A program made the translations under genes and the position numbers. The notes below the pieces were generated by a model. The model made no database searches and was not told the origin of the DNA. It saw only the letters and a list, made by a program, of their open reading frames with translations. Source: Actinobacteria bacterium IMCC19121 (lineage in GTDB: Bacteria; Actinomycetota; Actinomycetes; Nanopelagicales; Nanopelagicaceae). Taken from it: 64,000 bases of DNA. Below are positions 1 to 64,000 of this stretch, in pieces. The stretch is taken from assembly GCA_002284895.1 (NCBI GenBank), contig CP015605.1, forward strand, positions 868,001-932,000, in the 5' to 3' direction. Numbering within the stretch: the first letter of the stretch is position 1; every line of letters begins with the position of its first letter.

Positions 1-1369
1 TGCTCATCTTTGTTAAACGACGAAGTGGCATATCCAAGATATAGGTAGTTTGTTCATCATTTAACTTAAAGTCCTTCATTAACTTCTCTTTAGCAGCTGC
101 TGCATCATCGCTGCCACGGATAATCTTGATGACCTTATCGATATCGATAATCGCCTTCAATAGACCATCTACAAGAGTTAAGCGACCTTCAGCCTTTGCT
201 TTGCGAAACTCAGAGCGACGACGAACAACTTCAATGCGATGTTCAATGAAGACTTTAAGCAGCTCTTTTAATCCAAGCGTCTGAGGTTTTCCCTTCACCA
301 ATGCCACAGCATTGATGGAGAAGGCATCTTCCATTGGAGTTAAGGCATAGAGCTGTTCTAAGACGGCTTCTGGTTCAAAGCCATTCTTGATCTCAATAAC
401 TACGTTGGTGCCAGTCTGGCCATCAGTTAAATCGATGATGTCGCTAATTCCTTGGATCTTCTTAGCTTTAACAAGGGCTGCAATGCGCTCAACGACTTTT
501 TCAGGTCCAATGGTGAAGGGAAGTTCTTTAATAACAATTCCCATTTTGCGTGTGGAAACCTTTTCGATCTCAACACTTGCACGGACTTTAAAGGAGCCCT
601 TACCGGTTGCATATGCCTCGCGCACACCATCAAGGCCAACAAGTTCTCCGCCCGTTGGAAAATCTGGACCTGGAACGAATTTCATCAACTGCTTAACTGT
701 GGCAGATGGGTTTTCAATCAAAAACTTAGTTGCAGCGATAACTTCACCTAGATTATGTGGAGCCATGTTGGTGGCCATACCCACAGCAATTCCAGAACCG
801 CCGTTAACAAGCAAGTTGGGATATGCAGCAGGTAGAACGAGAGGTTCAGCTAATTGGCCGTCATAGTTAGGACCAAAGTCAACGGTGTTCTCATCAGCCT
901 CTGCAACCATTGCCATTGCAGCAGATGCAAGGCGGGCTTCGGTATAGCGCATCGCTGCAGGACCGGCATCGAGTGAACCAAAGTTTCCGTGACCATCAAT
1001 GAGTGGAAGTCGCATTGAGAAAGATTGCGCCATGCGAACAAGTGCGTCATAAATTGCGCCATCTCCGTGAGGGTGCAACTTACCCATTACTTCACCAACA
1101 ACACGTGCACTCTTAACATGTCCGCGCTCTGGGCGAAGTCCCATATCTGCCATCTGATGCAAGATACGACGGTGAACTGGCTTTAAACCATCACGTGCAT
1201 CAGGAAGTGCGCGTGAATAAATTACTGAGTATGCATACTCAAGAAAAGATTCTGAAACTTCTTTTGAAACTTCGATATCAACGATCTTGCCTGGGTATTC
1301 ACCAGGTTTTGGACCGACGGGTTTTTTCCCTTTTGCCGCAGTTTTCGCGGGAGTCTTCGCAGTTGCCAT
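1..1369 (-). CDS. parC: DNA topoisomerase IV / gyrase subunit A, N-terminal part (runs off window)
   Basis: Type II topoisomerase A subunit that cuts and rejoins duplex DNA; the 3' part lies left of the window. Read from the ATG at 1369 it has a short Lys/Ala-rich leader, then ESFLEYAYSVIYSRALPDAR and KPVHRRIL, the QRDR segment KLHPHGDGAIYDALVRMAQ, and the catalytic tyrosine in AMRYTEARL. The spacer HGNFGSLDAGPAAMRYTE resembles the second actinobacterial GyrA-like protein (ParC) more than GyrA proper, which is why parC is preferred. The residue at the classical quinolone position (GyrA Ser83) is Gly. There is no strong Shine-Dalgarno at this start; another ATG 8 nt upstream is out of frame. 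Confidence 0.85.
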   Translation of the reverse strand, partial: MATAKTPAKTAAKGKKPVGPKPGEYPGKIVDIEVSKEVSESFLEYAYSVIYSRALPDARDGLKPVHRRILHQMADMGLRPERGHVKSARVVGEVMGKLHPHGDGAIYDALVRMAQSFSMRLPLIDGHGNFGSLDAGPAAMRYTEARLASAAMAMVAEADENTVDFGPNYDGQLAEPLVLPAAYPNLLVNGGSGIAVGMATNMAPHNLGEVIAATKFLIENPSATVKQLMKFVPGPDFPTGGELVGLDGVREAYATGKGSFKVRASVEIEKVSTRKMGIVIKELPFTIGPEKVVERIAALVKAKKIQGISDIIDLTDGQTGTNVVIEIKNGFEPEAVLEQLYALTPMEDAFSINAVALVKGKPQTLGLKELLKVFIEHRIEVVRRRSEFRKAKAEGRLTLVDGLLKAIIDIDKVIKIIRGSDDAAAAKEKLMKDFKLNDEQTTYILDMPLRRLTKMS

Positions 1370-1394
1370 TGGAGCATTGTGCCAAGAGAGTTGC

Positions 1395-2276
1395 TTAATC
1401 TAGGGGAGGGCGCGCCCCAACAGTTGCTACACACTTTGCCGCAAGTGCAGTTCCGGCTGAAAGGGATGCCTGTAAATCATTTGTTTCTAGCCACTTTGGA
1501 ATAAATCCAGCAGCAAATGAATCTCCAGCACCTGTTGTGTCGACCACATTTGTAGTGACGGCTGACACCTTTGCAACGATCTCGCCATGAACGGCCATTG
1601 CGCCGCGAGAACCTAATTTGATGACAACAAGTGGTGTGTAAGCAGTCAGATTCTTTTCTGCCGTTTCAACATCTTTGGCATCACCTAGATAGAGAGCTTC
1701 TTCAGAGTTAAGAAGAATTCCATCCATGAGTTTGACCCAGGATAAAACTTCATCGCGGGAAACAATCTTCATCGCTCCAGTTGTAGTTGGATCAAAATAG
1801 ATTGGCTTTCCAGCTGCCTTTATCTTTGCAATCATAGAAAGAACTGCGTCGCGGCTGCGAAAATCTAGTAGCGCATAACCACTCAAATACACGCCATCCA
1901 CATCATCTAGCGGTGGCAAATCGCTTACTTCAAGATCTGCGTTAGCCCCGTTATCTGGAAACATTGTGCGCTCACCATTGGCATCGACCAAGATAACCAC
2001 AACGCCGGTTGGGCGCCCTGAGTGCATCAAATTCATGTGTTCCACGCCGTATTTATCTAAATCAGAGATAAGGGCAAAACCAACAGGATCATTGCCAACG
2101 CGGGCAACTAACTGAGCTTTGGAGTGCGTGCGAGTAATCCACGTTGAAACATTTGCAGCTTGTCCGCCTGGGTGGCTAGAAATTCTGCTGGCAGTGTCAT
2201 TGCCATAGTTGATTGGCTCTTTAAGCTGGGAAATAACATCTAGGGCTAGATCGCCAATACACAAAATCTTTTTCAT
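1395..2276 (-). CDS. psuK: PfkB-family sugar kinase, probable pseudouridine kinase
   Basis: 293-residue ribokinase/PfkB-family kinase. It has the N-terminal sugar-binding signature (PGGQAANVSTWITR) and the C-terminal ATP/catalytic signature VDTTGAGDSFAAGF with the catalytic Asp. Its start overlaps the stop of the upstream psuG by 4 nt (ATGA), so the two are probably translated together. Pseudouridine breakdown uses exactly this pair: the kinase makes pseudouridine 5'-phosphate and the glycosidase splits it into uracil and ribose 5-phosphate. The kinase family is sure; the substrate is inferred from the neighbour. Confidence 0.82.
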   Translation of the reverse strand: MKKILCIGDLALDVISQLKEPINYGNDTASRISSHPGGQAANVSTWITRTHSKAQLVARVGNDPVGFALISDLDKYGVEHMNLMHSGRPTGVVVILVDANGERTMFPDNGANADLEVSDLPPLDDVDGVYLSGYALLDFRSRDAVLSMIAKIKAAGKPIYFDPTTTGAMKIVSRDEVLSWVKLMDGILLNSEEALYLGDAKDVETAEKNLTAYTPLVVIKLGSRGAMAVHGEIVAKVSAVTTNVVDTTGAGDSFAAGFIPKWLETNDLQASLSAGTALAAKCVATVGARPPLD

Positions 2277-3175
2277 TTAAGCGCCATCGCAATATCTGCA
2301 GCTAGTGCGCAGTTAGATTTAATGATTTCAGTATTAATAGCAAGTGATTCACCTTTGCTGGCGGTGTGGAAATGCTCAAGTAGGTATGGTGTTACATACT
2401 TTCCATCAATTCCATCAAGGGCAGCATTTGCCATACCAGTTGCCAAGATTTCATCATGGCGCGCTTTATCCATCTGCTTTTCAACTGGGTTAGTAACAAT
2501 CAATGCATGGTTAGAGGTAGCAACTTGGCTGCGGGCATTAATGATTGCGGCAATCTCTTGGGCTGAATCAACGCGGTGTTCGATTTCAAAGCCTGAATCA
2601 GTTAAGTAGAAACCTGGAAAGCGATTGGTCTTATAACCAACAATGCCAATAGCTAGCGTTTCAAGGCGTTCTAAAGTCGCATGAACATCCAGAATTGATT
2701 TCACTCCAGCACAGACAACAGTCATATCCAACTGTGAGAGCGCAGTGAGGTCGGCAGATTCATCAAATGATTCATTGGCACCTCTGTGAACACCGCCAAG
2801 ACCACCGGTTGCAAATACTTTGATTCCAGCAATTGCTGCGATGTGAGCAGTTGCTGCAACTGTTGTTGCCGCACTCTTGCCTTGAGCAATGATGATGGCT
2901 AAATCACGACTAGAAGCTTTAGAAATATCATCACGATTTGCAATGGCATCGAGTTCACTTGCTTCAAGACCGATATGAACTACGCCATCAAGGAGAGCGA
3001 TTGTGGCTGGGACGGCTCCACGTGCTCGAATAATGCTTTCGCACTCTTGGGCAACTAAAAGATTGGATGGGCGTGGCAAACCATGGCTAATAATCGTAGA
3101 TTCGAGTGCAACGATGGGCGTTCCGGCTGCAATTGCAGCAGAAACCTCAGTTGAATACTTAATTGCACTCCTCAT
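2273..3175 (-). CDS. psuG: Pseudouridine-5'-phosphate glycosidase
   Basis: 300 residues, the usual length of the PsuG/IndA family, which cleaves the C-C glycosidic bond of pseudouridine 5'-phosphate. Visible family blocks are ALESTIISHGLPRP near residue 24, the ATGGLGGVHRGA stretch near residue 122 followed by DESADLTAL, and a C-terminal NPV...A block. It is first in a two-gene unit with the sugar kinase. The ATG at 3175 is preceded by TAAGGT and exactly 6 nt, so the mRNA is probably leaderless. Together the genes let the cell salvage pseudouridine from degraded RNA. Confidence 0.9.
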   Translation of the reverse strand: MRSAIKYSTEVSAAIAAGTPIVALESTIISHGLPRPSNLLVAQECESIIRARGAVPATIALLDGVVHIGLEASELDAIANRDDISKASSRDLAIIIAQGKSAATTVAATAHIAAIAGIKVFATGGLGGVHRGANESFDESADLTALSQLDMTVVCAGVKSILDVHATLERLETLAIGIVGYKTNRFPGFYLTDSGFEIEHRVDSAQEIAAIINARSQVATSNHALIVTNPVEKQMDKARHDEILATGMANAALDGIDGKYVTPYLLEHFHTASKGESLAINTEIIKSNCALAADIAMALK

Positions 3176-3181
3176 GGGACA

Positions 3182-3187
3182 ACCTTA
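3182..3187 (-). promoter_or_regulatory. -10 element of leaderless psuG-psuK
   Basis: TAAGGT on the minus strand, separated from the psuG ATG by six bases (tgtccc). It fits the TANNNT-N6-start pattern seen throughout the window. Confidence 0.6.
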
Positions 3188-3206
3188 GCCGATGTAATGA
3201 GAAGAT

Positions 3207-4319
3207 ATGAACGTGCATTTATCCCAGATAACTCCATCGATCTTTACATCCTTGGGGCTATCGACTTCTGAAGACCTTTTAGCGATTGGGCCTTCGCCCA
3301 GTGGGCGTGAACTTCTATTTCTTATCGATGGCTTTGGCGCAGATGTTATAGAAAAATATGCAGATGCCATGCCAACAATGGCCCGGCTCACAAAGTTTTC
3401 AACGATAAAAACTTCTTTTCCATCTACTACTGCCACATCACTTGCAACGCTAACAACTGGAACTTTGCCTGGCGTGCACGGAATGCTCGGTTACACCGTG
3501 CAAGTACCACGAAGTGGTGGTCGCATCCTTAACGCACTTAAATGGGATGAGCGCGTTGATCCAATGAACTGGCAGCCAGTGCCTACTTTGTTTGAGCGCG
3601 CAGTAGCTGAAAACATTAACGTCACACATGTTGCGGCAAAGCGTTATGAGAACTCTGGCTTTACGCGAGCAGTCTTTCGCGGGGCTAACTACAAAGGTGC
3701 AAATGTTGCAGCAGATTTAATTGCAGAGACTAAAGCAGCACTACAAAAGACGCCTTCTTTTGTTTACCTCTATTTCAATGATTTAGATGTAGCTGGTCAC
3801 AGTGATGGCGTTGGAAGTGAGAAGTGGTTAGCAGCACTTGGAATGATTGATCAAATGTTTTCAAACCTCATGAAAGAGATGCCACATGGCACCCGCATTT
3901 GGCTCACATCAGATCACGGAATGGTCAACGCAAGTGAAAAGATAATTATTGGACAAGATAATCCGTTGTTAGAGGGTGTGGCAGTCATTGGAGGAGAGCC
4001 AAGAGCAAGACATCTCTATCTCTCACCAGATAACGACAGTGTGAGTGCACGAAGTGAATTAGCCAGCAGATGGCAGGAGTTTTTGGGAGAAAAGGCAACT
4101 GTTCTTACTCGCGAGAGTGCAATTACTTCAGGCCTATTTGGAAGTGATGTGAGTGCTGATGCGCTAGATCGCATGGGTGAAGTGATAGCTATTGCTCAAA
4201 GCGGAGTTGTTTTACTTGATCCAGAACGCGCTGACAAGGAAGGTGCGATGGTGGGACACCATGGCGGTGATAGTGAGATTGAATCTAAGGTTGGGTTGTT
4301 AACTACAACGTTAAGTTAA
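3207..4319 (+). CDS. Alkaline-phosphatase-superfamily phosphodiesterase / nucleotide pyrophosphatase
   Basis: 370-residue metal-dependent hydrolase of the type I phosphodiesterase/nucleotide pyrophosphatase group. The N-terminal LLFLIDGFGADVI carries the first metal-binding Asp, SFPSTTATSLATLTTG contains the nucleophile Thr/Ser, then LYFNDLDVAGHSDG and TSDHGM supply Asp/His ligands and the C-terminal VGHHGG the last His. No signal peptide is visible, so it is probably cytoplasmic. It is divergent from psuG. TAATGA, an imperfect -10, lies 6 nt before the ATG. The substrate cannot be told from sequence. Confidence 0.8.
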   Translation: MNVHLSQITPSIFTSLGLSTSEDLLAIGPSPSGRELLFLIDGFGADVIEKYADAMPTMARLTKFSTIKTSFPSTTATSLATLTTGTLPGVHGMLGYTVQVPRSGGRILNALKWDERVDPMNWQPVPTLFERAVAENINVTHVAAKRYENSGFTRAVFRGANYKGANVAADLIAETKAALQKTPSFVYLYFNDLDVAGHSDGVGSEKWLAALGMIDQMFSNLMKEMPHGTRIWLTSDHGMVNASEKIIIGQDNPLLEGVAVIGGEPRARHLYLSPDNDSVSARSELASRWQEFLGEKATVLTRESAITSGLFGSDVSADALDRMGEVIAIAQSGVVLLDPERADKEGAMVGHHGGDSEIESKVGLLTTTLS

Positions 4320-5099
4320 TTACTGATCTTCAGTAGGTTTGATGCCGAACATAATTTCATCCCAGCTAGGAACCTTTGCTCGTGCAACAACACCATCGCG
4401 CGCAGCCTCATCATCTGGGAGTTCACGAATAACTGCCAAGCGTGGAACTTCTGGCATAGGGGTGACCTCTTCGCGCAAAGAAGGGTGATTTGCATCTGAA
4501 TAGACAAGGCCAGGTGTTGGCATCTGACGTGCTGGTGGCTCATCGCCCATCATCCAACGCGCATTCTCATCCATAGATGTGAGCACGCGACGAGTTGTGT
4601 CAAAGTTCCATTGCGCAATTCCCACACCACTGGTGTTTGGGTAATGCAGTTCAACTGTCCATGTTGAATCTTCATGGCGCCATGTGTTCCAGGAAAGATC
4701 TGAAAGATCGATATTGCGTGGGGCAAGACGAGAAACAACTACGCCTAATAAGTTAACTGGATCGCGGCTTCCTTCTTTTCGGACTGAAACCTGTTGGGCT
4801 TGATCAATGATGTAGATGCGCTCTTGCAAGATTGGTCCTGAGAAGCGTTCGATTTTTTCAATCGGAATATTATTCTCGCGTGCTAACTCTTCAGCTAACT
4901 CACCAGCACGCAAGCGGCGCTGAATCTCTTTGATTGAAATGGTGTCGGCTTCTTGTTCTGGAACTGCTGAAAGACGAGGTTGATTAACTGTGGCACGCAA
5001 AGTGTCGCTAATGCGAACAGTGAACTCATTGCCATCATTATCGTGCAGGGACAAGTGAGTACCGTCCTCACTCTTGCCATTTAATCTAAGCTCAGTCAC
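4320..5099 (-). CDS. sepH: Cell division protein SepH (DUF3071)
   Basis: 259 residues with the DUF3071 N-terminal domain (MTELRLNGKSEDGTHLSL start, then a helix-turn-helix-like part with the RRLRAGELAEELARE segment) and an acidic proline-containing C-terminus. SepH stimulates FtsZ filament assembly in Actinobacteria. It starts at a GTG inside the 3' end of the upstream MFS gene (8-bp overlap), so the two form an operon. The C-terminal segment is shorter than in Streptomyces. Confidence 0.85.
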   Translation of the reverse strand: MTELRLNGKSEDGTHLSLHDNDGNEFTVRISDTLRATVNQPRLSAVPEQEADTISIKEIQRRLRAGELAEELARENNIPIEKIERFSGPILQERIYIIDQAQQVSVRKEGSRDPVNLLGVVVSRLAPRNIDLSDLSWNTWRHEDSTWTVELHYPNTSGVGIAQWNFDTTRRVLTSMDENARWMMGDEPPARQMPTPGLVYSDANHPSLREEVTPMPEVPRLAVIRELPDDEAARDGVVARAKVPSWDEIMFGIKPTEDQ

Positions 5100-6333
5100 G
5101 GTTCAGAGAGTAATGGATGAGCCCCTTGTAAACCCGAAAATAGGGCAGTGTGGCTAATAAAGCTGCACACATAAATCCCAGGGGCACCCAGAAAGCCGTT
5201 TGCGCCCCGTAGGTATCAATGATCCATCCGCCAAGTGCGCTAGAGATTGCACCACCTAACGGCATACCGGCAACGACCCATGTGAAAGATTCAGTGATCT
5301 GTTCACTGGGCACGACTTCTTGCACAACACCATAGGCATTAACAATCAACGGCGCGATTGCAAAGCCATTAAAGAACAGGGCTATAGCTAGCCAGAATAT
5401 GGAATCTACAAATATAAATGGGATAGATAGTGCGGTCAGGGCAGTTAAAAAGATGAGAAAACGGCCAACGTATGGAGTTTTCCATTTGATAAGCCCATTA
5501 ATGATGGCCATGACTGCGCTGCCAGATGCCCACAGACCCAGCAGTAATCCAGAATGGGATTTCTGCCCTTGGCTTTCTGCAAATCCAACAACAGTAATTG
5601 AGATAGCTCCAAAGAAGCCGCCAGTAAAAGTGGTGGCAAGTGCAATGGCCTGAACGATTGGTATTCCGATAACTGGTGGATGTGGATCCTTAACGCGCAC
5701 CGGTGAAGGTGGTGGCTCAGTTGCTCGTTGCATTGCAAAGAGTGGCAGACCAATTGACATCAAAATCATTCCAGCGATTAATCCGGCGGCAGGTGCAATT
5801 GAAGTTGCACATGCAGTGGCAGTAATTGGACCAACAATAAATACAACTTCATCCATCAAAGCTTCATAGGAGTAAGCGGTATTAACCACATGCTTATCTG
5901 TTTCATCTTCAGCCGTAGTGGATTTATCAGGACTTAAGACATGAAGCCAACGGCGGCGCACTAAGCCGCCAGTGTTGATTGCAGCAAGTTCGGCCACAAT
6001 GATGGAAACAAACCACGTCCAGACCGGTGCTCCATTCATTACCAGTGCAATAAAGAGTGACAGACCAATGATTTTCATCGGCACGACTCGCATTAACATT
6101 CTTCGCTGCCCAATGCGATCTGCAAGCCTTGACCAAAATGGGTTCGCAATTGAGATAACTATGGAGGCAACTGCGCTAAGTGCCCCAGCTAATGCATAGG
6201 AATCACTGACTGCCACAACAATAAAAATCAGGGCCAATGAATCCATAGAAATCGGCATTCGGCCTATGAGGCCTGAAATAGAAAACTTCATCGCTCCCGG
6301 TGTGCGAAACAGGGTTGTATATGCCGAGAACAT
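5092..6333 (-). CDS. MFS transporter
   Basis: 413-residue integral membrane protein with about 12 hydrophobic segments and the MFS loop motif RLADRIGQRRML between helices 2 and 3. A cytoplasmic central loop (DKSTTAEDETDKH and AMQRATEPPPSP) separates the halves. It is the first gene of the unit with sepH. The family is typical of sugar/drug efflux permeases found beside sepH in Actinobacteria; the substrate is unknown. TAGGAT lies 7 nt before the ATG. Confidence 0.8.
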   Translation of the reverse strand: MFSAYTTLFRTPGAMKFSISGLIGRMPISMDSLALIFIVVAVSDSYALAGALSAVASIVISIANPFWSRLADRIGQRRMLMRVVPMKIIGLSLFIALVMNGAPVWTWFVSIIVAELAAINTGGLVRRRWLHVLSPDKSTTAEDETDKHVVNTAYSYEALMDEVVFIVGPITATACATSIAPAAGLIAGMILMSIGLPLFAMQRATEPPPSPVRVKDPHPPVIGIPIVQAIALATTFTGGFFGAISITVVGFAESQGQKSHSGLLLGLWASGSAVMAIINGLIKWKTPYVGRFLIFLTALTALSIPFIFVDSIFWLAIALFFNGFAIAPLIVNAYGVVQEVVPSEQITESFTWVVAGMPLGGAISSALGGWIIDTYGAQTAFWVPLGFMCAALLATLPYFRVYKGLIHYSLNRD

Positions 6334-6340
6334 GTGTCAC

Positions 6341-6346
6341 ATCCTA
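6341..6346 (-). promoter_or_regulatory. -10 element for the MFS-sepH operon
   Basis: TAGGAT on the minus strand, 7 nt before the MFS ATG. An identical TAGGAT faces the other way 9 bp further on, for the divergent suhB-like gene. Confidence 0.5.
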
Positions 6347-6355
6347 TTGCAGGGT

Positions 6356-6361
6356 TAGGAT
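6356..6361 (+). promoter_or_regulatory. -10 element of leaderless inositol-phosphatase gene
   Basis: TAGGAT, six bases (gtgctc), then GTG at 6368. This spacing argues for GTG 6368 rather than GTG 6362 as start, since the latter would directly abut the hexamer. Confidence 0.6.
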
Positions 6362-6367
6362 GTGCTC

Positions 6368-7132
6368 GTGAGCATTCATGATGAACTCTTAGCGCTGGCT
6401 TTGGATATTGCCAAGCAAGCTGGCCGATTACTTGTTGATAGACCAGCCTCTTGGGAGTTAACTTCTAAATCAACTGCAATAGATATTGCAACGCAGATGG
6501 ATATAGCAAGTGAAAAACTCATTGTTAACGCCATTCTTGCTGCCCGCCCAGATGATGGAATTATTGGTGAAGAAGGCGCAGACAGGGTCAGTACATCCGG
6601 TTACACCTGGGTGATTGATCCAGTAGATGGAACTGTTAACTATTTCTATGGCCTACCTGGCTGGAACATCAGTATTGCCGTTAAAGATTCTCAAGGAACG
6701 GTGGCAGGCGTGGTGCATGCACCCACAATTGATGCCACATGGCATGCAACCCGTGGCGGCGGTGCTTTCCTTAATAACCTACCGATTTCTTGTAATGAAC
6801 CCATTGAATTAAACCGAGCATTGATCGCAACTGGTTTTGCATATGAACTCAAAGATCGCATTAACCAATTAGATCTAGTCAATCAATTAGTTCCAAAGAT
6901 TAGAGATATTCGCCGCATGGGAGCTGCTGCAACTGATCTGTGTTGTGTGGCAACGGGAATGGTGGATGGCTACATCGAAACTGGATTAAAGGAGTGGGAT
7001 TTAGCGGCCGGGGCTCTGATTGCCACTGAAGCTGGGGCAGTTGTCACCACGCATTCATGGCGGGGGATGGAGTTAACGGTGGCTGGCGGTGCCCACCTGC
7101 ATGCTGGGCTTATGCGGGAGATTCCCGCCTAG
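6368..7132 (+). CDS. suhB: Inositol-1-monophosphatase family phosphatase
   Basis: 254-residue Li-sensitive phosphatase fold enzyme. Metal-binding motifs are present: GEEGADR near residue 70, IDPVDGTVNY near residue 88, and the C-terminal WDLAAGALIATEAGAVV. These occur in inositol monophosphatases and related enzymes (histidinol-phosphate or PAP phosphatases), so the substrate is not fixed. The gene stands alone between the divergent MFS unit and rplS. The start is set at GTG 6368 because of the -10 spacing; GTG 6362 in the same frame would add two residues. Confidence 0.85.
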   Translation: MSIHDELLALALDIAKQAGRLLVDRPASWELTSKSTAIDIATQMDIASEKLIVNAILAARPDDGIIGEEGADRVSTSGYTWVIDPVDGTVNYFYGLPGWNISIAVKDSQGTVAGVVHAPTIDATWHATRGGGAFLNNLPISCNEPIELNRALIATGFAYELKDRINQLDLVNQLVPKIRDIRRMGAAATDLCCVATGMVDGYIETGLKEWDLAAGALIATEAGAVVTTHSWRGMELTVAGGAHLHAGLMREIPA

Positions 7133-7234
7133 ATTTACCCGATTTACGCTCAAGGCCCCTTCTGTGGCAAGATACGCAGTCTGCACCTGCCAAAGCCGGT
7201 GCTTAAGAGATGAAGATAAAAAAGGACGAATTCC

Positions 7235-7771
7235 ATGAACATTCTTGACGCCGTAGATGCAGCATCGCTGCGCAAAGACATCCCACAGTTTCGTGCTGGT
7301 GATGAGCTCAAGATTCACGTCCGTGTTATCGAAGGTAGCAAGAGCCGTCTTCAGGTTTTCCAGGGAATCGTTATCCGTCGCCAAGGTGATGGAGTTCGCG
7401 AGACTTTCACAATCCGTAAAGTTTCTTACGGTGTTGGCGTAGAGCGCACATTCCCAGTTCACACACCAGTTATTGAAAAGATTGAATTAGTAAAGAAGGG
7501 CGAAGTACGTCGCGCCAAGCTTTACTACCTACGCGATCTACGCGGTAAGGCTGCAAAGATTCGCGAAAAGCGCGATGGCGTTGAAGGTTACGGTGATGGA
7601 ATTCTTTCAACACCAGAACCAATTGCACCTGTAGTTGCAGCAGCTCCTGTTGTTGAGGAAGTTGTTGAAGCGCCAGTAGTTGAGGCAGTTGTAGAAGCTC
7701 CAGTAGTTGAGGCTGTTGTTGAAGCTCCAGTTGCTGAAGAAGTTGTTGAAGAAACTCCTAAAGCCGAATAA
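7235..7771 (+). CDS. rplS: 50S ribosomal protein L19 with long acidic repeat tail
   Basis: Residues 1-113 are a normal L19 ([55 protein letters not shown]). L19 usually stops near residue 115, but here about 65 more residues follow, rich in Val, Glu, Ala and Pro, with a near-perfect nine-residue unit (VVEAPVVEA) repeated about three times. Such a tail is negatively charged and probably disordered, unusual for an rRNA-binding protein. A clear Shine-Dalgarno AAGGAC precedes the ATG. It leads the rplS-lepB-rnhB operon. Confidence 0.95.
7650..7758 (+). repeat. 27-bp tandem repeats in the 3' end of rplS
   Basis: About three to four in-frame copies of a unit coding VVEAPVVEA. Third codon positions differ between copies (gaagcgccagtagtt against gaagctccagtagtt), so the repeat is not brand new. 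Confidence 0.75.
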
Positions 7772-7779
7772 TCAGCTTC

Positions 7780-8433
7780 ATGCGTCGTAAGGGTTCCCTC
7801 CTTCGGGAGCTCCCAATCCTTGTTGTAGTTGCACTTGTTGTCTCCCTGCTTATAAAGACTTTCTTAGTTCAGTTTTTCTATATTCCTTCGGGCTCAATGG
7901 AAAACACTCTGCAGGTTAAAGACCGAGTTGCTGTTAACAAAGTTCCATTTCTCTCGCGCAATATCGCCCGTGGTGATGTTGTTGTTTTCCGTGATCCTGC
8001 CGGCTGGTTACCTGAAATCGTTGATTATTCAACAAATAAGTATGTTGCAAAAGTTAAAACAGGCTTAGTTGCAGTCGGTGTCTTACCTAACCCAGCAAAG
8101 CAGTACTTGGTTAAGCGCGTCATTGGTGTTGGGGGAGATCGAGTTGTTTGCTGTGACAAGGCTGGTCTATTAACAGTTAATGGCACTGCAATTACTGAGC
8201 CTTATATCTTTGCTGGAAACAAGCCCAGCGAAATGAAATTTGATGTGACTGTGCCTAAAGGAAAAGTCTGGGTTATGGGAGATCACCGCGGAGCAAGTGC
8301 CGACTCCAGATATCATCAAGACGATATCAATAAAGGTTTTGTTCCACTCTCACGCATTACTGGCCGAGTAGTTGCAGTTATTTGGCCCTTTAAGCACATA
8401 ACTTATGTTCCACAAATTAACGTTTTAAAGTAG
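7780..8433 (+). CDS. lepB: Signal peptidase I
   Basis: 217-residue S26A membrane protease that removes signal peptides from Sec/Tat-exported proteins. A Lys/Arg-rich start (MRRKGSLLREL) is followed by one transmembrane helix (about residues 11-30). The catalytic Ser is in IPSGSMENTL, the catalytic Lys in KRVIGVGGD, and box E in MGDHRGASADSR. It starts 8 nt after the rplS stop, in the usual rplS-lepB-rnhB order of Actinobacteria. Confidence 0.95.
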   Translation: MRRKGSLLRELPILVVVALVVSLLIKTFLVQFFYIPSGSMENTLQVKDRVAVNKVPFLSRNIARGDVVVFRDPAGWLPEIVDYSTNKYVAKVKTGLVAVGVLPNPAKQYLVKRVIGVGGDRVVCCDKAGLLTVNGTAITEPYIFAGNKPSEMKFDVTVPKGKVWVMGDHRGASADSRYHQDDINKGFVPLSRITGRVVAVIWPFKHITYVPQINVLK

Positions 8434-8439
8434 TTCTCT

Positions 8440-9051
8440 ATGAAGGTTATTGAGCAGCTGCTCATTCAATCAGGAATTTCTCCTATTGCCGGCGTTGATG
8501 AAGCAGGGCGCGGGGCTTGTGCTGGTCCATTAGTTATCGCAGCTGTTGTTTTAAAAGATCCTTTTGCACCAGAGCTTGCACCTGTGCGTGACTCAAAAGA
8601 GATTAGTGAAGGCAAGCGCGAAGATGTCTTTGAACTTATTACATCCATTGCATCAAGTATTAGCGTGGTGATTGTGCCGGCTGAAGAAGTAGATGCACGC
8701 GGAGTTCACGCAGCAAATCTTGATGGCATGCGCAGAGCGGTCAATGGCCTAGATGTAATACCGGCCTATGTTTTAACTGATGGATATGCCATTGAAGGTT
8801 TAGGTTTACCAAATTTGGCTGTGTGGAAAGGCGACCAAGTAGTAGTCAGTATTAGCGCAGCCTCGGTCATTGCAAAGGTAACTCGTGATCGCATTATGCG
8901 CCAGATGGATGCAGAGTTTCCGCTTTATGGTTTTGCTGGACATAAGGGATATATCACTGCGGCTCACACACAGGCCCTGAATGAACATGGGCCTTGTGCA
9001 CAACACCGCCAGTCTTTTTCAAATGTAGCTGCACTTATTCACAAGCAGTAA
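8440..9051 (+). CDS. rnhB: Ribonuclease HII
   Basis: 203-residue RNase HII that removes ribonucleotides from DNA. GVDEAGRGACAGPLVIAAV holds the first catalytic Asp-Glu, with further acidic residues in LTDGYAI and TRDRIM. It starts 6 nt after lepB. In many Actinobacteria DUF2469, yraN and comM genes separate rnhB from dprA; none is here, and only 46 bp separate the two. Confidence 0.95.
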   Translation: MKVIEQLLIQSGISPIAGVDEAGRGACAGPLVIAAVVLKDPFAPELAPVRDSKEISEGKREDVFELITSIASSISVVIVPAEEVDARGVHAANLDGMRRAVNGLDVIPAYVLTDGYAIEGLGLPNLAVWKGDQVVVSISAASVIAKVTRDRIMRQMDAEFPLYGFAGHKGYITAAHTQALNEHGPCAQHRQSFSNVAALIHKQ

Positions 9052-9097
9052 TGTGATTTAAGCTTTTTATCACCCGCCAGATTTAGCGTGGCGCCTT

Positions 9098-9982
9098 ATG
9101 TACATACAAACTCCTGCATTTCTCACCCCCTTTGAAGCTCGTGCCATTCTCTTTTCCTGCATTGAACCTGGACATTTCTTTTGGAGCTCTGAGATCTCTG
9201 CCCATGGTCCACTCAAAGTTTTGGAATCCATTCTTTCTGGCAGCTATGCAGCGGAGAAAACTAAAGCCATTATTGATTCGATACGTGTGGCTGAAGTTGG
9301 TCAGATTCTCTTTGAGATTGAAAAAGCGGGGGCGCAGTTCTTAACTCCTGAGCATGAGCACTGGCCGATAGGCGTCAACCAACTTGTTAATCCACCCATC
9401 GGTTTAATTGTTAAAGGGGATTTAACATGCTTGGTTACTGACTCATTAGCAATCGTAGGTTCGCGCAAACCCACAAACTATGGGGCCAACGTTGCAAGTG
9501 AATTTGCTCGTGGTTTTTCAGATTTAGGCTGGACGATTATTAGCGGGGGAGCATATGGAATTGATTCCTATGCCCATCGCGCAACCCTTCAAGCAAATGG
9601 GCGAACAATTGCAGTTCTTGCTACGGGCATAGAAGTGGCCTATCCAAAATCTAATCAAAAACTCTTTAACGAGATGAGTGCACATGGCGCACTCATTAGT
9701 GAACTCATGCCATATGAGAGTGCTATGCCATCTAGGTTCCTTGTGCGAAATCGTTTGATTGCATCGATTGCCCAAGCAACATTGGTTGTTGAAGCTGCCT
9801 ATAAAAGTGGATCACTTCGCACCGCACACGATGCCGCCGAACTTCTTCGCCCAGTCATGGCAATTCCTGGACCGATCAACTCTGCAATGAGTCAGGGATG
9901 TCATCGCTTAATTAGTGAACGTGCCGCAGAGTTGATCACATCCGTTGCAGATGCAGTGGAGTTCATAGGTACAAATCAATGA
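9098..9982 (+). CDS. dprA: DNA processing protein DprA (Rossmann fold)
   Basis: 294-residue single-strand-DNA-binding protein that loads RecA on incoming DNA during transformation. The Rossmann core is clear: LAIVGSRKPTNYG, WTIISGGAYGID, GRTIAVLATGIEVAYP, LVRNRLIASIA and VEAAYKSGSLRTA. The extra C-terminal winged-helix domain of some DprAs is missing. TAGCGT lies 8 nt before the ATG. The partner comM/yifB is not adjacent. Confidence 0.93.
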   Translation: MYIQTPAFLTPFEARAILFSCIEPGHFFWSSEISAHGPLKVLESILSGSYAAEKTKAIIDSIRVAEVGQILFEIEKAGAQFLTPEHEHWPIGVNQLVNPPIGLIVKGDLTCLVTDSLAIVGSRKPTNYGANVASEFARGFSDLGWTIISGGAYGIDSYAHRATLQANGRTIAVLATGIEVAYPKSNQKLFNEMSAHGALISELMPYESAMPSRFLVRNRLIASIAQATLVVEAAYKSGSLRTAHDAAELLRPVMAIPGPINSAMSQGCHRLISERAAELITSVADAVEFIGTNQ

Positions 9983-9988
9983 GAGAAT

Positions 9989-10915
9989 ATGCCTATGAGT
10001 GATTTCCGTTCGGGCTTCGTTGCCATTGTTGGCCGCCCTAACGTTGGAAAATCCACTCTTATTAACGCTTTAGTTGGCAGCAAGATTGCAATTACTTCAC
10101 ATCATCCCAACACCACCCGTAGTGCTATTCGCGGCATTGTCCATGGAGATAACTTCCAAGCAGTATTGGTGGACACACCTGGAGTGCACAAGCCAAAGAC
10201 TTTATTAGGCCATCGTCTTAACGCAGTTGTTGATCAATCTATGGATTCAGTTGATGTTGTGATTTTGTGTATTCCAGCTGATGAAACATCTGGTGCTGGA
10301 GATGTTTACATCGCCCAAGAAATTGCAAAGCACCCGCGGGCAAAGAAGTTTGCAGTTATTACAAAGACAGATTTATTATCTAAAGAAAAGCTGGCACTGC
10401 GTTTAACTGGAATCATGGAGTTAGCCCAAGGCTTTACGTGGGATGAAATCATTCCGGTATCTGCTGCCATTCATGATCAAATCGATTTACTCAATAGCCT
10501 CATTGGGGCGGCACTTCCAGCAGGTCCTGCCTATTACCCTGAAGGCACAACAAGTGATCAAGCAATCGAGCAATTGATTTGTGAGTTCATCCGAGAAGCT
10601 GCGCTGCAGGATGTTCGAGAAGAGCTGCCTCACTCGATTGTTGTGACAATTGATGAGTTTGGTGAGCGAGAAGAAAAGGGATCACGCCCCTTTTATGACG
10701 TGCATGCAACTATCCACGTTGAACGTGACACCCAGCGCGCAATCCTGCTTGGACATCAAGGTACTCGCTTAAAAGAAATTGGAATTAGAGCTCGCGCAGA
10801 TATTGAGCGCGCACTTGTTGCCAAGATATTCCTGGGTCTTCACATCAAAGTTTCTAAAGAGTGGCAGCGTGATGCTCGCATGCTCGACAAACTAGGCTTT
10901 GAAGAGCGTCGCTAA
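9989..10915 (+). CDS. era: GTPase Era
   Basis: 308-residue GTPase for 16S rRNA maturation and 30S assembly. G1 is GRPNVGKST, G3 VDTPGVHKP, G4 TKTD, G5 SA in PVSAAIHDQ. The C-terminal KH domain has GHQGTRLKEIG. It starts 6 nt after dprA (ATG 9989; a second in-frame ATG at 9995 is possible). Its stop overlaps that of the convergent EamA gene by 4 bp. Confidence 0.95.
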   Translation: MPMSDFRSGFVAIVGRPNVGKSTLINALVGSKIAITSHHPNTTRSAIRGIVHGDNFQAVLVDTPGVHKPKTLLGHRLNAVVDQSMDSVDVVILCIPADETSGAGDVYIAQEIAKHPRAKKFAVITKTDLLSKEKLALRLTGIMELAQGFTWDEIIPVSAAIHDQIDLLNSLIGAALPAGPAYYPEGTTSDQAIEQLICEFIREAALQDVREELPHSIVVTIDEFGEREEKGSRPFYDVHATIHVERDTQRAILLGHQGTRLKEIGIRARADIERALVAKIFLGLHIKVSKEWQRDARMLDKLGFEERR

Positions 10916-11775
10916 ACTTTTTCTTTACGACTTGCTAGATAAGAACCTAAAACAACCATAGGCAGACCCACAATAATTCCAAGAGTAATTGGCTCATCTA
11001 AGATTATGATTCCAAGAACCACGGCAAATGCAGTGTTTACATAGGTAGTGAGCGATCCACGGGCCGGGCCGATTTCAACGATAACTATGAAGAAGAGCAT
11101 GAAGGCGATAGCTGTGCTGAAAATACCCAATGCCACAAGAGCGGTAATTGCTTGTGCTGAAACTGGATTACTTGGCCATACTGCAATGGCGATTGGTGTG
11201 TAGAAAAGACAGGTGATTCCCATTGCCACACCATTGATTGCAATTCCATCAACGCCGGGCAAGTTAGCGGTGATCATGAGCACGGCATAGGCATAGAGAA
11301 TAGAAGCCAGAATCACCATTGCAATTGCTTTGGGATTACTGCTTCCAGTAATTGATTCAATACCAAAGAGTGCAATGATTCCTATAAAGCCAACAACTAA
11401 ACCAAAGATTCGCTTTGGCTGCCAGACGCTGTGATCACCGCGAAGTGAAGAGAAAATAGTTGAAAAAATTGGAACAGTTGAAACAAGTAATCCCGCAAGA
11501 CCAGAAGAGATTTCTTTTTCAGCACTTGTTATAAGAATCCATGGACCAATCATTTCAAGTGCTGCATAAGGGGCCACATACTTAATTCCCTTAATTGCAT
11601 CCTTTAAAGTGTTTTTGCGCATTGCAATAGGAATCAAAATCGCAGCGCCAATAAATGTGCGACCAGCAACGATGAGTGCGGGTGGAATATCAGCCACTGC
11701 CACCTTCATTAGAAGGTAAGGAATTCCCCACAAGAAGCCGACAATGCCAAATTGGATCCAGGATTTACGGGTCAT
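10912..11775 (-). CDS. EamA-family (DMT superfamily) transporter
   Basis: 287 residues forming about ten hydrophobic helices in two EamA repeats (first half GIVGFLWGIPYLLMK; second half with AIAFMLFFIVIVEIG and VLGIIILDEPITLG). Such proteins export or import amino acids and metabolites; the substrate is not predictable. It starts directly after the glgA stop with no gap, so it is the second gene of a glgA-eamA unit. Confidence 0.8.
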   Translation of the reverse strand: MTRKSWIQFGIVGFLWGIPYLLMKVAVADIPPALIVAGRTFIGAAILIPIAMRKNTLKDAIKGIKYVAPYAALEMIGPWILITSAEKEISSGLAGLLVSTVPIFSTIFSSLRGDHSVWQPKRIFGLVVGFIGIIALFGIESITGSSNPKAIAMVILASILYAYAVLMITANLPGVDGIAINGVAMGITCLFYTPIAIAVWPSNPVSAQAITALVALGIFSTAIAFMLFFIVIVEIGPARGSLTTYVNTAFAVVLGIIILDEPITLGIIVGLPMVVLGSYLASRKEKV

Positions 11776-12936
11776 TTATGCAATCACGCGGCGATAAAGA
11801 GCAATAGTTGCAGCAGCTACTGCTTCCCAACCAAATTCGCTCATGGCGCGTACTCTGCCAGCAGTTCCATACTTTTTTAGCAGTTCTGGCTGTGACATTA
11901 AACGCGTAATGGATTCAGAGAAAGCCGCTTCAAATGCTGGGCCATCACCGTTGTAGTCAACTAATTCACCGCTCACTTGATGTGCAACAACTTCAGGAAT
12001 TCCGCCCACACGAGTTGCCAGCACTGCTGTTTCACAGCCCATCGCCTCTAAATTAACAATTCCAAGTGGTTCATAGACTGAGGGGCAGAGAAATAGCTGG
12101 GCTTGAGTCAACATCGCAGTGAGTTCGGCGTGAGGGAGCATGTCCTTGATCCACCAGATGTTGCTACGAGTTTTTTGCAGCTCTGCAATCAAGTTTGCAA
12201 CTTCTTTGCCGATACCTTCTTCATCTGGACTACCTGCAGCTAGTACAAGGCCGTATTCAGCAGGAACATCTTTCCAAGCACGAAGTAACTGTGCCAAACC
12301 TTTTTGGCGTGTAATACGACCAACAAAGATTGCATAAGGACCGCTGACGCCGTATTTGGCTGGCACGGATGCATCATTATTTGGTGCAAATTTAGAAGTA
12401 TCAACACCGTTGCGAATAGTTACAACTTTGCTGGGATCAACAGAGGGATAGGCAGCTAAAACATCTGCGCGCATTCCATCACTCACGGCAATGATTGCTG
12501 CTGCGCCTTCATAGGAAGTTTTCTCTGCCCATGATGAAATTGCATAACCCCCGCCAAGTTGTTCAGCTTTCCAAGGACGAAGTGGTTCAAGTGAGTGAGC
12601 ACTGACAATATGGGGGATTGAATATTGCAACGCTGCAAAGTGTCCTGCCATGTTTGCATACCAAGTATGTGAATGAACTAGATCAACGTTAGATAGATTT
12701 GTTGCAATTTCAAGGTCTGTGGCAATTGCTTGCACTGCAGGATTTGATGCGGTGAACTCTGATGGAGTCTCATATCCAAAGGCATCATCGCGTTTTCCGC
12801 CAAAGCAGTGGACATCAACATGAACATCTTTGTTTGTGCGAAGGGCTTGCGTTAACTGGAGTACATGGACACCAGCCCCGCCATAGATTGCAGGGGGCCA
12901 TTCTTTGGTAACGATGCCAACTTTTAGCTCGCTCAT
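11776..12936 (-). CDS. glgA: Glycogen synthase, actinobacterial GT4 type
   Basis: 386-residue GT-B glycosyltransferase. It has the N-terminal KEWPPAIYGGAGVHV segment, the glycosyltransferase group 1 domain (FVGRITRQKGLAQLL), and the nucleotide-sugar-binding PSVYEPLGIVNLEAMGCETAV. Similar mycobacterial proteins (GlgA/GlgM) use ADP-glucose to make alpha-maltose 1-phosphate or extend glucans, so exact activity is open. It diverges from glgC, whose product makes ADP-glucose. A strong AGGGGG Shine-Dalgarno precedes the ATG. Confidence 0.88.
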   Translation of the reverse strand: MSELKVGIVTKEWPPAIYGGAGVHVLQLTQALRTNKDVHVDVHCFGGKRDDAFGYETPSEFTASNPAVQAIATDLEIATNLSNVDLVHSHTWYANMAGHFAALQYSIPHIVSAHSLEPLRPWKAEQLGGGYAISSWAEKTSYEGAAAIIAVSDGMRADVLAAYPSVDPSKVVTIRNGVDTSKFAPNNDASVPAKYGVSGPYAIFVGRITRQKGLAQLLRAWKDVPAEYGLVLAAGSPDEEGIGKEVANLIAELQKTRSNIWWIKDMLPHAELTAMLTQAQLFLCPSVYEPLGIVNLEAMGCETAVLATRVGGIPEVVAHQVSGELVDYNGDGPAFEAAFSESITRLMSQPELLKKYGTAGRVRAMSEFGWEAVAAATIALYRRVIA

Positions 12937-12969
12937 ATCAACCCCCTACCCGCATCAAGAGGTACAGGC

Positions 12970-12975
12970 TATCGT
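12970..12975 (+). promoter_or_regulatory. -10 element of leaderless glgC
   Basis: TATCGT, then six bases (tagcac), then the glgC ATG; same pattern as at psuG, xylB and aroG. Confidence 0.6.
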
Positions 12976-12981
12976 TAGCAC

Positions 12982-14205
12982 ATGGCAAAACTTAAACTTC
13001 CCCTTGGAATTGTCCTTGCCGGCGGTGAGGGAAAGCGTTTAATGCCTCTAACTGCAGATCGCGCAAAGCCTGCAGTTCCATTTGGTGGTTCATATCGCCT
13101 GATTGATTTTGTTTTATCTAACCTAGTAAATGCCAGCATGTTAAAGATTGCCGTGCTCACTCAATACAAATCTCACTCACTTGACCGTCACATCACAACA
13201 ACATGGCGAATGTCAGCTCTTCTTGGTAACTACATCACACCAGTTCCTGCCCAGCAGCGCTTAGGACCACGTTGGTATACAGGTAGTGCAGATGCAATTT
13301 TGCAGAACTTTAATTTAATTCATGATGAAAACCCTGAGCATGTTTTGGTCTTTGGTGCTGATCACGTCTATCGCATGGATCCAGGCCAGATGTTTGTTCA
13401 GCATGTTGAAACTGGTGCAGGAATCACTGTTGCAGCCATTCGCATGCCACGCTCTGAAGCACATGAGTTTGGAGTTATTGAATTAGCTGAAGATGGAATC
13501 ACTATTAAGGCATTTCATGAAAAGCCTTCCGATCCTCCAGCAATGCCAGGTCATCCTGATCTTTCTTTGGTTTCAATGGGTAACTACATCTTTAAGCGCA
13601 GTGTCATGGAAGAAGCGTTGATTATTGATGCTGAAGATATTGAGTCACGACATGACTTAGGTGGAAACATCATTCCTTTCCTAACCAAAAATGGTGAAGC
13701 AAAGGTTTATGACTTTGCCAATAACGTTGTCCCAGGAGAAACTGATCGCGATAAGGGTTACTGGCGTGATGTGGGTTCAATTGATTCTTACTATGACGCA
13801 CACATGGATTTAGTCTCAGTTCATCCAATCTTTAATCTTTATAACCGCGAATGGCCTTTGCTCACTAACCCACCATCACTGCCACCTGCCAAATTTAGTG
13901 AGAGTGGCGGGGCACACGATTCCATCGTTGGTGCTGGCTCCATTATTGCCGGGGGAATCCTGCATGGTTCAGTTGTTTCCTATGATGTTTCAGTAGGACG
14001 AGGCGCAATAGTTGAAGGCTCTGTGTTGATGCCATCGGTTCGAATTGGTGATAAATCAATCGTGCGCAATGCGATTTTGGATAAAAACGTTGTGGTTGAG
14101 CCAGGTGCTCAGATTGGTGTTGATTTAGAGCGAGATCGTGCTCGATTCACCATTAGTCCAGGCGGAATTATTGTTGTTGGTAAGGGTGTTCGCGTTACCG
14201 CTTAA
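12982..14205 (+). CDS. glgC: Glucose-1-phosphate adenylyltransferase
   Basis: 407 residues; makes ADP-glucose, the committed step of glycogen synthesis. N-terminal nucleotidyltransferase motif [20 protein letters not shown], the glucose-1-P site [10 protein letters not shown], then VIELAEDG and IKAFHEKP, and a C-terminal left-handed beta-helix ([16 protein letters not shown]). Divergent from glgA across 45 bp. Glycogen storage fits a planktonic cell living on pulses of sugar. Confidence 0.95.
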
Positions 14206-14209
14206 AGCT

Positions 14210-15613
14210 CTACCAATCTGCGGTGTTATCTCGCAGAGTTCGATATTTATCCATCACGTGTGGCGTGGCTTTAGATTCGTGATGTGAAACTTTTCCTAAA
14301 TCCCACGTTGGCATTTGACCCAGCAGCGCCCATGCTGCTTGCTTAGCTGCGCCATCTGCGACGTATTCACCGGCCGGTGGCACAAGAACTTCGCGTCCAA
14401 AGAGTGCGCTAGCAATTGTTGGAATTGCTGGATTCTTTGCAGCGCCTCCGATTAAAAGTATGCGATTGACGTTTACGCCCAGTGCAATCAATGCATCAAC
14501 GGCATCGGCTAATCCAGCCAACATTCCTTCAATCATGGCACGTGCAATATCTGCCGGATTGGAGTTATTCAGGTTCATCCCAGAGAAAACTCCCGTGGCA
14601 TCCGGGCGATTAGGAGTTCTCTCTCCTTCAAAATATGGAAGAAGAGTTAATCCATTAGCACCAGCAGTTCCAGATAGTGCAAGTGCTCCCACTTCATCAT
14701 GAGTTTTTCCAAGAATCTTAGTTGCAGCATCCATAATGCGTGCAGCATTTAATGTGCATACAAGAGGTAAGAAGCGACCAGTTGCATCAGCAAAACCAGC
14801 AACTGCCCCGCTTGCATCATGGGTAGGAGTTTCAGAGACTGCAAAAGCTGTGCCAGATGTACCAAGTGAAACTACAACATCTCCAGGTTGTGCCTGCACG
14901 CCAAGGGCTGCTCCTGCATTATCACCAGCACCTGCAGCTATTGGTATTCCTGAAGAAGTTGTTCCACCGAATTCATGAGGGGCAATAATTTTTGGCAAAC
15001 GCAGTTCAGAGTCATGGCGAAGTGCAAGACGCAAGATGTCTTCACGGTAATGAGAAGTTGTTGGATCAAAGTATCCAGTTCCAGATGCATCACTTCGATC
15101 TGTGAAAAGTGTGGAGAAATCTTTGCCACCTTGTAGTTGCCATGAAAGCCAATCATGGGGCAGGGCCACAGATGCAACACGAGCGGCATTTTCTGGTTCG
15201 TTATCTGCTAACCAACGAAGCTTTGAAGCTGTAAAAGATGCCACTAAAACCGAACCCACCTTGCGAGCAATTTCAGCGTTACCGCCTTCTTCGCGGTTTA
15301 AATCTTCAGCAGCTTTTGCAGAACGCGTGTCATTCCATAGCAATGCCGGCCTAATAACTTCACCATTGCTATCAAGTGCCACCATGCCGTGTTGTTGTCC
15401 TGCGATAGAAATTGCTTGAACATCTTCTAATCCGCCCGCATCTTTTATTGCACTATCGAGGGCGCTTTTCCAAAGTGAGGGATCAACTTCTGTGCCATCT
15501 GGATGTGCTGCGCGGCCTTGGCGCACGAGTTGTCCCGTGTGGGCATCGCGCATCACTACTTTTACCGACTGAGTAGATGAATCCACGCCGGCGATAATTT
15601 GTTGATTGGCCAT
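14210..15613 (-). CDS. xylB: Xylulokinase
   Basis: 467-residue FGGY kinase. The N-terminal GVDSSTQSVKVVMRDAHTG holds the phosphate-binding loop; ISIAGQQHGMVALD, LWNDTRS, PHDWLSWQL and the C-terminal LLIGGAAKNPAI fit xylulokinase. The product, xylulose 5-phosphate, enters the pentose phosphate pathway. No xylose isomerase gene is near, so xylose or xylulose use is inferred. TAGCCT lies 6 nt before the ATG. Confidence 0.88.
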   Translation of the reverse strand: MANQQIIAGVDSSTQSVKVVMRDAHTGQLVRQGRAAHPDGTEVDPSLWKSALDSAIKDAGGLEDVQAISIAGQQHGMVALDSNGEVIRPALLWNDTRSAKAAEDLNREEGGNAEIARKVGSVLVASFTASKLRWLADNEPENAARVASVALPHDWLSWQLQGGKDFSTLFTDRSDASGTGYFDPTTSHYREDILRLALRHDSELRLPKIIAPHEFGGTTSSGIPIAAGAGDNAGAALGVQAQPGDVVVSLGTSGTAFAVSETPTHDASGAVAGFADATGRFLPLVCTLNAARIMDAATKILGKTHDEVGALALSGTAGANGLTLLPYFEGERTPNRPDATGVFSGMNLNNSNPADIARAMIEGMLAGLADAVDALIALGVNVNRILLIGGAAKNPAIPTIASALFGREVLVPPAGEYVADGAAKQAAWALLGQMPTWDLGKVSHHESKATPHVMDKYRTLRDNTADW

Positions 15614-15619
15614 GTAGCA

Positions 15620-15625
15620 AGGCTA
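15620..15625 (-). promoter_or_regulatory. -10 element of leaderless xylB
   Basis: TAGCCT on the minus strand followed by six bases (tgctac) and the xylB ATG. Confidence 0.6.
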
Positions 15626-15709
15626 GACTGTTCCAGTCAGCGTTGACCACAGGCCGGGCGCTTTTGATAGCTCGAGCCCTTCATCATTTTCTTTTCAATG
15701 GAGTTAATA

Positions 15710-16735
15710 ATGCGTATTGGTGTGCTTACTGGTGGCGGAGATTGCCCAGGTCTAAATGCTGTGATCCGTGCCGTGGTTCGTAAAGGCGTAAAAGAGTACG
15801 GACATGAATTTGTTGGATTCCGCGATGGTTGGAAGGGTCCACTAGAGGGCTTAACAATGCCTTTGAATATTGAAACAACTCGTGGCATCTTGCCTCGCGG
15901 CGGAACAATCTTGGGATCTTCTCGTACTAACCCTTTCAAGATCGAGGGCGGCGTAGAAAAGATCAAAGACAACCTGGCTAAAGCTGGAATCGATGCACTT
16001 ATTGCAATCGGTGGCGAAGATACTTTGGGTGTTGCAACAAAGTTGGACTCACTTGGTGTCAAAGTTATTGGTGTCCCAAAGACAATTGATAATGATTTAA
16101 ACAACACTGACTACACATTTGGTTTTGATACAGCGGTTAATATCGCAGTTGAAGCAATCGATCGCCTTCACACAACTGCCGAGTCACATCACCGTGCGCT
16201 AATTGTTGAAGTTATGGGCCGCCATGCTGGCTGGATTGCACTTCACTCAGGTCTTGCAGGCGGAGCAGCGTGTATTTTGATTCCAGAACAAAAGTTCTCA
16301 ATTGAAAAGGTATGTGAATGGGTTGAATCTCGATTCAAATCTCATTACGCACCAATCATTGTTATTGCTGAAGGTGCTATTCCTCAAGAGGGTGACATGG
16401 TTACAAAGGATCAGACTCTTGATTCTTTTGGTCACGTCAAGCTTTCAGGTATCGGCGATTGGCTAGCTGGTGAGATTGAAGCGCGCACAGGCAAGGAAGC
16501 ACGCACATCTGTTCTGGGCCACATCCAACGTGGTGGATCTCCAACAGCATTTGACCGTGTTCTTGCTACACGATTTGGTCTTCAGGCAATTACTGCCGCT
16601 CACGAAGGTGACTGGGGCAAGATGGTTGCACTTCATGGCACCGATATCGTGCGTGTTCCGCTGGCATCTGCCACAGAACAGCTCAAACTCGTTCCCCTAG
16701 AGCGCTATCAGGAGTCAGAGATCTTCTTCGGATAA
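15710..16735 (+). CDS. pfkA: 6-phosphofructokinase, group III (possibly PPi-linked)
   Basis: 341 residues. LTGGGDCPGLNAVIR, IGGEDTLGVA, PKTIDNDLNNTDYTFGFDTA and VEVMGRHAGWIAL are clear PFK blocks. Classical ATP-PFKs have GGDGS and PGTIDND; here the positions are Glu-Asp and Lys, as in PPi-dependent or mixed group III enzymes of actinomycetes, so the phosphoryl donor is uncertain. The start is set at ATG 15710 because GGAG lies 6 nt before it; the in-frame ATG at 15698 overlaps that ribosome site. Confidence 0.88.
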   Translation: MRIGVLTGGGDCPGLNAVIRAVVRKGVKEYGHEFVGFRDGWKGPLEGLTMPLNIETTRGILPRGGTILGSSRTNPFKIEGGVEKIKDNLAKAGIDALIAIGGEDTLGVATKLDSLGVKVIGVPKTIDNDLNNTDYTFGFDTAVNIAVEAIDRLHTTAESHHRALIVEVMGRHAGWIALHSGLAGGAACILIPEQKFSIEKVCEWVESRFKSHYAPIIVIAEGAIPQEGDMVTKDQTLDSFGHVKLSGIGDWLAGEIEARTGKEARTSVLGHIQRGGSPTAFDRVLATRFGLQAITAAHEGDWGKMVALHGTDIVRVPLASATEQLKLVPLERYQESEIFFG

Positions 16736-16764
16736 TTGCGGTACGCGATTATCAATTGATTCTC

Positions 16765-16770
16765 TATCCT
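16765..16770 (+). promoter_or_regulatory. -10 element of leaderless aroG
   Basis: TATCCT, six bases (taaccc), then the aroG ATG at 16777. Confidence 0.6.
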
Positions 16771-16776
16771 TAACCC

Positions 16777-18123
16777 ATGACTTCTCCTCTAGATAATCTC
16801 TTCACGCCTGGTCTTGTGGCTGCCCAGCAACCACAGTGGCCTGGCGGTCCAGAGGGTGCTCCAATTAAGGCAGCAGTTGCTGAACTTAAATCATTTCCAC
16901 CACTTGTTTTTGCTGGTGAATGTGATGATTTAAAGACACGTATTGCACTTGCTGCAGAAGGAAAAGCTTTCTGGTTACAAGGTGGAGATTGTGCAGAGAC
17001 ATTTGCTGCAGCAACTGCTGATTCAATTAGAAACCGTATTAAAACTATTTTGCAGATGGCTGCAGTTTTGCAGTACTACTCATCTTTGCCAGTTGTAAAA
17101 GTAGGACGTATGGCAGGCCAGTTTGCTAAGCCACGCTCTAATGACATGGAGACTCGTGGGGATGTAACTCTTCCTGCATACCGCGGCGATGCAGTAAACG
17201 GAATTGAATTTACTGAAAGTTCTCGCACACCAGATCCTCATCGCTTAGTTCGTGTTTACAACACGTCAGCTTCAACTCTGAACTTAGTTCGTGCCTTCAC
17301 ACAAGGTGGTTTTGCTGATCTCCGCCAGGTGCATGAGTGGAACAAAGGTTTCATCCGCGATTCATCAGTGGGTGAGCGCTATGAAAAGATGGCAAGTGAA
17401 ATTGGCCGTGCGCTTTCATTTATGAAATCTGCAGGAGTAGATCCTGAGTCATTTAAATCTGTTGATTTCTTCTCAAGCCATGAAGCCTTGATTCTGGAAT
17501 ATGAGAAGGCGCTCACACGTATCGATTCACGTACGGGAAATCCATACGATGTATCAGGTCACTTCATCTGGATTGGTGAGCGCACACGTCAACTAGATGG
17601 CGCTCATGTTGATTTTGCTTCAAAGGTTCGAAATCCAATTGGTATCAAGCTTGGACCTAAATCCACAGTCGATGACGCCCTTGCATTAATTGACAAGCTA
17701 GATCCAAACCGCGAGCCAGGACGCATTACTTTTATTACACGTATGGGTGCTGGAAAGATTCGCGAAGCTCTGCCTGCTCTAGTAGATGGTGTTACTAAGT
17801 CTGGGGCAAAGGTTTTGTGGGTCTGCGATCCAATGCATGGCAATACATATGAGGCACCAACTGGATATAAGACCCGTAAATTTGATGACGTTATGGATGA
17901 AGTAAAGGGATTCTTTGAAGTCCATAAAGCGTTAGGTACACATCCAGGTGGAATCCATATTGAACTTACCGGCGATGATGTCACTGAGTGCGTTGGTGGT
18001 GGCGAGCAGATTTCACATGAGGACCTTGCTTCTCGCTATGAGACTGCATGCGATCCGCGCTTAAATCACTCTCAGTCACTAGAGCTAGCTTTTCTAGTTG
18101 CTGAGATGTTGCGCGACCGCTAA
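16777..18123 (+). CDS. aroG: Class II 3-deoxy-7-phosphoheptulonate synthase
   Basis: 448-residue plant/actinobacterial type DAHP synthase, first enzyme of the shikimate pathway. Seen: FAGECDDLK, FWLQGGDCAETF, VGRMAGQFAKPRS (phosphate binding), WIGERTRQLDGAHVDF, GIKLGPKS, VCDPMHGNTYE and GGIHIELTGDDVTEC (metal ligands Cys, His, Glu). A PASTA Ser/Thr kinase gene lies a few kb away, an order also known from mycobacteria. Confidence 0.95.
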   Translation: MTSPLDNLFTPGLVAAQQPQWPGGPEGAPIKAAVAELKSFPPLVFAGECDDLKTRIALAAEGKAFWLQGGDCAETFAAATADSIRNRIKTILQMAAVLQYYSSLPVVKVGRMAGQFAKPRSNDMETRGDVTLPAYRGDAVNGIEFTESSRTPDPHRLVRVYNTSASTLNLVRAFTQGGFADLRQVHEWNKGFIRDSSVGERYEKMASEIGRALSFMKSAGVDPESFKSVDFFSSHEALILEYEKALTRIDSRTGNPYDVSGHFIWIGERTRQLDGAHVDFASKVRNPIGIKLGPKSTVDDALALIDKLDPNREPGRITFITRMGAGKIREALPALVDGVTKSGAKVLWVCDPMHGNTYEAPTGYKTRKFDDVMDEVKGFFEVHKALGTHPGGIHIELTGDDVTECVGGGEQISHEDLASRYETACDPRLNHSQSLELAFLVAEMLRDR

Positions 18124-18133
18124 TTTTCTCCTT

Positions 18134-18607
18134 GTGACATTATTAGTAACAACCCATAAGACTCCTGTGGGAAATCTGAATCTCATAGCTGATGATCAGA
18201 TTCTAATTGGTGCAAACCTTTCAACTATCAGCGCTTTCAAAGCTGGCAAAGATATAAAGATTGTTAAATCCATTCCAGTCATTAGTGATTTAATCAATGA
18301 CTATTTTGATGGTGACATCACTGCCATTAATGGCATCAAAGTCAGCCAACCAGGTGCTCCGTTTTCTCAAGCTGCTTGGAAGGCTATGCGCAAGATTTCT
18401 GGCGGCAAAGTTCTTTCCTACTCTGATATTGCCCAGCGCGCAGGATCTCCTGCGGCGGTGCGCGCAGCGGGAAGTGCATGTGCCAATAACGCCATTGTGT
18501 TGGTTGTTCCATGCCACCGAGTTGTTAAAACTGGGGGAGCGTTAGGAAATTATGCTTACGGAGTTAACAAGAAAGAGTGGCTATTACGCCACGAGGGCTA
18601 CCTTTAA
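18134..18607 (+). CDS. ogt: Methylated-DNA--[protein]-cysteine S-methyltransferase
   Basis: 157-residue DNA repair protein that moves the alkyl group of O6-methylguanine to its own cysteine. The active site is VVPCHRVV, preceded by the helix SYSDIAQRAGSPAAVRAAG and followed by GNYAYGVNKKEWLL. GTG 18134 is chosen because protein homology begins just after it (TTHKTPVGNL); a longer frame into aroG has no homology. Its 3' end overlaps the convergent threonine aldolase gene by 24 bp. Confidence 0.9.
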   Translation: MTLLVTTHKTPVGNLNLIADDQILIGANLSTISAFKAGKDIKIVKSIPVISDLINDYFDGDITAINGIKVSQPGAPFSQAAWKAMRKISGGKVLSYSDIAQRAGSPAAVRAAGSACANNAIVLVVPCHRVVKTGGALGNYAYGVNKKEWLLRHEGYL

Positions 18608-19618
18608 AATCTCAATTGCTTCTTTGCATTGAGCATCATCAAAATCTAGATGTGTAACTAGGCGTGCATACTTTGGACCCAGCGCACTAATCCACAAGCC
18701 CTTTTCACGGCACCGTGTTGCTAGTTCTGCTGCTGTTATTGGAAGGTGAGCTAAATCTAATCCCACAATATTTGTTTGAACTGTTGCTGGATCAATAAGA
18801 GAAGAATCAATAGCAGAAATTGCAACGGCAATCTCTTTAGCTCTGCGATGATCTTCAGATAGGCGATCGATGTTGTTATCGAGTGCGAAGTGAGCACCAG
18901 CTGCTAGTAATCCCACCTGGCGCATGCCAGCGCCATAACGCTTGCGCCACACACGTGCCTTAGCAACGCGCTCCTTAGTTGAGAGCATCACTGAACCGAT
19001 GGGTGCACCTAGGCCTTTAGATAAACAAATGCTGATGGTGTCAAAGTATTTTCCATATTCATTAAATGCAACTCCGCTTGCAACATGTGCGTTCCAGATG
19101 CGGGCGCCATCTAAGTGAAGAGCCAATCCCATCGCATCTGCGCCTTTGCGCAAAGCCTTGATCTCATCTAGTGGTTGCACAGTTCCGCCACCAAAGTTGT
19201 GAGTGTTTTCAACTGCAATTGCAGTGGTTGACACTAAATACGGGCCAGAATCTGGACGCGCAATTTCAAGGGCATCGGCTGCCTTGAGTAATCCATGCGT
19301 AGCGGGCCAGGTGCGTGTAGTGATGCCGCTAAATACTGCAGCAGCTCCGAGTTCAGCACGGACGATGTGTGAATTAGTTTCAGCAATGAGCTCTTCACCA
19401 GGATTAACCAGCATGCGAATTGCTAATTGATTTGCAAGTGAACCAGTTGGAGTGAACAGGCCAGCTTCTTTGCCAAACATCGCAGCAACGCGCTCTTCAA
19501 GTGAGTTAACCGTTGGATCATCGCTATAAACATCATCGCCAACTGGCGCAGATGCAATTGCATCACGCATGCCTTGTGATGGGCGGGTTACTGTGTCTGA
19601 GCGAAGATCGATTGCCAT
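18584..19618 (-). CDS. ltaE: Low-specificity L-threonine aldolase
   Basis: 344-residue fold-type I PLP enzyme that splits threonine/allo-threonine to glycine and acetaldehyde. IDLRSDTVTRPSQGM and VGDDVYSDDPTVNSLE are the standard N-terminus; LHLDGARIWNAH binds PLP and the Schiff-base Lys is in CLSKGLGAPIGS. The start at ATG 19618 leaves 10 nt after the upstream EamA gene; an upstream extension into that gene has no homology. Confidence 0.92.
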   Translation of the reverse strand: MAIDLRSDTVTRPSQGMRDAIASAPVGDDVYSDDPTVNSLEERVAAMFGKEAGLFTPTGSLANQLAIRMLVNPGEELIAETNSHIVRAELGAAAVFSGITTRTWPATHGLLKAADALEIARPDSGPYLVSTTAIAVENTHNFGGGTVQPLDEIKALRKGADAMGLALHLDGARIWNAHVASGVAFNEYGKYFDTISICLSKGLGAPIGSVMLSTKERVAKARVWRKRYGAGMRQVGLLAAGAHFALDNNIDRLSEDHRRAKEIAVAISAIDSSLIDPATVQTNIVGLDLAHLPITAAELATRCREKGLWISALGPKYARLVTHLDFDDAQCKEAIEILKVALVA

Positions 19619-19628
19619 AGCGGTGAGC

Positions 19629-20495
19629 CTACTTTGATTCTTTAATAACAATCAAATACATGGCGCTCACAACAAGGATTCCACCAAGGGCGCTTTGCAG
19701 AGTTAAACGCTCACCACCAAAGATAATTGCAAAGATGGCGGCAAAGACAACTTCCATTGTCAGGATGACGGCAACCTTTGTTGGGCTCATATGCGCCTGG
19801 GCCCACGTTTGGATAATAAATGCAATTGCAGTTGCAAAGACTGCCGTGAAGATAACTACGCCCCAGACACTTGCATCAGGTGGCGGTGAGTAGCCTTCTG
19901 GGATTGATGCGATTCCAGAGAGCACGCCACACATAAACAACTGCACCACAGTCATGGCATAAACATCACGGCCAGAACTCCACTTGCTCAAAGCAATGAT
20001 GTGGCAGGCGTAGAAGATTGCACTTATGAAAACTAGAAGTTCACCGATACCAACAGAAAAACCATGAATGGATAACAATCCAAGGCCCACAGTTGCAACT
20101 GCGATGCAACTCCAAGTGAACTTGTTGATCTTCTCTTTTAAAAATAACCAGGCAAAGAGTGGAGTGAGAACAACGTATAGGCCAGTGACAAAACCCGTAA
20201 TAGCCGCACCTGTTCGCGCAAGGCCGAGAGTTTGGAAGATGTAACCAAAGCCAAGGAAAATACCGGCAGAACCAGCACGAAGTAGCAGATCCTTATTAAG
20301 AAGTCTCAATACTTTCGGGCGAATGAGCACCATAACAACTGTGCCAAGTAGGAATCTGGTGAAAAGAAAGTTGTTCACGCTTTGGCGCTCGATTGCATCC
20401 TTCATAATCACAAATGCCCAGCCCCAGGCCATCGCAACAGTAAGAAGTGCCCAAGGGGCTAACTTCATTTTGAAAAGATGTTTAGCTTCACTCAC
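19629..20495 (-). CDS. EamA-family (DMT superfamily) transporter
   Basis: 288 residues, about ten membrane helices in two halves (WALLTVAMAWGWAFVIMKD; IIFGGERLTLQSALGGILV). Similar to the EamA protein at 10.9-11.8 kb only at family level. It overlaps the nfo stop region by 4 bp and precedes ltaE, so it belongs to a pknB-nfo-eamA-ltaE unit. The substrate is unknown. Confidence 0.82.
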   Translation of the reverse strand: MSEAKHLFKMKLAPWALLTVAMAWGWAFVIMKDAIERQSVNNFLFTRFLLGTVVMVLIRPKVLRLLNKDLLLRAGSAGIFLGFGYIFQTLGLARTGAAITGFVTGLYVVLTPLFAWLFLKEKINKFTWSCIAVATVGLGLLSIHGFSVGIGELLVFISAIFYACHIIALSKWSSGRDVYAMTVVQLFMCGVLSGIASIPEGYSPPPDASVWGVVIFTAVFATAIAFIIQTWAQAHMSPTKVAVILTMEVVFAAIFAIIFGGERLTLQSALGGILVVSAMYLIVIKESK

Positions 20496-21361
20496 TTCTT
20501 ATCTCGAAGTTTCTTCAGTAGCGCTACTTCAGGCTTGTGTTTTTCCTCCAAGCCCGGTGTTTCAAGAATCAAAGGAGCATTGGCCACTGCTGGGTGCGCA
20601 AGAAGCTCGGCAAAAGGTTCTACGCCAATGTGTCCATCGCCGATATTTTGGTGGCGATCTTTAAGTGCTCCGCACACATCCATAGAGTCATTGGCGTGTA
20701 CTAATTGGAAACGCTCAACGCCAGCGATTTGAACGAGCAAATCAATAGTTGCAGTCATTCCGCCTTTAACGGAGATGTCATGGCCTGCGGCAAATACGTG
20801 ACAGGTATCAAGACAGATACCAACCTTTGGGTGATACTCCAACGCTTTTAAGTAGTTTTCTAGATCATCTAGCTTTTTAACTAGTGATTGGCCTTGTCCT
20901 GCAGTTGGTTCTAATAACAAATACGGAGCATCATCAGGCAGAGCATTAAGAATCGGCATCATTCCTTCATGAATCTGCTTCCAAGCTTTTTCAACGTGGT
21001 TTACATCCACTGCAGATCCAGTGTGAATAACTGCGCCTAGCGCCCCAATATCTGCAGCACGTTGAAGTGAATATTTAGTTGAAGCTAAAGAGTTCAGGTA
21101 AGTGGCTTCGGTGGGTGAGCCTAAGTTAATAAGAAATGGTGCATGGACATAAGTTTCAAGATCCATCTCTGCGGCTTTGATTTTGTATGCCTCATCTAGT
21201 TCAGGCTTTGCTGCTGGCATTGCCCACATACGTGGACTTGATGCAAAAACTTGAATAGCACTTGCACCAATTTCTTGGGCGTATTCAATGGAGCGCTTTG
21301 CCATTCCGCCAGTTGTTGGGACGTGGGCACCAATACGTGGCTTCTTGGACTCCTTAGGCAT
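20492..21361 (-). CDS. nfo: Deoxyribonuclease IV (AP endonuclease IV)
   Basis: 289-residue TIM-barrel Zn enzyme of base-excision repair, which nicks DNA 5' to abasic sites. IGAHVPTTGGM (His ligand), LLLEPTAGQG, GICLDTCHVFAAGHD, LVHANDSMD and GDGHIGVEPFAELL carry the metal ligands. It begins 4 nt after the kinase gene stop. Confidence 0.93.
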   Translation of the reverse strand: MPKESKKPRIGAHVPTTGGMAKRSIEYAQEIGASAIQVFASSPRMWAMPAAKPELDEAYKIKAAEMDLETYVHAPFLINLGSPTEATYLNSLASTKYSLQRAADIGALGAVIHTGSAVDVNHVEKAWKQIHEGMMPILNALPDDAPYLLLEPTAGQGQSLVKKLDDLENYLKALEYHPKVGICLDTCHVFAAGHDISVKGGMTATIDLLVQIAGVERFQLVHANDSMDVCGALKDRHQNIGDGHIGVEPFAELLAHPAVANAPLILETPGLEEKHKPEVALLKKLRDKK

Positions 21362-21365
21362 TGGC

Positions 21366-23267
21366 TTACCCTACGGTAATTGTGACCGTGCTGCCACGTT
21401 TAACTTTCGCGCCCACCTTTGGAGAGATATTTGTAACCTTCTTAACCTTCTTACTTCCCAATTTCTTCACTACTACCTTGAGCTGTAGATCCTGCAACGC
21501 TTGAGTTGCCTTTAGCTGATCAAGTGAGAAGACGTTAGGAATAAAGACATACTGTGAGCCCTTAGAAATAACGAGAGAAATAGTTGAACCCTTAGGTGCA
21601 ACGTCCACACCGCTAGGTGTTTGGGAAATAACTACACCTGATAAAACCTTTTCATTAAAGGCATAGCTGGACTCAACATTAAAGCCCAGATCATTTAACT
21701 CATTGAGCGCTTGTTCACCACTCTTGCCTGAGTAAGAAGCAAGTGCCACAGTCTCAACACCCTTGCTAATTACTAGTGAGACTGGAGTATCGCGTTTAAC
21801 TTGCGTGCCTGATTCAGGCGATGCTGAAATGACAAAGCCTTTAGGAATTTCTTTGTTAAATACTTCAGTGTTAGTTCCAAGAATCAATGGGAACTTCTCA
21901 AGGGCAGCGGTGGCAGCCTCTGGAGTAAGACCTTTAACTGGCGGGATGATGTATCGCTCTGGGCCTTTTGACACAATTAATTTAACTTGCCCGCCAGATG
22001 CCACACGTCCACCACCTGGGGGATCAGTTTCAATGATGGCACCCTTTGCAATATCTTCATCGAAACGCTTTTCTAAAATAACTGTTGTTAGACCAAGAGG
22101 CGTAAGCGTTGAAACTGCTTCCTCATATGTTCCACCGACTACCGATGGAACAACTACGCGCGAACCAGGTCCCACCAATGTGTACCAACCACCAACACCA
22201 AGTGCAATTGCCAAAATGATGGCAACCTTGCGGTTGCGGCGCACACGCTTGCTCGCCTTCTTTTTCTCTTCCTTGGCAGCCCTAATTTCTTTGGTGGTTT
22301 CTTTTATCTCAATGCTCTCTTCTTTTTCTTCCTCTACCTGCTTCTTCATCTTTCCTCGTGGCTTTTCCTTAATAGGCTCCACAGGAAGATCAAGGGCTAA
22401 CTTCATCTGGTTTGTCTTAGGGTCAATCTCGTTTTGGATAGATTCGAGCGCTTTAAGGAATTCTCCTGCTGTGCGCGGGCGTTTATCTGGATCACGATCA
22501 GTTGCTTTGAGAATCAATGCATCTAAAGCCTCTGGAATCTCTTTGCGTTTGCTGCGAAGGGATGGAATCTCTTGATTCACATGCATGTAGGCAATTTGAA
22601 TAGGGGATTCGCCCAGGAATGGCTTTTCACCAGTCAGCATTTCAAATGCCACGATGCCAACTGCATAGACATCACTTCTAGAGTCTGCAACTCCGCGCTG
22701 GACTTGTTCAGGAGAAAGGTATGAAACTGAACCCAAGATCACGCTGGATTCAGCCGTCATAGTTGAACCAATGAGTTCTCCGCGCGCTAAGCCGAAATCT
22801 GCGATCTTTACGCGACCTTCTTTAGAAATCAAAATATTTTCAGGCTTCATGTCGCGGTGAACAATTCCTAAATCATGGGCTGCAGCAAGTGCGCTAAGAA
22901 TGGGAGTGAGGTAGTTAATGGCATCTTTAATCTCAAATCTGCCGCGCTCATTGAGATATTCACGAAGAGTGTGACCTTCTATTAACTCCATAACAATAAA
23001 GACAGCCGGGACTCCGTTTTGATTCCACCCTTGATCTTGAACAGCAACAATGTTGGGATGAGAGAGCGCGGCTGCAGCTTTAGCTTCTCTAATGAAGCGA
23101 TTAACGAATGCTTCATCTTGAGCTAAATGTGGATGCATAATCTTTACTGCAACTTTTCGATCTAATCGGGTGTCGATTGCCTCATAGACACTAGCCATTC
23201 CACCATTGGCAACCTGGCGAGTGAGTTGATAACGCCCATCAATGAGCTCACCCGATAGATCTGACAT
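21366..23267 (-). CDS. pknB: Ser/Thr protein kinase with C-terminal PASTA repeats (PknB/PknL type)
   Basis: 633 residues. Kinase domain at about 10-270: glycine loop VANGGMASVYEA, catalytic Lys in VAVKIMHPH, HRDMKPEN, and DFG in IADFGLARG. A charged Lys/Glu linker, one membrane helix (VAIILAIALGVGGWYTLV) and four PASTA repeats follow outside the cell, so it should sense peptidoglycan/muropeptides. TAAAAT lies 7 nt before ATG 23267; a longer frame upstream would overlap the kinase gene at 23287. Position near aroG and the cell-wall cluster recalls mycobacterial pknL. Confidence 0.92.
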   Translation of the reverse strand: MSDLSGELIDGRYQLTRQVANGGMASVYEAIDTRLDRKVAVKIMHPHLAQDEAFVNRFIREAKAAAALSHPNIVAVQDQGWNQNGVPAVFIVMELIEGHTLREYLNERGRFEIKDAINYLTPILSALAAAHDLGIVHRDMKPENILISKEGRVKIADFGLARGELIGSTMTAESSVILGSVSYLSPEQVQRGVADSRSDVYAVGIVAFEMLTGEKPFLGESPIQIAYMHVNQEIPSLRSKRKEIPEALDALILKATDRDPDKRPRTAGEFLKALESIQNEIDPKTNQMKLALDLPVEPIKEKPRGKMKKQVEEEKEESIEIKETTKEIRAAKEEKKKASKRVRRNRKVAIILAIALGVGGWYTLVGPGSRVVVPSVVGGTYEEAVSTLTPLGLTTVILEKRFDEDIAKGAIIETDPPGGGRVASGGQVKLIVSKGPERYIIPPVKGLTPEAATAALEKFPLILGTNTEVFNKEIPKGFVISASPESGTQVKRDTPVSLVISKGVETVALASYSGKSGEQALNELNDLGFNVESSYAFNEKVLSGVVISQTPSGVDVAPKGSTISLVISKGSQYVFIPNVFSLDQLKATQALQDLQLKVVVKKLGSKKVKKVTNISPKVGAKVKRGSTVTITVG

Positions 23268-23274
23268 ATGGGCG

Positions 23275-23280
23275 ATTTTA
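23275..23280 (-). promoter_or_regulatory. -10 element for the PASTA kinase gene
   Basis: TAAAAT on the minus strand, 7 nt before ATG 23267. This supports the shorter start. Confidence 0.5.
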
Positions 23281-23286
23281 GGGCTT

Positions 23287-23784
23287 TTAAGCTGGTGAGC
23301 TTTGAATGTGTTCCGCGTTTTCGCGTGTCTTATCTCGCAAAAAATGTATTTCTTGCACAATTTGCCACTGCTTCATCTGCGATGCAATCTGGTTGCCATC
23401 TCGATTCAAAACCCTTTGTATGCCAACTTCGGCATCGATATCTAGCCAATACAAGGTTGCTCCAGCATCACGTACTACTTTTTGCCCCGCTCCTACTCCT
23501 TCTAAAATCAAAATATCAACGGGGTTAATCTTCCTTTTTGAATCAAAGGACATTGATTGCCAATTGAATATATCTATTTCAAAAGCAACCTTGTTCTGAT
23601 GTGATTTCACAATTGACTCTAAGCATTGAGTTAAACGCTCATCCAAAGCATTTTCCCAGCCGTTATAGAGATCATCCATGTGAATGACTTCAACAGACTT
23701 ATCAACTGATAACTCATCAAAGAAGTGAGCAGCTAGCGTTGTTTTACCAGCCCCTGCTCTGCCATCAATTGCTATTAAGGACAT
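23287..23784 (-). CDS. P-loop kinase, uridine-kinase-like; candidate thiamine kinase
   Basis: 165-residue small kinase. The P-loop is DGRAGAGKTTLA near residue 7; HMDDLYNGWE resembles the uridine kinase/phosphoribulokinase substrate motif; ILILEGVGAG is Walker B-like; a lid Arg is in IQRVLNRDG. The start lies 20 bp inside the upstream pnuC-type gene, and both follow a TPP riboswitch. PnuC-type carriers need a cytosolic kinase to trap their substrate, so this one is inferred to phosphorylate thiamine or a precursor. The fold is unlike the known thiamine kinases ThiK, ThiL and ThiN. Function not shown. Confidence 0.7.
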   Translation of the reverse strand: MSLIAIDGRAGAGKTTLAAHFFDELSVDKSVEVIHMDDLYNGWENALDERLTQCLESIVKSHQNKVAFEIDIFNWQSMSFDSKRKINPVDILILEGVGAGQKVVRDAGATLYWLDIDAEVGIQRVLNRDGNQIASQMKQWQIVQEIHFLRDKTRENAEHIQSSPA

Positions 23785-24340
23785 ACCAGCGCTTCCAGCC
23801 GATGATTGCTACGAGTGTGAAGAGGGCATATAAAACGGAAGTGAACCAATATCCAAGGTAGGCGTATTGAATTGTTCCTGCAGCATCAATGATGAGCCAA
23901 AGAACCCATGATTCAACTTTTTCATACACCATGAGGAGTTGTGCAACCAATGAACCAACAAGTAAAAATGCATCAGACCATGTTGCAGCTGCCCCAATAC
24001 GAGAGAGCAGGGGAGTAAGAAGTGAGACTGAAACAATTGTTCCAACGACCCAATACAAACGATTACGGTGATTTAAATATCCTGGCGCTGCACCAGTTGG
24101 CGCCCAATCACGCCAGCCCCACACGGCGGCAACAATAAAAACTATTTGTAGAGCTGCGCTTGCGAAGAGATCAACTTGATAAAAAAAGACCATATAGAGA
24201 GCACTGCTCAGTGCCCACCAAGGCCACGTAATGCGCTTTCCAGTTGTGCCAAGCCAGACTCCTACAAATGAAGTTATGGCTGCAATAAATTCAAGAACTG
24301 AGACTTCATAGCCCCAGGCTGTGAAAATGATGGATGACAT
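23765..24340 (-). CDS. pnuT: PnuC-family vitamin transporter, probably thiamine (PnuT)
   Basis: 191 residues, about seven membrane helices. The family features are WPWWALSSALYMVFFYQVDL, a GWRDW stretch, and WVLWLIIDAAGTIQYAYLG, matching PnuC (nicotinamide riboside) and its paralogue PnuT (thiamine). The leader carries a TPP riboswitch ending in the AAGGAAAG ribosome site 3-10 nt before the ATG, which favours thiamine as substrate. Overlap with the downstream kinase gene suggests uptake coupled to phosphorylation. Confidence 0.85.
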   Translation of the reverse strand: MSSIIFTAWGYEVSVLEFIAAITSFVGVWLGTTGKRITWPWWALSSALYMVFFYQVDLFASAALQIVFIVAAVWGWRDWAPTGAAPGYLNHRNRLYWVVGTIVSVSLLTPLLSRIGAAATWSDAFLLVGSLVAQLLMVYEKVESWVLWLIIDAAGTIQYAYLGYWFTSVLYALFTLVAIIGWKRWYVLNSN

Positions 24341-24345
24341 GTCTT

Positions 24346-24430
24346 TCCTTTCCGCATCCGCATTACCGGACGGGTCAATCGGTCGGTTTGAATTTCAAAC
24401 CCTCTCAGCCGCATGCGGCTCCCGTGGTTA
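24346..24430 (-). promoter_or_regulatory. TPP (thiamine pyrophosphate) riboswitch
   Basis: Read on the minus strand, the leader holds ACGGGAG, a short P2 stem, the invariant CTGAGAG, a P3 hairpin (GGTTTGAA/TTCAAACC), then TCCG-GTAATG-CGGA and GCGGAAAGG, matching the TPP box elements (CUGAGA and the UAAUGC loop with flanking stem). It ends in the ribosome site of the PnuC-type gene, so control is probably by hiding that site when TPP is bound. Confidence 0.85.
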
Positions 24431-24432
24431 TT

Positions 24433-24438
24433 AGAGTA
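24433..24438 (-). promoter_or_regulatory. Probable -10 element for the riboswitch transcript
   Basis: TACTCT on the minus strand just before the riboswitch; it shares two bases with the opposite-facing TAGCGT of crtYc. If used, the RNA begins almost at ACGGGAG, leaving nearly no 5' side for stem P1; a promoter further up inside crtYc is the alternative. Confidence 0.4.
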
Positions 24439-24442
24439 GCGT
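24437..24442 (+). promoter_or_regulatory. -10 element of leaderless crtYc
   Basis: TAGCGT, six bases (tatctc), then the GTG start at 24449. Confidence 0.55.
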
Positions 24443-24448
24443 TATCTC

Positions 24449-24775
24449 GTGCAAAAGTATGGATACCTAGCAATGATTGTTTTCACCGTCATTGGCTCTT
24501 TTTGGCTAGAAGTATTTTTAAAGGTTGGGGTTCTCAAGCAATTTAAGCGGGTTGCCCTATCCATTGCCCCAGTAGCTTTTCTCTTTATCGCTTGGGATAA
24601 GTATGCAATCAGTCACGGCCACTGGTTCTTTGATCGAGATCAGATCCTTGGAATTTATGGACCTTGGTGTATTCCACTAGAGGAGTATTTGTTCTTCATC
24701 GTTGTTCCTATAGCAGCGCTCATGACTATTGAAGCTGTTCGCACAGTGAAGAAGCATTGGCAGGTCTATATATGA
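24449..24775 (+). CDS. crtYc: Lycopene cyclase subunit CrtYc
   Basis: 108-residue membrane protein with three helices. The conserved block is GIYGPWCIPLEEYLFFIVVP (Pro-Leu-Glu-Glu), the catalytic region of heterodimeric actinobacterial lycopene beta-cyclases. It overlaps crtYd by ATGA. CrtYc and CrtYd together close the rings of lycopene to gamma- or beta-carotene. GTG start chosen from the -10 spacing. Confidence 0.9.
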   Translation: MQKYGYLAMIVFTVIGSFWLEVFLKVGVLKQFKRVALSIAPVAFLFIAWDKYAISHGHWFFDRDQILGIYGPWCIPLEEYLFFIVVPIAALMTIEAVRTVKKHWQVYI

Positions 24776-25071
24776 CCTATACACAGATTGCAATCTTTGC
24801 TGTTCTCTTTGCAATTTCCTTTGATCTCTATTTATTCAATACACAGCTACTCAAGCGCAAAGTGTTTTGGACTTCTTACGCAATCATTGTTGGTTTCCAG
24901 CTACTTACTAATTGGTGGCTGACTTCAAGAAATATCGTGATGTATAGCCCAGATGCCATTATTGGCTGGCGCATCGCATCGGCTCCAGTGGAAGACCTGC
25001 TCTTTGGTTTTGCGCTAGTACTTGGCGTATTAACTAATTGGATACGGCTAGGCGCTTCAGATAAGCGGTAA
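24772..25071 (+). CDS. crtYd: Lycopene cyclase subunit CrtYd
   Basis: 99-residue, three-helix partner of CrtYc. The matching catalytic block is RIASAPVEDLLFGFALVLG (Pro-Val-Glu-Asp). ATG 24772 overlaps the crtYc stop. The 3' end runs 38 bp into the convergent crtB. Confidence 0.9.
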   Translation: MTYTQIAIFAVLFAISFDLYLFNTQLLKRKVFWTSYAIIVGFQLLTNWWLTSRNIVMYSPDAIIGWRIASAPVEDLLFGFALVLGVLTNWIRLGASDKR

Positions 25072-25906
25072 TAAAGACGCGTAATCTGCGGGCAGTGGAA
25101 GTCTTGGCACGTTTATTAAAAATGTCATAACCAATCTTTTCAACCTCATCAACAATTCCGCAGTAGAGCTCACTTGCAGCTTCAATACATGGGCGGCTAG
25201 ATGCTGCCAACATTTGGATTCCTGGAGTTGCCTCTTGTTGCAGTTGGCGCACACGAGCAATTTGGAACTTGAGTGCACTGATGATTTGTGGCGTTAGGAC
25301 GCGTTCTTCAAGCATTTCACGTGTAACACCGTGCTCGGCAAGCTCAGTAATAGGTAGATAAATACGGCCACGATCTAAATCTTCTCCCACATCGCGAATG
25401 AAGTTAGCTAACTGGAACGCAATGCCTAGCTTCTTGGCACATTCATAGGCACCGTCTTGCAGAACTCCAAGCACTGGAACCATTTCAAGGCCAATGACTG
25501 CGGCGGATCCATAGACATATTCAAGGAGATCTTCATAGGTTTGATATTCCTGCACCGTTAAATCCATAGTCATTGAGTGAAGAAAAGCTTCAAAGTGCTC
25601 ATGGGGGATTGCAAAAGTATTGACTGTGTCTATGAGTGAACGTCCGATTGCATCATTGCTTTGGCCACTCTTGAGGTCTTGCAGAATCTTGGCACCCCAC
25701 ACACCTAGAGCATCTGCCTTTTCCTGCACAGTAAGAGTTGATGCAAGATCATCAACAATTTCATCGGCATAGCGAGCAAAGCCATACAAGGCGTGAACAT
25801 ATTTGCGTTTAGCTTTAGGGAGAAGAAGTGTGGCTAAGTAATAGGTTTTGCCGTGAAGAGAATTTAACCTTTTGCACTCGGCATAGGATGCCTCTAGCTC
25901 ATCCAT
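25034..25906 (-). CDS. crtB: Phytoene synthase
   Basis: 290 residues, head-to-head condensation of two geranylgeranyl diphosphates to phytoene. Both Asp-rich motifs are present: YADEIVDD near residue 46 and RDVGEDLDRGRIYLP near residue 168. Starts immediately after the crtI stop (TAAATGG), third gene of a crtE-crtI-crtB unit. Confidence 0.95.
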   Translation of the reverse strand: MDELEASYAECKRLNSLHGKTYYLATLLLPKAKRKYVHALYGFARYADEIVDDLASTLTVQEKADALGVWGAKILQDLKSGQSNDAIGRSLIDTVNTFAIPHEHFEAFLHSMTMDLTVQEYQTYEDLLEYVYGSAAVIGLEMVPVLGVLQDGAYECAKKLGIAFQLANFIRDVGEDLDRGRIYLPITELAEHGVTREMLEERVLTPQIISALKFQIARVRQLQQEATPGIQMLAASSRPCIEAASELYCGIVDEVEKIGYDIFNKRAKTSTARRLRVFITAYLKRLAVSN

Positions 25907-27391
25907 TTACTTAACAGGTCCCACAATTCGCTCTGCAGCAAGTCGTCCAGAGATTAAAACCATTGGAACGCCAACGCCTGGTTGTGTTCCAGAACCGGCA
26001 AAGACAACATTTTCAATTCCTTGTGCCATGTTACGTGGTCTAAAGGGACCAGTTTGGAAGAATGTATGTGCGCTAGCAAACGGTGCACCCATCTCCATTC
26101 CTTGGTTTTTCCAATCAAGGGGAGTAGTCATCACTTCAGTTTCGATGGAATCTCCAAAGCCGCTGTAGCCGCGCTCTTCAATGGTCTTAATCATTTGATC
26201 ACGGTATGGACCGGCTTGTTTAGTCCAATCGATATTGCTATCTAGGTTAGGCGTTGGGAACAAAACATAATAAGAATGCTTACCTGGGGGAGCTAAATTG
26301 GGGTCATCATGAGTTGGAATGGTGACCAGAATGCTGGGATCACTCATCAACTGCTTTTTCTTGATCAGCTCATCAAAGACGCCATCCCAAGAGTGACCAA
26401 AGTGGATGTTGTGGTGGGCCGTAAAGTCATATTTCTTACTTGAACCAATCAACAGAGTCACACAAGAAGGTGAGTACTTCAGGCGCTTAATTGATACAGG
26501 GGTTTTACCGAGCAACTCTTTGTATGCCACAGGTAAATCCGGATTCAAAATAACGGCGTCGCACTCATAGCGCTCACCAGATTCGGTAATAACTGCTTTT
26601 GCGCGGCCATTGCTGACTTCTACATTTGTCACGGTGGTGTTGTATTTAAAGACCACTCCATGCTTTTCGGCAGCTGCTGCCAGCGCGCGTGGAACTGCGT
26701 GCATGCCGCCCTTAGGAAAGAAAACACCATTCACTGAGTCCATATATGCAATGACGGCATAGATAGCTAGAGCTTGCTGCGGGCTTACTCCTGCATACAT
26801 TGCTTGGAATGAATAAACCTTTTGCAGACGAGGGTCTTTCATAAATTGATTTACTTTAGGAGAGAGTTTGCGAAAGCCTCCGAGTGCTATTAAGCGGGCA
26901 AGGTTAGGCGTGAGCAAGTTCAGGGGACTATCGATGTTTCTATCGATGAAATCATTCATCTCATACTTATAGAGTTTTGTAACAAAATCTACGTATCTGC
27001 GATATCCAGCGGCTTCATCGCTACTGATGTGCTTTGCAATCTCTGCTTCCATCTCATTGGTATCAGAGTGCACATCTAACTGTGATCCATCTGCATAGAA
27101 AGCGCGATAGAGAGGTGTGAGTGGAGTGAGCTCCAGCCAATCTTTCATATCTTCGCCCACACAGTTAAAGGCTTCATTGATAAGTGATGGCATTGTGAGA
27201 ACAGATGGCCCGGTATCAAATGCATAACCATCTTTGTTGAGCAGACCATTTCGTCCACCAGGAACACTTTCGCGCTCTAATACAGTGACTTTTCGACCAG
27301 CACCAGCAAGTCGAAGTGCTGCGCTTAATCCAGCAAGGCCTGCACCAACAACCACAACGTGATCTGTGGGGCCTTTAACTCTGGCAACCAT
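25907..27391 (-). CDS. crtI: Phytoene desaturase
   Basis: 494 residues. N-terminal FAD motif VVVVGAGLAGLSAALRLAG followed by VLERESVPGGRNG; substrate region FDTGPSVLTMPSL; and the C-terminal CrtI signature FAGSGTQPGVGVPMVLISG. It introduces four double bonds to give lycopene. Sits between crtE and crtB without gaps. Confidence 0.95.
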   Translation of the reverse strand: MVARVKGPTDHVVVVGAGLAGLSAALRLAGAGRKVTVLERESVPGGRNGLLNKDGYAFDTGPSVLTMPSLINEAFNCVGEDMKDWLELTPLTPLYRAFYADGSQLDVHSDTNEMEAEIAKHISSDEAAGYRRYVDFVTKLYKYEMNDFIDRNIDSPLNLLTPNLARLIALGGFRKLSPKVNQFMKDPRLQKVYSFQAMYAGVSPQQALAIYAVIAYMDSVNGVFFPKGGMHAVPRALAAAAEKHGVVFKYNTTVTNVEVSNGRAKAVITESGERYECDAVILNPDLPVAYKELLGKTPVSIKRLKYSPSCVTLLIGSSKKYDFTAHHNIHFGHSWDGVFDELIKKKQLMSDPSILVTIPTHDDPNLAPPGKHSYYVLFPTPNLDSNIDWTKQAGPYRDQMIKTIEERGYSGFGDSIETEVMTTPLDWKNQGMEMGAPFASAHTFFQTGPFRPRNMAQGIENVVFAGSGTQPGVGVPMVLISGRLAAERIVGPVK

Positions 27392-28468
27392 TTACATACT
27401 CCGCTTCGTGGCAATCAGGGCTAGCTCATTGAGTAAATCTCGTCCAGCGTTATCGATAACTGGGTTTTCAATAGCTTTTAATGCCTTTGAGGTTAATTCA
27501 TCAATCATAGTTTCAAGGGCTGCTTTTGCGCCTGTTGAAACAATCATCTCCTGCAAGATAGCCACGCCTTTTTCATCTATATCGTTCTTACCAAAATACT
27601 TGCGGCTCTCAACTTTCATAGCTTCAGTGCATTTTGCATCGGTCATTGCGATAAGGGCTGTGCGCTTTCCTTCACGCAGATCATCCCCAGCAGGTTTACC
27701 CGTGACAGATGGATCACCAAAGACGCCCAGTAAGTCATCGCGAAATTGGAAAGCCTCACCTAGGGGTAATCCGTAGTCAGAGAGAGCTGCAAGAAGTGCG
27801 GAGGAGGCATCTGTGGCAAGGAGTGCGCCCATGTGAAGTGGACGCTCAATTGTGTATTTACCTGATTTGTATCGAGCAATCTTCATTGAACGATCAAGAT
27901 CTGTGTTCTTTTGTGTTTGTTCATGAATATCTAAGAACTGTCCAGCCATTAACTCAACGCGCATCTCATCAAAGATGGGCATGACGCGGCGAAGCTCATC
28001 GGTTGAAATACCTGAGGTATTAAGGAGTTGGTTTGACCAGACAAGTGCTAAATCGCCGAGCAGAACTGCAGAAGCTAAACCGTATGCAGGTGCAAAACCT
28101 TCTAGAGCATCTTGCACATGGATAGATTCAAAGTGGCGATGAATAGATGGCTTTCCACGACGTGTGTCAGATCCATCCATTAAGTCATCATGAATCAGCG
28201 CACACGCTTGAAGTAGTTCTAGGCACGAGATGGCTTTAGTAGTTGCTGGAGTTAATGAACCACCTGTGCTCTTGATTCCAGCATAGGCAAAGAGAGGGCG
28301 TAATCGCTTACCGCTATCAAGAAGAAAAGATGAGAGAGCAGAGGAAACTGGTTGTAATTCAGGTGAGATTGAAAGCAGGTATGTGCTCTGATCACGCATA
28401 AATTGAGTGAGTTCAATCTCTACGCAATCGCGCGTCTCTTGTAACTCCGATTTACTCAGTGAATTCAC
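27392..28468 (-). CDS. crtE: Geranylgeranyl diphosphate synthase
   Basis: 358-residue trans-prenyltransferase. First Asp-rich motif LIHDDLMDGSDTRRGKPS, second FQFRDDLLGVFGD, and GKRLRPLF near the N-terminus bind the diphosphates. It makes C20 diphosphate for crtB. An open frame continues upstream to 28579 but would overlap metF; GTG 28468 is preferred because TATCGT lies 6 nt before it. First gene of the crtE-crtI-crtB unit. Confidence 0.9.
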   Translation of the reverse strand: MNSLSKSELQETRDCVEIELTQFMRDQSTYLLSISPELQPVSSALSSFLLDSGKRLRPLFAYAGIKSTGGSLTPATTKAISCLELLQACALIHDDLMDGSDTRRGKPSIHRHFESIHVQDALEGFAPAYGLASAVLLGDLALVWSNQLLNTSGISTDELRRVMPIFDEMRVELMAGQFLDIHEQTQKNTDLDRSMKIARYKSGKYTIERPLHMGALLATDASSALLAALSDYGLPLGEAFQFRDDLLGVFGDPSVTGKPAGDDLREGKRTALIAMTDAKCTEAMKVESRKYFGKNDIDEKGVAILQEMIVSTGAKAALETMIDELTSKALKAIENPVIDNAGRDLLNELALIATKRSM

Positions 28469-28474
28469 GTAGTA

Positions 28475-28480
28475 ACGATA
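28475..28480 (-). promoter_or_regulatory. -10 element of leaderless crtE
   Basis: TATCGT on the minus strand, six bases (tactac), then GTG 28468. It overlaps the metF -10 within the palindrome GATATC at 28477-28482. Confidence 0.6.
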
Positions 28481-28484
28481 TCCT
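28479..28484 (+). promoter_or_regulatory. -10 element of leaderless metF
   Basis: TATCCT, six bases (gagtca), then ATG 28491; mirror image of the crtE promoter. Confidence 0.6.
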
Positions 28485-28490
28485 GAGTCA

Positions 28491-29345
28491 ATGGCATTCC
28501 GCACTTCGTACTCATTTGAATTCTTTCCACCCAAGGATTCAGAGGGTGAAGACCGTCTTTGGGCAGCTGTAAGTGCCATTGAAAAATACTCCCCAGAATT
28601 TGTCTCCGTTACTTTTGGTGCAGGTGGTTCAACCCAACACCGAACTATTGGAGTGACTCAAGAGATAACCCGTCGAACTCAAATTTCAACTGTTGCTCAT
28701 TTGACTTGTGTTGGTTTAAGTAAGCAAGAATTGATTACTGTTCTGCACACCTACAGAGATGCAAAGATTCCTGCGATCCTAGCGTTGCGCGGTGATCCCC
28801 ATGGTGGACCACGAGCACCGTGGACACCGAACTCGGCTGGGTTTTCTCACGCCGATGCACTTGTTCAACTCATTGCAGTCTTTGGCGGTTTTAAAATCGG
28901 TGTTGCCGCATTCCCCGACGGACACCCATCTTCAAATGGAAACTATGAAAAAGATATTGAAGTTTTGCTACGTAAAGAAAATTTAGGTGCATCCTTTGCG
29001 ACTACCCAATTTTTCTTTGATGTTGCGAAGTGGGAGAAATTAATTGAATCATTGCAATCACACGGCTCAAACTTGCCGATAATTCCTGGGATTTTGCCAG
29101 TCACAAATGTGAAGCAGCTCCATCGCATGGCAGAACTTGGTGGAACCGAGATTCCAGACCACATTGCTAAACGCTTTGCAGCTGTTGAAGACGATGCTGA
29201 CGCTGTGCGCAAGTTGGGTATCGAGATTGCCACCGAGCTTTGTGATGAATTGATCGCTGCTGGAGCTCCAAGCCTCCACTTCTATACAATGAACACAGCA
29301 GGCCCCACTCAAGAGATAATCAGGAATTTAGAAAATGCTCAGTAA
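28491..29345 (+). CDS. metF: Methylenetetrahydrofolate reductase
   Basis: 284-residue TIM-barrel flavoprotein that reduces 5,10-methylene-THF to 5-methyl-THF for methionine synthesis. SFEFFPPKDSEGEDRL at the N-terminus, VSVTFGAGGST, ILALRGDPHGG and ATTQFFFD are typical, and a Glu in the FEFFPPK motif is the catalytic acid. It overlaps the next gene by 11 bp. Confidence 0.95.
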   Translation: MAFRTSYSFEFFPPKDSEGEDRLWAAVSAIEKYSPEFVSVTFGAGGSTQHRTIGVTQEITRRTQISTVAHLTCVGLSKQELITVLHTYRDAKIPAILALRGDPHGGPRAPWTPNSAGFSHADALVQLIAVFGGFKIGVAAFPDGHPSSNGNYEKDIEVLLRKENLGASFATTQFFFDVAKWEKLIESLQSHGSNLPIIPGILPVTNVKQLHRMAELGGTEIPDHIAKRFAAVEDDADAVRKLGIEIATELCDELIAAGAPSLHFYTMNTAGPTQEIIRNLENAQ

Positions 29346-29955
29346 GCAAGAGTTCACTGCTACATGGAGTTCGTTGCACAACGATGCCCCTGTGACTGGC
29401 GTTGTTGCTTGGTGGCTCAATATCTCCTATCGATTTGGTCTAGTAGCAACTCTGCTTCGTATTTCACCCAATGTTTTAACAATGTTAGGTCTTCTTTCAG
29501 CTGCTGCCACAGCTTTAACTGCAACCTCATGGTGGGCAGTTGGTTTTCTAGTTTTCTCTCTCTTTTGTGATGGTATTGATGGAAGCGTTGCAATATTTCA
29601 AAAGCGTCAGAGTTCATGGGGCGCAACCCTTGATTCAGTAGTTGATCGCGTCAGTGAAGCGCTCTGGCTCTATGCCCTTTATGTCATCGGCGTTCCAGCC
29701 TGGCTAGTAATAACACTCTGGTGTGTTGCTTCTTTTCAAGAATATGCACGAGCCAAGTTAGTCTCACTCGGTGTTGAAGATATTGGTGTTGTCACACCAG
29801 CAGAGCGTCCAGTGCGGGCATCATTCTTATTTGTTGTCTTGATTATGTGGCAGCTAGATCTTCCAGGAGTTTATGTTCTCTCTGTTGCTTTCCTAGCACT
29901 TCAAATTAGTGGCTTTTTAATGGTTGTCCGTTTTGCGCGCTCCCAATTGCATTAG
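29335..29955 (+). CDS. CDP-alcohol phosphatidyltransferase family membrane enzyme
   Basis: 206 residues, about six helices. The family motif D-x2-DG-x2-AR-x8-G-x3-D-x3-D is readable in DGIDGSVAIFQKRQSSWG and the following ATLDSVVD, with all Asp and Gly in register, but the usual Arg after Ala is Ile. Such enzymes move a phosphatidyl or phosphoalcohol group from a CDP-alcohol. The acceptor is unknown. It overlaps metF upstream and ends 50 bp inside the convergent desaturase gene. Confidence 0.78.
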   Translation: MLSKQEFTATWSSLHNDAPVTGVVAWWLNISYRFGLVATLLRISPNVLTMLGLLSAAATALTATSWWAVGFLVFSLFCDGIDGSVAIFQKRQSSWGATLDSVVDRVSEALWLYALYVIGVPAWLVITLWCVASFQEYARAKLVSLGVEDIGVVTPAERPVRASFLFVVLIMWQLDLPGVYVLSVAFLALQISGFLMVVRFARSQLH

Positions 29956-31420
29956 CAACCATTTCAGCGCTCAAACCGACTAAAGGTAATCCGCCACCAG
30001 GATGGGCTGAACCACCAACACAATACAAATTCTTAATAGGAGAACGATTCTTTGCGCGCATAAAGGCTGCGCGCGGACCATTACTTGAAGTTCCATAGAT
30101 AGAGCCACCAGGTGCTCGCACAGCGTTCTCTAAATCTGCAGGAGTTCTAATCGTCATTGATTCAAGGCGTGAGCGAACTGGGATACCACGCGCTTCAATC
30201 TGATCAATAATGCTGTTGGCGTAGGTGCGCGCAAACTCTGCATTGTTCCAATCAAAGCCATGAGCGCCATGGGCAGGTGCGTTCACTAGAACAAACCACC
30301 CTTCGAGTAGTTTATCTTTAGACATTACCTCATCACCAGGAGCACAGATATAGATAGTGGGTTCTGTGACTGGTTGCTTGTGTGTAAATATCGCATCGAA
30401 CTCTGCGTCATAGTCCTTAGGAAATAGAACTGTGTGGTGATTAAGCCGGGCCAAATCATCTTTTCGCATACCAAGGAGTAATGAGAAGCCAGCAAGTGAA
30501 GTATCGGCTTTCTCTAAATTCTTTCTCACCTTCTTGATCTTTCGCAATTTTCCTTTGATAAGAGTGTTATAGATCAGTGATGCATCAGCATTTGCAATGA
30601 CTGCATCGGCGTTAATTACTTCACCGTTTTCTAGAGTAATTCCAGTTGCTTTGCCTCTTTTTACATTAATTGAAGCAATAGGGGAGTTCAGGTGGAAAGT
30701 GACTCCCACTTTCTCCGCACGCTCATGCACCAGTGTTGCTAGCGTTCCAAGACCGCCCTTGATATGCCAAGCACCAAAAGATTCTTCAACGTAGGCAATG
30801 GTGGAGAGAACTGCGGGGGCTTTGCGTGGATCAGAGCCACTATAGGTTGCATAGCGATCCAGGATGTATCGAAGATGTTCATCGGAAAGTTCTTCGGTTG
30901 CAAAATCCCTCAGAGTTTTCCAAGGCGCAATAATCTTTAGATCTCTAATGAGTGAGAAGCGCTTGAGTAAAGAGAGCGGTGAGCGCAGTTCATTTTCAAT
31001 AAATGGCTCACGGGAAACATCCCACATCTTTTCAGCACGGCGCATGAGTTGATCCCACTGGTGCGAGGCAGATTCACCATAGGCAGCACGTAGATTATTG
31101 AGCGTGTGATGCCTAGAAAGATTAGCGAAGTTAACGTGTGTACCATCGGCAAATCGATAATCAAAAGATGGATCCACAGTCTCTATCTCACAGAGCAGCC
31201 CTAAATGTTTGCCGGTGCGCGCAAAGAAATCTTTATATACGGCCGGCAGAATTAAAAGAGATGGCCCTGTATCAAAGGCAACTTTGCCAATCCATTCAGT
31301 GTGTAGTTTTCCGCCCACACGATCTGATGCCTCATATAGGCTAACTTCATGGCCAGCTTTAGCTAAACGCGCAGCTGACATCATGCCGCCCATGCCAGCG
31401 CCAATTACAACTATCTTCAT
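29906..31420 (-). CDS. CrtI/CrtD-like carotenoid desaturase or dehydrogenase
   Basis: 504 residues. FAD site MKIVVIGAGMGGMMSAARLA, VGGKLHT, FDTGPSLLILPAVY and C-terminal CVGGSAHPGGGLPLVGLSA place it in the CrtI family but as a second, diverged member. Next to cruF and a GT2 gene it is most like CrtD-type enzymes that add a double bond beside a tertiary hydroxyl. ATG 31420 overlaps the glycosyltransferase stop by ATGA; an upstream extension lacks homology. Confidence 0.82.
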   Translation of the reverse strand: MKIVVIGAGMGGMMSAARLAKAGHEVSLYEASDRVGGKLHTEWIGKVAFDTGPSLLILPAVYKDFFARTGKHLGLLCEIETVDPSFDYRFADGTHVNFANLSRHHTLNNLRAAYGESASHQWDQLMRRAEKMWDVSREPFIENELRSPLSLLKRFSLIRDLKIIAPWKTLRDFATEELSDEHLRYILDRYATYSGSDPRKAPAVLSTIAYVEESFGAWHIKGGLGTLATLVHERAEKVGVTFHLNSPIASINVKRGKATGITLENGEVINADAVIANADASLIYNTLIKGKLRKIKKVRKNLEKADTSLAGFSLLLGMRKDDLARLNHHTVLFPKDYDAEFDAIFTHKQPVTEPTIYICAPGDEVMSKDKLLEGWFVLVNAPAHGAHGFDWNNAEFARTYANSIIDQIEARGIPVRSRLESMTIRTPADLENAVRAPGGSIYGTSSNGPRAAFMRAKNRSPIKNLYCVGGSAHPGGGLPLVGLSAEMVANAIGSAQNGQPLKSH

Positions 31421-32490
31421 AGCGTGCGGCCTTTCCATTGCACTTGCCCACGCATTAACCATGAGTAAATGATGAGGTACATAAGAAGAGCGGAAGAAAT
31501 GGGATGTAAAAGCGCATCCAGAGCATTTTTGCCAGTTTTAATTGAACTCATTACACGGGTAAGAGTAACTGCGGCATAGGCATACCAACCAATAGTTGAA
31601 CCTGTGATGCCGGCGATAAGTGGAGCAATACCTGTAAGAAAGAGGAATGTGATTGCAAGTGCAGAACCAAAAAAAGAACCGAAGGCTGCATGAAGAGATT
31701 TACCATAACCGGCTTGGATCTCCTTCCATGATGAATACATACGAGTGGACGCAATTTCTGCGCCATTTGCCACGCAACCATGTGAGCCTTGTTTAACAAG
31801 GGCCCTTGCTAATTCCACATCATCTAAAACTTTGTTGCGAACGCTCTCATAACCACCCACTTGAGCAAGAGCTGCTCGTCTGACAACAAAGAACTGACCG
31901 TTGGCCACAACCATTGAAGCAATAGAGCTCTTTTCAGCAATTCGCAACATAACTGTGGACATCCACGACCATTGCAGCAGTGGCTGAATCAACCTTTCAG
32001 ACCATGAAAATGAAAGCTGCTTTGGATAAGGGGAGAGAAAATCTAACTGTGTGTTCTTAAGCAATGTAACTGCACGGTTTATTGCATCAGGAACTAATCG
32101 CACATCAGCATCAACGGATACGATGATTTGACCGCTAGATCTTTCGAAGAGTTGTTGTAACGCCCACGTCTTACCAATCCACCCCTGTGGCAGCGTGGAT
32201 CCATTCAGTATGTGAAAGTTAGTTAGACCAGATGTGTGTTGGTGCAAGAGAGCAAGAGTGCCATCCTCAGAATTATCATCTAGAAGTAAAAACTCAACTT
32301 GAGCCAGGTTCGTTTGGGTTCGAAGTGAGGCAATAAGTTCTACGACATTTGTCGCCTCATTGCGCAGGGGAACGACTACTGAGATGGATTCATTAATTTG
32401 AGTGGTCTTCTTTGGGTTGCGAATAGTGAAGAAGTTGATCAAGGAGATGAGGAGAATAAAACTGGAAGGAATTGTTAAGAGGTAATCCAT
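31417..32490 (-). CDS. Membrane glycosyltransferase family 2, probable carotenoid glycosyltransferase
   Basis: 357 residues. One N-terminal helix, GT2 domain (SVVVPLRNEATNV, LLLDDNSEDGT, VSVDADVRLVP, and a later KVLDDVELARAL acting as the ED motif), then about three C-terminal helices. This layout matches CruC/CrtQ-type enzymes that glucosylate hydroxylated carotenoids. Linked to cruF downstream-to-upstream with 5 nt between, so a hydroxylation-glycosylation pair is likely. Confidence 0.78.
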   Translation of the reverse strand: MDYLLTIPSSFILLISLINFFTIRNPKKTTQINESISVVVPLRNEATNVVELIASLRTQTNLAQVEFLLLDDNSEDGTLALLHQHTSGLTNFHILNGSTLPQGWIGKTWALQQLFERSSGQIIVSVDADVRLVPDAINRAVTLLKNTQLDFLSPYPKQLSFSWSERLIQPLLQWSWMSTVMLRIAEKSSIASMVVANGQFFVVRRAALAQVGGYESVRNKVLDDVELARALVKQGSHGCVANGAEIASTRMYSSWKEIQAGYGKSLHAAFGSFFGSALAITFLFLTGIAPLIAGITGSTIGWYAYAAVTLTRVMSSIKTGKNALDALLHPISSALLMYLIIYSWLMRGQVQWKGRTL

Positions 32491-32495
32491 GGACT

Positions 32496-33299
32496 CTAAG
32501 GGCGTCCCAACCAGCGGTTAAAGAAATATGGGGCAAGGACGATGCCAAAGATGCCACCGGCAAAGAAGGCAACACCTGGACGGCTAAAGAAGAACAAATT
32601 GCCGACAATTCCTGAGAACAATGTCCATAAAAGGAATATGTCGGTGGTGCGGAATGTGGCGCCACCTTTTCGCTTTTCGCGCGGGGTAATAACATGCAGA
32701 ACGCCGATTAAGAACATTCCACTGAGTAACCAACCAAAAGTATTTGACAAAGGAATCTCAGGTTGGAAAGGAACGTGTGCGCCAGTGACAACCCACGTCC
32801 AATTACCTTGTGCCACCATCTGTGGATCTAAAAATAAGTCCCAAGCAGCAAGTGCAACTCCGCCGTAAAGAAATACCCAATTACCTGCAATACGCCGGGC
32901 TGCAGTTAAAACTGGGTGCGCCATCATGATCCAAGCAAATGGCACAACGAGTGGCACTTCAAAAATCTTTAAACCTAAATTGCCAGAGTATGAATAGTTA
33001 CCAAATGGCCACTGCGTCAAAACACCAACGTGTTCGATGATGAGGGCGAAGGAGAAGGTAAATAAGAAATATGTAATTGCATAACGAGCGCCATATGCAA
33101 GGAGTGCATGTAACAACATTGCACCAGCGCCCCAATAGACAACATTGATTGTGAGCAAACGCAAAACCTCACCATTAACTAATGGATAGAGGACTTGGAG
33201 CACAATTGCGATACCAAAAACCGAGTTCAAAATGCCATTGGCGCGAGGTGATAGTTGGCCATGGCGACGCCGTCTTGGTGTGTAATGACGGATCGACAT
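32496..33299 (-). CDS. cruF: Carotenoid 1,2-hydratase, CruF family
   Basis: 267-residue protein of the DUF422/CruF family with about seven helices. Motifs seen are FTFSFALIIEHVGVLTQWPFG, NYSYSGNLG and LAAWDLFLDPQMV (Asp pair), followed by NTFGWLLSG. These enzymes add water across the terminal psi-end double bond of gamma-carotene or bacterioruberin precursors. A basic HxTPRRRR stretch opens the protein. Confidence 0.85.
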   Translation of the reverse strand: MSIRHYTPRRRRHGQLSPRANGILNSVFGIAIVLQVLYPLVNGEVLRLLTINVVYWGAGAMLLHALLAYGARYAITYFLFTFSFALIIEHVGVLTQWPFGNYSYSGNLGLKIFEVPLVVPFAWIMMAHPVLTAARRIAGNWVFLYGGVALAAWDLFLDPQMVAQGNWTWVVTGAHVPFQPEIPLSNTFGWLLSGMFLIGVLHVITPREKRKGGATFRTTDIFLLWTLFSGIVGNLFFFSRPGVAFFAGGIFGIVLAPYFFNRWLGRP

Positions 33300-33325
33300 G
33301 GCTTAAGTCTGCCCTAAAAGCCTTA

Positions 33326-33982
33326 CTAACTATTAATCGAACCGCGAATATCCTTGACTGCAAAGCGTGCAAAGAGCTCTTCTGAATACCATTTATAGGT
33401 AGATGTGTCTGCAATCGCCTTTTGGTGGGCTGCACCCTTGTATGCAAAGTTCTTTATTGCATCCCCTGACTCCCACAAAGAGAAAGTGCCCTGCAAACCA
33501 ATAGGGGCTTCACCAATTCCTATGGCAGAGATCAAGCCAGGTGCTGATTTCAATGACATTGTCACAGGTGGCACAGAGCTCCAAAAGCGAAAGTTTTGAT
33601 GCCACTTAATGCGTGCCCGAGTAATTGCAGCAACTGGGCCAGTCCAGTCTTTTGCGCTTGCAACAAATGGTTCCTGCTTTGCCCACTGGCCGTGAGATGA
33701 AATAGGTTCAAGAATCGCACGAAATTCACTCACACTATTTTTGCGCCATTGCTTGACAACAAAAGATTGATCAAAGGCATCAATGTCGTGAACTTGTGCA
33801 ATTAAACCCCAACGAAGCGCGTTGGCATCGGCCGGTGTGAAAGTCTCGCCTTTGCCTGTGCCAAGTGATTTAAAGAAGCCAACGTTTTTGGATGAACGAA
33901 GAAAAAATCTGTCCATACCCATTGCAACTAATGCAAAGGGAATACGGCTAGGAGTTATTGTCCAGAAGTATGCAACAATCAT
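33326..33982 (-). CDS. crtA: Spheroidene monooxygenase (CrtA)-like protein
   Basis: 218 residues. The C-terminal block GDAIKNFAYKGAAHQKAIAD followed by TYKWYSEELFARFAV is typical of the CrtA family, which inserts keto groups at the psi end of acyclic carotenoids using heme. It ends 26 bp after cruF begins upstream, in the same direction. Activity here is inferred from cluster membership. Confidence 0.75.
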   Translation of the reverse strand: MIVAYFWTITPSRIPFALVAMGMDRFFLRSSKNVGFFKSLGTGKGETFTPADANALRWGLIAQVHDIDAFDQSFVVKQWRKNSVSEFRAILEPISSHGQWAKQEPFVASAKDWTGPVAAITRARIKWHQNFRFWSSVPPVTMSLKSAPGLISAIGIGEAPIGLQGTFSLWESGDAIKNFAYKGAAHQKAIADTSTYKWYSEELFARFAVKDIRGSINS

Positions 33983-34225
33983 TTAGAACCAGCGAATCAT
34001 TCCAATAATGCCTGCAGCTGCATAGAAGAACTGCAAGAAGAGAATTCCTTTGTGCTTTCCTAGGTATGCCCAGATGCCAATCAGGGCAGAGGATGTGAGA
34101 AGCAATGTGAAACCAATGAACTCAGCTCCAATATTTGCAGCAACTAGAAGTGAATAAACAATTGCAGTTGCAACGCCTAGCCACTCAAAGATTCTTGCCT
34201 TAGAGGCATCACTATTTCTGTTCAA
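33983..34225 (-). CDS. Small membrane protein, unknown
   Basis: 80 residues with three hydrophobic helices (VATAIVYSLLVAAN, FIGFTLLLTSSALIGIWAYL, FLQFFYAAAGIIGMIRWF) after a polar start. It resembles short PnuC-like or YgjV-like membrane proteins only in general form. It overlaps the VOC gene upstream by 14 bp and abuts crtA. No function proposed. Confidence 0.65.
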   Translation of the reverse strand: MNRNSDASKARIFEWLGVATAIVYSLLVAANIGAEFIGFTLLLTSSALIGIWAYLGKHKGILFLQFFYAAAGIIGMIRWF

Positions 34226-34595
34226 TTAAATCCCACTTATTTCCATATTTGTCTTTGAAAACCACCACTTGACCATAGGCCTCTTGGCGAGGAGTTTCAA
34301 TGAACTCAATACCTTTTGATTTATAGCCATCATAAGTTTCATTAAAGTTAGTTGTATACATAAAGAACCCCACGCGACCACCAGTTGAATTACCTATTGC
34401 TGCTATCTGCGCTTCATTGGCTGCCTTTGCCAGCAGTATTCGAGCACCTTGTGAGCTAGGTGCAACTACCACCCAACGCTTTTCAGGCGACAGGACTGTG
34501 TCTTCAATAAGAGTGAACCCAAGATCATTTACATAGTGAGTAATGGCAGAGTCATAATCATCAATAACTAGTGCAATCATGCCTAACGTGTTCAT
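34212..34595 (-). CDS. VOC (glyoxalase/bleomycin resistance) superfamily protein
   Basis: 127 residues with two beta-alpha-beta modules (MIALVIDDYDSAITHYVNDL; GFFMYTTNFNETYDGYKSKG) and the terminal VVFKDKYGNKWDLIE. Metal ligands are plausible but the substrate is unknown. It overlaps the preceding gene by 4 bp. Confidence 0.82.
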   Translation of the reverse strand: MNTLGMIALVIDDYDSAITHYVNDLGFTLIEDTVLSPEKRWVVVAPSSQGARILLAKAANEAQIAAIGNSTGGRVGFFMYTTNFNETYDGYKSKGIEFIETPRQEAYGQVVVFKDKYGNKWDLIEQK

Positions 34596-35017
34596 AACTT
34601 GTCACGCCCCGTGGGTTTTGAAACCTTACCCTCACTCGCGTTTTTCGATTGGGACTTCATGATTCCATAAAATGCAGCTGTAATTACGAATGCGGGGATA
34701 ACGTTCCAACGCTCATTTGCGCTTCGAGATGCCGCATTGGCAAGAATTCCTAACACACCGAGAATAACAATGGCTTTAACTATCCATTTTGGCTTTATTG
34801 CTAAGCCATATGAGAAGCGAGTGAAAATCACTATCTGACAGACAATTAATGCAAAATTAAGAATGTAAACAACTCTGAGGTAAGTTGGAAAGACCTCAAA
34901 TTGGCCACCTGCTGCGCGATCAAGAGCGTAAGAAGCACCCAGCATGACACCGCCAACTAGATATAGGTTCCAGGCAAAAGAGGCAAAAACTGCGGTTACA
35001 AAAGTTTTGTTCCTCAT
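34592..35017 (-). CDS. Membrane protein, unknown
   Basis: 141 residues, four hydrophobic helices, ending in a charged tail (KSQSKNASEGKVSKPTGRDKL region). ATG 35017 is used, with GGAG 9-12 nt upstream and 4 nt after the ybaK stop. It therefore lies downstream of the rebuilt ybaK in one operon. A longer upstream frame overlaps ybaK. Confidence 0.65.
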   Translation of the reverse strand: MRNKTFVTAVFASFAWNLYLVGGVMLGASYALDRAAGGQFEVFPTYLRVVYILNFALIVCQIVIFTRFSYGLAIKPKWIVKAIVILGVLGILANAASRSANERWNVIPAFVITAAFYGIMKSQSKNASEGKVSKPTGRDKL

Positions 35018-35021
35018 TTCA

Positions 35022-35555
35022 CTAGTCTCCAACAACCATCGGTGTAGCACCTGTTACGCGCGCTAGTTCTTCAAAAGAAGTTGGATAAACAGAGTGCGGA
35101 TGACCAGCTGCAGCCCAAGCAACGTCATAATCGTTGAGAGCTTGATCAATCAAAGTGATTTCTGGCTTGTTTACCCAACCCACAGGTGAGACGCCCCCTG
35201 CGGGTTCTGAAACCCAGCCAACAGGAGAAACTCCTCCTATCGCAAAGCCCGAAACTGAGCGCACATAGTCCGCATCGGCTCGGTGTAACTTCTCGACTCC
35301 TAATTGCTTTGCCACGAGTTCGGTATCTACTCGGTGGCGTCCACTTGTTATGACGAGAAGAGGTTTTCCATCAGGTAACTTAAACACGATGGAAGAAGCC
35401 ACTTGACCGACTTCAATTCCAAGAGCGGAAGCTGCTTCGGCTGCCGTTCTCGCGCTTTCTTTTAGGGCAACAATTTGCCCAGTTACGCCTTTGGACTTTA
35501 GGACTTCAGCAACACGCATAACTGCGGGATGGCCAAGGATGTTTGACTCTTCCAT
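35022..35555 (-). CDS. ybaK: YbaK/EbsC aminoacyl-tRNA deacylase, chimera rebuilt by the integrated element
   Basis: 177 residues. Such proteins hydrolyse mis-charged Cys- or Ala-tRNA(Pro). The family motif IVFKLPDGKPLLVITSG has the key Lys. Codons up to the GGCGT core at 35191-35195 come from the element; the rest is host. As a result GGVSPVGWV occurs twice, 13 residues apart, the two copies identical in protein but differing at most third codon positions, so they come from different ybaK lineages. ATG 35555 overlaps the integrase stop (TGATG). Confidence 0.88.
   Translation of the reverse strand: MEESNILGHPAVMRVAEVLKSKGVTGQIVALKESARTAAEAASALGIEVGQVASSIVFKLPDGKPLLVITSGRHRVDTELVAKQLGVEKLHRADADYVRSVSGFAIGGVSPVGWVSEPAGGVSPVGWVNKPEITLIDQALNDYDVAWAAAGHPHSVYPTSFEELARVTGATPMVVGD
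35191..35195. other. Left attachment core (attL)
   Basis: ACGCC on the plus strand (GGCGT on the minus, coding strand), joining element-borne and host ybaK codons. The same five bases occur at 43292-43296. The predicted crossover dinucleotide is GT (minus strand). Confidence 0.75.
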
Positions 35556-37252
35556 CACTTCTTCCCCTTTGCCTTCTTTACAGCCGCCTTCGCAGTTTTG
35601 CTTTCGAGTGCGTCCTTTGCCAGTTTTCGTTTAGCCGTCTCTTTTGCTCGAGTACCAGCTTTCGGAACCTTGTTCCTTGCGTAGTAGCTTACAACAGTTT
35701 TATTTTCTTGCCATTGCCATTCGATTACTACACGATCGGTGTCGTATCCCTTAAATCGCCAGTTATCGGCGGTAGGGAGTATGACTACCTTTCGGATTAG
35801 TGCCTTTGCGATGTCTCGCCGCTGAGGAACAGTGAGTTTCTCCCAAACATCGTTCATAGACTGTAAATCCTCAGCCGAGAGAATTTCGTTCATGCTTGGA
35901 CTAGAAGTTACGGGTTTAAGTTCCTTGATTTCCTTTTCGGTTTCAGCGATTCGACCAAGAAGTACGTTCCAGTTTGTTTGAAAATCTTCCTCCCCGCCTC
36001 GGTATCTGAAATCCCCATTAGTCTTGCGAACTTGGAGCGCTTGAAGCTCAGAGCGAAGAAACTCGTGCCTGGTAACTGGATTGTCGAATCCTGTTTGTTT
36101 CACGTTGTCTTTCATTCGTTTGGCCAATCCAAGAATCAGCTTTCTGCTCTCCTTTGCGGAGATCATCTGAAGAATCACTTGAGTTATGTAGCCCTCAAGT
36201 GCTGCTGATTTCGTTGATAGGCCTTCACAATCCGTGTGTAATTGGTACTTTCCTCGACATCGATAAGTCGCACCACCATGTTCCGTAGGGCTGGCGCCAA
36301 TCATCTTTCCACCACAATAAACGCAATAGACAATGCCAGATAAAAGCGCACCACCTCTAGAAGGATGATAGAAGTAGCGTTCCTTTATTTTGCTTTGTAG
36401 AAGGTTGTAAGTGTCCAGTTCAATGAGCGGCGGAAAAGGTCTAACTTCCTCGCCCTTTTCATTTCTGAAAATCTTTCCGTCATAAACGAGATACCCAGCA
36501 ATATAAGGATGGCCTAACAGTTTGCGAAGAACTGGGTCAGACCATGGATTACCTTTCACAGAACGAGACCCCAAACTATTCAAGTGATTACAGATTTTCG
36601 GAATCGAATCACCTTTGAGGAAGAGCTTCACCGCAATGCGCATGAACTTCGCTTGTTCCTTGTCGATTACGAGCGTTGAACCTTCACCTGGTTTGCCTTT
36701 CTTAATCGCATACCCATAAGGAGCAGGCCCACCACGCCACTTTCCAGCACGCATCATTGTTTGTTGGGCAGACATAACTCGGTCTTTTATGTTTCGAGCT
36801 TCCGCAGCTCCGATAGTTCCGAGTAGTTCTGCTACTGATAGTCCGACAGGTGTTGAAGTATCAACGCCATCAGTTATTCCAACTAAAGAGGTTCTGGATT
36901 TGGCGAGAAGGTCAAGCACATCCCCAAGTTCTGAAACTCTTCTTGTTAATCGGTCGAGTTTGTAAACAACGACATAGTCGTACTTATCGAGGTTTGCTAG
37001 GAGCGCTTGATAAGCAGGTCGATGTATTCCTTTACTTCCGCTGAACCCGAGATCCACGAAGAAATCACCACCGCCGATTTTGATTGCTTCGTCAGGGTCA
37101 AGAATTGCGTTTGAATCTTTAATTGCCCATCCGTAGTCCTTACATTTTCTAAGAATCGCATTTCGCTGAGTTTCCGGGCTATAGGTGTCTTCAGTCAGGA
37201 CAGAAAGACGGATGTATCCCGCCGCTGTTTTGCCTGTCCCTTTGACTGCCAC
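35555..37252 (-). CDS. int: Large serine integrase
   Basis: 565 residues. Resolvase domain with nucleophile Ser in YIRLSVLTED, then DLGFSGSKGIHRP, VVYKLDRLTRRV and a GTIGAAEARNIKDRV helix; recombinase domain with WRGGPAPYGY; zinc ribbon (CVYCGGKM, then YRCRG and DCEG); a coiled-coil; and a Lys/Ala-rich tail. It catalyses insertion and excision at att sites. GTG 37252 has TAAGCT 6 nt upstream. The stop overlaps the ybaK start, so integrase and the rebuilt ybaK share one message. Confidence 0.95.
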   Translation of the reverse strand: MAVKGTGKTAAGYIRLSVLTEDTYSPETQRNAILRKCKDYGWAIKDSNAILDPDEAIKIGGGDFFVDLGFSGSKGIHRPAYQALLANLDKYDYVVVYKLDRLTRRVSELGDVLDLLAKSRTSLVGITDGVDTSTPVGLSVAELLGTIGAAEARNIKDRVMSAQQTMMRAGKWRGGPAPYGYAIKKGKPGEGSTLVIDKEQAKFMRIAVKLFLKGDSIPKICNHLNSLGSRSVKGNPWSDPVLRKLLGHPYIAGYLVYDGKIFRNEKGEEVRPFPPLIELDTYNLLQSKIKERYFYHPSRGGALLSGIVYCVYCGGKMIGASPTEHGGATYRCRGKYQLHTDCEGLSTKSAALEGYITQVILQMISAKESRKLILGLAKRMKDNVKQTGFDNPVTRHEFLRSELQALQVRKTNGDFRYRGGEEDFQTNWNVLLGRIAETEKEIKELKPVTSSPSMNEILSAEDLQSMNDVWEKLTVPQRRDIAKALIRKVVILPTADNWRFKGYDTDRVVIEWQWQENKTVVSYYARNKVPKAGTRAKETAKRKLAKDALESKTAKAAVKKAKGKK

Positions 37253-37258
37253 CTGAAA

Positions 37259-37264
37259 AGCTTA
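37259..37264 (-). promoter_or_regulatory. -10 element of leaderless integrase (and rebuilt ybaK)
   Basis: TAAGCT on the minus strand, six bases (tttcag), then GTG. Same architecture as host genes, suggesting the element is adapted to this lineage. Confidence 0.55.
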
Positions 37265-37389
37265 GCCGCATAAGTCGGACTAGGACAGACATTTGCGAAG
37301 GTTTCACAAGCGGGGCGTAGTCAGTCCTTCGAGGTATCCAGCCAAAGAGTTCGTATGCGAAAACTGGCCATCGAAGCACCGTCACGGAC

Positions 37390-37527
37390 ATGACTACAAC
37401 ACGCGAAATCAACCAAGCCCGCATCACCGCTGCTGCCGCCGAGGCGGTACGCAAGGCAGGAACTCCTTCCGAGGTCGCCCTCACGAAGGTGGCTCGAGTT
37501 CTGGCGACCCTTTCCGAGGATTGCTGA
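37390..37527 (+). CDS. Possible 45-residue protein upstream of rep
   Basis: Open frame MTTTREINQARITAAAAEAV continuing to TLSEDC, Ala-rich and probably helical. It lies in the 285-bp gap between integrase and rep, where excision or copy-control factors are often coded. No ribosome site is evident and no family is recognised. Could be non-coding. Confidence 0.35.
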   Translation: MTTTREINQARITAAAAEAVRKAGTPSEVALTKVARVLATLSEDC

Positions 37528-37537
37528 CTTTTCGGGC

Positions 37538-38785
37538 ATGCCCCCGACTGTTCTAAGGATGACCACTCCTGCCACACGCCCTAAGTACGAGAAGTGCGTC
37601 CGCCCCTACTTTCTTGCTCGAGAAGAAACGACTCTTTCGACAGGAGAAGTAAATATCTCTACTTTTGAGAAGCGGTGTGGCACTCGCCGAAAGGATCTGT
37701 GCGAACCCTGCTCAATAGTTTGGAAGGACGATGCTTACTTCGCCCTCATGACTGGGGCTAAGGATTACCAAGGGAAAATTACCTTCATCACTTTGACTGC
37801 GCCAGGTTGGAGAAGGTACGGCAAAGCTCACAAAGTAACTCAAGGCGATTCCAATTTCAGCACTTGTCCTTGTAAGCACAGACACAAATCCGATGACCCT
37901 TTGGTTGGCCTTCCATTGGATAAGAACAACTTTCACCATCGAAAAGTTGTTGAGTTCAACCATCTTGCTCCGCGACTTACCGCCATCACGCTTCAGAAAA
38001 TTTGGCGATTAATGGCAACTCAAAATGCGACCTCTATAAAGAAAGTTAAGCGACCGACCGCTCGAGTTATGGAGTGGCAGGACAGAGGTTTGCTTCATGT
38101 CCACATCATTGTTTTGGGAGAAATACCCGAAGCGATAGTGAAAGCGGCAGTCTTGGGACGTGCCTCTCAAAGTAAGAGTCGGAGTGTTTCACCAACTTCA
38201 CACAAAGGCGTCCGATGGGGAACACAGCTCGATGTTAAGCACGTTGATGGAAAGAATCTAGATGAAACGAGGAAGTTAAGTGCCTATGTCACGAAAGTTA
38301 TTTCCTACGCAGTCAAGGATGTAACTCGGGAAAATACAGCGAACCATCCAGGTCATAACGCACATAGGCAAACTCTCCGCAGCTTCACAAACTCTGTTAT
38401 CTCTTGTTCTGCTACTCCACTCCAATGTAGGGGAGCAGATCTAGGAGATAACCCTTCACGCATTTTGATTGGAGTGAACTCAAAGGTTGGCCTTTGTCGA
38501 AAACACTACCGAGGTAAGCACCAACTTGGATTCACAGGAAATGTACTTTCACTCAATCGTTCTTGGGGTTCATCGTTGGGAGCGGCCAGAAAAGCCCGTC
38601 AGACTTGGGCGAAGTCGGAAGCGGCGCAGACCGCCGACAAGGCGGGCTGCCTAGATACTGAAAAGAAACTCGTCACACATCTGTTCCTTGGCCGCGACCC
38701 ATTGAAAGCAAGAAAGCTTCTTGCCATTCGCGAAGCAGCACGAATAGTAAGTAGAAGCGGCGTATTTACTCCGCTTCTAACCTAA
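37538..38785 (+). CDS. rep: HUH-type replication initiator (RepSA-like)
   Basis: About 415 residues. A Cys-rich N-terminal part (CGTRRKDLCEPC), motif ITFITLTAPGWR, the HUH motif LLHVHIIVLG, and a Tyr/Lys helix SAYVTKVISYAVKD match rolling-circle Reps of actinobacterial plasmids and integrative elements. It nicks the origin and joins DNA 5' ends to Tyr. ATG 37538 or 37559 could be the start; only the latter has AAGG nearby. Confidence 0.85.
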   Translation: MPPTVLRMTTPATRPKYEKCVRPYFLAREETTLSTGEVNISTFEKRCGTRRKDLCEPCSIVWKDDAYFALMTGAKDYQGKITFITLTAPGWRRYGKAHKVTQGDSNFSTCPCKHRHKSDDPLVGLPLDKNNFHHRKVVEFNHLAPRLTAITLQKIWRLMATQNATSIKKVKRPTARVMEWQDRGLLHVHIIVLGEIPEAIVKAAVLGRASQSKSRSVSPTSHKGVRWGTQLDVKHVDGKNLDETRKLSAYVTKVISYAVKDVTRENTANHPGHNAHRQTLRSFTNSVISCSATPLQCRGADLGDNPSRILIGVNSKVGLCRKHYRGKHQLGFTGNVLSLNRSWGSSLGAARKARQTWAKSEAAQTADKAGCLDTEKKLVTHLFLGRDPLKARKLLAIREAARIVSRSGVFTPLLT

Positions 38786-38796
38786 AGGAGCAAGAA

Positions 38797-39129
38797 ATGG
38801 AACTTCCAGTAGATGTAGACAAGTTAAGCATCATCGTAATCGGAGAAGCCCTGCCAGTTTATGTATATGGCACGGATGAAAAGCGTAAGAACGCACAAGG
38901 ACAAGAGATTTACAAACTACCCGTCCTAATTCAAAACACAGGGGAAAGACAAGACCCAACGACAACAATCACAGTAGCGGGCTCAGCACCGCAGTTCCCA
39001 AAGGGATCGCGTGTGTCGGCAGTTGGCCTAACAGTTATGAGTTGGTCAATGCGCGGAAAAGACGGAGTGGTGCGAAATGGAATCACTCTCCGCGCAAAGA
39101 GCCTCATTCCGTTTGCGAGCAAGGCTTAG
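38797..39129 (+). CDS. Small element protein, unknown (possible ssDNA-binding)
   Basis: 110 residues, beta-rich, with strong AAAGGAG ribosome site 6 nt before the ATG, and 3 nt before the FtsK-like gene. Placed between Rep and the FtsK-like ATPase as in other actinobacterial elements. An OB-like fold is possible but not proven by eye. Confidence 0.7.
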   Translation: MELPVDVDKLSIIVIGEALPVYVYGTDEKRKNAQGQEIYKLPVLIQNTGERQDPTTTITVAGSAPQFPKGSRVSAVGLTVMSWSMRGKDGVVRNGITLRAKSLIPFASKA

Positions 39130-39132
39130 CAG

Positions 39133-40263
39133 ATGTGGAAGCGCCTTCGACTTCAGCAGGTGTTCACTAACCTAAGGTTGGAAGGAATCTACATTCCTTT
39201 CTTTCAAAGAGTTACGTTCACTCCCGCAGGTGGCTACTCCGTCAAAATCAAATTGCGAACGGGTATGACTCACACTCGCATCATGAAGAAGGCAGAAGCA
39301 ATCGCCATTGGTATGAAGGCAGCAGAAATTACTCTAGACAGAATCAAGGGGGACAAGTTTCTCCTCTCGGTTCGTACTGAGAACGAAAAGGTATTGCCCA
39401 CACACCCAAGCATGGGAAGAAAACTTGGTAGGCCAGAAGCTGAACCACTTGTTCGCGTTCCAGAAGTTTTATCTTCTGTTCCGTTCGGTGTTAACGCGGA
39501 TGGCTACCAAGTTCTTCTTCCGCTCTTCACTAAGTCCGGTGGCAGTACAACGCTCATCGGTGGCAACCCTGGACAAGGAAAGTCATCAGCAGTGAAGGTA
39601 ATTCTCGCGGGATGTATTCAGAGCAACTCGTGCGTCATTTGGTTTGACCCTAAAAGTGGAGCCGATGCCAATCCGTTTAAGAGCAGAGTTGAAGTTGTAT
39701 CTAATCCGAGAAATCCAGATGAGTTTCTGGAATACCTCACAAGAATCCAAGAGGTTATCTACAGACGCAACCATCTCATCTCATTGGGTTATTCGATTGA
39801 CCTTCTTCCCAAGATTGTTCTTTTCATTGACGAGTGGGCATTACTTACCGCACTTGGCACAAAGCAACAGCAGCAATTTATCCAAACTGAAATTCGCCAT
39901 CTAGCGGCAACAGGTAGATCCGCCAACGTTTCTCTAGTGTTGGCGACTCAACGTCCCACAAGTGTGAACATCGATGTCGCGACAAGAGAACTAAGTAACA
40001 ATCGAGTTGCTTTCCTGGTTGGTGATACTCACGCATCAGAGGCAATCCTCGGACAAACTGGTGCAGAGTCAAAGACCAATCCACTAAGTCCAGGACAGGC
40101 ACTTGTCTGGCTAGATGGACAACTCCAAAGAACTTCCCTCTATTCAGTTCCTGAAGATTTGTCTCGACAATGTGAAACGGCAGCGGGCTACAAGATAACG
40201 CTTGACCGAGTAGAAGAACTCGAAGAAGTGTTTCGCCGCGAAAATGGAATAGTGGAATTTTAA
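39133..40263 (+). CDS. FtsK/SpoIIIE-like DNA translocase (TraB/TraSA type)
   Basis: 376 residues. Walker A GGNPGQGKSSAVK near residue 140, Walker B KIVLFIDEWALL near residue 235, and LATQRPT as sensor. No membrane helix is evident at the N-terminus. In streptomycetes such proteins pump double-stranded plasmid DNA between cells, so it is the likely transfer motor. Starts 3 nt after the preceding gene. Confidence 0.88.
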   Translation: MWKRLRLQQVFTNLRLEGIYIPFFQRVTFTPAGGYSVKIKLRTGMTHTRIMKKAEAIAIGMKAAEITLDRIKGDKFLLSVRTENEKVLPTHPSMGRKLGRPEAEPLVRVPEVLSSVPFGVNADGYQVLLPLFTKSGGSTTLIGGNPGQGKSSAVKVILAGCIQSNSCVIWFDPKSGADANPFKSRVEVVSNPRNPDEFLEYLTRIQEVIYRRNHLISLGYSIDLLPKIVLFIDEWALLTALGTKQQQQFIQTEIRHLAATGRSANVSLVLATQRPTSVNIDVATRELSNNRVAFLVGDTHASEAILGQTGAESKTNPLSPGQALVWLDGQLQRTSLYSVPEDLSRQCETAAGYKITLDRVEELEEVFRRENGIVEF

Positions 40264-40342
40264 GACACAGTTCTACTTAGCTTAGTACCCTTTAGGTGAT
40301 TACTTTGGCCTTCCCCCTTAGTGCTTCAGTCCTGGGGGACTC

Positions 40343-41065
40343 GTGGAACTTAACCAAATTTTGGACAGATTCGTGGAAGGTATTTCCGCGGTCGATGCCA
40401 AGACCGAGCACACATCAGCCAATAGGCGTACAGGCGAGATGTACCTTCCTGGTGTAAAGACAATGAACGAACCGAAGTTTGTTGAAGAGTTTCTGGACTG
40501 GTGGCGACTCGAACACCCTTCGGACTTCTCACCAAGGGGAGCAAGCGACAGAGAAGTTAAATACCCAGGTATTCCCAGAGCAAAGTGCGACCTCATTTTC
40601 AGTTCCGAAGGATCTCCACTTGAAACTCCAGAGTGGTCTATTGAGGTCAAGCACGTTGCGTTGGTAGGAAATAACGGAAAGAACAATGACTTCGGCGTTG
40701 CGAAAATCCTGTCTCCCTACCTTAAAGACCGCTCTCTAATTCACGACATCGAACGTCTGCGTGACCATGGAATTGGAAAACGAAAGGCGGTTGTCGGGTA
40801 CTCCTTTGAGTACAGTTACCAAAGTTGTTACGAGGCCGCGTTGAAGCACCCGTCACATCTCGATGTAGTAGAGAACATCAAAGAAGTTTGTAGGATGAAC
40901 GACCCTAGTAACGGAAACTATCCGCTATTGCCGATGATTGAGTTCGCCAATGAAATTTTCAACCATAAGGGACTAGTTAAAGAACTTATAGTGAAAGACT
41001 TCAAGAACGCATGGCGACACCCAGCGGGTGGTAACGGAAAGTTCTTTGCTTGGGAACTCCAATAA
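40343..41065 (+). CDS. Probable type II restriction endonuclease (PD-(D/E)xK)
   Basis: 240 residues. The likely active site is RAKCDLIFS followed by EWSIEVKHVAL (Asp then Glu-x-Lys), a PD-(D/E)xK layout. Starts at GTG 40343 with GGGGGA upstream; 79 bp after the FtsK-like gene. A C5-methyltransferase gene in the same element supports an R-M pair, though the two are not adjacent and are transcribed towards each other. The recognition site is unknown. Confidence 0.6.
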   Translation: MELNQILDRFVEGISAVDAKTEHTSANRRTGEMYLPGVKTMNEPKFVEEFLDWWRLEHPSDFSPRGASDREVKYPGIPRAKCDLIFSSEGSPLETPEWSIEVKHVALVGNNGKNNDFGVAKILSPYLKDRSLIHDIERLRDHGIGKRKAVVGYSFEYSYQSCYEAALKHPSHLDVVENIKEVCRMNDPSNGNYPLLPMIEFANEIFNHKGLVKELIVKDFKNAWRHPAGGNGKFFAWELQ

Positions 41066-41085
41066 ATCGCAATTAGATTAAGAGA

Positions 41086-41664
41086 TTACTTAGATTTCTC
41101 AATTAACCAACGGTTAGGAAGTTCTGTTGCGAAATATGAGCCAACAGATCTCCATTCTTCACAATTCACCTTATCCGCCTGACTATCCTTAAGCATCGTT
41201 GTGTAGAAAATTGAAACGATAAACAAAAGCCCCATCATCTCTTCGTCATTCTTGTCCATACCAAGGTTTTGGCATTCCATAGAAAGAGCTGAAAAGATAT
41301 CCATCTGGTCACTATTTGTAATGGACATAGATTTGTTCCATTTGGAAAGAACTCTATTTAATGCCATGCCTTGTTGAAGATAGAGCATGTGGTCGGTTTC
41401 TTCTAACTTAAAGAGATTTATATCTTCTTTGCTCACTTCAACTTGAAATGGTGAGTAGGCAAGGGCTTCAAAAATTTCCTCGGAGATTAATCCATCTTTG
41501 AGAGCCTTAGCAACAATCGCGCTGAAAAGTTTTGAATATTTAGGAACATAAGGACCTGCTGGAGATTGCCTACCAACACTCAAAGCCTGAGCAATCGTCA
41601 TAAAGACAGAAGAACGGAGAGCCCAAGCAGGTAGTGGTTCTTGCTTATTTCCAAATAGTCCCAT
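41086..41664 (-). CDS. Unknown element protein
   Basis: 192 residues, mostly helical, no signal peptide (MGLFGNKQEPLPAW start). No family is recognised by eye. It lies between the endonuclease and methyltransferase genes. It could be an R-M control or accessory factor, but nothing in the sequence proves this. Confidence 0.7.
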   Translation of the reverse strand: MGLFGNKQEPLPAWALRSSVFMTIAQALSVGRQSPAGPYVPKYSKLFSAIVAKALKDGLISEEIFEALAYSPFQVEVSKEDINLFKLEETDHMLYLQQGMALNRVLSKWNKSMSITNSDQMDIFSALSMECQNLGMDKNDEEMMGLLFIVSIFYTTMLKDSQADKVNCEEWRSVGSYFATELPNRWLIEKSK

Positions 41665-41736
41665 AACTCATAAACCTTTCAATTGAAACATTAACTTAAC
41701 TGTAAAGCAGATTGCCTATAAATCAAGGCCTTGTTA

Positions 41737-43134
41737 CTACTGAACTAAGCGAAGCGGTGGAACTTCATTTTCTTTTGCGTACTTTACGTTTTCTGCTACT
41801 CGGTGATAGTCGCCGTGGTTTCCAAGAACGAAATCAGGGTTGGCAGGTGCTGAAAGTATCGCGTCAGTGAGTTTGCTCTTCCCCAGAAGATCTAAGTCGC
41901 GCAACACTTGCGCCTTTAAGACGTTGTACACAGCACCTACATTCACGCCGTTTCCAAGTTGCTTGTAAGTAAGCGAATCCCTTTGGTCGACAAAGTCATA
42001 CCAGTCTGGAAGTCCTTGTAATCGTGCGCCTTCACGAATAGTAATTCGGCGCTTTTGCTTTGCGATAATCGATGTTTGAGTGATTGCGACCAACGCTGGT
42101 ACGTAAGTAGGGCGTTTGGCACGAATTCCAGAAGGGCGGAAGTGTAAAACTGTTTCCCAAAGATTCTTTGCGTTCTGCGCTTGCCACTCAAGTTTTCTAC
42201 GACTTGGCGGGAAATCTTCAAGGTTATTCCACTTCTTCAACCAAACATCGAGCACCTTCTTGTGCTTCGTATAGAACTCAGCATTCTTGTAAAGGAAGTT
42301 TTCTTTCCAAGCAGGCGTGCCATAAGGAATGCTCAACTTAGATGAGAGAATCCAATCGTCAGCCCAAATAGGGAATCCTGGTAACTTTTCACCTTTAAGT
42401 TCCACACGCATAAGCTCGACAAATTCATTCCAAGCTTCAAGCCATTTGATTTCAGTTCCATTGAGTGCGACATCCTTCTTCGAAGCAGCGGTCGTCAATT
42501 TCTCAAGCGGCAAGTGCTTGTCGAGTTTCCAATCCTGCGGATCCCAATTCATCATGACTGCCGAAAGGTCTGGGATGTCTGGATTCGGGTTCTTATCTTT
42601 CTTCCCCGCAGGTATGAGAGTTGCCGCGATAAACACACGTTCGCGAACTTGAGGACGACCGCCGAACTCTGGACGAATTAAATGCGGAGAAACAACCATT
42701 GGTTCTTTGCTAACGCGATAACCAAGTTGTCTAAGAGTTTGGATGATTACTTCCCACTCATGGATGTGACGTGGGCCTGCGATGTTGCGAACGTTTTCGA
42801 GTAAAACGAGAGAAGGCTTATGTACCTCAATGATGCGAGCGATGTTCCAAAATAGAGTTCCTCGAGTTTCTTCCATGCCCATTTGCTTTCCAGATTTACT
42901 AAAGGGCTGGCAAGGGAATCCACCTACGAGAACGTCATGAGGTGGGACATCCATAACATCCTCATTAGCTGCGAGGGTAATGTCACCGTCGGGCTTCAAC
43001 CCCCAATTTCGCTGGTAGATACGAGCAGCATCTTTGTCGATTTCAGATGCGTACACGCACTCGCCACCCATCGCGCCAAGAGCGGCATGGAAGCCACCGA
43101 TTCCAGCGAAGAGGTCTACGAACTTAAATCCCAT
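41737..43134 (-). CDS. dcm: DNA (cytosine-5) methyltransferase
   Basis: 465 residues. SAM motif FVDLFAGIGGFHAAL, motif IV GGFPCQPFSKSG with the catalytic Cys, motif VI LLENVRN, motif VIII PQVRERVF and C-terminal YKQLGNGVNV. A large target-recognition insert lies in the middle. It starts 9 nt after the truncated ybaK frame, so in the integrated state it may be read from the host adh-ybaK promoter. Confidence 0.93.
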   Translation of the reverse strand: MGFKFVDLFAGIGGFHAALGAMGGECVYASEIDKDAARIYQRNWGLKPDGDITLAANEDVMDVPPHDVLVGGFPCQPFSKSGKQMGMEETRGTLFWNIARIIEVHKPSLVLLENVRNIAGPRHIHEWEVIIQTLRQLGYRVSKEPMVVSPHLIRPEFGGRPQVRERVFIAATLIPAGKKDKNPNPDIPDLSAVMMNWDPQDWKLDKHLPLEKLTTAASKKDVALNGTEIKWLEAWNEFVELMRVELKGEKLPGFPIWADDWILSSKLSIPYGTPAWKENFLYKNAEFYTKHKKVLDVWLKKWNNLEDFPPSRRKLEWQAQNAKNLWETVLHFRPSGIRAKRPTYVPALVAITQTSIIAKQKRRITIREGARLQGLPDWYDFVDQRDSLTYKQLGNGVNVGAVYNVLKAQVLRDLDLLGKSKLTDAILSAPANPDFVLGNHGDYHRVAENVKYAKENEVPPLRLVQ

Positions 43135-43143
43135 GGCCGCACT

Positions 43144-43611
43144 CTAATTCCCGCTACCGACAAAGGCGGTAGATCTGACGCTGCGACACGGTAACGAAGC
43201 AGCAAAACCTCTAAGGGATAGAAGGAGTTTCTCCAGGGGAAGTGAGGCTAGTCCAGCGTAAATCTGACGAGATACATAAGCCGTAAGGGGCACGCCACCG
43301 ATGGAAAAGCCTGAGGCGTTTTTCACAAAGTCAGCATCTGCGCGGTGAAGCTTTTCAACACCTAAGTTCTTAGCCACTAGTTCTGTGTCCACGCGATGGC
43401 GCCCGCTAGTAATAACTAACAGTGGATTGCCACTTGGAAGTTTAAAAACAATAGAGGAGGCAACTTGTCCTACTTCAATGCCTAGGGCATTGGCAGCATC
43501 GAGTGCTGTGCGAGCAGAGTCAGAGAGAATTGTTACTTCACCAGAACAACCCAGCTCTTTGAGCAGGGCAGTTACGCGGATAACTGAAGGGTTATTGAGA
43601 ACTTCTTCCAC
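43144..43611 (-). pseudogene. ybaK: Displaced host ybaK 5' half with element-coded tail
   Basis: Host codons 1-107 (MEEVLNNPSVIRVTALLKEL to GFSIGGV) run to the GGCGT core; after it, 48 residues from the element follow and end. The conserved SPVG loop and C-terminal half are lost, so editing activity is unlikely. GTG 43611 is 3 nt after the alcohol dehydrogenase stop. It keeps the native promoter and now leads into dcm. Confidence 0.85.
43292..43296. other. Right attachment core (attR)
   Basis: ACGCC on the plus strand, identical to 35191-35195. Reconstructed attP (minus strand) is GGGGC-GT-GCCCC, a perfect dyad; attB is GGTGGC-GT-CTCACC, with outer four bases dyadic. Confidence 0.75.
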
Positions 43612-43614
43612 TAT

Positions 43615-44793
43615 CTATGCAACACGGCTTTCAAGCTTTAGCGCTGACATAAAGGCATCTACTACTTCTTGCTTGCTCCATGGCTTTGGAGCTTGTGTAA
43701 TAAAGAAGTCTTTAAGTGCGATTTCAGCTAGTTCATCAATGTCGCCTTCTACAAAGCCAAGGGATGAAAGCACAGGGAATTGCAGCTCTGCCAGGATTTT
43801 TCTCACAGCGTTCACGCAGCGAGATCCATCCTTAGTGCCATCTTGTGGCACACCCATCGCATCTGCAACGCGCTCCATCTTTTGCGGAACAATCTTTGCT
43901 TCGCGGGTCAGTGTTTCAACTAGAACTAAACCAATTGTTAGACCGTGTGGAACATGCTTGAGGCCACCGATTGCCTGACCTAACGAGTGTTCTGCTGTGC
44001 AGTCAGAGATATTCATTGTGAGACCAGCCATCATGCTGCCGGATGCCATTCCAGCACGTGCAACTTTGTCATTGCCATCTTTAAAGGCTGCAACTAAGGC
44101 AGGAGTCATCATGCGCACTGCTTCATAACCAATGGCATCTCCAATAGGAGTTGAGCACTTAGCGATGATTCCTGCGATTGCTTGAGCAAGAGCATCTATA
44201 CCTGTGTTGGCTGTCATTGAAGGAGGCATGGAATAAGTAAGCACTGGGTCAACTAGTGCAACTTGCGCGCGAAGGTTTCCATTTGCAATACCTGCTTTGC
44301 GACCAGCCTCTGGATCAGAGATAACAGAACCACCAGATACTTCAGAGCCTGTGCCAGCAGATGTTGGAAGAGCAACAAGTGGAAGTGTTGGTGCTGGATA
44401 GACAGGTGGCTTAGATTGGAATTCTCGGAAAGTGCAGTTGAGTTGGGCGCAAAGACGCGCAGCCTTGGCTGTGTCGATAACTGAACCGCCACCGAGTGCA
44501 ACAACAACATCTGAACCTGCTGCCTTAAGTGCTGCGATTGAATCATCGACCATTTGAATTGTTGGCTCACCTGCAGGCTTTTCAAAGACTGTAACGGTGA
44601 TTCCAGCAGCTGCCTTCATCTGATCAATGAGCTTTGCTGCTGCTGGATTAAACTTCTCAATATCTTTATCAACCATCAAAAAGACTTTGCTGGCACCAAG
44701 CTCTGCAACAACTGCTGGCAAAGTCTCTGCCACACCTTCTCCAAAGCGAACCTTGACTGGCAAGTGATTATTAAAGGCAGTGATGTTGTCCAC
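43615..44793 (-). CDS. Iron-containing alcohol dehydrogenase
   Basis: 392-residue group III dehydrogenase. NAD site LGGGSVIDTAKA, GTGSEVSGGSV, and the metal ligands in CTAEHSLGQAIGG and LKHVPHG. Possible substrates include short alcohols, glycerol or maleylacetate. GTG 44793 has AAGGAG 6 nt upstream; a frame extension further up overlaps SulP. It shares an operon with the host ybaK. Confidence 0.88.
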   Translation of the reverse strand: MDNITAFNNHLPVKVRFGEGVAETLPAVVAELGASKVFLMVDKDIEKFNPAAAKLIDQMKAAAGITVTVFEKPAGEPTIQMVDDSIAALKAAGSDVVVALGGGSVIDTAKAARLCAQLNCTFREFQSKPPVYPAPTLPLVALPTSAGTGSEVSGGSVISDPEAGRKAGIANGNLRAQVALVDPVLTYSMPPSMTANTGIDALAQAIAGIIAKCSTPIGDAIGYEAVRMMTPALVAAFKDGNDKVARAGMASGSMMAGLTMNISDCTAEHSLGQAIGGLKHVPHGLTIGLVLVETLTREAKIVPQKMERVADAMGVPQDGTKDGSRCVNAVRKILAELQFPVLSSLGFVEGDIDELAEIALKDFFITQAPKPWSKQEVVDAFMSALKLESRVA

Positions 44794-44828
44794 GGAGTGC
44801 TCCTTGGTGAGTTGGTATGGGTTTGATT

Positions 44829-46085
44829 CTATATCGCAGAAGGCTTTTGAGAGTAGTGGGCCAAGATCATATGCAGCGCAATGCCTATGGCCATGCCCCA
44901 AATCAAATCAATTGCAACGGTGCTAACTGCAGTCACAATTAATGTGGCAGATTCTGCCTTAGTCGTGCGCAGTGATTCCATGATTGATGCCGGGTTAAGG
45001 ATTCGATAGCTAGTTCCCAGCAATAAGCCGGCAATAACTGCAGTTGGAATTTGGCTGACAAGTGGGGCAGCAATGAGTGCAATAAAGAGAAGCACGAGTG
45101 CATGAAAAACAGAGGCCATCCGTGATGTGGCATGAGATCTCACATTCACACTTGTTCTAGCAATTGCACCGGTTGCTGGCATTCCACCAAAAAGTGAGGC
45201 GGCAAGTGTTGCAAGTCCCTGTCCAAAGAGTTCACGGTTAGGTTCAAAATGTTCCTTGCTATGGGCAAGACCATCGGCAACTCGGGCAGAGAGTAAAGAT
45301 TCAACTGCTGCAAGGAGTGCAATCCACAGAGCCGGGATAAGCAGCGCCGTTAAATTATCAAAGATAGGTTTTTGATAGGTGCCAAGTGCGCGGGGGATAT
45401 TTCCAATTGTTGCGACATCGATAGAAAAAGCTTTCACCAGCAGGGTAACTAAAAGCAGTGCGATAAAGCTGGCTGGAATATGTAGTTTCCATTTCAAACG
45501 ATGAACTATGTGGGGCCAGGAGAACTTGATTATCAATGTAATAAGCACGATAAGAAGAGACGTGTAGTTAAGGCCGGCATCGATCGCATCTTTCAAGGTG
45601 TTCCAAGCAACGATGTAGCTTTTCTCTCCTTCTCCTTTTGCAATGCCAAGTGCAAGTGGAATCTGCTGCAAAGAGATAATGAATGCAATTCCAACTGTGA
45701 AACCTTCAACGACAGTCCATGGCACACGATTTATCACTGCGCCTAATTTAAATACAGCCATTGCAATAACCATCACGCCAGCCATGAGGCCAAGGGCTGG
45801 GATTGCACCCACTCCGTAGCTATGGATAACTGGAATCAAAATAACTGTCATGGCACCTGTTGGACCACTGACTTGATATTTCGAGCCACCAAAGATTGCA
45901 GCTAAAAAGCCAGCAATTATCGCTGTGGTTAAGCCAGCTGCAGCTGACATCCCTGATGTGATTCCAAAACCAATAGCAAGGGGCAGAGCCACAATGGCAA
46001 CAGTTAAGCCAGCGATTAAATCAGTGAGTAGATCTTTGCGGTTGTTTGAGAACTCACTTCTTTTTGGCCAGAAGGAGAAGAACAT
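44829..46085 (-). CDS. SulP-family anion transporter without STAS domain
   Basis: 418 residues. SulP membrane domain with GLTVAIVALPLAIGFG, SKYQVSGPTGAMT, and VAAVESLLSARVADG-like segments. It ends right after the last helix, with no cytoplasmic STAS domain. Such proteins carry sulfate, bicarbonate or organic anions; the substrate is unknown. ATG 46085 is chosen because TACAAT lies 5 nt upstream; a GTG at 46133 would read through the promoter. Confidence 0.88.
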   Translation of the reverse strand: MFFSFWPKRSEFSNNRKDLLTDLIAGLTVAIVALPLAIGFGITSGMSAAAGLTTAIIAGFLAAIFGGSKYQVSGPTGAMTVILIPVIHSYGVGAIPALGLMAGVMVIAMAVFKLGAVINRVPWTVVEGFTVGIAFIISLQQIPLALGIAKGEGEKSYIVAWNTLKDAIDAGLNYTSLLIVLITLIIKFSWPHIVHRLKWKLHIPASFIALLLVTLLVKAFSIDVATIGNIPRALGTYQKPIFDNLTALLIPALWIALLAAVESLLSARVADGLAHSKEHFEPNRELFGQGLATLAASLFGGMPATGAIARTSVNVRSHATSRMASVFHALVLLFIALIAAPLVSQIPTAVIAGLLLGTSYRILNPASIMESLRTTKAESATLIVTAVSTVAIDLIWGMAIGIALHMILAHYSQKPSAI

Positions 46086-46090
46086 AAGTG

Positions 46091-46096
46091 ATTGTA
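46091..46096 (-). promoter_or_regulatory. -10 element of SulP gene
   Basis: TACAAT, close to the -10 consensus, 5 nt before ATG 46085. Confidence 0.5.
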
Positions 46097-46136
46097 AGCA
46101 GACTATTGGCTCATTGTCAGTTACCGTTATCACCTT

Positions 46137-47333
46137 ATGAGCACTGATTTATTAGCCATTGCAACGCGTGCGCGCAAAGGTCTTTTGGCAACTTTTTTCT
46201 TTATGGGTGTTGTCTCTATGGCCTGGGTTGCTCGCATCCCTGAGATCCGAGATGCCAACGGGCTAAATAATGGGCAGTTGGGGTTGATCCTTATTTCCAG
46301 CACAGCAGGAGCAATCCTTGGCGCGCAGTTAGCTGGGCGATTAGTGCACTCCTATGGCACAAAAGCAGTTATTCGAGTTGCCATCATCATCATGCCAATT
46401 GGTTTGATCTTGATGGGCTTTTCAACTTCTCCGATTACTTTAATTTTTGGTCTCTTCATCATGGGCCTTGGGTATTCCAGTATGGATATTGCCTCTAACA
46501 CTCAAGCTGTTGTGATTGAAAAGCTTTTGGGCTTTCGAGTGATGTCTTCATTTCATGCCTTGTGGTCATCAGGTGCCTTTGCAACAACGGTTTTAGGTGG
46601 ATCAATTGCTAAGCATGTTTCACCTCGCGATAACTTAGTTGGAGTCGGCATCGTTTGCTTTTTCTTATTTATTCCAGCTGTGCGCATGCTCCTCTCTGCT
46701 GATTTAGATGAACACAGCGGTGGAGATGAAGAGACTGAAGCCAAGATTCCGTTATTTGGAAAATCAGTTCTTCCACTGTGGGGGATGGGTATTGGTCTAC
46801 TGGGAGGCCTTATTGCAGAAGGTGCTGCCAGTGATTGGGGCGCTATCTTGCTACGCGATGACATGGGCTATGGCATAGGCGTTAACGCTTCAGCTTTTGC
46901 CGTCTTTTCACTAGCAATGATTACTGCCCGCTTTTTAGGCGATAGGGCACTTGATCACTTTGGGCCACGAAAGACAGTGCTCTACGGTGGTTATTTAGGT
47001 GGAATTGGCTTAGGTGCTGGTATTGCTATTGGTGTGCCACTCTCTGACACACAACCAGTTCTAGCTTTGATCATCGTCAATATTGGTTTTGCGTGTGCTG
47101 GACTAGGTATTGGTCCAATGTTTCCTGCCTATATTTTGGCAGCCTCTGAAGTTCCTGGAATGGCCTCATCAGTTGCCATTGCACGTGTGGGAGTAATTGG
47201 TATTGCTGGTTATTTCATTGGGCCATCTGTTACTGGCGCTCTTGCTCAAATAACTTCACTTCCTGTTGCAATGATGTATCCGGTGCTTATGTTGCTTCTG
47301 GCCGGGTATCAATCACACATCATCAAAAAATAA
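46137..47333 (+). CDS. MFS transporter
   Basis: 398 residues, 12 predicted helices. Start FFMGVVSMAWVARIPEIRDA resembles the FucP/YbjJ-like subfamily of inner-membrane MFS proteins, with AGRLVHSYGTKAVIR between helices 2 and 3. Substrate unknown. Divergent from SulP; a terminator hairpin follows. Confidence 0.85.
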   Translation: MSTDLLAIATRARKGLLATFFFMGVVSMAWVARIPEIRDANGLNNGQLGLILISSTAGAILGAQLAGRLVHSYGTKAVIRVAIIIMPIGLILMGFSTSPITLIFGLFIMGLGYSSMDIASNTQAVVIEKLLGFRVMSSFHALWSSGAFATTVLGGSIAKHVSPRDNLVGVGIVCFFLFIPAVRMLLSADLDEHSGGDEETEAKIPLFGKSVLPLWGMGIGLLGGLIAEGAASDWGAILLRDDMGYGIGVNASAFAVFSLAMITARFLGDRALDHFGPRKTVLYGGYLGGIGLGAGIAIGVPLSDTQPVLALIIVNIGFACAGLGIGPMFPAYILAASEVPGMASSVAIARVGVIGIAGYFIGPSVTGALAQITSLPVAMMYPVLMLLLAGYQSHIIKK

Positions 47334-47363
47334 AGCCCCCGCAGATTTCTCCGCAGGGGCTTT
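47332..47363. terminator. Terminator after the MFS gene
   Basis: Stem AAAGCCCC / GGGGCTTT around a 16-nt loop, between converging MFS and DoxX genes; T/A runs on both sides allow bidirectional use. Confidence 0.7.
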
Positions 47364-47376
47364 ACTGACTAACTTT

Positions 47377-47790
47377 TTATAGACTAAAGAATGCAGATGT
47401 AATGCTTGGACCAAAATCTGCACCAGAACCAACTAGTACGAAGATGATCAATGCTGCGCCAGCAAGAGATAGATCTTTGAAGAATCCGATTGATTCATTC
47501 TGCTTTGCAGTTGCATCAGTTTCTTTCCAGAATGCATGCATCATGAATGCTGCTGGGATTAAGAAGATGGCGATAAGTAGTGCGCCAAGATCTGCATAGA
47601 CACCAAATGCGATGTAGAGGCCGCCAACAAGAATCATCAGACCTGAAATGATCACACTGAGCTTTGCAGCTGGGACCTTCTTGTATTGGGCATAGCCAGT
47701 CATTGCATCGAGCTTGGTGAGGTGGCTGATTCCTGATGTGATGAAGATGCCGGCAAACAAGATGCGAGCGATTACGAGTACTGCGTTCAT
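47377..47790 (-). CDS. DoxX family membrane protein
   Basis: 137 residues, four helices (VIARILFAGIFITSGISHL; IISGLMILVGGLYIAFG; and two more). DoxX proteins are linked to redox and sulfur-stress tolerance. ATG 47790 has AAGGAG 5 nt upstream. A perfect 22-bp palindrome lies 38 bp before the start. Confidence 0.85.
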   Translation of the reverse strand: MNAVLVIARILFAGIFITSGISHLTKLDAMTGYAQYKKVPAAKLSVIISGLMILVGGLYIAFGVYADLGALLIAIFLIPAAFMMHAFWKETDATAKQNESIGFFKDLSLAGAALIIFVLVGSGADFGPSITSAFFSL

Positions 47791-47827
47791 GGAGCTCCTT
47801 AGATTGGTGAATACGAACAGGGGCAAT

Positions 47828-47849
47828 AGTAGTTGAAGTTTCAACTACT
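47828..47849. promoter_or_regulatory. Perfect palindromic operator before doxX
   Basis: AGTAGTTGAA-GT-TTCAACTACT. The right arm includes TACTAT, a likely -10 for doxX on the minus strand, so a bound MarR/TetR-type repressor would block it. No regulator gene is adjacent. Confidence 0.6.
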
Positions 47850-47902
47850 CAGAGCCTCGACACGCCTGCGCGCTTGCTATTTGTCAGTCCCGGGGTCTAT
47901 TT

Positions 47903-47920
47903 TTCGAACATCTGTTCGAA
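47903..47920. promoter_or_regulatory. SOS box (LexA operator)
   Basis: TTCGAACA-TC-TGTTCGAA, an 18-bp perfect dyad that contains CGAAC-N4-GTTCG, the Gram-positive LexA box. It lies 24 bp before the mutagenesis operon. Confidence 0.85.
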
Positions 47921-47943
47921 TACTCAGAAAGGCTCCTCAGCCC

Positions 47944-48219
47944 ATGATGCAGGTCAATCCCGCCCACGATGTCACCATCGATGGTGCGACAACGCCCATT
48001 GAATTTACATTCAAGGGTCGGCGCTTTCGTATCCATGCAGTCTTATCGCGCTGGTGTGAAGCAGGCGGTTGGTGGAATCGCATTAGCGATGGCAAATACA
48101 GACCTGATGATCAAGCACGTGCGCTGTGGCGCGTGGAGGCAGCACCTATTGGGGCGCTAACAACATTTGAATTAGAGCGCGATGAACTTAGCGGCCAATG
48201 GATTATCCGTAACGTATGA
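47944..48219 (+). CDS. DUF6504-like small protein of the mutagenesis cassette
   Basis: 91 residues beginning MMQVNPAHDVTIDG, with FTFKGRRFRIHAVLSRWCEA and a WRVEA-type beta segment. Similar short proteins sit beside imuB/dnaE2 genes in Actinobacteria; role unknown. The stop overlaps the dnaE2 start (ATGA). A longer frame upstream would run through the SOS box. Confidence 0.7.
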   Translation: MMQVNPAHDVTIDGATTPIEFTFKGRRFRIHAVLSRWCEAGGWWNRISDGKYRPDDQARALWRVEAAPIGALTTFELERDELSGQWIIRNV

Positions 48220-51200
48220 GTTTTATTCACCTCAACGTTGCCAGTGCTTACTCACTCAAATATGGCACAACACAACCAGCTGATTTAGTAGAGCGCGCTG
48301 CTGCCTTTGAGATGCCGGCGCTGGCGTTAACTGATCGTGATGGTTTAGCCGGTGCAATTCGCTTCGCGCAAAGCTGTGTTGATTTTGGTATCGCGCCAAT
48401 TATTGGAGTCAATCTGGCAGTTGATATGGGAGGTAGTAATAATCGTCTGACTCTTTTGGCACATAGTGACGGGGGATGGCGCTCGCTATGTAGGTTGCTG
48501 ACATCTCTTGCAATGACAAGTGATAGTCGCAATCCGGTTCTGACCCTTGATTTCCTGCAACGCTTTAGCCATTACAGCACTAACGTCTATGCCCTGCATG
48601 GACCGCACTCGCTAGTGGGCTCACTTATTACCGATAACCGTATTGATGCAGCTTTCAGCGCCTTTAACCAAACCCGTGATTTATTTGCAGATAATGCCAT
48701 TGAATGTGTTTCACATCTTGTGGCGGGTAAAGGTCCGCGCTCCACATCCCATGCGGCAAAGTCGTTAATTTTTGCCCGTGATCACGATATTGACGCCATT
48801 GTTACCAACGCAGTTCGCATGCGCGATAGGGCCGATGGTCCTGTGGCAGATGTTTTAGATTGCGCTCGCCAGCTAGTGCCATTGCATCCGCGCCATATTG
48901 AGCGACAAAATGCTGAAGGCTTTTTAAAATCAAGTGATGACATGATTTCACTGGCCGGTGAAATTGCACGGGCTGCAGGGGAGCGAACACCGCGCCAGTT
49001 GCTAGCAACAACTCGTGCATGGGCAGAGCGCTCTTTGTTATCTCCTCAGCGAGATATTGGTTTAGGTGGTGCCCATCTACCTGAAGCCCATGTGGTGGGG
49101 GCAGATTCAGCCCATGAAATGCGCGTATTGCTGCGCACTCGCAGTGAAGCTGCAATTAACTGGCGCTATAGCGATAGCGCGATGATTAAAAAAGCTCGCA
49201 CGCGCCTTGATGATGAACTATCAACAGTTGCAACCCTTGGCTTTGAATCATATTTCTTAACTGTTGCCGATATCTGTGACATGGCACGTGGTGCTGGTAT
49301 TCGAGTTGCTGCACGGGGAAGTGGTGCCGGCTCCCTAATCTGTCACTTACTTGGAATCTCAGGTGTTGATCCACTACAACATGGTCTATTAATGGAGCGC
49401 TTTTGTTCACCACTGCGCAGAGCTTTGCCCGATATCGATATAGATGTTGAATCACATAGGCGACTTGAAATCTATGACATGGTTTTTAAACGCTATGGCA
49501 ATACTGATTGGGATGTGCCGGGCAATCAATCTCGATGTGCAACTGTTGCCATGGTTGATACATACCGTGCCCGCCATGCAATACGAGATGCAGGAGCCGC
49601 CCTTGGCCTGCCAGGCATGGAGATTGATATGTTGGCAAAGTCGATGCCACATGTGAGAGCTCGCAATATCTCAAAAGCCCTTGAGAACTTACCTGAGCTG
49701 CGCTCTCTTAATATCTCTGCGCCATTAACTGCAATGACAATTGCGCTAGCTGAGCGCCTTGATGGTTTGCCACGGCATTTATCGATGCACCCATGTGCCA
49801 TTGTTTTATCTGATGGCGGCTTACTTGATCGCACGCCACTTCTTTCCAATGCCAGCGGTTATCCCATGGTGGTCTTTGATAAAGATGATGTTGAAGCTAT
49901 TGGTTTGTTAAAGCTCGATGTTTTGGGTGTGAGGATGCAGTCAGCTATTTCTTATGCCTTAACTGAGATAGAGCGCACGGAAGATGTCAGGGTGGATATC
50001 GATGCCGTGCCCTTAGATGATCCTGATACTTATGCACTAATCCAATCCACCAATACTTTAGGTTTGTTTCAAATTGAATCTCCGGGTCAGCGCGAACTTG
50101 TTGGAAAGTTAGAACCTAAAACATTTACTGATCTCATTATTGATATCTCACTCTTTCGACCAGGGCCAGTGAAATCAGACATGATTACGCCCTTTTTAAA
50201 GGCCCGTCATGGCTGGGCCAAAGCCCAAATCATTCACCCAGATCTCTATGAGATTTTGCGCGATACCGAAGGTGTTGTTGTCTTCCATGAACAAGTCATT
50301 GAAATCATTGCAACGATGACGGGGGTCTCACTAGCTAGCGCTGATGAAAAGCGGCGGGCGTTGGGGGATAGGGATGGACAACAAGAAGTCTGTGATTGGT
50401 TCTTTCCTGCAGCAACGGCCAAGGGTTATGAGCTGCCTATCGTTCATGAGATCTGGGAAGTTCTGCGCGCCTTTGCATCCTTTGGTTTTTGTAAAGCACA
50501 TGCTGCAGCCTTTGCCCTGCCCACCTATCAATCAGCCTGGCTTAAAACTCATTACCCAGCAGCGTTTTTAGCTGGTGTGCTCACACATGATCCGGGGATG
50601 TATCCAAGGCGTTTAATCGTTGATGAAGTGCGACAGATGGGATTAAAGGTTGCACCCCTTGATATCAATGAATCTGATTCGGTGTATCGGGTGGAAGATA
50701 ATGGCAGCGCAGTTCGTATTGCACTCTCCACCATTACAAAGATTAGCGACGGGGAAGTTGCATCGATTATTGCTGGACGGCCCTATATAGATTTAACTGA
50801 TTTTGTGCGCCGCTCTGGATGCAGCGCCCCTGTTACAGAAAGTGCAATCTTGACCGGTGCCTTTGATCACTTGCATACCGATGTTAACCGCCGTGATTTG
50901 CTGCTGCATTTCTCTGATCTGCAAAAATCACCTAACGCTGGGGTGACCGGAGCGCAGATGAATTTAGCTTTTGCGCCTCCCACATTAATTAGCAGTGGCC
51001 TAACTGATATGAGTCCTGCTGAAATAGTTCAACATGAGATAGCGCGCTTAGGTATTGATATGTCTGAGCACCTAGTCAGTTTCTATAGCGATTTTCTTAA
51101 CTCCATTGGCGCCGTGCGCTCCTGTGATTTACTGGCTCAGCGTTCGCGCTCTTCGGTATTAGTAGCTGGTATAAAAGTTGCGATGCAAACCCCGCCGGTG

Positions 51201-51443
51201 CGAAGTGGAAAGCGCGTCATCTTTGTAAGCCTTGATGATGGATATGGATGTAGTGATTCAACTTTCTTTACCGACACTCAAGCCGACTTTGCCAGCACCC
51301 TCTATTCCTCATCCCTGCTACTCATTCGTGGCATTACCCGGCGCACAGGGGCCCGCGGTATTTCACTTCGGGCAACGGGTGCATGGGATTTACGCGCGGC
51401 CTATGAATCTTGGCGCACAAAAGAAAGTACGCTGGCAATATGA
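48216..51443 (+). CDS. dnaE2: Error-prone DNA polymerase III alpha subunit DnaE2
   Basis: 1075 residues, DnaE2 length. The PHP region begins FIHLNVASAYSL, where the metal-binding HxH is Asn-x-Ala, so the PHP site is degenerate. Catalytic Asps are in PDIDIDVES and KLDVLGVRMQ; ARGSGAGSLICHLLG binds nucleotide. Under an SOS box and overlapping dinB (ATGA), it probably does translesion synthesis and damage-induced mutagenesis. Confidence 0.9.
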   Translation: MSFIHLNVASAYSLKYGTTQPADLVERAAAFEMPALALTDRDGLAGAIRFAQSCVDFGIAPIIGVNLAVDMGGSNNRLTLLAHSDGGWRSLCRLLTSLAMTSDSRNPVLTLDFLQRFSHYSTNVYALHGPHSLVGSLITDNRIDAAFSAFNQTRDLFADNAIECVSHLVAGKGPRSTSHAAKSLIFARDHDIDAIVTNAVRMRDRADGPVADVLDCARQLVPLHPRHIERQNAEGFLKSSDDMISLAGEIARAAGERTPRQLLATTRAWAERSLLSPQRDIGLGGAHLPEAHVVGADSAHEMRVLLRTRSEAAINWRYSDSAMIKKARTRLDDELSTVATLGFESYFLTVADICDMARGAGIRVAARGSGAGSLICHLLGISGVDPLQHGLLMERFCSPLRRALPDIDIDVESHRRLEIYDMVFKRYGNTDWDVPGNQSRCATVAMVDTYRARHAIRDAGAALGLPGMEIDMLAKSMPHVRARNISKALENLPELRSLNISAPLTAMTIALAERLDGLPRHLSMHPCAIVLSDGGLLDRTPLLSNASGYPMVVFDKDDVEAIGLLKLDVLGVRMQSAISYALTEIERTEDVRVDIDAVPLDDPDTYALIQSTNTLGLFQIESPGQRELVGKLEPKTFTDLIIDISLFRPGPVKSDMITPFLKARHGWAKAQIIHPDLYEILRDTEGVVVFHEQVIEIIATMTGVSLASADEKRRALGDRDGQQEVCDWFFPAATAKGYELPIVHEIWEVLRAFASFGFCKAHAAAFALPTYQSAWLKTHYPAAFLAGVLTHDPGMYPRRLIVDEVRQMGLKVAPLDINESDSVYRVEDNGSAVRIALSTITKISDGEVASIIAGRPYIDLTDFVRRSGCSAPVTESAILTGAFDHLHTDVNRRDLLLHFSDLQKSPNAGVTGAQMNLAFAPPTLISSGLTDMSPAEIVQHEIARLGIDMSEHLVSFYSDFLNSIGAVRSCDLLAQRSRSSVLVAGIKVAMQTPPVRSGKRVIFVSLDDGYGCSDSTFFTDTQADFASTLYSSSLLLIRGITRRTGARGISLRATGAWDLRAAYESWRTKESTLAI

Positions 51444-52630
51444 GTGAAGAAAACGCCACCCAGGCCACCATTCTTCATGTTGATATGGATGCATTTTTTG
51501 CCTCCGTGGCAGAGCGCGATAACCCAGAGTTAAAAGGAAAGGCCGTCGTTATTGGCATGGGAGCACGCGGTGTTGTCTCTGCTGCAAACTATGAAGCGCG
51601 CAAATTTGGTATTCACTCAGCAATGCCAGTGGGGCGTGCTCGCCGATTAGCACCGCATGCAATCTTTCTACCTGTTGATATGGCCCGCTATCAAGAAGTA
51701 TCAGAACATGTCATGGAGATCTTCCATAGTTTCACGCCGTGGGTTGAACCGATTTCCTTAGATGAAGCTTTTTTGGATGTGACCGGTTCACAAAAGCTAC
51801 TTGGTACTGGCCGTGAAATCGCAGTTGCTATCCGTAAGAAAGTCGAGGAGCAAGAGGGCATTACCTGCTCAGTTGGAATCGCACCTTCTAAGTTCATTGC
51901 CAAGTTAGCATCAGCCAACTGCAAACCCAATGGAATGTTAGAGATAACTTCTGATCGCATTCTCACTTTTTTACATCCACTACCTATCCAAGCGATGTGG
52001 GGAGTGGGACCAAAGACGGCAGAAGTTCTAGAGCGATTAGGGCTTCGAACGATTGAAGATATTGCAAAGCTGCCACGGGCCACACTGATCAGAGCACTCG
52101 GTGAAGCAAACGGTGCATCTTTATATGAACTTGCATGGGGCCGTGATTACCGTGATGTGACACCTGAGGAACCAGATCGCAGTATCAGTGCAGCAGAGAC
52201 ATTTGCGCAAGATCTCGATAATCCAGAAGAGATATTGACTGAGTTTTTGAGATTAACTGAGAGGGCAACTGCCAGATTGCGAGATCGTGATTTATTTGCA
52301 AAGACAATAAGTATCAAAGTGCGCTTTGCTGATTTCTCAACGATTAATCGCAGTAAGACTTTGCCGCTTCCAATTGATAGCACCCATGATGTTTATGATG
52401 TAGTGAAGGGGCTCTATCAAGCACTTCGCATTGAGCGGGCCCGATTGCGCCTTGTGGGGGTCTCTCTGGAGAACTTAAGTGAGGGAGCACCACACCAGAT
52501 GATGCTGGGCGAGCGCGAAGTTGGCTGGCGCCAAGCTGAAGGGGCTATAGATCAAGCCCGGGCACGCTTTGGTAAGGGTTCTGTGCGTCCAGCCCGGCTG
52601 ATAAGTGCCAGTGAAGATGATGAGGATTAG
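51440..52630 (+). CDS. dinB: DNA polymerase IV (Y family)
   Basis: 396 residues. HVDMDAFFASVAERDNPEL and SLDEAFLDVTGS contain the three catalytic acidic residues, so it is an active polymerase rather than ImuB. SVGIAPSKFIAKLAS and HhH segment AMWGVGPKTAEVL follow; the C-terminal little-finger domain is present. ATG 51440 overlaps the dnaE2 stop. It replaces the ImuA-ImuB partners usual with DnaE2. Confidence 0.92.
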   Translation: MSEENATQATILHVDMDAFFASVAERDNPELKGKAVVIGMGARGVVSAANYEARKFGIHSAMPVGRARRLAPHAIFLPVDMARYQEVSEHVMEIFHSFTPWVEPISLDEAFLDVTGSQKLLGTGREIAVAIRKKVEEQEGITCSVGIAPSKFIAKLASANCKPNGMLEITSDRILTFLHPLPIQAMWGVGPKTAEVLERLGLRTIEDIAKLPRATLIRALGEANGASLYELAWGRDYRDVTPEEPDRSISAAETFAQDLDNPEEILTEFLRLTERATARLRDRDLFAKTISIKVRFADFSTINRSKTLPLPIDSTHDVYDVVKGLYQALRIERARLRLVGVSLENLSEGAPHQMMLGEREVGWRQAEGAIDQARARFGKGSVRPARLISASEDDED

Positions 52631-52662
52631 TTTTTAAGTAGCCACAAAGCCCAGAGGTGTTC

Positions 52663-52668
52663 TATTGT
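52663..52668 (+). promoter_or_regulatory. -10 element of leaderless DUF3040 gene
   Basis: TATTGT, six bases (tgggcc), then ATG 52675. Confidence 0.6.
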
Positions 52669-52674
52669 TGGGCC

Positions 52675-53016
52675 ATGGCCTTATCTGATCATGAGAAGCG
52701 AATGCTCCAGGAGATGGAAGCTGCGCTAATGACGGAGGATCCACGCCTTGTTTCAGCCCTATCGGGTGAGGCAAAGCCGATTGGCAAAAACCGCATCCTG
52801 CTAGCTCTTGGCCTGGTGGTACTTGGAATTCTGGTCCTCTTTACTGGTCTGATTTCAAAGACAACGCCTGTGGGAGTACTGGGCTTCATCATCGCTCTTA
52901 GCGGGGTAATCACAGCTATCTCATCTATCGGGCGTCCATCTATACCAAAGCGCAAGGGCTCATCTTCGATCAGCGCTCGCCTTGAGCAACGCTGGGATGA
53001 GCGCAATAACGGCTAA
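52675..53016 (+). CDS. DUF3040 membrane protein
   Basis: 113 residues. Cytosolic MALSDHEKRMLQEMEAAL start, two helices (ILLALGLVVLGILVLFTGLI; VLGFIIALSGVITAISSI) and a basic tail. This family is confined to Actinobacteria and often lies just before mraZ. Function unknown. An in-frame ATG upstream would lie inside the promoter. Confidence 0.85.
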   Translation: MALSDHEKRMLQEMEAALMTEDPRLVSALSGEAKPIGKNRILLALGLVVLGILVLFTGLISKTTPVGVLGFIIALSGVITAISSIGRPSIPKRKGSSSISARLEQRWDERNNG

Positions 53017-53036
53017 ATAAGTATCACGTACTGACC

Positions 53037-53062
53037 AAGGGCTCTCGTGGGGGCCCTTTTTT
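53037..53062 (+). terminator. Terminator after the DUF3040 gene
   Basis: AAGGGCTC stem pairing with GGGCCCTT, followed by a T run; separates the DUF3040 gene from mraZ. Confidence 0.7.
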
Positions 53063-53078
53063 CATGCCTAAAAACAGG

Positions 53079-53160
53079 TGGGGAGGGGTGGGGCGGATAA
53101 GGGTAAAAAGTGGCGAAAGGTGGTTGAAAAAGGAGGAAAGTGGAGTAAAGTGGGGAATTA
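53079..53160 (+). promoter_or_regulatory. MraZ-binding boxes before mraZ
   Basis: TGG-type repeats at exactly 10-bp steps: TGGGG at 53079 and 53089, then AAAGTGG-like units with TGG at 53111, 53121, 53141, 53151 and AGG at 53131. MraZ binds repeats of this kind as a ring and represses its own dcw operon. Confidence 0.7.
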
Positions 53161-53206
53161 AGCGCAGAAAGTAAGCGCAGCGAACCTGGGGAAGGGGGCG
53201 CTAAAA

Positions 53207-53638
53207 ATGTTTCTTGGCACCCACGAGCCACGCCTTGATGACAAGGGTCGTTTAATTTTGCCCGCGAAATTTCGCGAAGAACTCTCTTCAGGTTTAGTAA
53301 TTACTAAAGGACAAGAACGTTGTCTTTATGTTTTTCCATCAGCAGAGTTTTCAGTTATTACAGAGACGCTAAAACAAGCGCCAGTCACTGCAAAATCAGC
53401 TCGCGATTACATGCGTGTGATGTTTGCAGGTGCACACGATGAAATTCCTGATCGTCAAGGTCGCATAACAATTCCTCAAGGACTTCGCACATATGCAGGA
53501 CTTGAAAAAGATTGCGTTGTTATTGGAGCAAATACTCGCGTTGAAATTTGGGATGCAACTTCTTGGAATGAATATCTAGCAGATCGCGAAAAGGGATTTG
53601 CTGATGTTTCAGAGGAGGTATTCCCAGGCCTGTTCTAA
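53207..53638 (+). CDS. mraZ: Transcriptional regulator MraZ
   Basis: 143 residues with two SpoVT/AbrB-type halves: [18 protein letters not shown] and [17 protein letters not shown]. It represses the division/cell-wall operon it heads. Strong G-rich ribosome site GGGGAAGGGGG before ATG 53207. Confidence 0.95.
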
Positions 53639-53640
53639 CT

Positions 53641-53742
53641 CTCTCATTTGTGGCCACCGCCGACCCTTCGAAAATAACGGCGCCCCTTCCCCGGCGCCGA
53701 TATAAAACAGATCCGTCGGCCGGCGGTGACCAGAGATGAGAG
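53641..53742 (+). ncRNA. mraW-type structured RNA leader before rsmH
   Basis: Arms CTCTCAT (53641) and ATGAGAG (53736), then CACCGCCGAC with GTCGGCCGGCGGTG, and an inner hairpin GGCGCC/GGCGCC, giving a long interrupted stem. The mraW RNA motif is a known conserved leader before mraW/rsmH in Actinobacteria, and position and shape fit. Confidence 0.65.
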
Positions 53743-53801
53743 CACTGAAGTAGTTAGCAATAAATGTAAAAAAAGTACGTATGAGTTGAAAGGGGGAGAG
53801 A

Positions 53802-54755
53802 ATGAATAACAACGTTGCACACGTTTCTGTGATGTTAGATCGTTGCGTTGATTTACTGACCTCAGCAATTCAGGCAAAGGCTCACCCTGTTGTTGTTGAT
53901 GCAACCCTTGGCGCAGGTGGTCATACTGAAGCACTTCTTAGCAAGTTCCCTCACTTAACTGTTATCGGTATTGATCGTGATGCAGATTCTCTTGCTGGGG
54001 CAAAAAATCGTTTAGCTCCATTTGCCGATCGACTTCGCACATCCCATGCAACTTTTGATCAAATTGCAGATGTTGTTGCCTCCCACGGCTTTACAAAAAT
54101 AGATGGTGCTCTCTTTGATTTAGGTGTTTCATCCATGCAGCTAGATCAAAGCGAGCGAGGCTTTTCTTACTCACACGATGCCCCACTAGATATGCGTATG
54201 GATCGCAGCCAATCACTAACTGCTGCCGAGATTGTTAACTCTTATGAGCCAGGCCAGTTAGTCAAGATTTTGCGCACCTACGGCGAAGAAAAGTTTGCAA
54301 CCAGAGTGGTGGAGAGAATCGTTAAAGCCCGTGCGATTGCTCCGCTGAACTCAACCTCTCAGTTAGCTGATCTGATTAAAGAGGCGATTCCTGCAGCAAC
54401 TCGTCGCACCGGTGGAAACCCTGCCAAGCGCACTTTCCAAGCTCTTCGTATTGAAACTAATGACGAACTCGGAGCGATTACTCGCGCTCTGCCTGCAGCT
54501 ATGGGTCTGCTCGAAATTGGTGCTCGTTTAGTTGTGATGTCTTTTCAATCCCTTGAAGATCGCATTGTTAAAGAGTTATTCGTTGCATCAACAACCTCTG
54601 GCACACCTCGTGGTCTGCCATTTGATCTTCCTGAATTTGCTGCCAAGTTCTCATTAGTTGTTCGTGGCAGCGAAGTTGCAACAGAAGAAGAACTCACAGT
54701 TAATCCGCGCTCGGCATCTGTTCGTTTGCGTGCTATTGAAAGGGTGGCTGCATAA
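53802..54755 (+). CDS. rsmH: 16S rRNA (cytosine1402-N4)-methyltransferase
   Basis: 317 residues, RsmH/MraW. HVSVMLDRCVDLL, DATLGAGGHTEALL for SAM binding, GALFDLGVSSMQLDQSERGF, and RTFQALRIETNDEL are typical. AAGGGGGAG precedes the ATG. Stop overlaps ftsL by 1 nt (TAATG). Confidence 0.95.
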   Translation: MNNNVAHVSVMLDRCVDLLTSAIQAKAHPVVVDATLGAGGHTEALLSKFPHLTVIGIDRDADSLAGAKNRLAPFADRLRTSHATFDQIADVVASHGFTKIDGALFDLGVSSMQLDQSERGFSYSHDAPLDMRMDRSQSLTAAEIVNSYEPGQLVKILRTYGEEKFATRVVERIVKARAIAPLNSTSQLADLIKEAIPAATRRTGGNPAKRTFQALRIETNDELGAITRALPAAMGLLEIGARLVVMSFQSLEDRIVKELFVASTTSGTPRGLPFDLPEFAAKFSLVVRGSEVATEEELTVNPRSASVRLRAIERVAA

Positions 54756-55162
54756 TGGCAATGACGGCGTTTGCTCCAGCAATCACGCGCTCACGTGAAA
54801 TCATCGCAACTAAGACTGCAGAAGTTGCACTCAAGCTAGTTCCAGATATTTCAGAGCAGACACAAGAAAATCGTAAGTATTTTGCCAAGTTTGTATCTGT
54901 CGTGGGCGTCCTTGCATTGATGTTCCTTCTCTTCATCAATACTTTGCTGGCACAAGATGCATTCACACTGAGCCATTTAAAGCTTGAGGCAAAGATGGTT
55001 AGTGATCAACGTGAAGCGGTCAATCGTCAGATTGATGCCATCGCAGCACCTGAGAACTTGGCAAAGGCAGCAACTGCCCTAGGTATGAAGCCATCTCAAA
55101 CCCCAACGTTTCTCAACCTTAATCCACCAGTAAAACCAGCAGAGAGTGTGGACAATGGGTAA
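54755..55162 (+). CDS. ftsL: Cell division protein FtsL-like
   Basis: 135 residues, one membrane helix (VVGVLALMFLLFINTLLA) after a 50-residue cytosolic part, then a short coiled-coil (KLEAKMVSDQREAVNRQID). Position between rsmH and ftsI fits the divisome protein FtsL. Overlaps ftsI by 8 bp. Confidence 0.8.
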   Translation: MAMTAFAPAITRSREIIATKTAEVALKLVPDISEQTQENRKYFAKFVSVVGVLALMFLLFINTLLAQDAFTLSHLKLEAKMVSDQREAVNRQIDAIAAPENLAKAATALGMKPSQTPTFLNLNPPVKPAESVDNG

Positions 55163-56954
55163 TTTTTCATTAGCTCATAACCGAATTAGGGCGCTCATCT
55201 TTTTACTTGCATTAGCGATGTTCCTATTTGGTTTGCGCCTAGTTCAGGTGCAGGCAGTGCAAGCGGGGGATTACCGCATGCGTGCTGTGAATGAAATGGA
55301 AAACACTAAATCTCTTCCAGCTCCACGCGGTGATATCACCGATATTAATGGTGTGGCATTTGCCCGCAGCGTTGCTGCAACAAGCATTGTTGTTGATCAA
55401 ACTCAGATTACAAACCCTGCCCGTGTTGCTAACTTCATCGCACCGATTCTTGATTTACCGGTCGCTCAAGTTCAAGCCAGCATCACCGGTAAGCGCAAAT
55501 GGAACATGGTCTATCAAAATGCCAAGCCAGCGCTGTGGCAGAAACTGACTCAATCAATCTCAGAATTTAACTCGAAGTATCCAGCAATGAGTCCAGATCG
55601 AATTATTGGCTTCTTCCCAGAGCGTGGATACATCCGCGAATATCCATCAGGATCATTAATTGCCTCATTAGTTGGCTTTGTTAATCGTGATGGCAAAGGT
55701 GCAACTGGTCTTGAATCCAGTATGAATTCAACAATTTCAGGAATTGATGGCAAGTATTCATTTGCCAATGGTTATGGAGCAGAAATTCCTGGATCTCAAT
55801 CAGAAATTATTCCGGCACAAACTGGCACAACTGTTCGCCTGACTGTGGATCGCGATATCCAGTGGGTGGCATCTCAAGCAATCTCTGATGCCGTGAAATC
55901 CTCACATGCAATTAGCGGAACTGTCATTGTGATGGATCCAAAAACTGGTGAAATCTTGGCCCATGCAACTGCGCCAACATTTGATCCCAATAACACCTCT
56001 AAAGTCGCACTTGTTGCCATGCGCAATCCTTCCGTTCAAGATGTCTATGAACCAGGTTCAACTGGCAAAGTAATGACTTTAGCCGCAGCTATTGAAGAGA
56101 AAAAAGTAACTCCAGAGACAGTAATTACAGTGCCGTATGCACTCAAGCGCTCAACCAAGGTTTTCCATGATCATGAAAGACATGCGACACAGTACTTAAC
56201 AACTGCTGGTGTATTGGCTGTTTCAAGTAACACGGGATCAATTCAAATTGGTGAACTTTTATCCCACGATACTTTCTATGACTACCTCACTAAATTTGGT
56301 GTTGGTTCAAAAACTGGTTCAGGTTTGCCGGGAGAGTCCCGCGGAATCCTTCCAAAGGTTGCCGATTGGTCAGGAACTTCAGCGCCAACAATGGCATTTG
56401 GTCAGGGATATTCACTAACTGCCATGCAAGCTACAAGTATTTTTGCAACTATTGCCAACGACGGTGTTCGAGTCTCACCAACGGTTATTGCAGGAACACG
56501 TGATGCAAGTGGAAACTTCACACCTGCTCCAGGTCGCACTAGCCAGCGAGTAATTAGCGCAGAGACTGCAAAGGCGATGCGTTTGATGATGGAGAGCGTT
56601 GTTTCTGGAAATGGAACTGCCCCAAGTGCAGCAATTGCTGGGTATCGCGTGGCAGGTAAGACTGGTACAGCACAGCGCATTGATGACACTTGCGGTTGCT
56701 ACCGCGGATACACCGCTTCATTTATTGGTTTTGCACCAGCAGATCACCCAGCATATGTAATCAGCGTAACTATTCAAGATCCAAAGGGTCTGCACTGGGG
56801 TGGTGCTCTAGGTGGGCCTGTCTTTAAGAAAGTGATGTCTTTTGTTTTACAGTCTCGCCACATTGCACCAACTGGAACAACATTTGATCCCATCCCGTTA
56901 AATAAGAAAGCGTTAGCTGCAAAGAAGGCCCAGGATGCAACGGCCAATAACTAA
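55155..56954 (+). CDS. ftsI: Septal peptidoglycan transpeptidase FtsI (PBP)
   Basis: 599 residues. N-terminal membrane helix (ALIFLLALAMFLFGLRLV), dimerisation domain with RGDITDINGVAFA, transpeptidase motifs EPGSTGKVMTL (SxxK), SSNTGS (SxN) and KTGTAQ (KTG). No C-terminal PASTA repeats. Synthesises septal wall cross-links. Confidence 0.93.
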   Translation: MGNFSLAHNRIRALIFLLALAMFLFGLRLVQVQAVQAGDYRMRAVNEMENTKSLPAPRGDITDINGVAFARSVAATSIVVDQTQITNPARVANFIAPILDLPVAQVQASITGKRKWNMVYQNAKPALWQKLTQSISEFNSKYPAMSPDRIIGFFPERGYIREYPSGSLIASLVGFVNRDGKGATGLESSMNSTISGIDGKYSFANGYGAEIPGSQSEIIPAQTGTTVRLTVDRDIQWVASQAISDAVKSSHAISGTVIVMDPKTGEILAHATAPTFDPNNTSKVALVAMRNPSVQDVYEPGSTGKVMTLAAAIEEKKVTPETVITVPYALKRSTKVFHDHERHATQYLTTAGVLAVSSNTGSIQIGELLSHDTFYDYLTKFGVGSKTGSGLPGESRGILPKVADWSGTSAPTMAFGQGYSLTAMQATSIFATIANDGVRVSPTVIAGTRDASGNFTPAPGRTSQRVISAETAKAMRLMMESVVSGNGTAPSAAIAGYRVAGKTGTAQRIDDTCGCYRGYTASFIGFAPADHPAYVISVTIQDPKGLHWGGALGGPVFKKVMSFVLQSRHIAPTGTTFDPIPLNKKALAAKKAQDATANN

Positions 56955-58425
56955 TCACCAGAAAAAACTCTCTGCGCTATGCGCCATAGTTGGGGCCGAA
57001 TCAACCTCTAAAGAGTTGGAAAGTATTGACCTGAGTGGAATTGCACAAGCAAGTGATTCAGTATTACCTGGAGATCTATTCATTGCCCTGCCTGGTGAAA
57101 AAGTTCATGGGGCGCAATTTGCTGCCGATGCTATTTCACGAGGTGCGGTTGCAGTTCTCACCGATGCCATCGGTGCTAAAGAGATAAAGGGCGTTCCTGT
57201 TCTGGTCTCCACAAATCCACGCAGAGCCGCCGGAATAGCAAGTGCGTGGTTTTACTCAGAACCAATGCGAGATCTCTATAGCGTTGGTGTTACGGGCACT
57301 AATGGCAAAACCACAGTAACTACCTTGCTTCACCAAATCATGACAGCTGCTGGTCGAGATAGTGGACTGATCGGAACCGTTGAAACTCGCATCGGCGTTG
57401 AGAGTATTGCCAGCAAGCGCACAACACCTGAAAGCTCTGATTTACAAGCTCTTTCTGCTGTGATGCGTGAGCGCCATATGCGCAATCTGATTATGGAAGT
57501 CTCCAGCCATGCAATTACTTTGGAGCGCATTCGTGGCAGCCACTTTGCTGTTGTTGGATTTACTAATCTTTCACAAGACCACTTAGATTTCCATAAAGAT
57601 ATGGAAGATTACTTTGCGGCAAAGGCAAAGCTTTTTACCTTTGAGTATGCAGATTTAGCAGTGATTAATCTTGATGATCCATATGGAAAGCGTCTGGCGG
57701 CACAAACTGAGCTACCAGTTGTCACTTTGTCTCGATTAGATACAAGCGCCACATGGCACTTCGCATCGATTACATCTGATTATGTTGGTGCTTCAGTCTC
57801 CATTCGCGGAAGCGGCGGAATTCTCATTGAAGGAAAGACTGTTTTGCATGGTGGGTTCAACTACGACAATCTATTAATGGCAGTTGCTATTGCAGTTGAA
57901 AGTGGAATTGATCCCATTGATATCGCTGCAATCTTGCCAACACTTACTGGGGCTGCTGGGCGATTAGAGGCCGTGCGCCTTGGACAAAACTTCACAGCAC
58001 TAGTTGACTATGCGCACTCACCAGATGCCGTTAAGCGAGTGCTAGAAGCAGCAGCTGAGATCAGTGATGGAAAAGTAATTGCCGTTCTTGGTTGCGGGGG
58101 AGATAGAGATAAAACTAAGCGCCACTTGATGGGACAAGCACTAAATGAAGGCGCCGACATTGCTATTTACACTAGCGATAACCCACGTTCAGAGAAAGCC
58201 GAAGAGATTTTAGTTCAGATGGTTTTAGATATAGATGTGGTGCCACCAAGTGAAGTAATTGTTGATAGAGCCCAAGCCATTCGCACCGCGGTCAACCTGG
58301 CACAAGCTGGCGATGTTGTGATGGTTTTAGGTAAAGGTCATGAAAAGGGCCAAGAGATAAATGGAAAAGTACATGAATTTGATGATCGCATTGAATTAGC
58401 TAAAGCGATTGAAGATAAGAAATGA
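56935..58425 (+). CDS. murE: UDP-MurNAc-tripeptide synthetase MurE
   Basis: 496 residues. VTGTNGKTTVTTLLHQ ATP site, the carbamylated Lys region FHKDMEDYFAAKAKLF, and DNPRSEKAEEIL: the DNPR sequence is characteristic of meso-diaminopimelate-adding enzymes, so the wall is probably of A1gamma type. Starts 20 bp inside ftsI. Confidence 0.95.
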   Translation: MQRPITNHQKKLSALCAIVGAESTSKELESIDLSGIAQASDSVLPGDLFIALPGEKVHGAQFAADAISRGAVAVLTDAIGAKEIKGVPVLVSTNPRRAAGIASAWFYSEPMRDLYSVGVTGTNGKTTVTTLLHQIMTAAGRDSGLIGTVETRIGVESIASKRTTPESSDLQALSAVMRERHMRNLIMEVSSHAITLERIRGSHFAVVGFTNLSQDHLDFHKDMEDYFAAKAKLFTFEYADLAVINLDDPYGKRLAAQTELPVVTLSRLDTSATWHFASITSDYVGASVSIRGSGGILIEGKTVLHGGFNYDNLLMAVAIAVESGIDPIDIAAILPTLTGAAGRLEAVRLGQNFTALVDYAHSPDAVKRVLEAAAEISDGKVIAVLGCGGDRDKTKRHLMGQALNEGADIAIYTSDNPRSEKAEEILVQMVLDIDVVPPSEVIVDRAQAIRTAVNLAQAGDVVMVLGKGHEKGQEINGKVHEFDDRIELAKAIEDKK

Positions 58426-59798
58426 TCACTTTAACAGCAGGAGAGATTGCGCTATTAGTAGGCGGAGAGCTGTTGTGCGATAGGGATTTACTTGTATCAA
58501 AAGCTCCGGTCTTTGATTCACGTTTAGCAACACCTGGGTGCTTCTTTTTAGCCCTTAAAGGTGAGAACGCTGACGGGCATGAGTTTGCAGCTGATGCTTA
58601 TAGAAACGGTGCGATGTTCTCTCTTACATCAGAGCGAATTGATGGTCCATGCATTGTCGTCAAAGATGTTCTAGAGGCTCTATCTATTCTGGCAGCATTT
58701 GTTAGAAAGCGTTTAGACAAACTAGTGGTCATTGGTATTACAGGCTCTCAAGGAAAGACAAGTACGAAAGATCTCTTAACTCACATGTTAGGGGCTGTGG
58801 GTCCAACCGTTGCCCCTGCTGGATCATTTAACAATGATTTAGGTCTGCCTATCACTTTGCTGGAATGTGATGATCGCACGCGTTTTTGTATCCTTGAAAT
58901 GGGTGCGCGACATATGGGTGATATTGCTCGTTTGTGTGAGATTGCAAAGCCAAACATTGGTGTTGTGCTAACAGTTGGCACTGCTCATATTGGTGAGTTT
59001 GGTTCTCGTGAGGTAATTGCACAGACTAAAGGTGAGCTCATTGCTTCACTTGATAAAGATGGAATTGCAATCCTTGGAACTTATGATGAGTTCACACCCA
59101 AGATGGCCTCCCTGCATCAAGGCCAAGTAATTCTCTTTGGAGAAAAAGCAGATATTCAAGTACGCGCTGCAGATATCGAAATGCGCGAAGGTCGACCACA
59201 CTTTGATTTAGTAACACCTGCTGGAAGAGATGCTGTGGGAATGCGCGCAGTTGGAGCGCATCAGGTGGCAAATGCACTGGCAGTTGCTGCCGTGGGAACT
59301 GCGCTAGCACTGCCGTTGGAGTTGATTGCTAGTTCTTTATCTACAGCTGAAATATCTAGTAAATGGCGCATGGAACTCCATGAAAGTGCTGACCTACTCA
59401 TTATTAATGATGCATATAACGCGAACCCAGAATCGATGAGTGCTGCAATGCGAGCACTTGTTCTCTTTGCCCAAGAGCGTGGCGGCTCTTCATGGGCTTT
59501 TGTTGGAAAGATGAATGAACTTGGCCAGACACAAGGGCCACAGAGCGCTGCAATTGGGGCCCTTGCGGTTGAATTAGGAATTGATCATCTAGTTGAAATC
59601 AATGCTCCTGAATACGGAGAACCAGTTGGTGCGATGGTGGTTCACCACCGTTCAAGCATTGAAGCAGCTCTTGATTTAGTTCAATACTTCGCACCGGGTG
59701 ATGTGGTTCTAGTGAAAGCATCTCGTTCCCAAGGTTTTGAAGTTCTCGCAGAATCACTAGAACGTGCCTGGAAAGAAAAGACTGGAGCCGATTCATGA
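58422..59798 (+). CDS. murF: UDP-MurNAc-tripeptide--D-Ala-D-Ala ligase MurF
   Basis: 458 residues. ITGSQGKTSTKDLLTHML, NNDLGLPITLLE, NDAYNANPESMSAAMRAL and the closing LVKASRSQGFEVL are MurF signatures. ATGA overlap with murE and with mraY. Confidence 0.95.
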   Translation: MITLTAGEIALLVGGELLCDRDLLVSKAPVFDSRLATPGCFFLALKGENADGHEFAADAYRNGAMFSLTSERIDGPCIVVKDVLEALSILAAFVRKRLDKLVVIGITGSQGKTSTKDLLTHMLGAVGPTVAPAGSFNNDLGLPITLLECDDRTRFCILEMGARHMGDIARLCEIAKPNIGVVLTVGTAHIGEFGSREVIAQTKGELIASLDKDGIAILGTYDEFTPKMASLHQGQVILFGEKADIQVRAADIEMREGRPHFDLVTPAGRDAVGMRAVGAHQVANALAVAAVGTALALPLELIASSLSTAEISSKWRMELHESADLLIINDAYNANPESMSAAMRALVLFAQERGGSSWAFVGKMNELGQTQGPQSAAIGALAVELGIDHLVEINAPEYGEPVGAMVVHHRSSIEAALDLVQYFAPGDVVLVKASRSQGFEVLAESLERAWKEKTGADS

Positions 59799-60859
59799 GA
59801 CAGATCCTTATCGCAGGAGCTTTCGCTCTGGCCTTTGCCCTCTTTGGCACAAAGGTATTAATTCGAATCCTTGCTGCACGTGGCTACGGTCAAATTATTC
59901 GAGATGATGGACCATCAACACATAAAACAAAGCATGGAACGCCAACTATGGGCGGCATCATTTTTATCCTTGCAGCAATTTTCGGTTATCTCATGGCTCA
60001 CCTTATTTCAGGCACACCTACAACGGCTTCGGCGCTGTTGGTTATTGGCTTGGTTGTTGGATTAGGTTTTGTTGGATTTTTGGATGATTGGCTCAAAGTC
60101 TCACGTCAAAACTCTCGCGGTTTAAAGGGTCGCTACAAACTTCTAGCTCAAGCATCACTTGCTGGTGTCTTTGGCTATGCAGGTCTGCAGTTTGCTGATC
60201 AATACAAACTCACTCCTATTTCGCAATATCTTTCAACGGTTAAAGAAACTTCACTCTACTTAGGCACTGGCCTAGTTATCGCCTTTGTAATCCTGATGGT
60301 GATGTCAGCAAGTAATGGTGTGAATTTAACTGATGGCCTTGATGGCTTAGCAACAGGTGCAACCATCATGACTTTCCTAGCCTTTGTTTTAATCGGCGTG
60401 TGGGAGTTTGGTCAAAGTTGTTCAATCGATGCGATCACAACAACTAACTGTTACCAAGTTCGAGACCCACTGGATCTAGCCGTACTGGCTGCAGCATTTG
60501 CTGGAGGTTGCACCGGTTTTCTTTGGTGGAACACAGCACCCGCCAAAATCATTATGGGCGACACCGGTTCACTAGCACTTGGAGCAGCAATTGCAGGCTT
60601 TGCAACAACACTTCGAGTGGAACTGCTTTTAATTCCTCTAGGTGGTCTATTCGTAATTGTCACAATGTCAGTTGTTATTCAAACTCTGTATTTCAAGATT
60701 AGTGGCGGCAAGCGAGTCTTTCGAATGGCGCCGCTTCATCATCACTTTGAGTTAAAAGGTTGGGCTGAGATAACTGTTGTCATTCGTTTCTGGATTATCG
60801 CTGGACTCAGTGTTGCAGGCGGTTTAGGTCTGTTTTATGCACAGTGGGTAGCTAAGTAA
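59795..60859 (+). CDS. mraY: Phospho-MurNAc-pentapeptide transferase MraY
   Basis: 354 residues, ten helices. GDDGPSTHKTKHGTPTMGG-like start (RDDGPSTHKTKHGTPTMGG), GFLDDWLKV, NGVNLTDGLDGLA (catalytic Asp) and PLHHHFELKGWAE. Makes lipid I on the cytoplasmic membrane face. Confidence 0.95.
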   Translation: MRQILIAGAFALAFALFGTKVLIRILAARGYGQIIRDDGPSTHKTKHGTPTMGGIIFILAAIFGYLMAHLISGTPTTASALLVIGLVVGLGFVGFLDDWLKVSRQNSRGLKGRYKLLAQASLAGVFGYAGLQFADQYKLTPISQYLSTVKETSLYLGTGLVIAFVILMVMSASNGVNLTDGLDGLATGATIMTFLAFVLIGVWEFGQSCSIDAITTTNCYQVRDPLDLAVLAAAFAGGCTGFLWWNTAPAKIIMGDTGSLALGAAIAGFATTLRVELLLIPLGGLFVIVTMSVVIQTLYFKISGGKRVFRMAPLHHHFELKGWAEITVVIRFWIIAGLSVAGGLGLFYAQWVAK

Positions 60860-60864
60860 TAACC

Positions 60865-62232
60865 ATGCCACTCTCTTTTGATGGCCAGAGAATTCTTATT
60901 CTTGGCGCAGGTGTTACGGGAAATGCTGTTGCCCGATCACTGACTAAAAGAGGTGCGGTAGTAAGCATTGCCGATGAAAATCCAGCTGCTCAATCTGAGC
61001 ACGTAGTAATTGAAGCTAAGAATGTAGTTATTAAGGACTTTGATTCAGTAGTCGTTTCACCAGGATGGCGACAAGATCACCCATTGGTGGTTGCTGCAAT
61101 GGAGGCAGGTGTAACCCTGCTCAATGAAGTTGATTTGGCATGGCAGATAAAGAGTGAAATTGCACCTACTCAAAAGTGGCTGGCATTAACTGGCACAAAT
61201 GGAAAGACCACCACGGTTGAAATGGTTGCGGCCATGTTAAAAAGCGGCGGTCTCAAAGCAACGGCTTGTGGCAATGTTGGTGAAACCGTCATTGAAGTTG
61301 TTGATCGCAGTGATGCATTTGAAGTTCTTGTCCTTGAACTATCCTCTTTTCAGCTTCACTGGTCTAAGCAGGCTCAATTTGTTGCCTGTGCAATTCTCAA
61401 TATTGCCGATGATCACATTGATTGGCATGGAAGCTTTGATGCATACGCAAAAGCAAAACTGACAATCCTTGATCGTGCAACAACGGCAGTTTTGAATGCA
61501 AGTGATGGTGAAATCGTTAAGCGCTCAAGCCATTGGCAGGGCAGAAAAGTCTTTTATAGCTTAGATACTCCAGCTCCGGGGGAGATTGGATTAGTAGAAG
61601 AGTTACTGGTTGATCGTGCATTTGTTCAAGACCCACAAGAGGCATCGATGTTTGCTGAGCTAGCTGAAGTGCAACCAACAATTCCCCACAATGTTTCTAA
61701 TACGTTGGCTGCAGCAGCACTTGCACGAACTGTTGGTGTTTCCCATCAAGATATTCGCAGCGCAATCAAGGCCTTTAGACCAGGGCGCCACCGGATTGAA
61801 ACTGTGCATTCAGCTGATTCGATTAACTGGGTCGATGACTCCAAAGCTACAAACCCTCATGCAGCAACGGCATCGCTACTCTCGCATGAGTCAGTGATTT
61901 GGATTGCTGGAGGATTAGCTAAAGGTGCTGCGATGGATGAACTAGTTGAGCGCACAGCCAAGCGAATTAAAGCCGCCATTCTCATTGGCACCGATAGAGC
62001 CTTAATTGAAGCTGCACTTATTAAGTATTGCCCCAATGTCCCACGTGTTCTCATTGATGGAAATTCATCACAAGAGCTCATGGAAAAAGTTGTCAGCGCC
62101 GCCAAGGGCTTTGCTCAATCGGGGGATACCGTTCTTTTGGCACCGGCTTGCGCCTCAATGGATCAATTTGTCTCTTATGCCGATCGCGGCGATCGTTTCG
62201 CTGCTGCAGTGAAGAAAGGTGTGAGTAAATGA
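60865..62232 (+). CDS. murD: UDP-MurNAc-L-alanine--D-glutamate ligase MurD
   Basis: 455 residues. N-terminal Rossmann ILILGAGVTGNAVAR, ATP site ALTGTNGKTTTVEMVA, LNIADDHIDWHGSFDAYAKA and GRHRIETV; ends with LLAPACASMDQFVSYADRG. Adds D-Glu. 6 nt after mraY. Confidence 0.95.
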   Translation: MPLSFDGQRILILGAGVTGNAVARSLTKRGAVVSIADENPAAQSEHVVIEAKNVVIKDFDSVVVSPGWRQDHPLVVAAMEAGVTLLNEVDLAWQIKSEIAPTQKWLALTGTNGKTTTVEMVAAMLKSGGLKATACGNVGETVIEVVDRSDAFEVLVLELSSFQLHWSKQAQFVACAILNIADDHIDWHGSFDAYAKAKLTILDRATTAVLNASDGEIVKRSSHWQGRKVFYSLDTPAPGEIGLVEELLVDRAFVQDPQEASMFAELAEVQPTIPHNVSNTLAAAALARTVGVSHQDIRSAIKAFRPGRHRIETVHSADSINWVDDSKATNPHAATASLLSHESVIWIAGGLAKGAAMDELVERTAKRIKAAILIGTDRALIEAALIKYCPNVPRVLIDGNSSQELMEKVVSAAKGFAQSGDTVLLAPACASMDQFVSYADRGDRFAAAVKKGVSK

Positions 62233-63404
62233 AAACACAGAAGAAGAGCACGCTTTTTTCACGCCCGATTAATCTCTATTACATGTTGGTAGGTAGCACG
62301 CTAGCTCTAAGTATTTTTGGTTTGATTATGGTTTTTTCTGCATCATCTATTTACTCCCTTGAAAACAAGGGTGCAACATGGGCAATTCTCTTTCGCCAGC
62401 TAATTTTTCTTGTCATCGCCATCCCTATGGCTTGGGCTCTGTCACGTTTCTCACTGGCTAGATGGAAATACTTTGCACGATTTGGTGTTCTAGCCTCAGT
62501 TGGCTTGCTCGCTATCGTGCAAGTACCTGGTGTGGGAAAAAGTGTGAACGGTAATCACAACTGGATCTCACTTGGTTTTGTAGATGTTCAGCCCAGTGAA
62601 ATCGCCAAATTCCTAATGATTTTATGGGCCGGTTCAATTCTGGCTAAACGTGAGCGCGCAGGTGATATTCAAGCAAATGTGCTCAAACTGATTGCCCCAG
62701 CCTTCTTACTATGTATTTTGCTAGTGCTCTTGGGTAGTGACTTGGGAACTGCTTCAGTATTTGCATTTGTATTGGCTGGATTGTTATGGGTATCAGGAGT
62801 GCACCTAAAACTTTTTGCCACCATTTCAGCGGTCGGCTTTTTAGGAATCGCTGCGCTAATCATTTCTGCGCCATATCGCGTTGCTCGCTTTTCTGTTTTC
62901 TTAAATCCATTTGCCGAAGAACAATACAAATCCGTGGGTTGGCAACCTGCACACAGCCTCCTAGGCCTTGCCAGTGGTGGATTATTTGGTGTGGGACTGG
63001 GTGCTAGCCGCCAGAAGTGGGGAAATCTACCTGAGGCACACACTGACTTTATCTTCTCTGTCATTGGTGAAGAACTAGGACTTTTCGGAACTATTGCAAC
63101 CTTGCTACTTCTCTCAACTCTTTTGTTTTCAATATTCAAAATTGCTCTTCGCACACAAGATCCCATGGTTCGCTATGTGTGTTCAGGCATTGGTTGCTGG
63201 ATTGGAATTCAAACAGTTCTCAATATTGGCTCTGCAATAAGCGTTCTTCCGGTGGTGGGTGTAACTTTGCCATTACTTTCCTACGGAGGTTCGGCGTTGA
63301 TTGCAACTTATATGGGAATCGCATTTGTTATAGGTGCTGCCCGTAGAGATCCAGCGATTTACCAAGAACTGCAAAAAACAGGATTGCCAAAATGGCTTCA
63401 ATAG
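62229..63404 (+). CDS. ftsW: Peptidoglycan glycosyltransferase FtsW
   Basis: 391 residues, SEDS family, ten helices. GNHNWISLGFVDVQPSEIAK, DLGTASVFAFVLAG, and VTLPLLSYGGSALIATYMG are diagnostic. Polymerises septal glycan with FtsI. Overlaps murD (ATGA) and murG (13 bp). Confidence 0.95.
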   Translation: MKTQKKSTLFSRPINLYYMLVGSTLALSIFGLIMVFSASSIYSLENKGATWAILFRQLIFLVIAIPMAWALSRFSLARWKYFARFGVLASVGLLAIVQVPGVGKSVNGNHNWISLGFVDVQPSEIAKFLMILWAGSILAKRERAGDIQANVLKLIAPAFLLCILLVLLGSDLGTASVFAFVLAGLLWVSGVHLKLFATISAVGFLGIAALIISAPYRVARFSVFLNPFAEEQYKSVGWQPAHSLLGLASGGLFGVGLGASRQKWGNLPEAHTDFIFSVIGEELGLFGTIATLLLLSTLLFSIFKIALRTQDPMVRYVCSGIGCWIGIQTVLNIGSAISVLPVVGVTLPLLSYGGSALIATYMGIAFVIGAARRDPAIYQELQKTGLPKWLQ

Positions 63405-64000
63405 TCCTTGCTGGGGGTGGCACGGCTGGCCATATAGAACCAGCGTTGGCTGTGGCACGTGTGTGGAAAAGTAGCAATCCAAGTGATGCACTTACCTTTT
63501 TAGGAACTGCGCAAGGTTTAGAAAATACTTTAATTCCAGCTGCAGGATTTAGTGTTAACAATATTCCAAAGGTGAGAATCTCTAGAAAGCCTTCACCTTC
63601 TTGGTTAGGCATTCCCGTTGATTTAGTTGCATCTGTTAAAGCCTGTCATTCTCTCTTGAAGGATGCTGATTTACTTATTGGCTTTGGTGGTTATGTCAGC
63701 GCACCTGCCTATATCGCTGCTCGTATTCTTGGTGTGCCCACAATTATTCATGAGGCCAATGCAAAGCCTGGCTGGGCAAATCGATTAGGCGCCCTTTTCA
63801 CTCCGTATCTAGCAGTTGCACATGGCGTTAACACTGGCATGTTTAGCGATGCATTAATTACTGGCTTACCTCTTCGAAGTGATGTTGCAGTTGCGCTCAA
63901 AGGCGCTGGAGCTGATTGGCACAAAGCCAGAGCAGAGGCAAAGCTTCGTTTGGGCTTTAGCCCTTCTGCGCCACTTGTATTTGTCATGGGTGGCTCACAA
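63392..64000 (+). CDS. murG: MurG N-acetylglucosaminyltransferase, N-terminal part (runs off window)
   Basis: 203 codons visible. VLAGGGTAGHIEPALAVA is the GxGGxxGHxxP lipid/sugar loop of MurG, then FGGYVSAPAYIAA and HEANAKPGWANR. Adds GlcNAc to lipid I to give lipid II. ATG 63392 lies inside the ftsW 3' end. Confidence 0.92.
   Translation, partial: MASIVLAGGGTAGHIEPALAVARVWKSSNPSDALTFLGTAQGLENTLIPAAGFSVNNIPKVRISRKPSPSWLGIPVDLVASVKACHSLLKDADLLIGFGGYVSAPAYIAARILGVPTIIHEANAKPGWANRLGALFTPYLAVAHGVNTGMFSDALITGLPLRSDVAVALKGAGADWHKARAEAKLRLGFSPSAPLVFVMGGSQ

Follow-up and report, generated by a model that had tools for sequence, protein, structure and literature searches.

A two-gene operon lies on the minus strand of a 64,000-nucleotide stretch of the Actinobacteria bacterium IMCC19121 genome (contig CP015605.1, positions 868,001 to 932,000), referred to below as the window. 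Its parts are as follows.

24332-24435, minus strand: TPP riboswitch aptamer, a divergent RF00059 member (covariance-model match and covariation)
23765-24340, minus strand: pnuT, a PnuC-type carrier of 191 aa, probable thiamine transporter (PF04973; TPP riboswitch upstream)
23287-23784, minus strand: P-loop kinase of the uridine-kinase/PRK fold, 165 aa, proposed TMP-forming thiamine kinase (PF00485 and fold)

Transcription runs from the aptamer (24435-24332) through pnuT (24340-23765) to the kinase (23784-23287), whose start lies inside the end of pnuT with an overlap of 20 nt. The PF04973 profile spans residues 14-186 of the pnuT product (E 4.2e-37), placing it in the PnuC/PnuT family. Together, the matches to RF00059, PF04973 and PF00485 bear out the order of riboswitch, PnuC-type carrier and kinase given in a preliminary description of this DNA. 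Both genes are under purifying selection as judged by dN/dS; between the window and locus L005 the kinase has a dN of 0.045 and a dS of 0.47, and in its closest pairs dN is about one tenth of dS. Carotenoid genes stand beside the operon at 24449-28579 of the window (a lycopene cyclase-like pair and phytoene synthase-, desaturase- and prenyl synthase-like ORFs) and are syntenic in family f34.

The aptamer and its linkage to pnuT and the kinase

A default Rfam scan of the window returned zero matches, since the aptamer scores below the RF00059 gathering score of 54.3. A permissive scan recovered it at 38.7 bits (E 1.6e-6) over 105 of 105 model positions, with the conserved CUGAGA core retained, and it is the sole TPP match in the whole 1,506,415-base genome. 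Despite the sub-gathering score, the match is more than chance, because an aptamer stands immediately upstream of pnuT in 23 of 23 genus loci tested and its helices covary over 24 aligned copies. In that alignment 98.2% of helix cells are paired and 11 of 21 helix pairs carry double-sided changes, a count that 0 of 500 shuffles equalled, while slid controls collapse to at most 42% paired. These comparative counts carry the helix claim; folding of the single window aptamer gave a z-score that was not significant. Aptamers from family f34 score 65-67 bits, above the gathering score. Since the purine-rich 3' end of the aptamer runs directly into the pnuT start codon at 24340, the element likely acts on translation of pnuT.

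The kinase was found in 68 of 73 genus genomes, and the five that lack it are 52-83% complete. Wherever a genus locus includes the pnuT-side sequence, pnuT lies directly upstream of the kinase on the same strand. Orthologues of pnuT occur in all sampled genera of family f1 except g49 and one g43 genome, and also in families f39, f34 and f32; the pair of pnuT and the uridine-kinase-like kinase extends to the other sampled f1 genera, with the same two exceptions, and to f39.

Scanning public genomes for pnuT yielded 80 loci. A P-loop kinase comes next after pnuT in all 79 with downstream room, which agrees with the proposal that the carrier has a fixed kinase partner; 64 of these kinases belong to the uridine-kinase-like family, so that its presence beside other TPP riboswitches is confirmed, and 15 are of an unrelated NadR-like type. 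An aptamer precedes pnuT in 78 of the 80 loci, a figure that for close relatives holds partly by construction, the search model having been trained on 24 loci of the same lineages. No riboswitch was found at the other two, L124 and L171, both of them pnuT-kinase pairs. At L124 a reading frame upstream, which by eye resembles thioredoxin, stops just before pnuT. Labels look wrong at five freshwater actinobacterial pnuT loci: Bifidobacterium breve for L128, L129, L148 and L170, and Streptomyces griseus for L191.

The kinase and its relatives

With the P-loop GRAGAGKT and a PF00485 score of 31.7 bits against a gathering cut-off of 22, the kinase belongs to the PRK/uridine kinase superfamily. Its best NCBIfam match is PRK06547 (NF005115), annotated as 'hypothetical protein', at 87 bits against a cut-off of 173; the uridine kinase model udk (TIGR00235) gives 41.5 bits against 220.3. 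The TPK domain PF04263 is absent among the best 25 of its 31 Pfam matches. The predicted structure has a mean pLDDT of 96 and is closest to uridine-cytidine kinases (UCK2, 1uej: Z 18.7 over 162 residues at 2.3 Å). Aligned to the Thermus uridine kinase, it lacks both the ribose-binding motif NYDHPDAFD and the base-binding His of YDFxxH, which we take to be the nucleoside-binding positions in that enzyme. These results support the earlier description of the overlapping gene as coding for a uridine-kinase-like protein, yet by sequence it is no uridine kinase.

Residues D37 and E95, like the Walker A lysine and the lid arginines R124/R128, are invariant or nearly so, and on this conservation the kinase should be catalytically active. 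In a maximum-likelihood tree the pnuT-linked kinases group together, apart from unlinked actinobacterial homologues, with weak support at the deep fork (63/30). The linked clade carries V125 (G, A or W in unlinked homologues) and M137 (where 13 of 14 unlinked homologues have W) near the lid arginines, both of which are candidate specificity residues. In short, the kinase shares its best sequence family with PRK06547 and its fold with the uridine kinases, but differs from them in scoring below the PRK06547 cut-off, in having V125 and M137 of its own and in lacking the substrate motifs of uridine kinases.

ThiE-positive Actinobacteria commonly carry unlinked homologues, which may do another job. 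Examination of their neighbourhoods within the class found no pnuT nearby, and the one examined in detail, L034, has no thiamine genes. At L043 (5051-7159, minus strand) a homologue forms the N-terminal part of a fusion with a chorismate-binding enzyme of the anthranilate/aminodeoxychorismate synthase type. In several large genomes (G090 and G110 of family f19, and G404) a second PnuC-type gene occurs about 9 kb away from an unlinked homologue.

A different situation is seen in G182, a 2.2-Mb genome of family f1, which has ThiE (201 bits) and carries the kinase at the same locus (L113) with neither pnuT nor riboswitch. Because its kinase nests inside the linked group in the tree, the simpler reading is that G182 lost pnuT; the case shows that the kinase can persist without the operon. 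In G413, likewise ThiE-positive, the kinase is missing and pnuT has no close orthologue. In E. coli, a thiamine kinase, ThiK, occurs alongside ThiE and ThiL (PMC4112796).

The thiamine pathway and a proposed uptake-and-trap mechanism

The genome, a single 1.5-Mb contig, is 99.95% complete. Pathway genes were searched family by family for TPK, ThiE/TenI, ThiD and ThiL. Thiamine pyrophosphokinase (PF04263) has no match anywhere in the genome, ThiE/TenI is absent, and ThiD has no match above its cut-off, only one of 25 bits below it. The genome does encode ThiL, a 306-aa protein scoring 210 bits where the cut-off is 184. The expectation that the genome would lack these enzymes therefore held for TPK, ThiE and ThiD and failed for ThiL, and the normal TPK elsewhere in the genome that the preliminary description had named as counter-evidence was not found.

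The same pattern holds across the genus, where TPK occurs in none of the genomes and ThiL exceeds its cut-off in nearly all. No convincing ThiE was found in the genus: weak, sub-cut-off ThiE-like fragments were rejected as distant TIM-barrel matches, and two genomes, G021 and G268, passed the cut-off by summed score only (28.8 and 29.9 bits). A convincing ThiE was also missing from all 27 genomes with pnuT that were tested in families f1, f39, f34 and f32. G117, of family f32, has ThiL and lacks ThiE, TPK and the uridine-kinase-like kinase; the ThiL test covered the genus and this genome. TPK matches in other families of the class cover 34-45 positions of ORFs that are about 380-600 aa long; they were not counted and look like SteA-type proteins.

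A cell with ThiL and no ThiE requires a source of TMP, either phosphorylation of thiamine or imported TMP. With ThiL present and ThiE and TPK absent, the missing step among the four families tested is thus thiamine to TMP. Salvage of HMP or thiazole was rejected, as ThiE and ThiD are absent, which makes the HMP substrate raised in the preliminary description unlikely. A published account of the acI lineage reports the riboswitch and PnuT and describes nearly all de novo and salvage thiamine enzymes as missing (Kang et al. 2017, PMC5301498). Given the TPP riboswitch upstream and the gap in the thiamine pathway, the pnuT product is very probably PnuT, a thiamine-specific carrier, as first suggested.

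From the observed parts, their linkage, the pathway genes present and missing and their conservation, we consider it likely that the operon serves to take up thiamine and trap it by means of a TMP-forming thiamine kinase. At low TPP, the riboswitch would permit expression of pnuT and the kinase. Thiamine would equilibrate across the membrane through PnuT, and the uridine-kinase-like protein would use ATP to convert it to TMP, which could not exit via PnuT. The second phosphate would be added by ThiL, whose gene lies elsewhere in the genome, and the resulting TPP would switch the riboswitch off.

The preliminary description had left the choice between a thiamine kinase and a pyrophosphokinase, and the former is favoured here. 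P-loop kinases of the uridine-kinase type transfer a single phosphate. Formation of TPP in one step would suit a genome without TPK, and the gene after pnuT in Bacteroides is tnr3, of the pyrophosphokinase type (PMC5613172); nonetheless, it would leave ThiL, retained in a streamlined genome without ThiE, with no substrate, and we regard this option as improbable.

It is about equally improbable that the protein phosphorylates uridine/cytidine or another nucleoside and merely shares the transcript. The structural proximity to UCK2 and the occurrence of the family beyond pnuT loci would fit such a role, but the absent nucleoside-binding motifs and the low udk score argue against it, as do the invariant linkage to pnuT and the kinase's replacement in this slot by one of a different family.

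Least probable of all, by a small step, is that the pair serves the uptake and trapping of nicotinamide riboside and that the riboswitch is no TPP sensor: PnuC-NadR pairs do trap this compound (PMC7221760), the kinase has a profile match to human NRK1 (E 1.8e-6) and the protein in the slot of other families matches NadR, but a genuine TPP aptamer, over the gathering score, stands in a family with the NadR-like partner, the same genomes show the thiamine pathway gap, and three of four acI strains make NAD de novo according to the 2017 paper (PMC5301498).

Two kinases in one slot and comparison with known systems

In families f34 and f32 (L108-L112), the slot behind the riboswitch-controlled pnuT is occupied by an AAA_28 protein (E 1e-20 to 1e-25) that by sequence and by Foldseek is closest to the NadR kinase domain. 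Judged by eye, the f34 flanks are those of the window, with a Ser/Thr kinase on one side and the carotenoid genes on the other, so that one kinase seems to have been swapped for the other in place. The need for a trapping kinase at this position is hinted at most strongly by the use of two unrelated kinases in one slot. Relatives of both families, human NRK1 and NadR, phosphorylate nicotinamide riboside. We lean towards the view that the uridine-kinase-like and NadR-kinase-like families, which are unrelated, were each recruited on their own to make TMP from thiamine behind riboswitch-controlled PnuT; they would then represent two new families of thiamine kinase, neither related to ThiK or TPK.

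The arrangement has several partial counterparts. The Bacteroidetes operons of TPP riboswitch, pnuT and tnr3 likewise place an enzyme that phosphorylates thiamine (here, as proposed) downstream of PnuT, whereas the window encodes a P-loop protein of the uridine-kinase fold and the second phosphate is proposed to come from ThiL. PnuC-NadR trapping of nicotinamide riboside resembles it in that a P-loop kinase makes a PnuC-family carrier one-way, and the f34/f32 kinase is itself NadR-kinase-like; the window differs in its TPP riboswitch, its thiamine pathway gap and a kinase of another family. In E. coli, ThiK (YcfN) converts thiamine to TMP and ThiL converts TMP to TPP, a sequence of two kinase reactions as is proposed here. 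ThiK, however, is of the aminoglycoside phosphotransferase/choline kinase type, unrelated in fold to the window kinase, and E. coli imports thiamine by an ABC importer.

A further counterpart is the acI THI-pnuC locus described in connection with thiamine auxotrophy (Kang et al. 2017, PMC5301498), which belongs to the same lineage and for which the riboswitch and PnuT had already been proposed. The available part of that account does not mention the kinase and calls the salvage enzymes nearly all missing. A search of the open-access literature for papers treating PRK06547, or a P-loop thiamine kinase linked to PnuT, found none.

In most lakes the acI actinobacteria are the most abundant bacteria, according to the same source (PMC5301498). 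They cannot make vitamin B1, and their route from thiamine to its active form had been left open. If the proposed function is correct, a thiamine kinase of a new type would fill this gap, and the slot behind pnuT would provide a clean case of unrelated enzymes doing one job at the same chromosomal place. The uncharacterised PRK06547-like kinases of Actinobacteria would also gain a first lead to their function.

What the first reader, a model, noticed from the sequence alone, without database searches (positions are those of the whole stretch)
37538..40263. Minimal Rep-small protein-FtsK core with serine instead of tyrosine integrase
HUH Rep, a small beta-rich protein and a TraB/FtsK-like motor form an AICE-like core in about 2.7 kb, with no relaxase, pilus or Spd genes. 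Most described AICEs use tyrosine integrases and tRNA sites. It may be one of the smallest conjugative elements, or a hitch-hiker.
Basis: partly seen in the sequence, partly recalled or inferred. Interest (0 to 1): 0.6.

Follow-up and report, generated by a model that had tools for sequence, protein, structure and literature searches.

The report
Very small serine-integrase AICE in ybaK
A compact 8-kb mobile element, of the kind that carries its own replication starter and a DNA-pumping motor for mating, sits inside a tRNA-editing gene of a small actinobacterium and repairs the gene as it inserts; it belongs to a known kind (AICE), but is small and in an unusual host.

Summary
Window 37538-40263 encodes a RepSA-type HUH initiator, a Pra/SCO3933-like regulator and a TraB/FtsK-type ATPase. 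They are the core of an insertion of about 8.1 kb (35191-43296) in ybaK. The crossover is the 5-bp core GGCGT; the same site is empty in a same-genus genome. A large serine integrase lies at one end; other genes are a C5 methyltransferase, a possible nuclease and a helical protein. The element's own ybaK 5' part keeps ybaK full-length. A MAG of another genus carries the same seven genes in order, also in ybaK. The Tra groups with pSG5 and pFP11 TraB, not with chromosomal FtsK (AU test moderate). Int+Rep+Tra is the published AICE definition; 19 of 144 listed AICEs have serine integrases, and an S. coelicolor remnant has RepSA, Pra, Tra and a serine integrase. So: a new member of a known kind, smaller than the AICE sizes I could read (10.9-36.3 kb), without detected clt repeats or Kor gene, and rare in its order (2 of 296 genomes). 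More surprising in passing: ybaK is a recombination hotspot in the genus. Mobility is inferred, not shown.

The parts
35191..35195 (-). attL core GGCGT (coding strand) where host ybaK 3' part meets the element; element arm GGTTTCAGAACCCGCAGG lies at 35196-35214
   Evidence: Junction read against empty sites of the genus; arm pattern at G000:C1:903191-903214 = window 35191-35214
35022..35558 (-). Restored ybaK (178 aa): 35196-35558 is the element's own 5' part with a 13-codon duplication, 35022-35195 is the host 3' end
   Evidence: Pfam tRNA_edit 80.7 bits; empty-site copies mostly have 163-aa frames; same structure in L003
35555..37252 (-). Large serine integrase, 565 aa
   Evidence: Pfam Resolvase 90.3, Recombinase 44.0, Zn_ribbon_recom 34.6 bits; PHROG 95 integrase 310.8 bits
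37390..37527 (+). Small conserved ORF, 45 aa, function unknown (candidate directionality factor or regulator, a guess)
   Evidence: Conserved in frame in L003 at 3522, pN 0.28 against pS 0.64
37538..38785 (+). RepSA-type rolling-circle (HUH) replication initiator
   Evidence: PF20199 139.6 bits, E 2e-40; HUH and YxxK motifs
38797..39129 (+). Pra/SCO3933-like regulator, 110 aa
   Evidence: NF051478 49.0 bits (cut-off 80), L003 copy 50.2 bits; SCO3933 is a Pra homologue according to PMC8584621
39133..40263 (+). Tra: TraB/FtsK-type DNA translocase, 376 aa, no transmembrane segment predicted
   Evidence: PF01580 29.4 bits; tree with pSG5/pFP11 TraB and AICE-type Tra; hydropathy
40343..41065 (+). 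240-aa protein, possible PD-(D/E)xK-like nuclease (restriction partner of the methyltransferase), inferred
   Evidence: No family hit; D83...E101-V-K103 by pattern only; 94.6% identical in L003
41086..41664 (-). 192-aa helical protein, unknown
   Evidence: No Pfam hit over a cut-off; low-confidence model all helix; 93.1% nucleotide identity to L003, dS 0.32
41737..43134 (-). C5-cytosine DNA methyltransferase
   Evidence: PF00145 248 bits; TIGR00675 dcm 203 bits, over cut-off
43292..43296 (-). attR core GGCGT; the host ybaK 5' half begins at 43611 and is cut here
   Evidence: Window 43292-44854 collinear with the empty-site genome G067 (94.6%)

Best explanation
This is a compact AICE (actinomycete integrative and conjugative element). 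Shown: an 8.1-kb insertion at a 5-bp core in ybaK, with the canonical Int+Rep+Tra set plus a Pra-like regulator; ybaK is kept full-length by an element-borne 5' part; an orthologous element sits in ybaK in another genus. Inferred: the serine integrase recombines attP with the ybaK core, and an unidentified directionality factor allows excision. On the excised circle Pra favours expression of the replication genes, RepSA nicks and starts rolling-circle replication, and the hexameric Tra pumps double-stranded DNA into a neighbouring cell, where the integrase inserts it again. The methyltransferase and the possible nuclease would act as a restriction-modification cargo that helps the element to persist.
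For: Family hits for Int, Rep, Pra and Tra. Empty site and att core. L003 has the same seven genes, in order, in ybaK. Purifying selection: pN/pS Rep 0.21, Pra 0.10, Tra C-part 0.17, Int 0.27. Tra groups with pSG5/pFP11 TraB and two AICE-type Tra proteins, support 97/93; AU p 0.034 against a clade with chromosomal FtsK; the host has a separate FtsK. Pra directly before Tra also in 4 of 19 RepSA-selected loci that I fetched (L040, L041, L042, L045). Published definition and serine-integrase precedents. Six of seven element genes (all but Int; 76.0-93.1% nt) are more alike between the two genera than the few host stretches compared (63-73%), which fits transfer after the hosts split.
Against: No clustered clt-like 8-mers (0 observed, shuffle mean 0.13). 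No Kor, Xis, Spd or NUDIX/Pif homologue recognised. The NCBIfam equivalog cut-offs are missed (RepSA 74 of 700, SCO3933 49 of 80, TraB 30.6 of 800); FtsK_SpoIIIE is only just over its Pfam cut-off. AU p is 0.075 when phage Bobby FtsK is put in the rejected clade. The L003 Tra is frameshifted (100 + 283 aa). No circular form or transfer was observed. The integrase (72.7% nt) is no more alike between the genera than host FtsK (73.1%).
Confidence: 0.78

Rival explanations
1. Hitch-hiker (IME-like): the element excises and replicates by itself but is moved by another element's transfer machinery, its own Tra being too short or lacking a clt.
For: No clt repeats; Tra has 233 residues after Walker A against 339-345 in pSG5/pFP11 TraB, so the C-terminal DNA-binding part of TraB (recalled) may be absent; Tra frameshifted in L003.
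Against: The tail is as long as in AICE-type Tra proteins (228-265 in 8 of the 11 fetched ones with a Walker A match). Tra is under purifying selection. In the host genome only chromosomal FtsK and this Tra match PF01580, so no resident FtsK-type helper was seen.
Confidence: 0.2
2. Phage satellite or phage-derived island: RepSA-like Rep and FtsK-like ATPase serve replication and packaging by a helper phage.
For: PHROG hits for the ATPase to FtsK/SpoIIIE-like and terminase-like phage families (118.3 and 34.3 bits); 70 phage records hold a weak relative.
Against: No capsid, portal or terminase gene besides; no relative of Tra, Rep, the 240-aa protein, the methyltransferase or Int in 2.9 million viral contigs (that search finds close relatives only); Rep and Pra families are AICE families.
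Confidence: 0.05
3. Decaying relic, no longer mobile, kept for its restriction-modification cargo.
For: Rare: 2 of 296 genomes of the order. Cargo proteins are the best conserved (240-aa 94.6%, 192-aa 94.3%, MTase 92.0% aa). L003 Tra frameshifted.
Against: All window ORFs intact; Rep, Pra, Tra and Int under purifying selection between two genera. The L003 contig ends right at the att core, which could reflect mixed integrated and excised states, though an assembly break explains it as well.
Confidence: 0.17

Closest known systems
pSAM2-like AICE remnant SCO3937 of Streptomyces coelicolor (SCO3932-SCO3937)
   Same: RepSA, Pra (SCO3933) and TraSA homologues with a serine integrase (PMC8584621 passages)
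   Different: Has a KorSA-like GntR repressor (SCO3932); a remnant in Streptomyces; here no Kor, a methyltransferase cargo, order Rep-Pra-Tra, site ybaK
pSAM2 (Streptomyces ambofaciens), type AICE
   Same: RepSA rolling-circle initiator, Pra, FtsK-type TraSA
   Different: 10.9 kb, tyrosine integrase and tRNA site (PMC3218068 section 6), with kor, xis and immunity genes; here 8.1 kb, serine integrase, protein-coding site
Serine-integrase AICEs of Mycobacterium and Segniliparus (Mmar2129, Mav3790, Srot1958)
   Same: Serine integrase, protein-coding target, Int+Rep+Tra (PMC3218068 section 6)
   Different: Other hosts and sites; I did not have their sequences to compare
TraB of pSG5 and pFP11
   Same: Nearest named Tra relatives in the tree; dsDNA pumping in Streptomyces mating (family property, PMC3218068 section 8)
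   Different: 738 and 762 aa against 376 aa; 24.8 and 26.7% identity

Membership tests
[quoted passage not shown]
   Serine integrase at 35555-37252, about 360 bp from the attL core
AICE | Replication initiator of RepSA, RepAM or Prim-Pol type | tested here: met
   PF20199 RepSA 139.6 bits against cut-off 34; the NCBIfam RepSA equivalog cut-off is not reached
AICE | FtsK/SpoIIIE-domain Tra | tested here: met
   PF01580 29.4 bits against 24; tree with TraB
AICE | Integrated in the chromosome between att sites; empty site exists | tested here: met
   Empty site in G067 and core GGCGT
AICE | No relaxase and no type IV secretion genes | tested here: met
   No such gene among seven ORFs; two ORFs match no family
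AICE | clt locus bound by Tra | tested here: inconclusive
   No clustered 8- or 9-mers; a clt without clear repeats would be missed
AICE | Excises, replicates and transfers as double-stranded DNA | not testable with these tools
   Needs cells or reads
Pra / SCO3933 regulators | Match to the curated family model | tested here: inconclusive
   49.0 and 50.2 bits, E 5e-13 and 2e-13, below the equivalog cut-off 80
Chromosomal FtsK | Groups with chromosomal FtsK in a tree | tested here: not met
   Outside the FtsK clade; AU p 0.034
Type II restriction-modification | Methyltransferase plus cognate endonuclease | tested here: inconclusive
   Methyltransferase clear; nuclease only by motif pattern, model not interpretable

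The most novel reading that the evidence does not exclude
ybaK is the anchor of a serine-integrase gene-exchange platform in these streamlined actinobacteria: the AICE and a second, metal-resistance island with a related integrase supply the recombinase, and single-gene units (0.4-1.3 kb) flanked by duplicated ybaK 3' ends and the same attachment arm are moved in trans, like integron cassettes but with a large serine integrase and with a housekeeping gene that is repaired at each step.
Probability: 0.12. Interest if true: 0.75.

Novelty: new member of a known kind. Interest (0 to 1): 0.4.

Why it matters
It gives a site, an att core and a gene set for testing TraB-type conjugation outside the mycelial actinomycetes. 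The ybaK hotspot suggests that site-specific integration, not only homologous recombination, shapes the flexible genome of these bacteria.

Tried and rejected
Chromosomal FtsK origin of the ATPase: rejected on the tree, moderately. Phage origin: no relatives of five element proteins in viral contigs. clt-like repeats: none by tandem-repeat search or clustered k-mers. Special fold of two intergenic regions (oriT- or dso-like): z 0.14 and -0.66, nothing. RNA families and tRNAs: none in the window, so no tRNA site. Structures of the 240- and 192-aa proteins: mean pLDDT 33 and 45 with two sequences each, not interpretable, so no fold search was run. Solved-structure search of the 240-aa protein: nothing. 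Pra in plasmids: nothing. Annotated neighbours of distant plasmid relatives of the 240-aa protein and of the methyltransferase: no shared pair. The inverted repeat 35224-35241/43217-43234 was considered as a core in inverted orientation and dropped when the empty sites showed the true core. Papers on AICEs or conjugative elements in Nanopelagicales/Planktophila: the searches listed none on this subject by title and start of abstract (I opened none of those). ybaK as a named integration site: none of the 15 papers listed holds the word ybaK.

Rows dropped: L051 and L055 (no Walker A match to my pattern) are in neither tree; L048, L052, L053, L056 and L090 were left out of the second tree as long branches. 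In the breakpoint test 27 of the 29 loci L061-L089 were used: L062 was left out because its ybaK is itself an element junction, one more did not pass the pattern and length test.

Full report
What is there. The window lies in a one-contig 1.506-Mb genome (G000, completeness 99.95). At 37538-40263 three same-strand genes follow each other with gaps of 11 and 3 bases: a RepSA-type initiator (Pfam 139.6 bits, HUH motif), a 110-aa protein of the SCO3933/Pra kind (49 bits, below the curated cut-off of 80) and a 376-aa FtsK/SpoIIIE-type ATPase with intact Walker motifs. PMC8584621 (passages read) states that SCO3933 is homologous to Pra, SCO3934 to TraSA and SCO3936 to RepSA of pSAM2, and that SCO3937 is a serine integrase. 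PMC3364876 (passages) describes Pra as the pSAM2 replication activator. So the 'small beta-rich protein' is most likely a Pra.

Boundaries. ybaK occurs twice: a nearly complete copy at 35022-35558 and a 5' half at 43297-43611. In same-genus genome G067 (L100) window 30001-35426 and 43292-44854 align to one intact ybaK locus at 91.1% and 94.6%, so the site is empty there. Comparing attL, attR and empty sites gives the shared core GGCGT at 35191-35195 and 43292-43296, an element of 8101 bp counting one core. The element carries its own ybaK 5' part (35196-35558), so that ybaK stays full-length (178 aa) with a 13-codon duplication (GGVSPVGWVSEPA|GGVSPVGW). A short core, a large serine integrase beside it and gene restoration are as expected for site-specific integration by that enzyme.

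A second copy. One relative of Tra was found in the genome contigs: L003, a 9403-bp contig of MAG PowLak16_MAG7, which is also a contig of G096, same family but another genus. It has ybaK, Int, Rep, Pra, Tra, the 240-aa and 192-aa proteins and the methyltransferase in the same order and orientation, and its ybaK shows the same duplication at the core. Protein identities between window and L003: Int 69.1, Rep 78.6, Pra 90.0, 240-aa 94.6, 192-aa 94.3, MTase 92.0%; nucleotide 72.7-93.1%, Tra 76.0%. pN/pS: Int 0.27, Rep 0.21, Pra 0.10, Tra C-part 0.17, 45-aa ORF 0.43, 240-aa 0.06, MTase 0.07; synonymous changes are at or near saturation for most genes, but dS is only 0.32 for the 192-aa gene, which points to a recent exchange of that gene alone. 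Tra in L003 is split into 100- and 283-aa frames; whether this is real or an assembly error I cannot tell. Host DNA: FtsK 73.1% nt, and only four pieces (63-71%) of a 7.8-kb flank of the window match G096. The element without Int is thus somewhat more alike than the hosts, on few genes.

Distribution. RepSA: 2 of 201 genomes of the family and 2 of 296 of the order (the same two), 151 of 394 of the class. The window's integrase has relatives in 5 of 151 family genomes: own, G096 (69%), G103 (61%) and two at 31-32%. Among 19 RepSA loci of the class that I chose and fetched (a 20th stretch was a filler), single-sequence searches found a Rep frame in 18, a Tra in 13 and a Pra in 5; in 4 of these 5 Pra directly precedes Tra, as here. 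In those 4 Rep stands downstream of Tra, so the order here is permuted.

What the ATPase is. The top-ranked plasmid hits are Streptomyces FtsK/SpoIIIE proteins, pFP11 and pSG5 among them (24.8-26.9% identity); by number of records Enterococcus plasmids lead (136 of 199). In a tree of 26 motor domains the window and L003 Tra fall with pSG5 and pFP11 TraB and AICE-type Tra L058/L059 (97/93), apart from nine chromosomal FtsK proteins including the host's own; holding window and chromosomal FtsK together gives AU p 0.034, and 0.075 if phage Bobby FtsK is added. In the first tree of 31 rows, with long branches, the window Tra is likewise outside the FtsK side (95/87), with weak inner forks. No transmembrane segment by hydropathy, as in pSG5 TraB. 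Length after Walker A is 233 residues, like 8 of 11 AICE-type Tra proteins (228-265) and shorter than plasmid TraB (339-345).

Comparison with the known kind. PMC3218068 (sections 5, 6 and 8 and passages read) defines putative AICEs by Int, Rep and Tra in one region and reports 19 of 144 with serine integrases, some in protein-coding genes; it found AICEs only in its (broad) Actinomycetales, and fewer in small genomes. The window element meets all three criteria. Reported sizes that I could read: 10.9-17.3 kb for seven AICEs (PMC3364876 figure legend) and 11.9-36.3 kb, defective ones included, in a Streptomyces population (PMC9513070 section 11). At 8.1 kb this one is smaller, but the size tables of PMC3218068 were not read, so 'smallest' is not claimed. 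Missing against pSAM2: Kor, Xis, Pif/NUDIX, as far as family searches of seven ORFs tell.

Cargo. A C5 methyltransferase is clear. Its best PADLOC model is called DruM (614.5 bits), but no other Druantia protein was hit. The 240-aa protein has D83 and E101-V-K103, which would suit a PD-(D/E)xK nuclease; this rests on a pattern match alone. A restriction-modification pair is plausible, not shown.

The hotspot. In 61 genomes of the genus (own included) searched with the ybaK protein, 49 had a match and 7 (G000, G103, G172, G213, G256, G279, G282) also a partial copy (my count). Between the full copy and the partial 3' copy lie single genes: a 131-aa protein without Pfam match (G279, also G030 of another genus), a flavodoxin-like protein (G256), an Na+/H+ antiporter (G172), an Na/Ca exchanger (G103), a glyoxalase-like gene (named by eye) between two 3' copies (G213), and a lipoprotein-like gene (by eye, no Pfam match) in L003. 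Most partial copies start right after an arm like the window's GGTTTCAGAACCCGCAGG-GGGCGT; a strict pattern of it occurs in 4 of 151 family genomes and its reversed control in none. G103 also carries a long island at ybaK, 11-12 kb of it assembled on one side, with a related integrase (split between two contig ends), a P4-type primase, a coupling-protein-like ATPase, an N6/N4 methyltransferase and a metal-type P-type ATPase. Across 27 ybaK genes of the genus the rank correlation of pairwise identities on the two sides of a sliding breakpoint is 0.31-0.67 where the core is outside both 75-base windows and falls to 0.11 at the core: ybaK genes look chimeric at the attachment core. The conserved codons beside the core may lower the correlation somewhat; no significance test was made. 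G030 and G279, of different genera, share one 1.0-kb block (ybaK, the 131-aa gene, arm, 3' copy) at 87.7%, with no other match outside it in the 16-kb stretches. I read these as scars and remnants of repeated integration; a cassette system working in trans is possible but untested.

Verdict. A real, compact, serine-integrase AICE of the pSAM2 type in ybaK, very probably functional in integration and replication; self-transfer is likely but unproven. It is a new member of a known kind, with an unusual host and size; the hotspot around it is the more surprising lead.

Noticed in passing
ybaK loci L061-L089, window 35022-35558: ybaK genes of the genus look chimeric: identity correlation across a sliding breakpoint drops to 0.11 at the attachment core (0.31-0.67 elsewhere), so the 3' end seems to have been swapped repeatedly.
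   Followed up: partly
L094 9134-10265, L112, L095 3-1303, L096 8198-10138, L091 9312-11129, L003 1-1713, L092 104-946: Single genes of 0.4-1.3 kb sit between a full ybaK (or another 3' copy) and a duplicated ybaK 3' end, mostly beginning at the same attachment arm, without an integrase of their own; one such unit is 88% identical between two genera.
   Followed up: partly
L090 3869-16533 and L091 10596-11660 (G103): A different, larger island in the same ybaK site: related serine integrase (61%, split over two contigs), P4-type primase, coupling-protein-like ATPase, N6/N4 methyltransferase, P-type ATPase and a CDF-like transporter (the last named by eye).
   Followed up: partly
window 41086-41664 against L003 7193-7771: The 192-aa gene is 93% identical in DNA while its neighbours are about 80%: a recent exchange of this gene alone between two elements.
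   Followed up: no
window 37390-37527: Unlisted 45-aa ORF conserved between integrase and rep in both elements; candidate recombination directionality factor or regulator.
   Followed up: no
L003 9390-9403 (contig end): The L003 contig ends exactly in the attR core, as expected if reads from integrated and excised or empty states were mixed, or from an ordinary assembly break.
   Followed up: no
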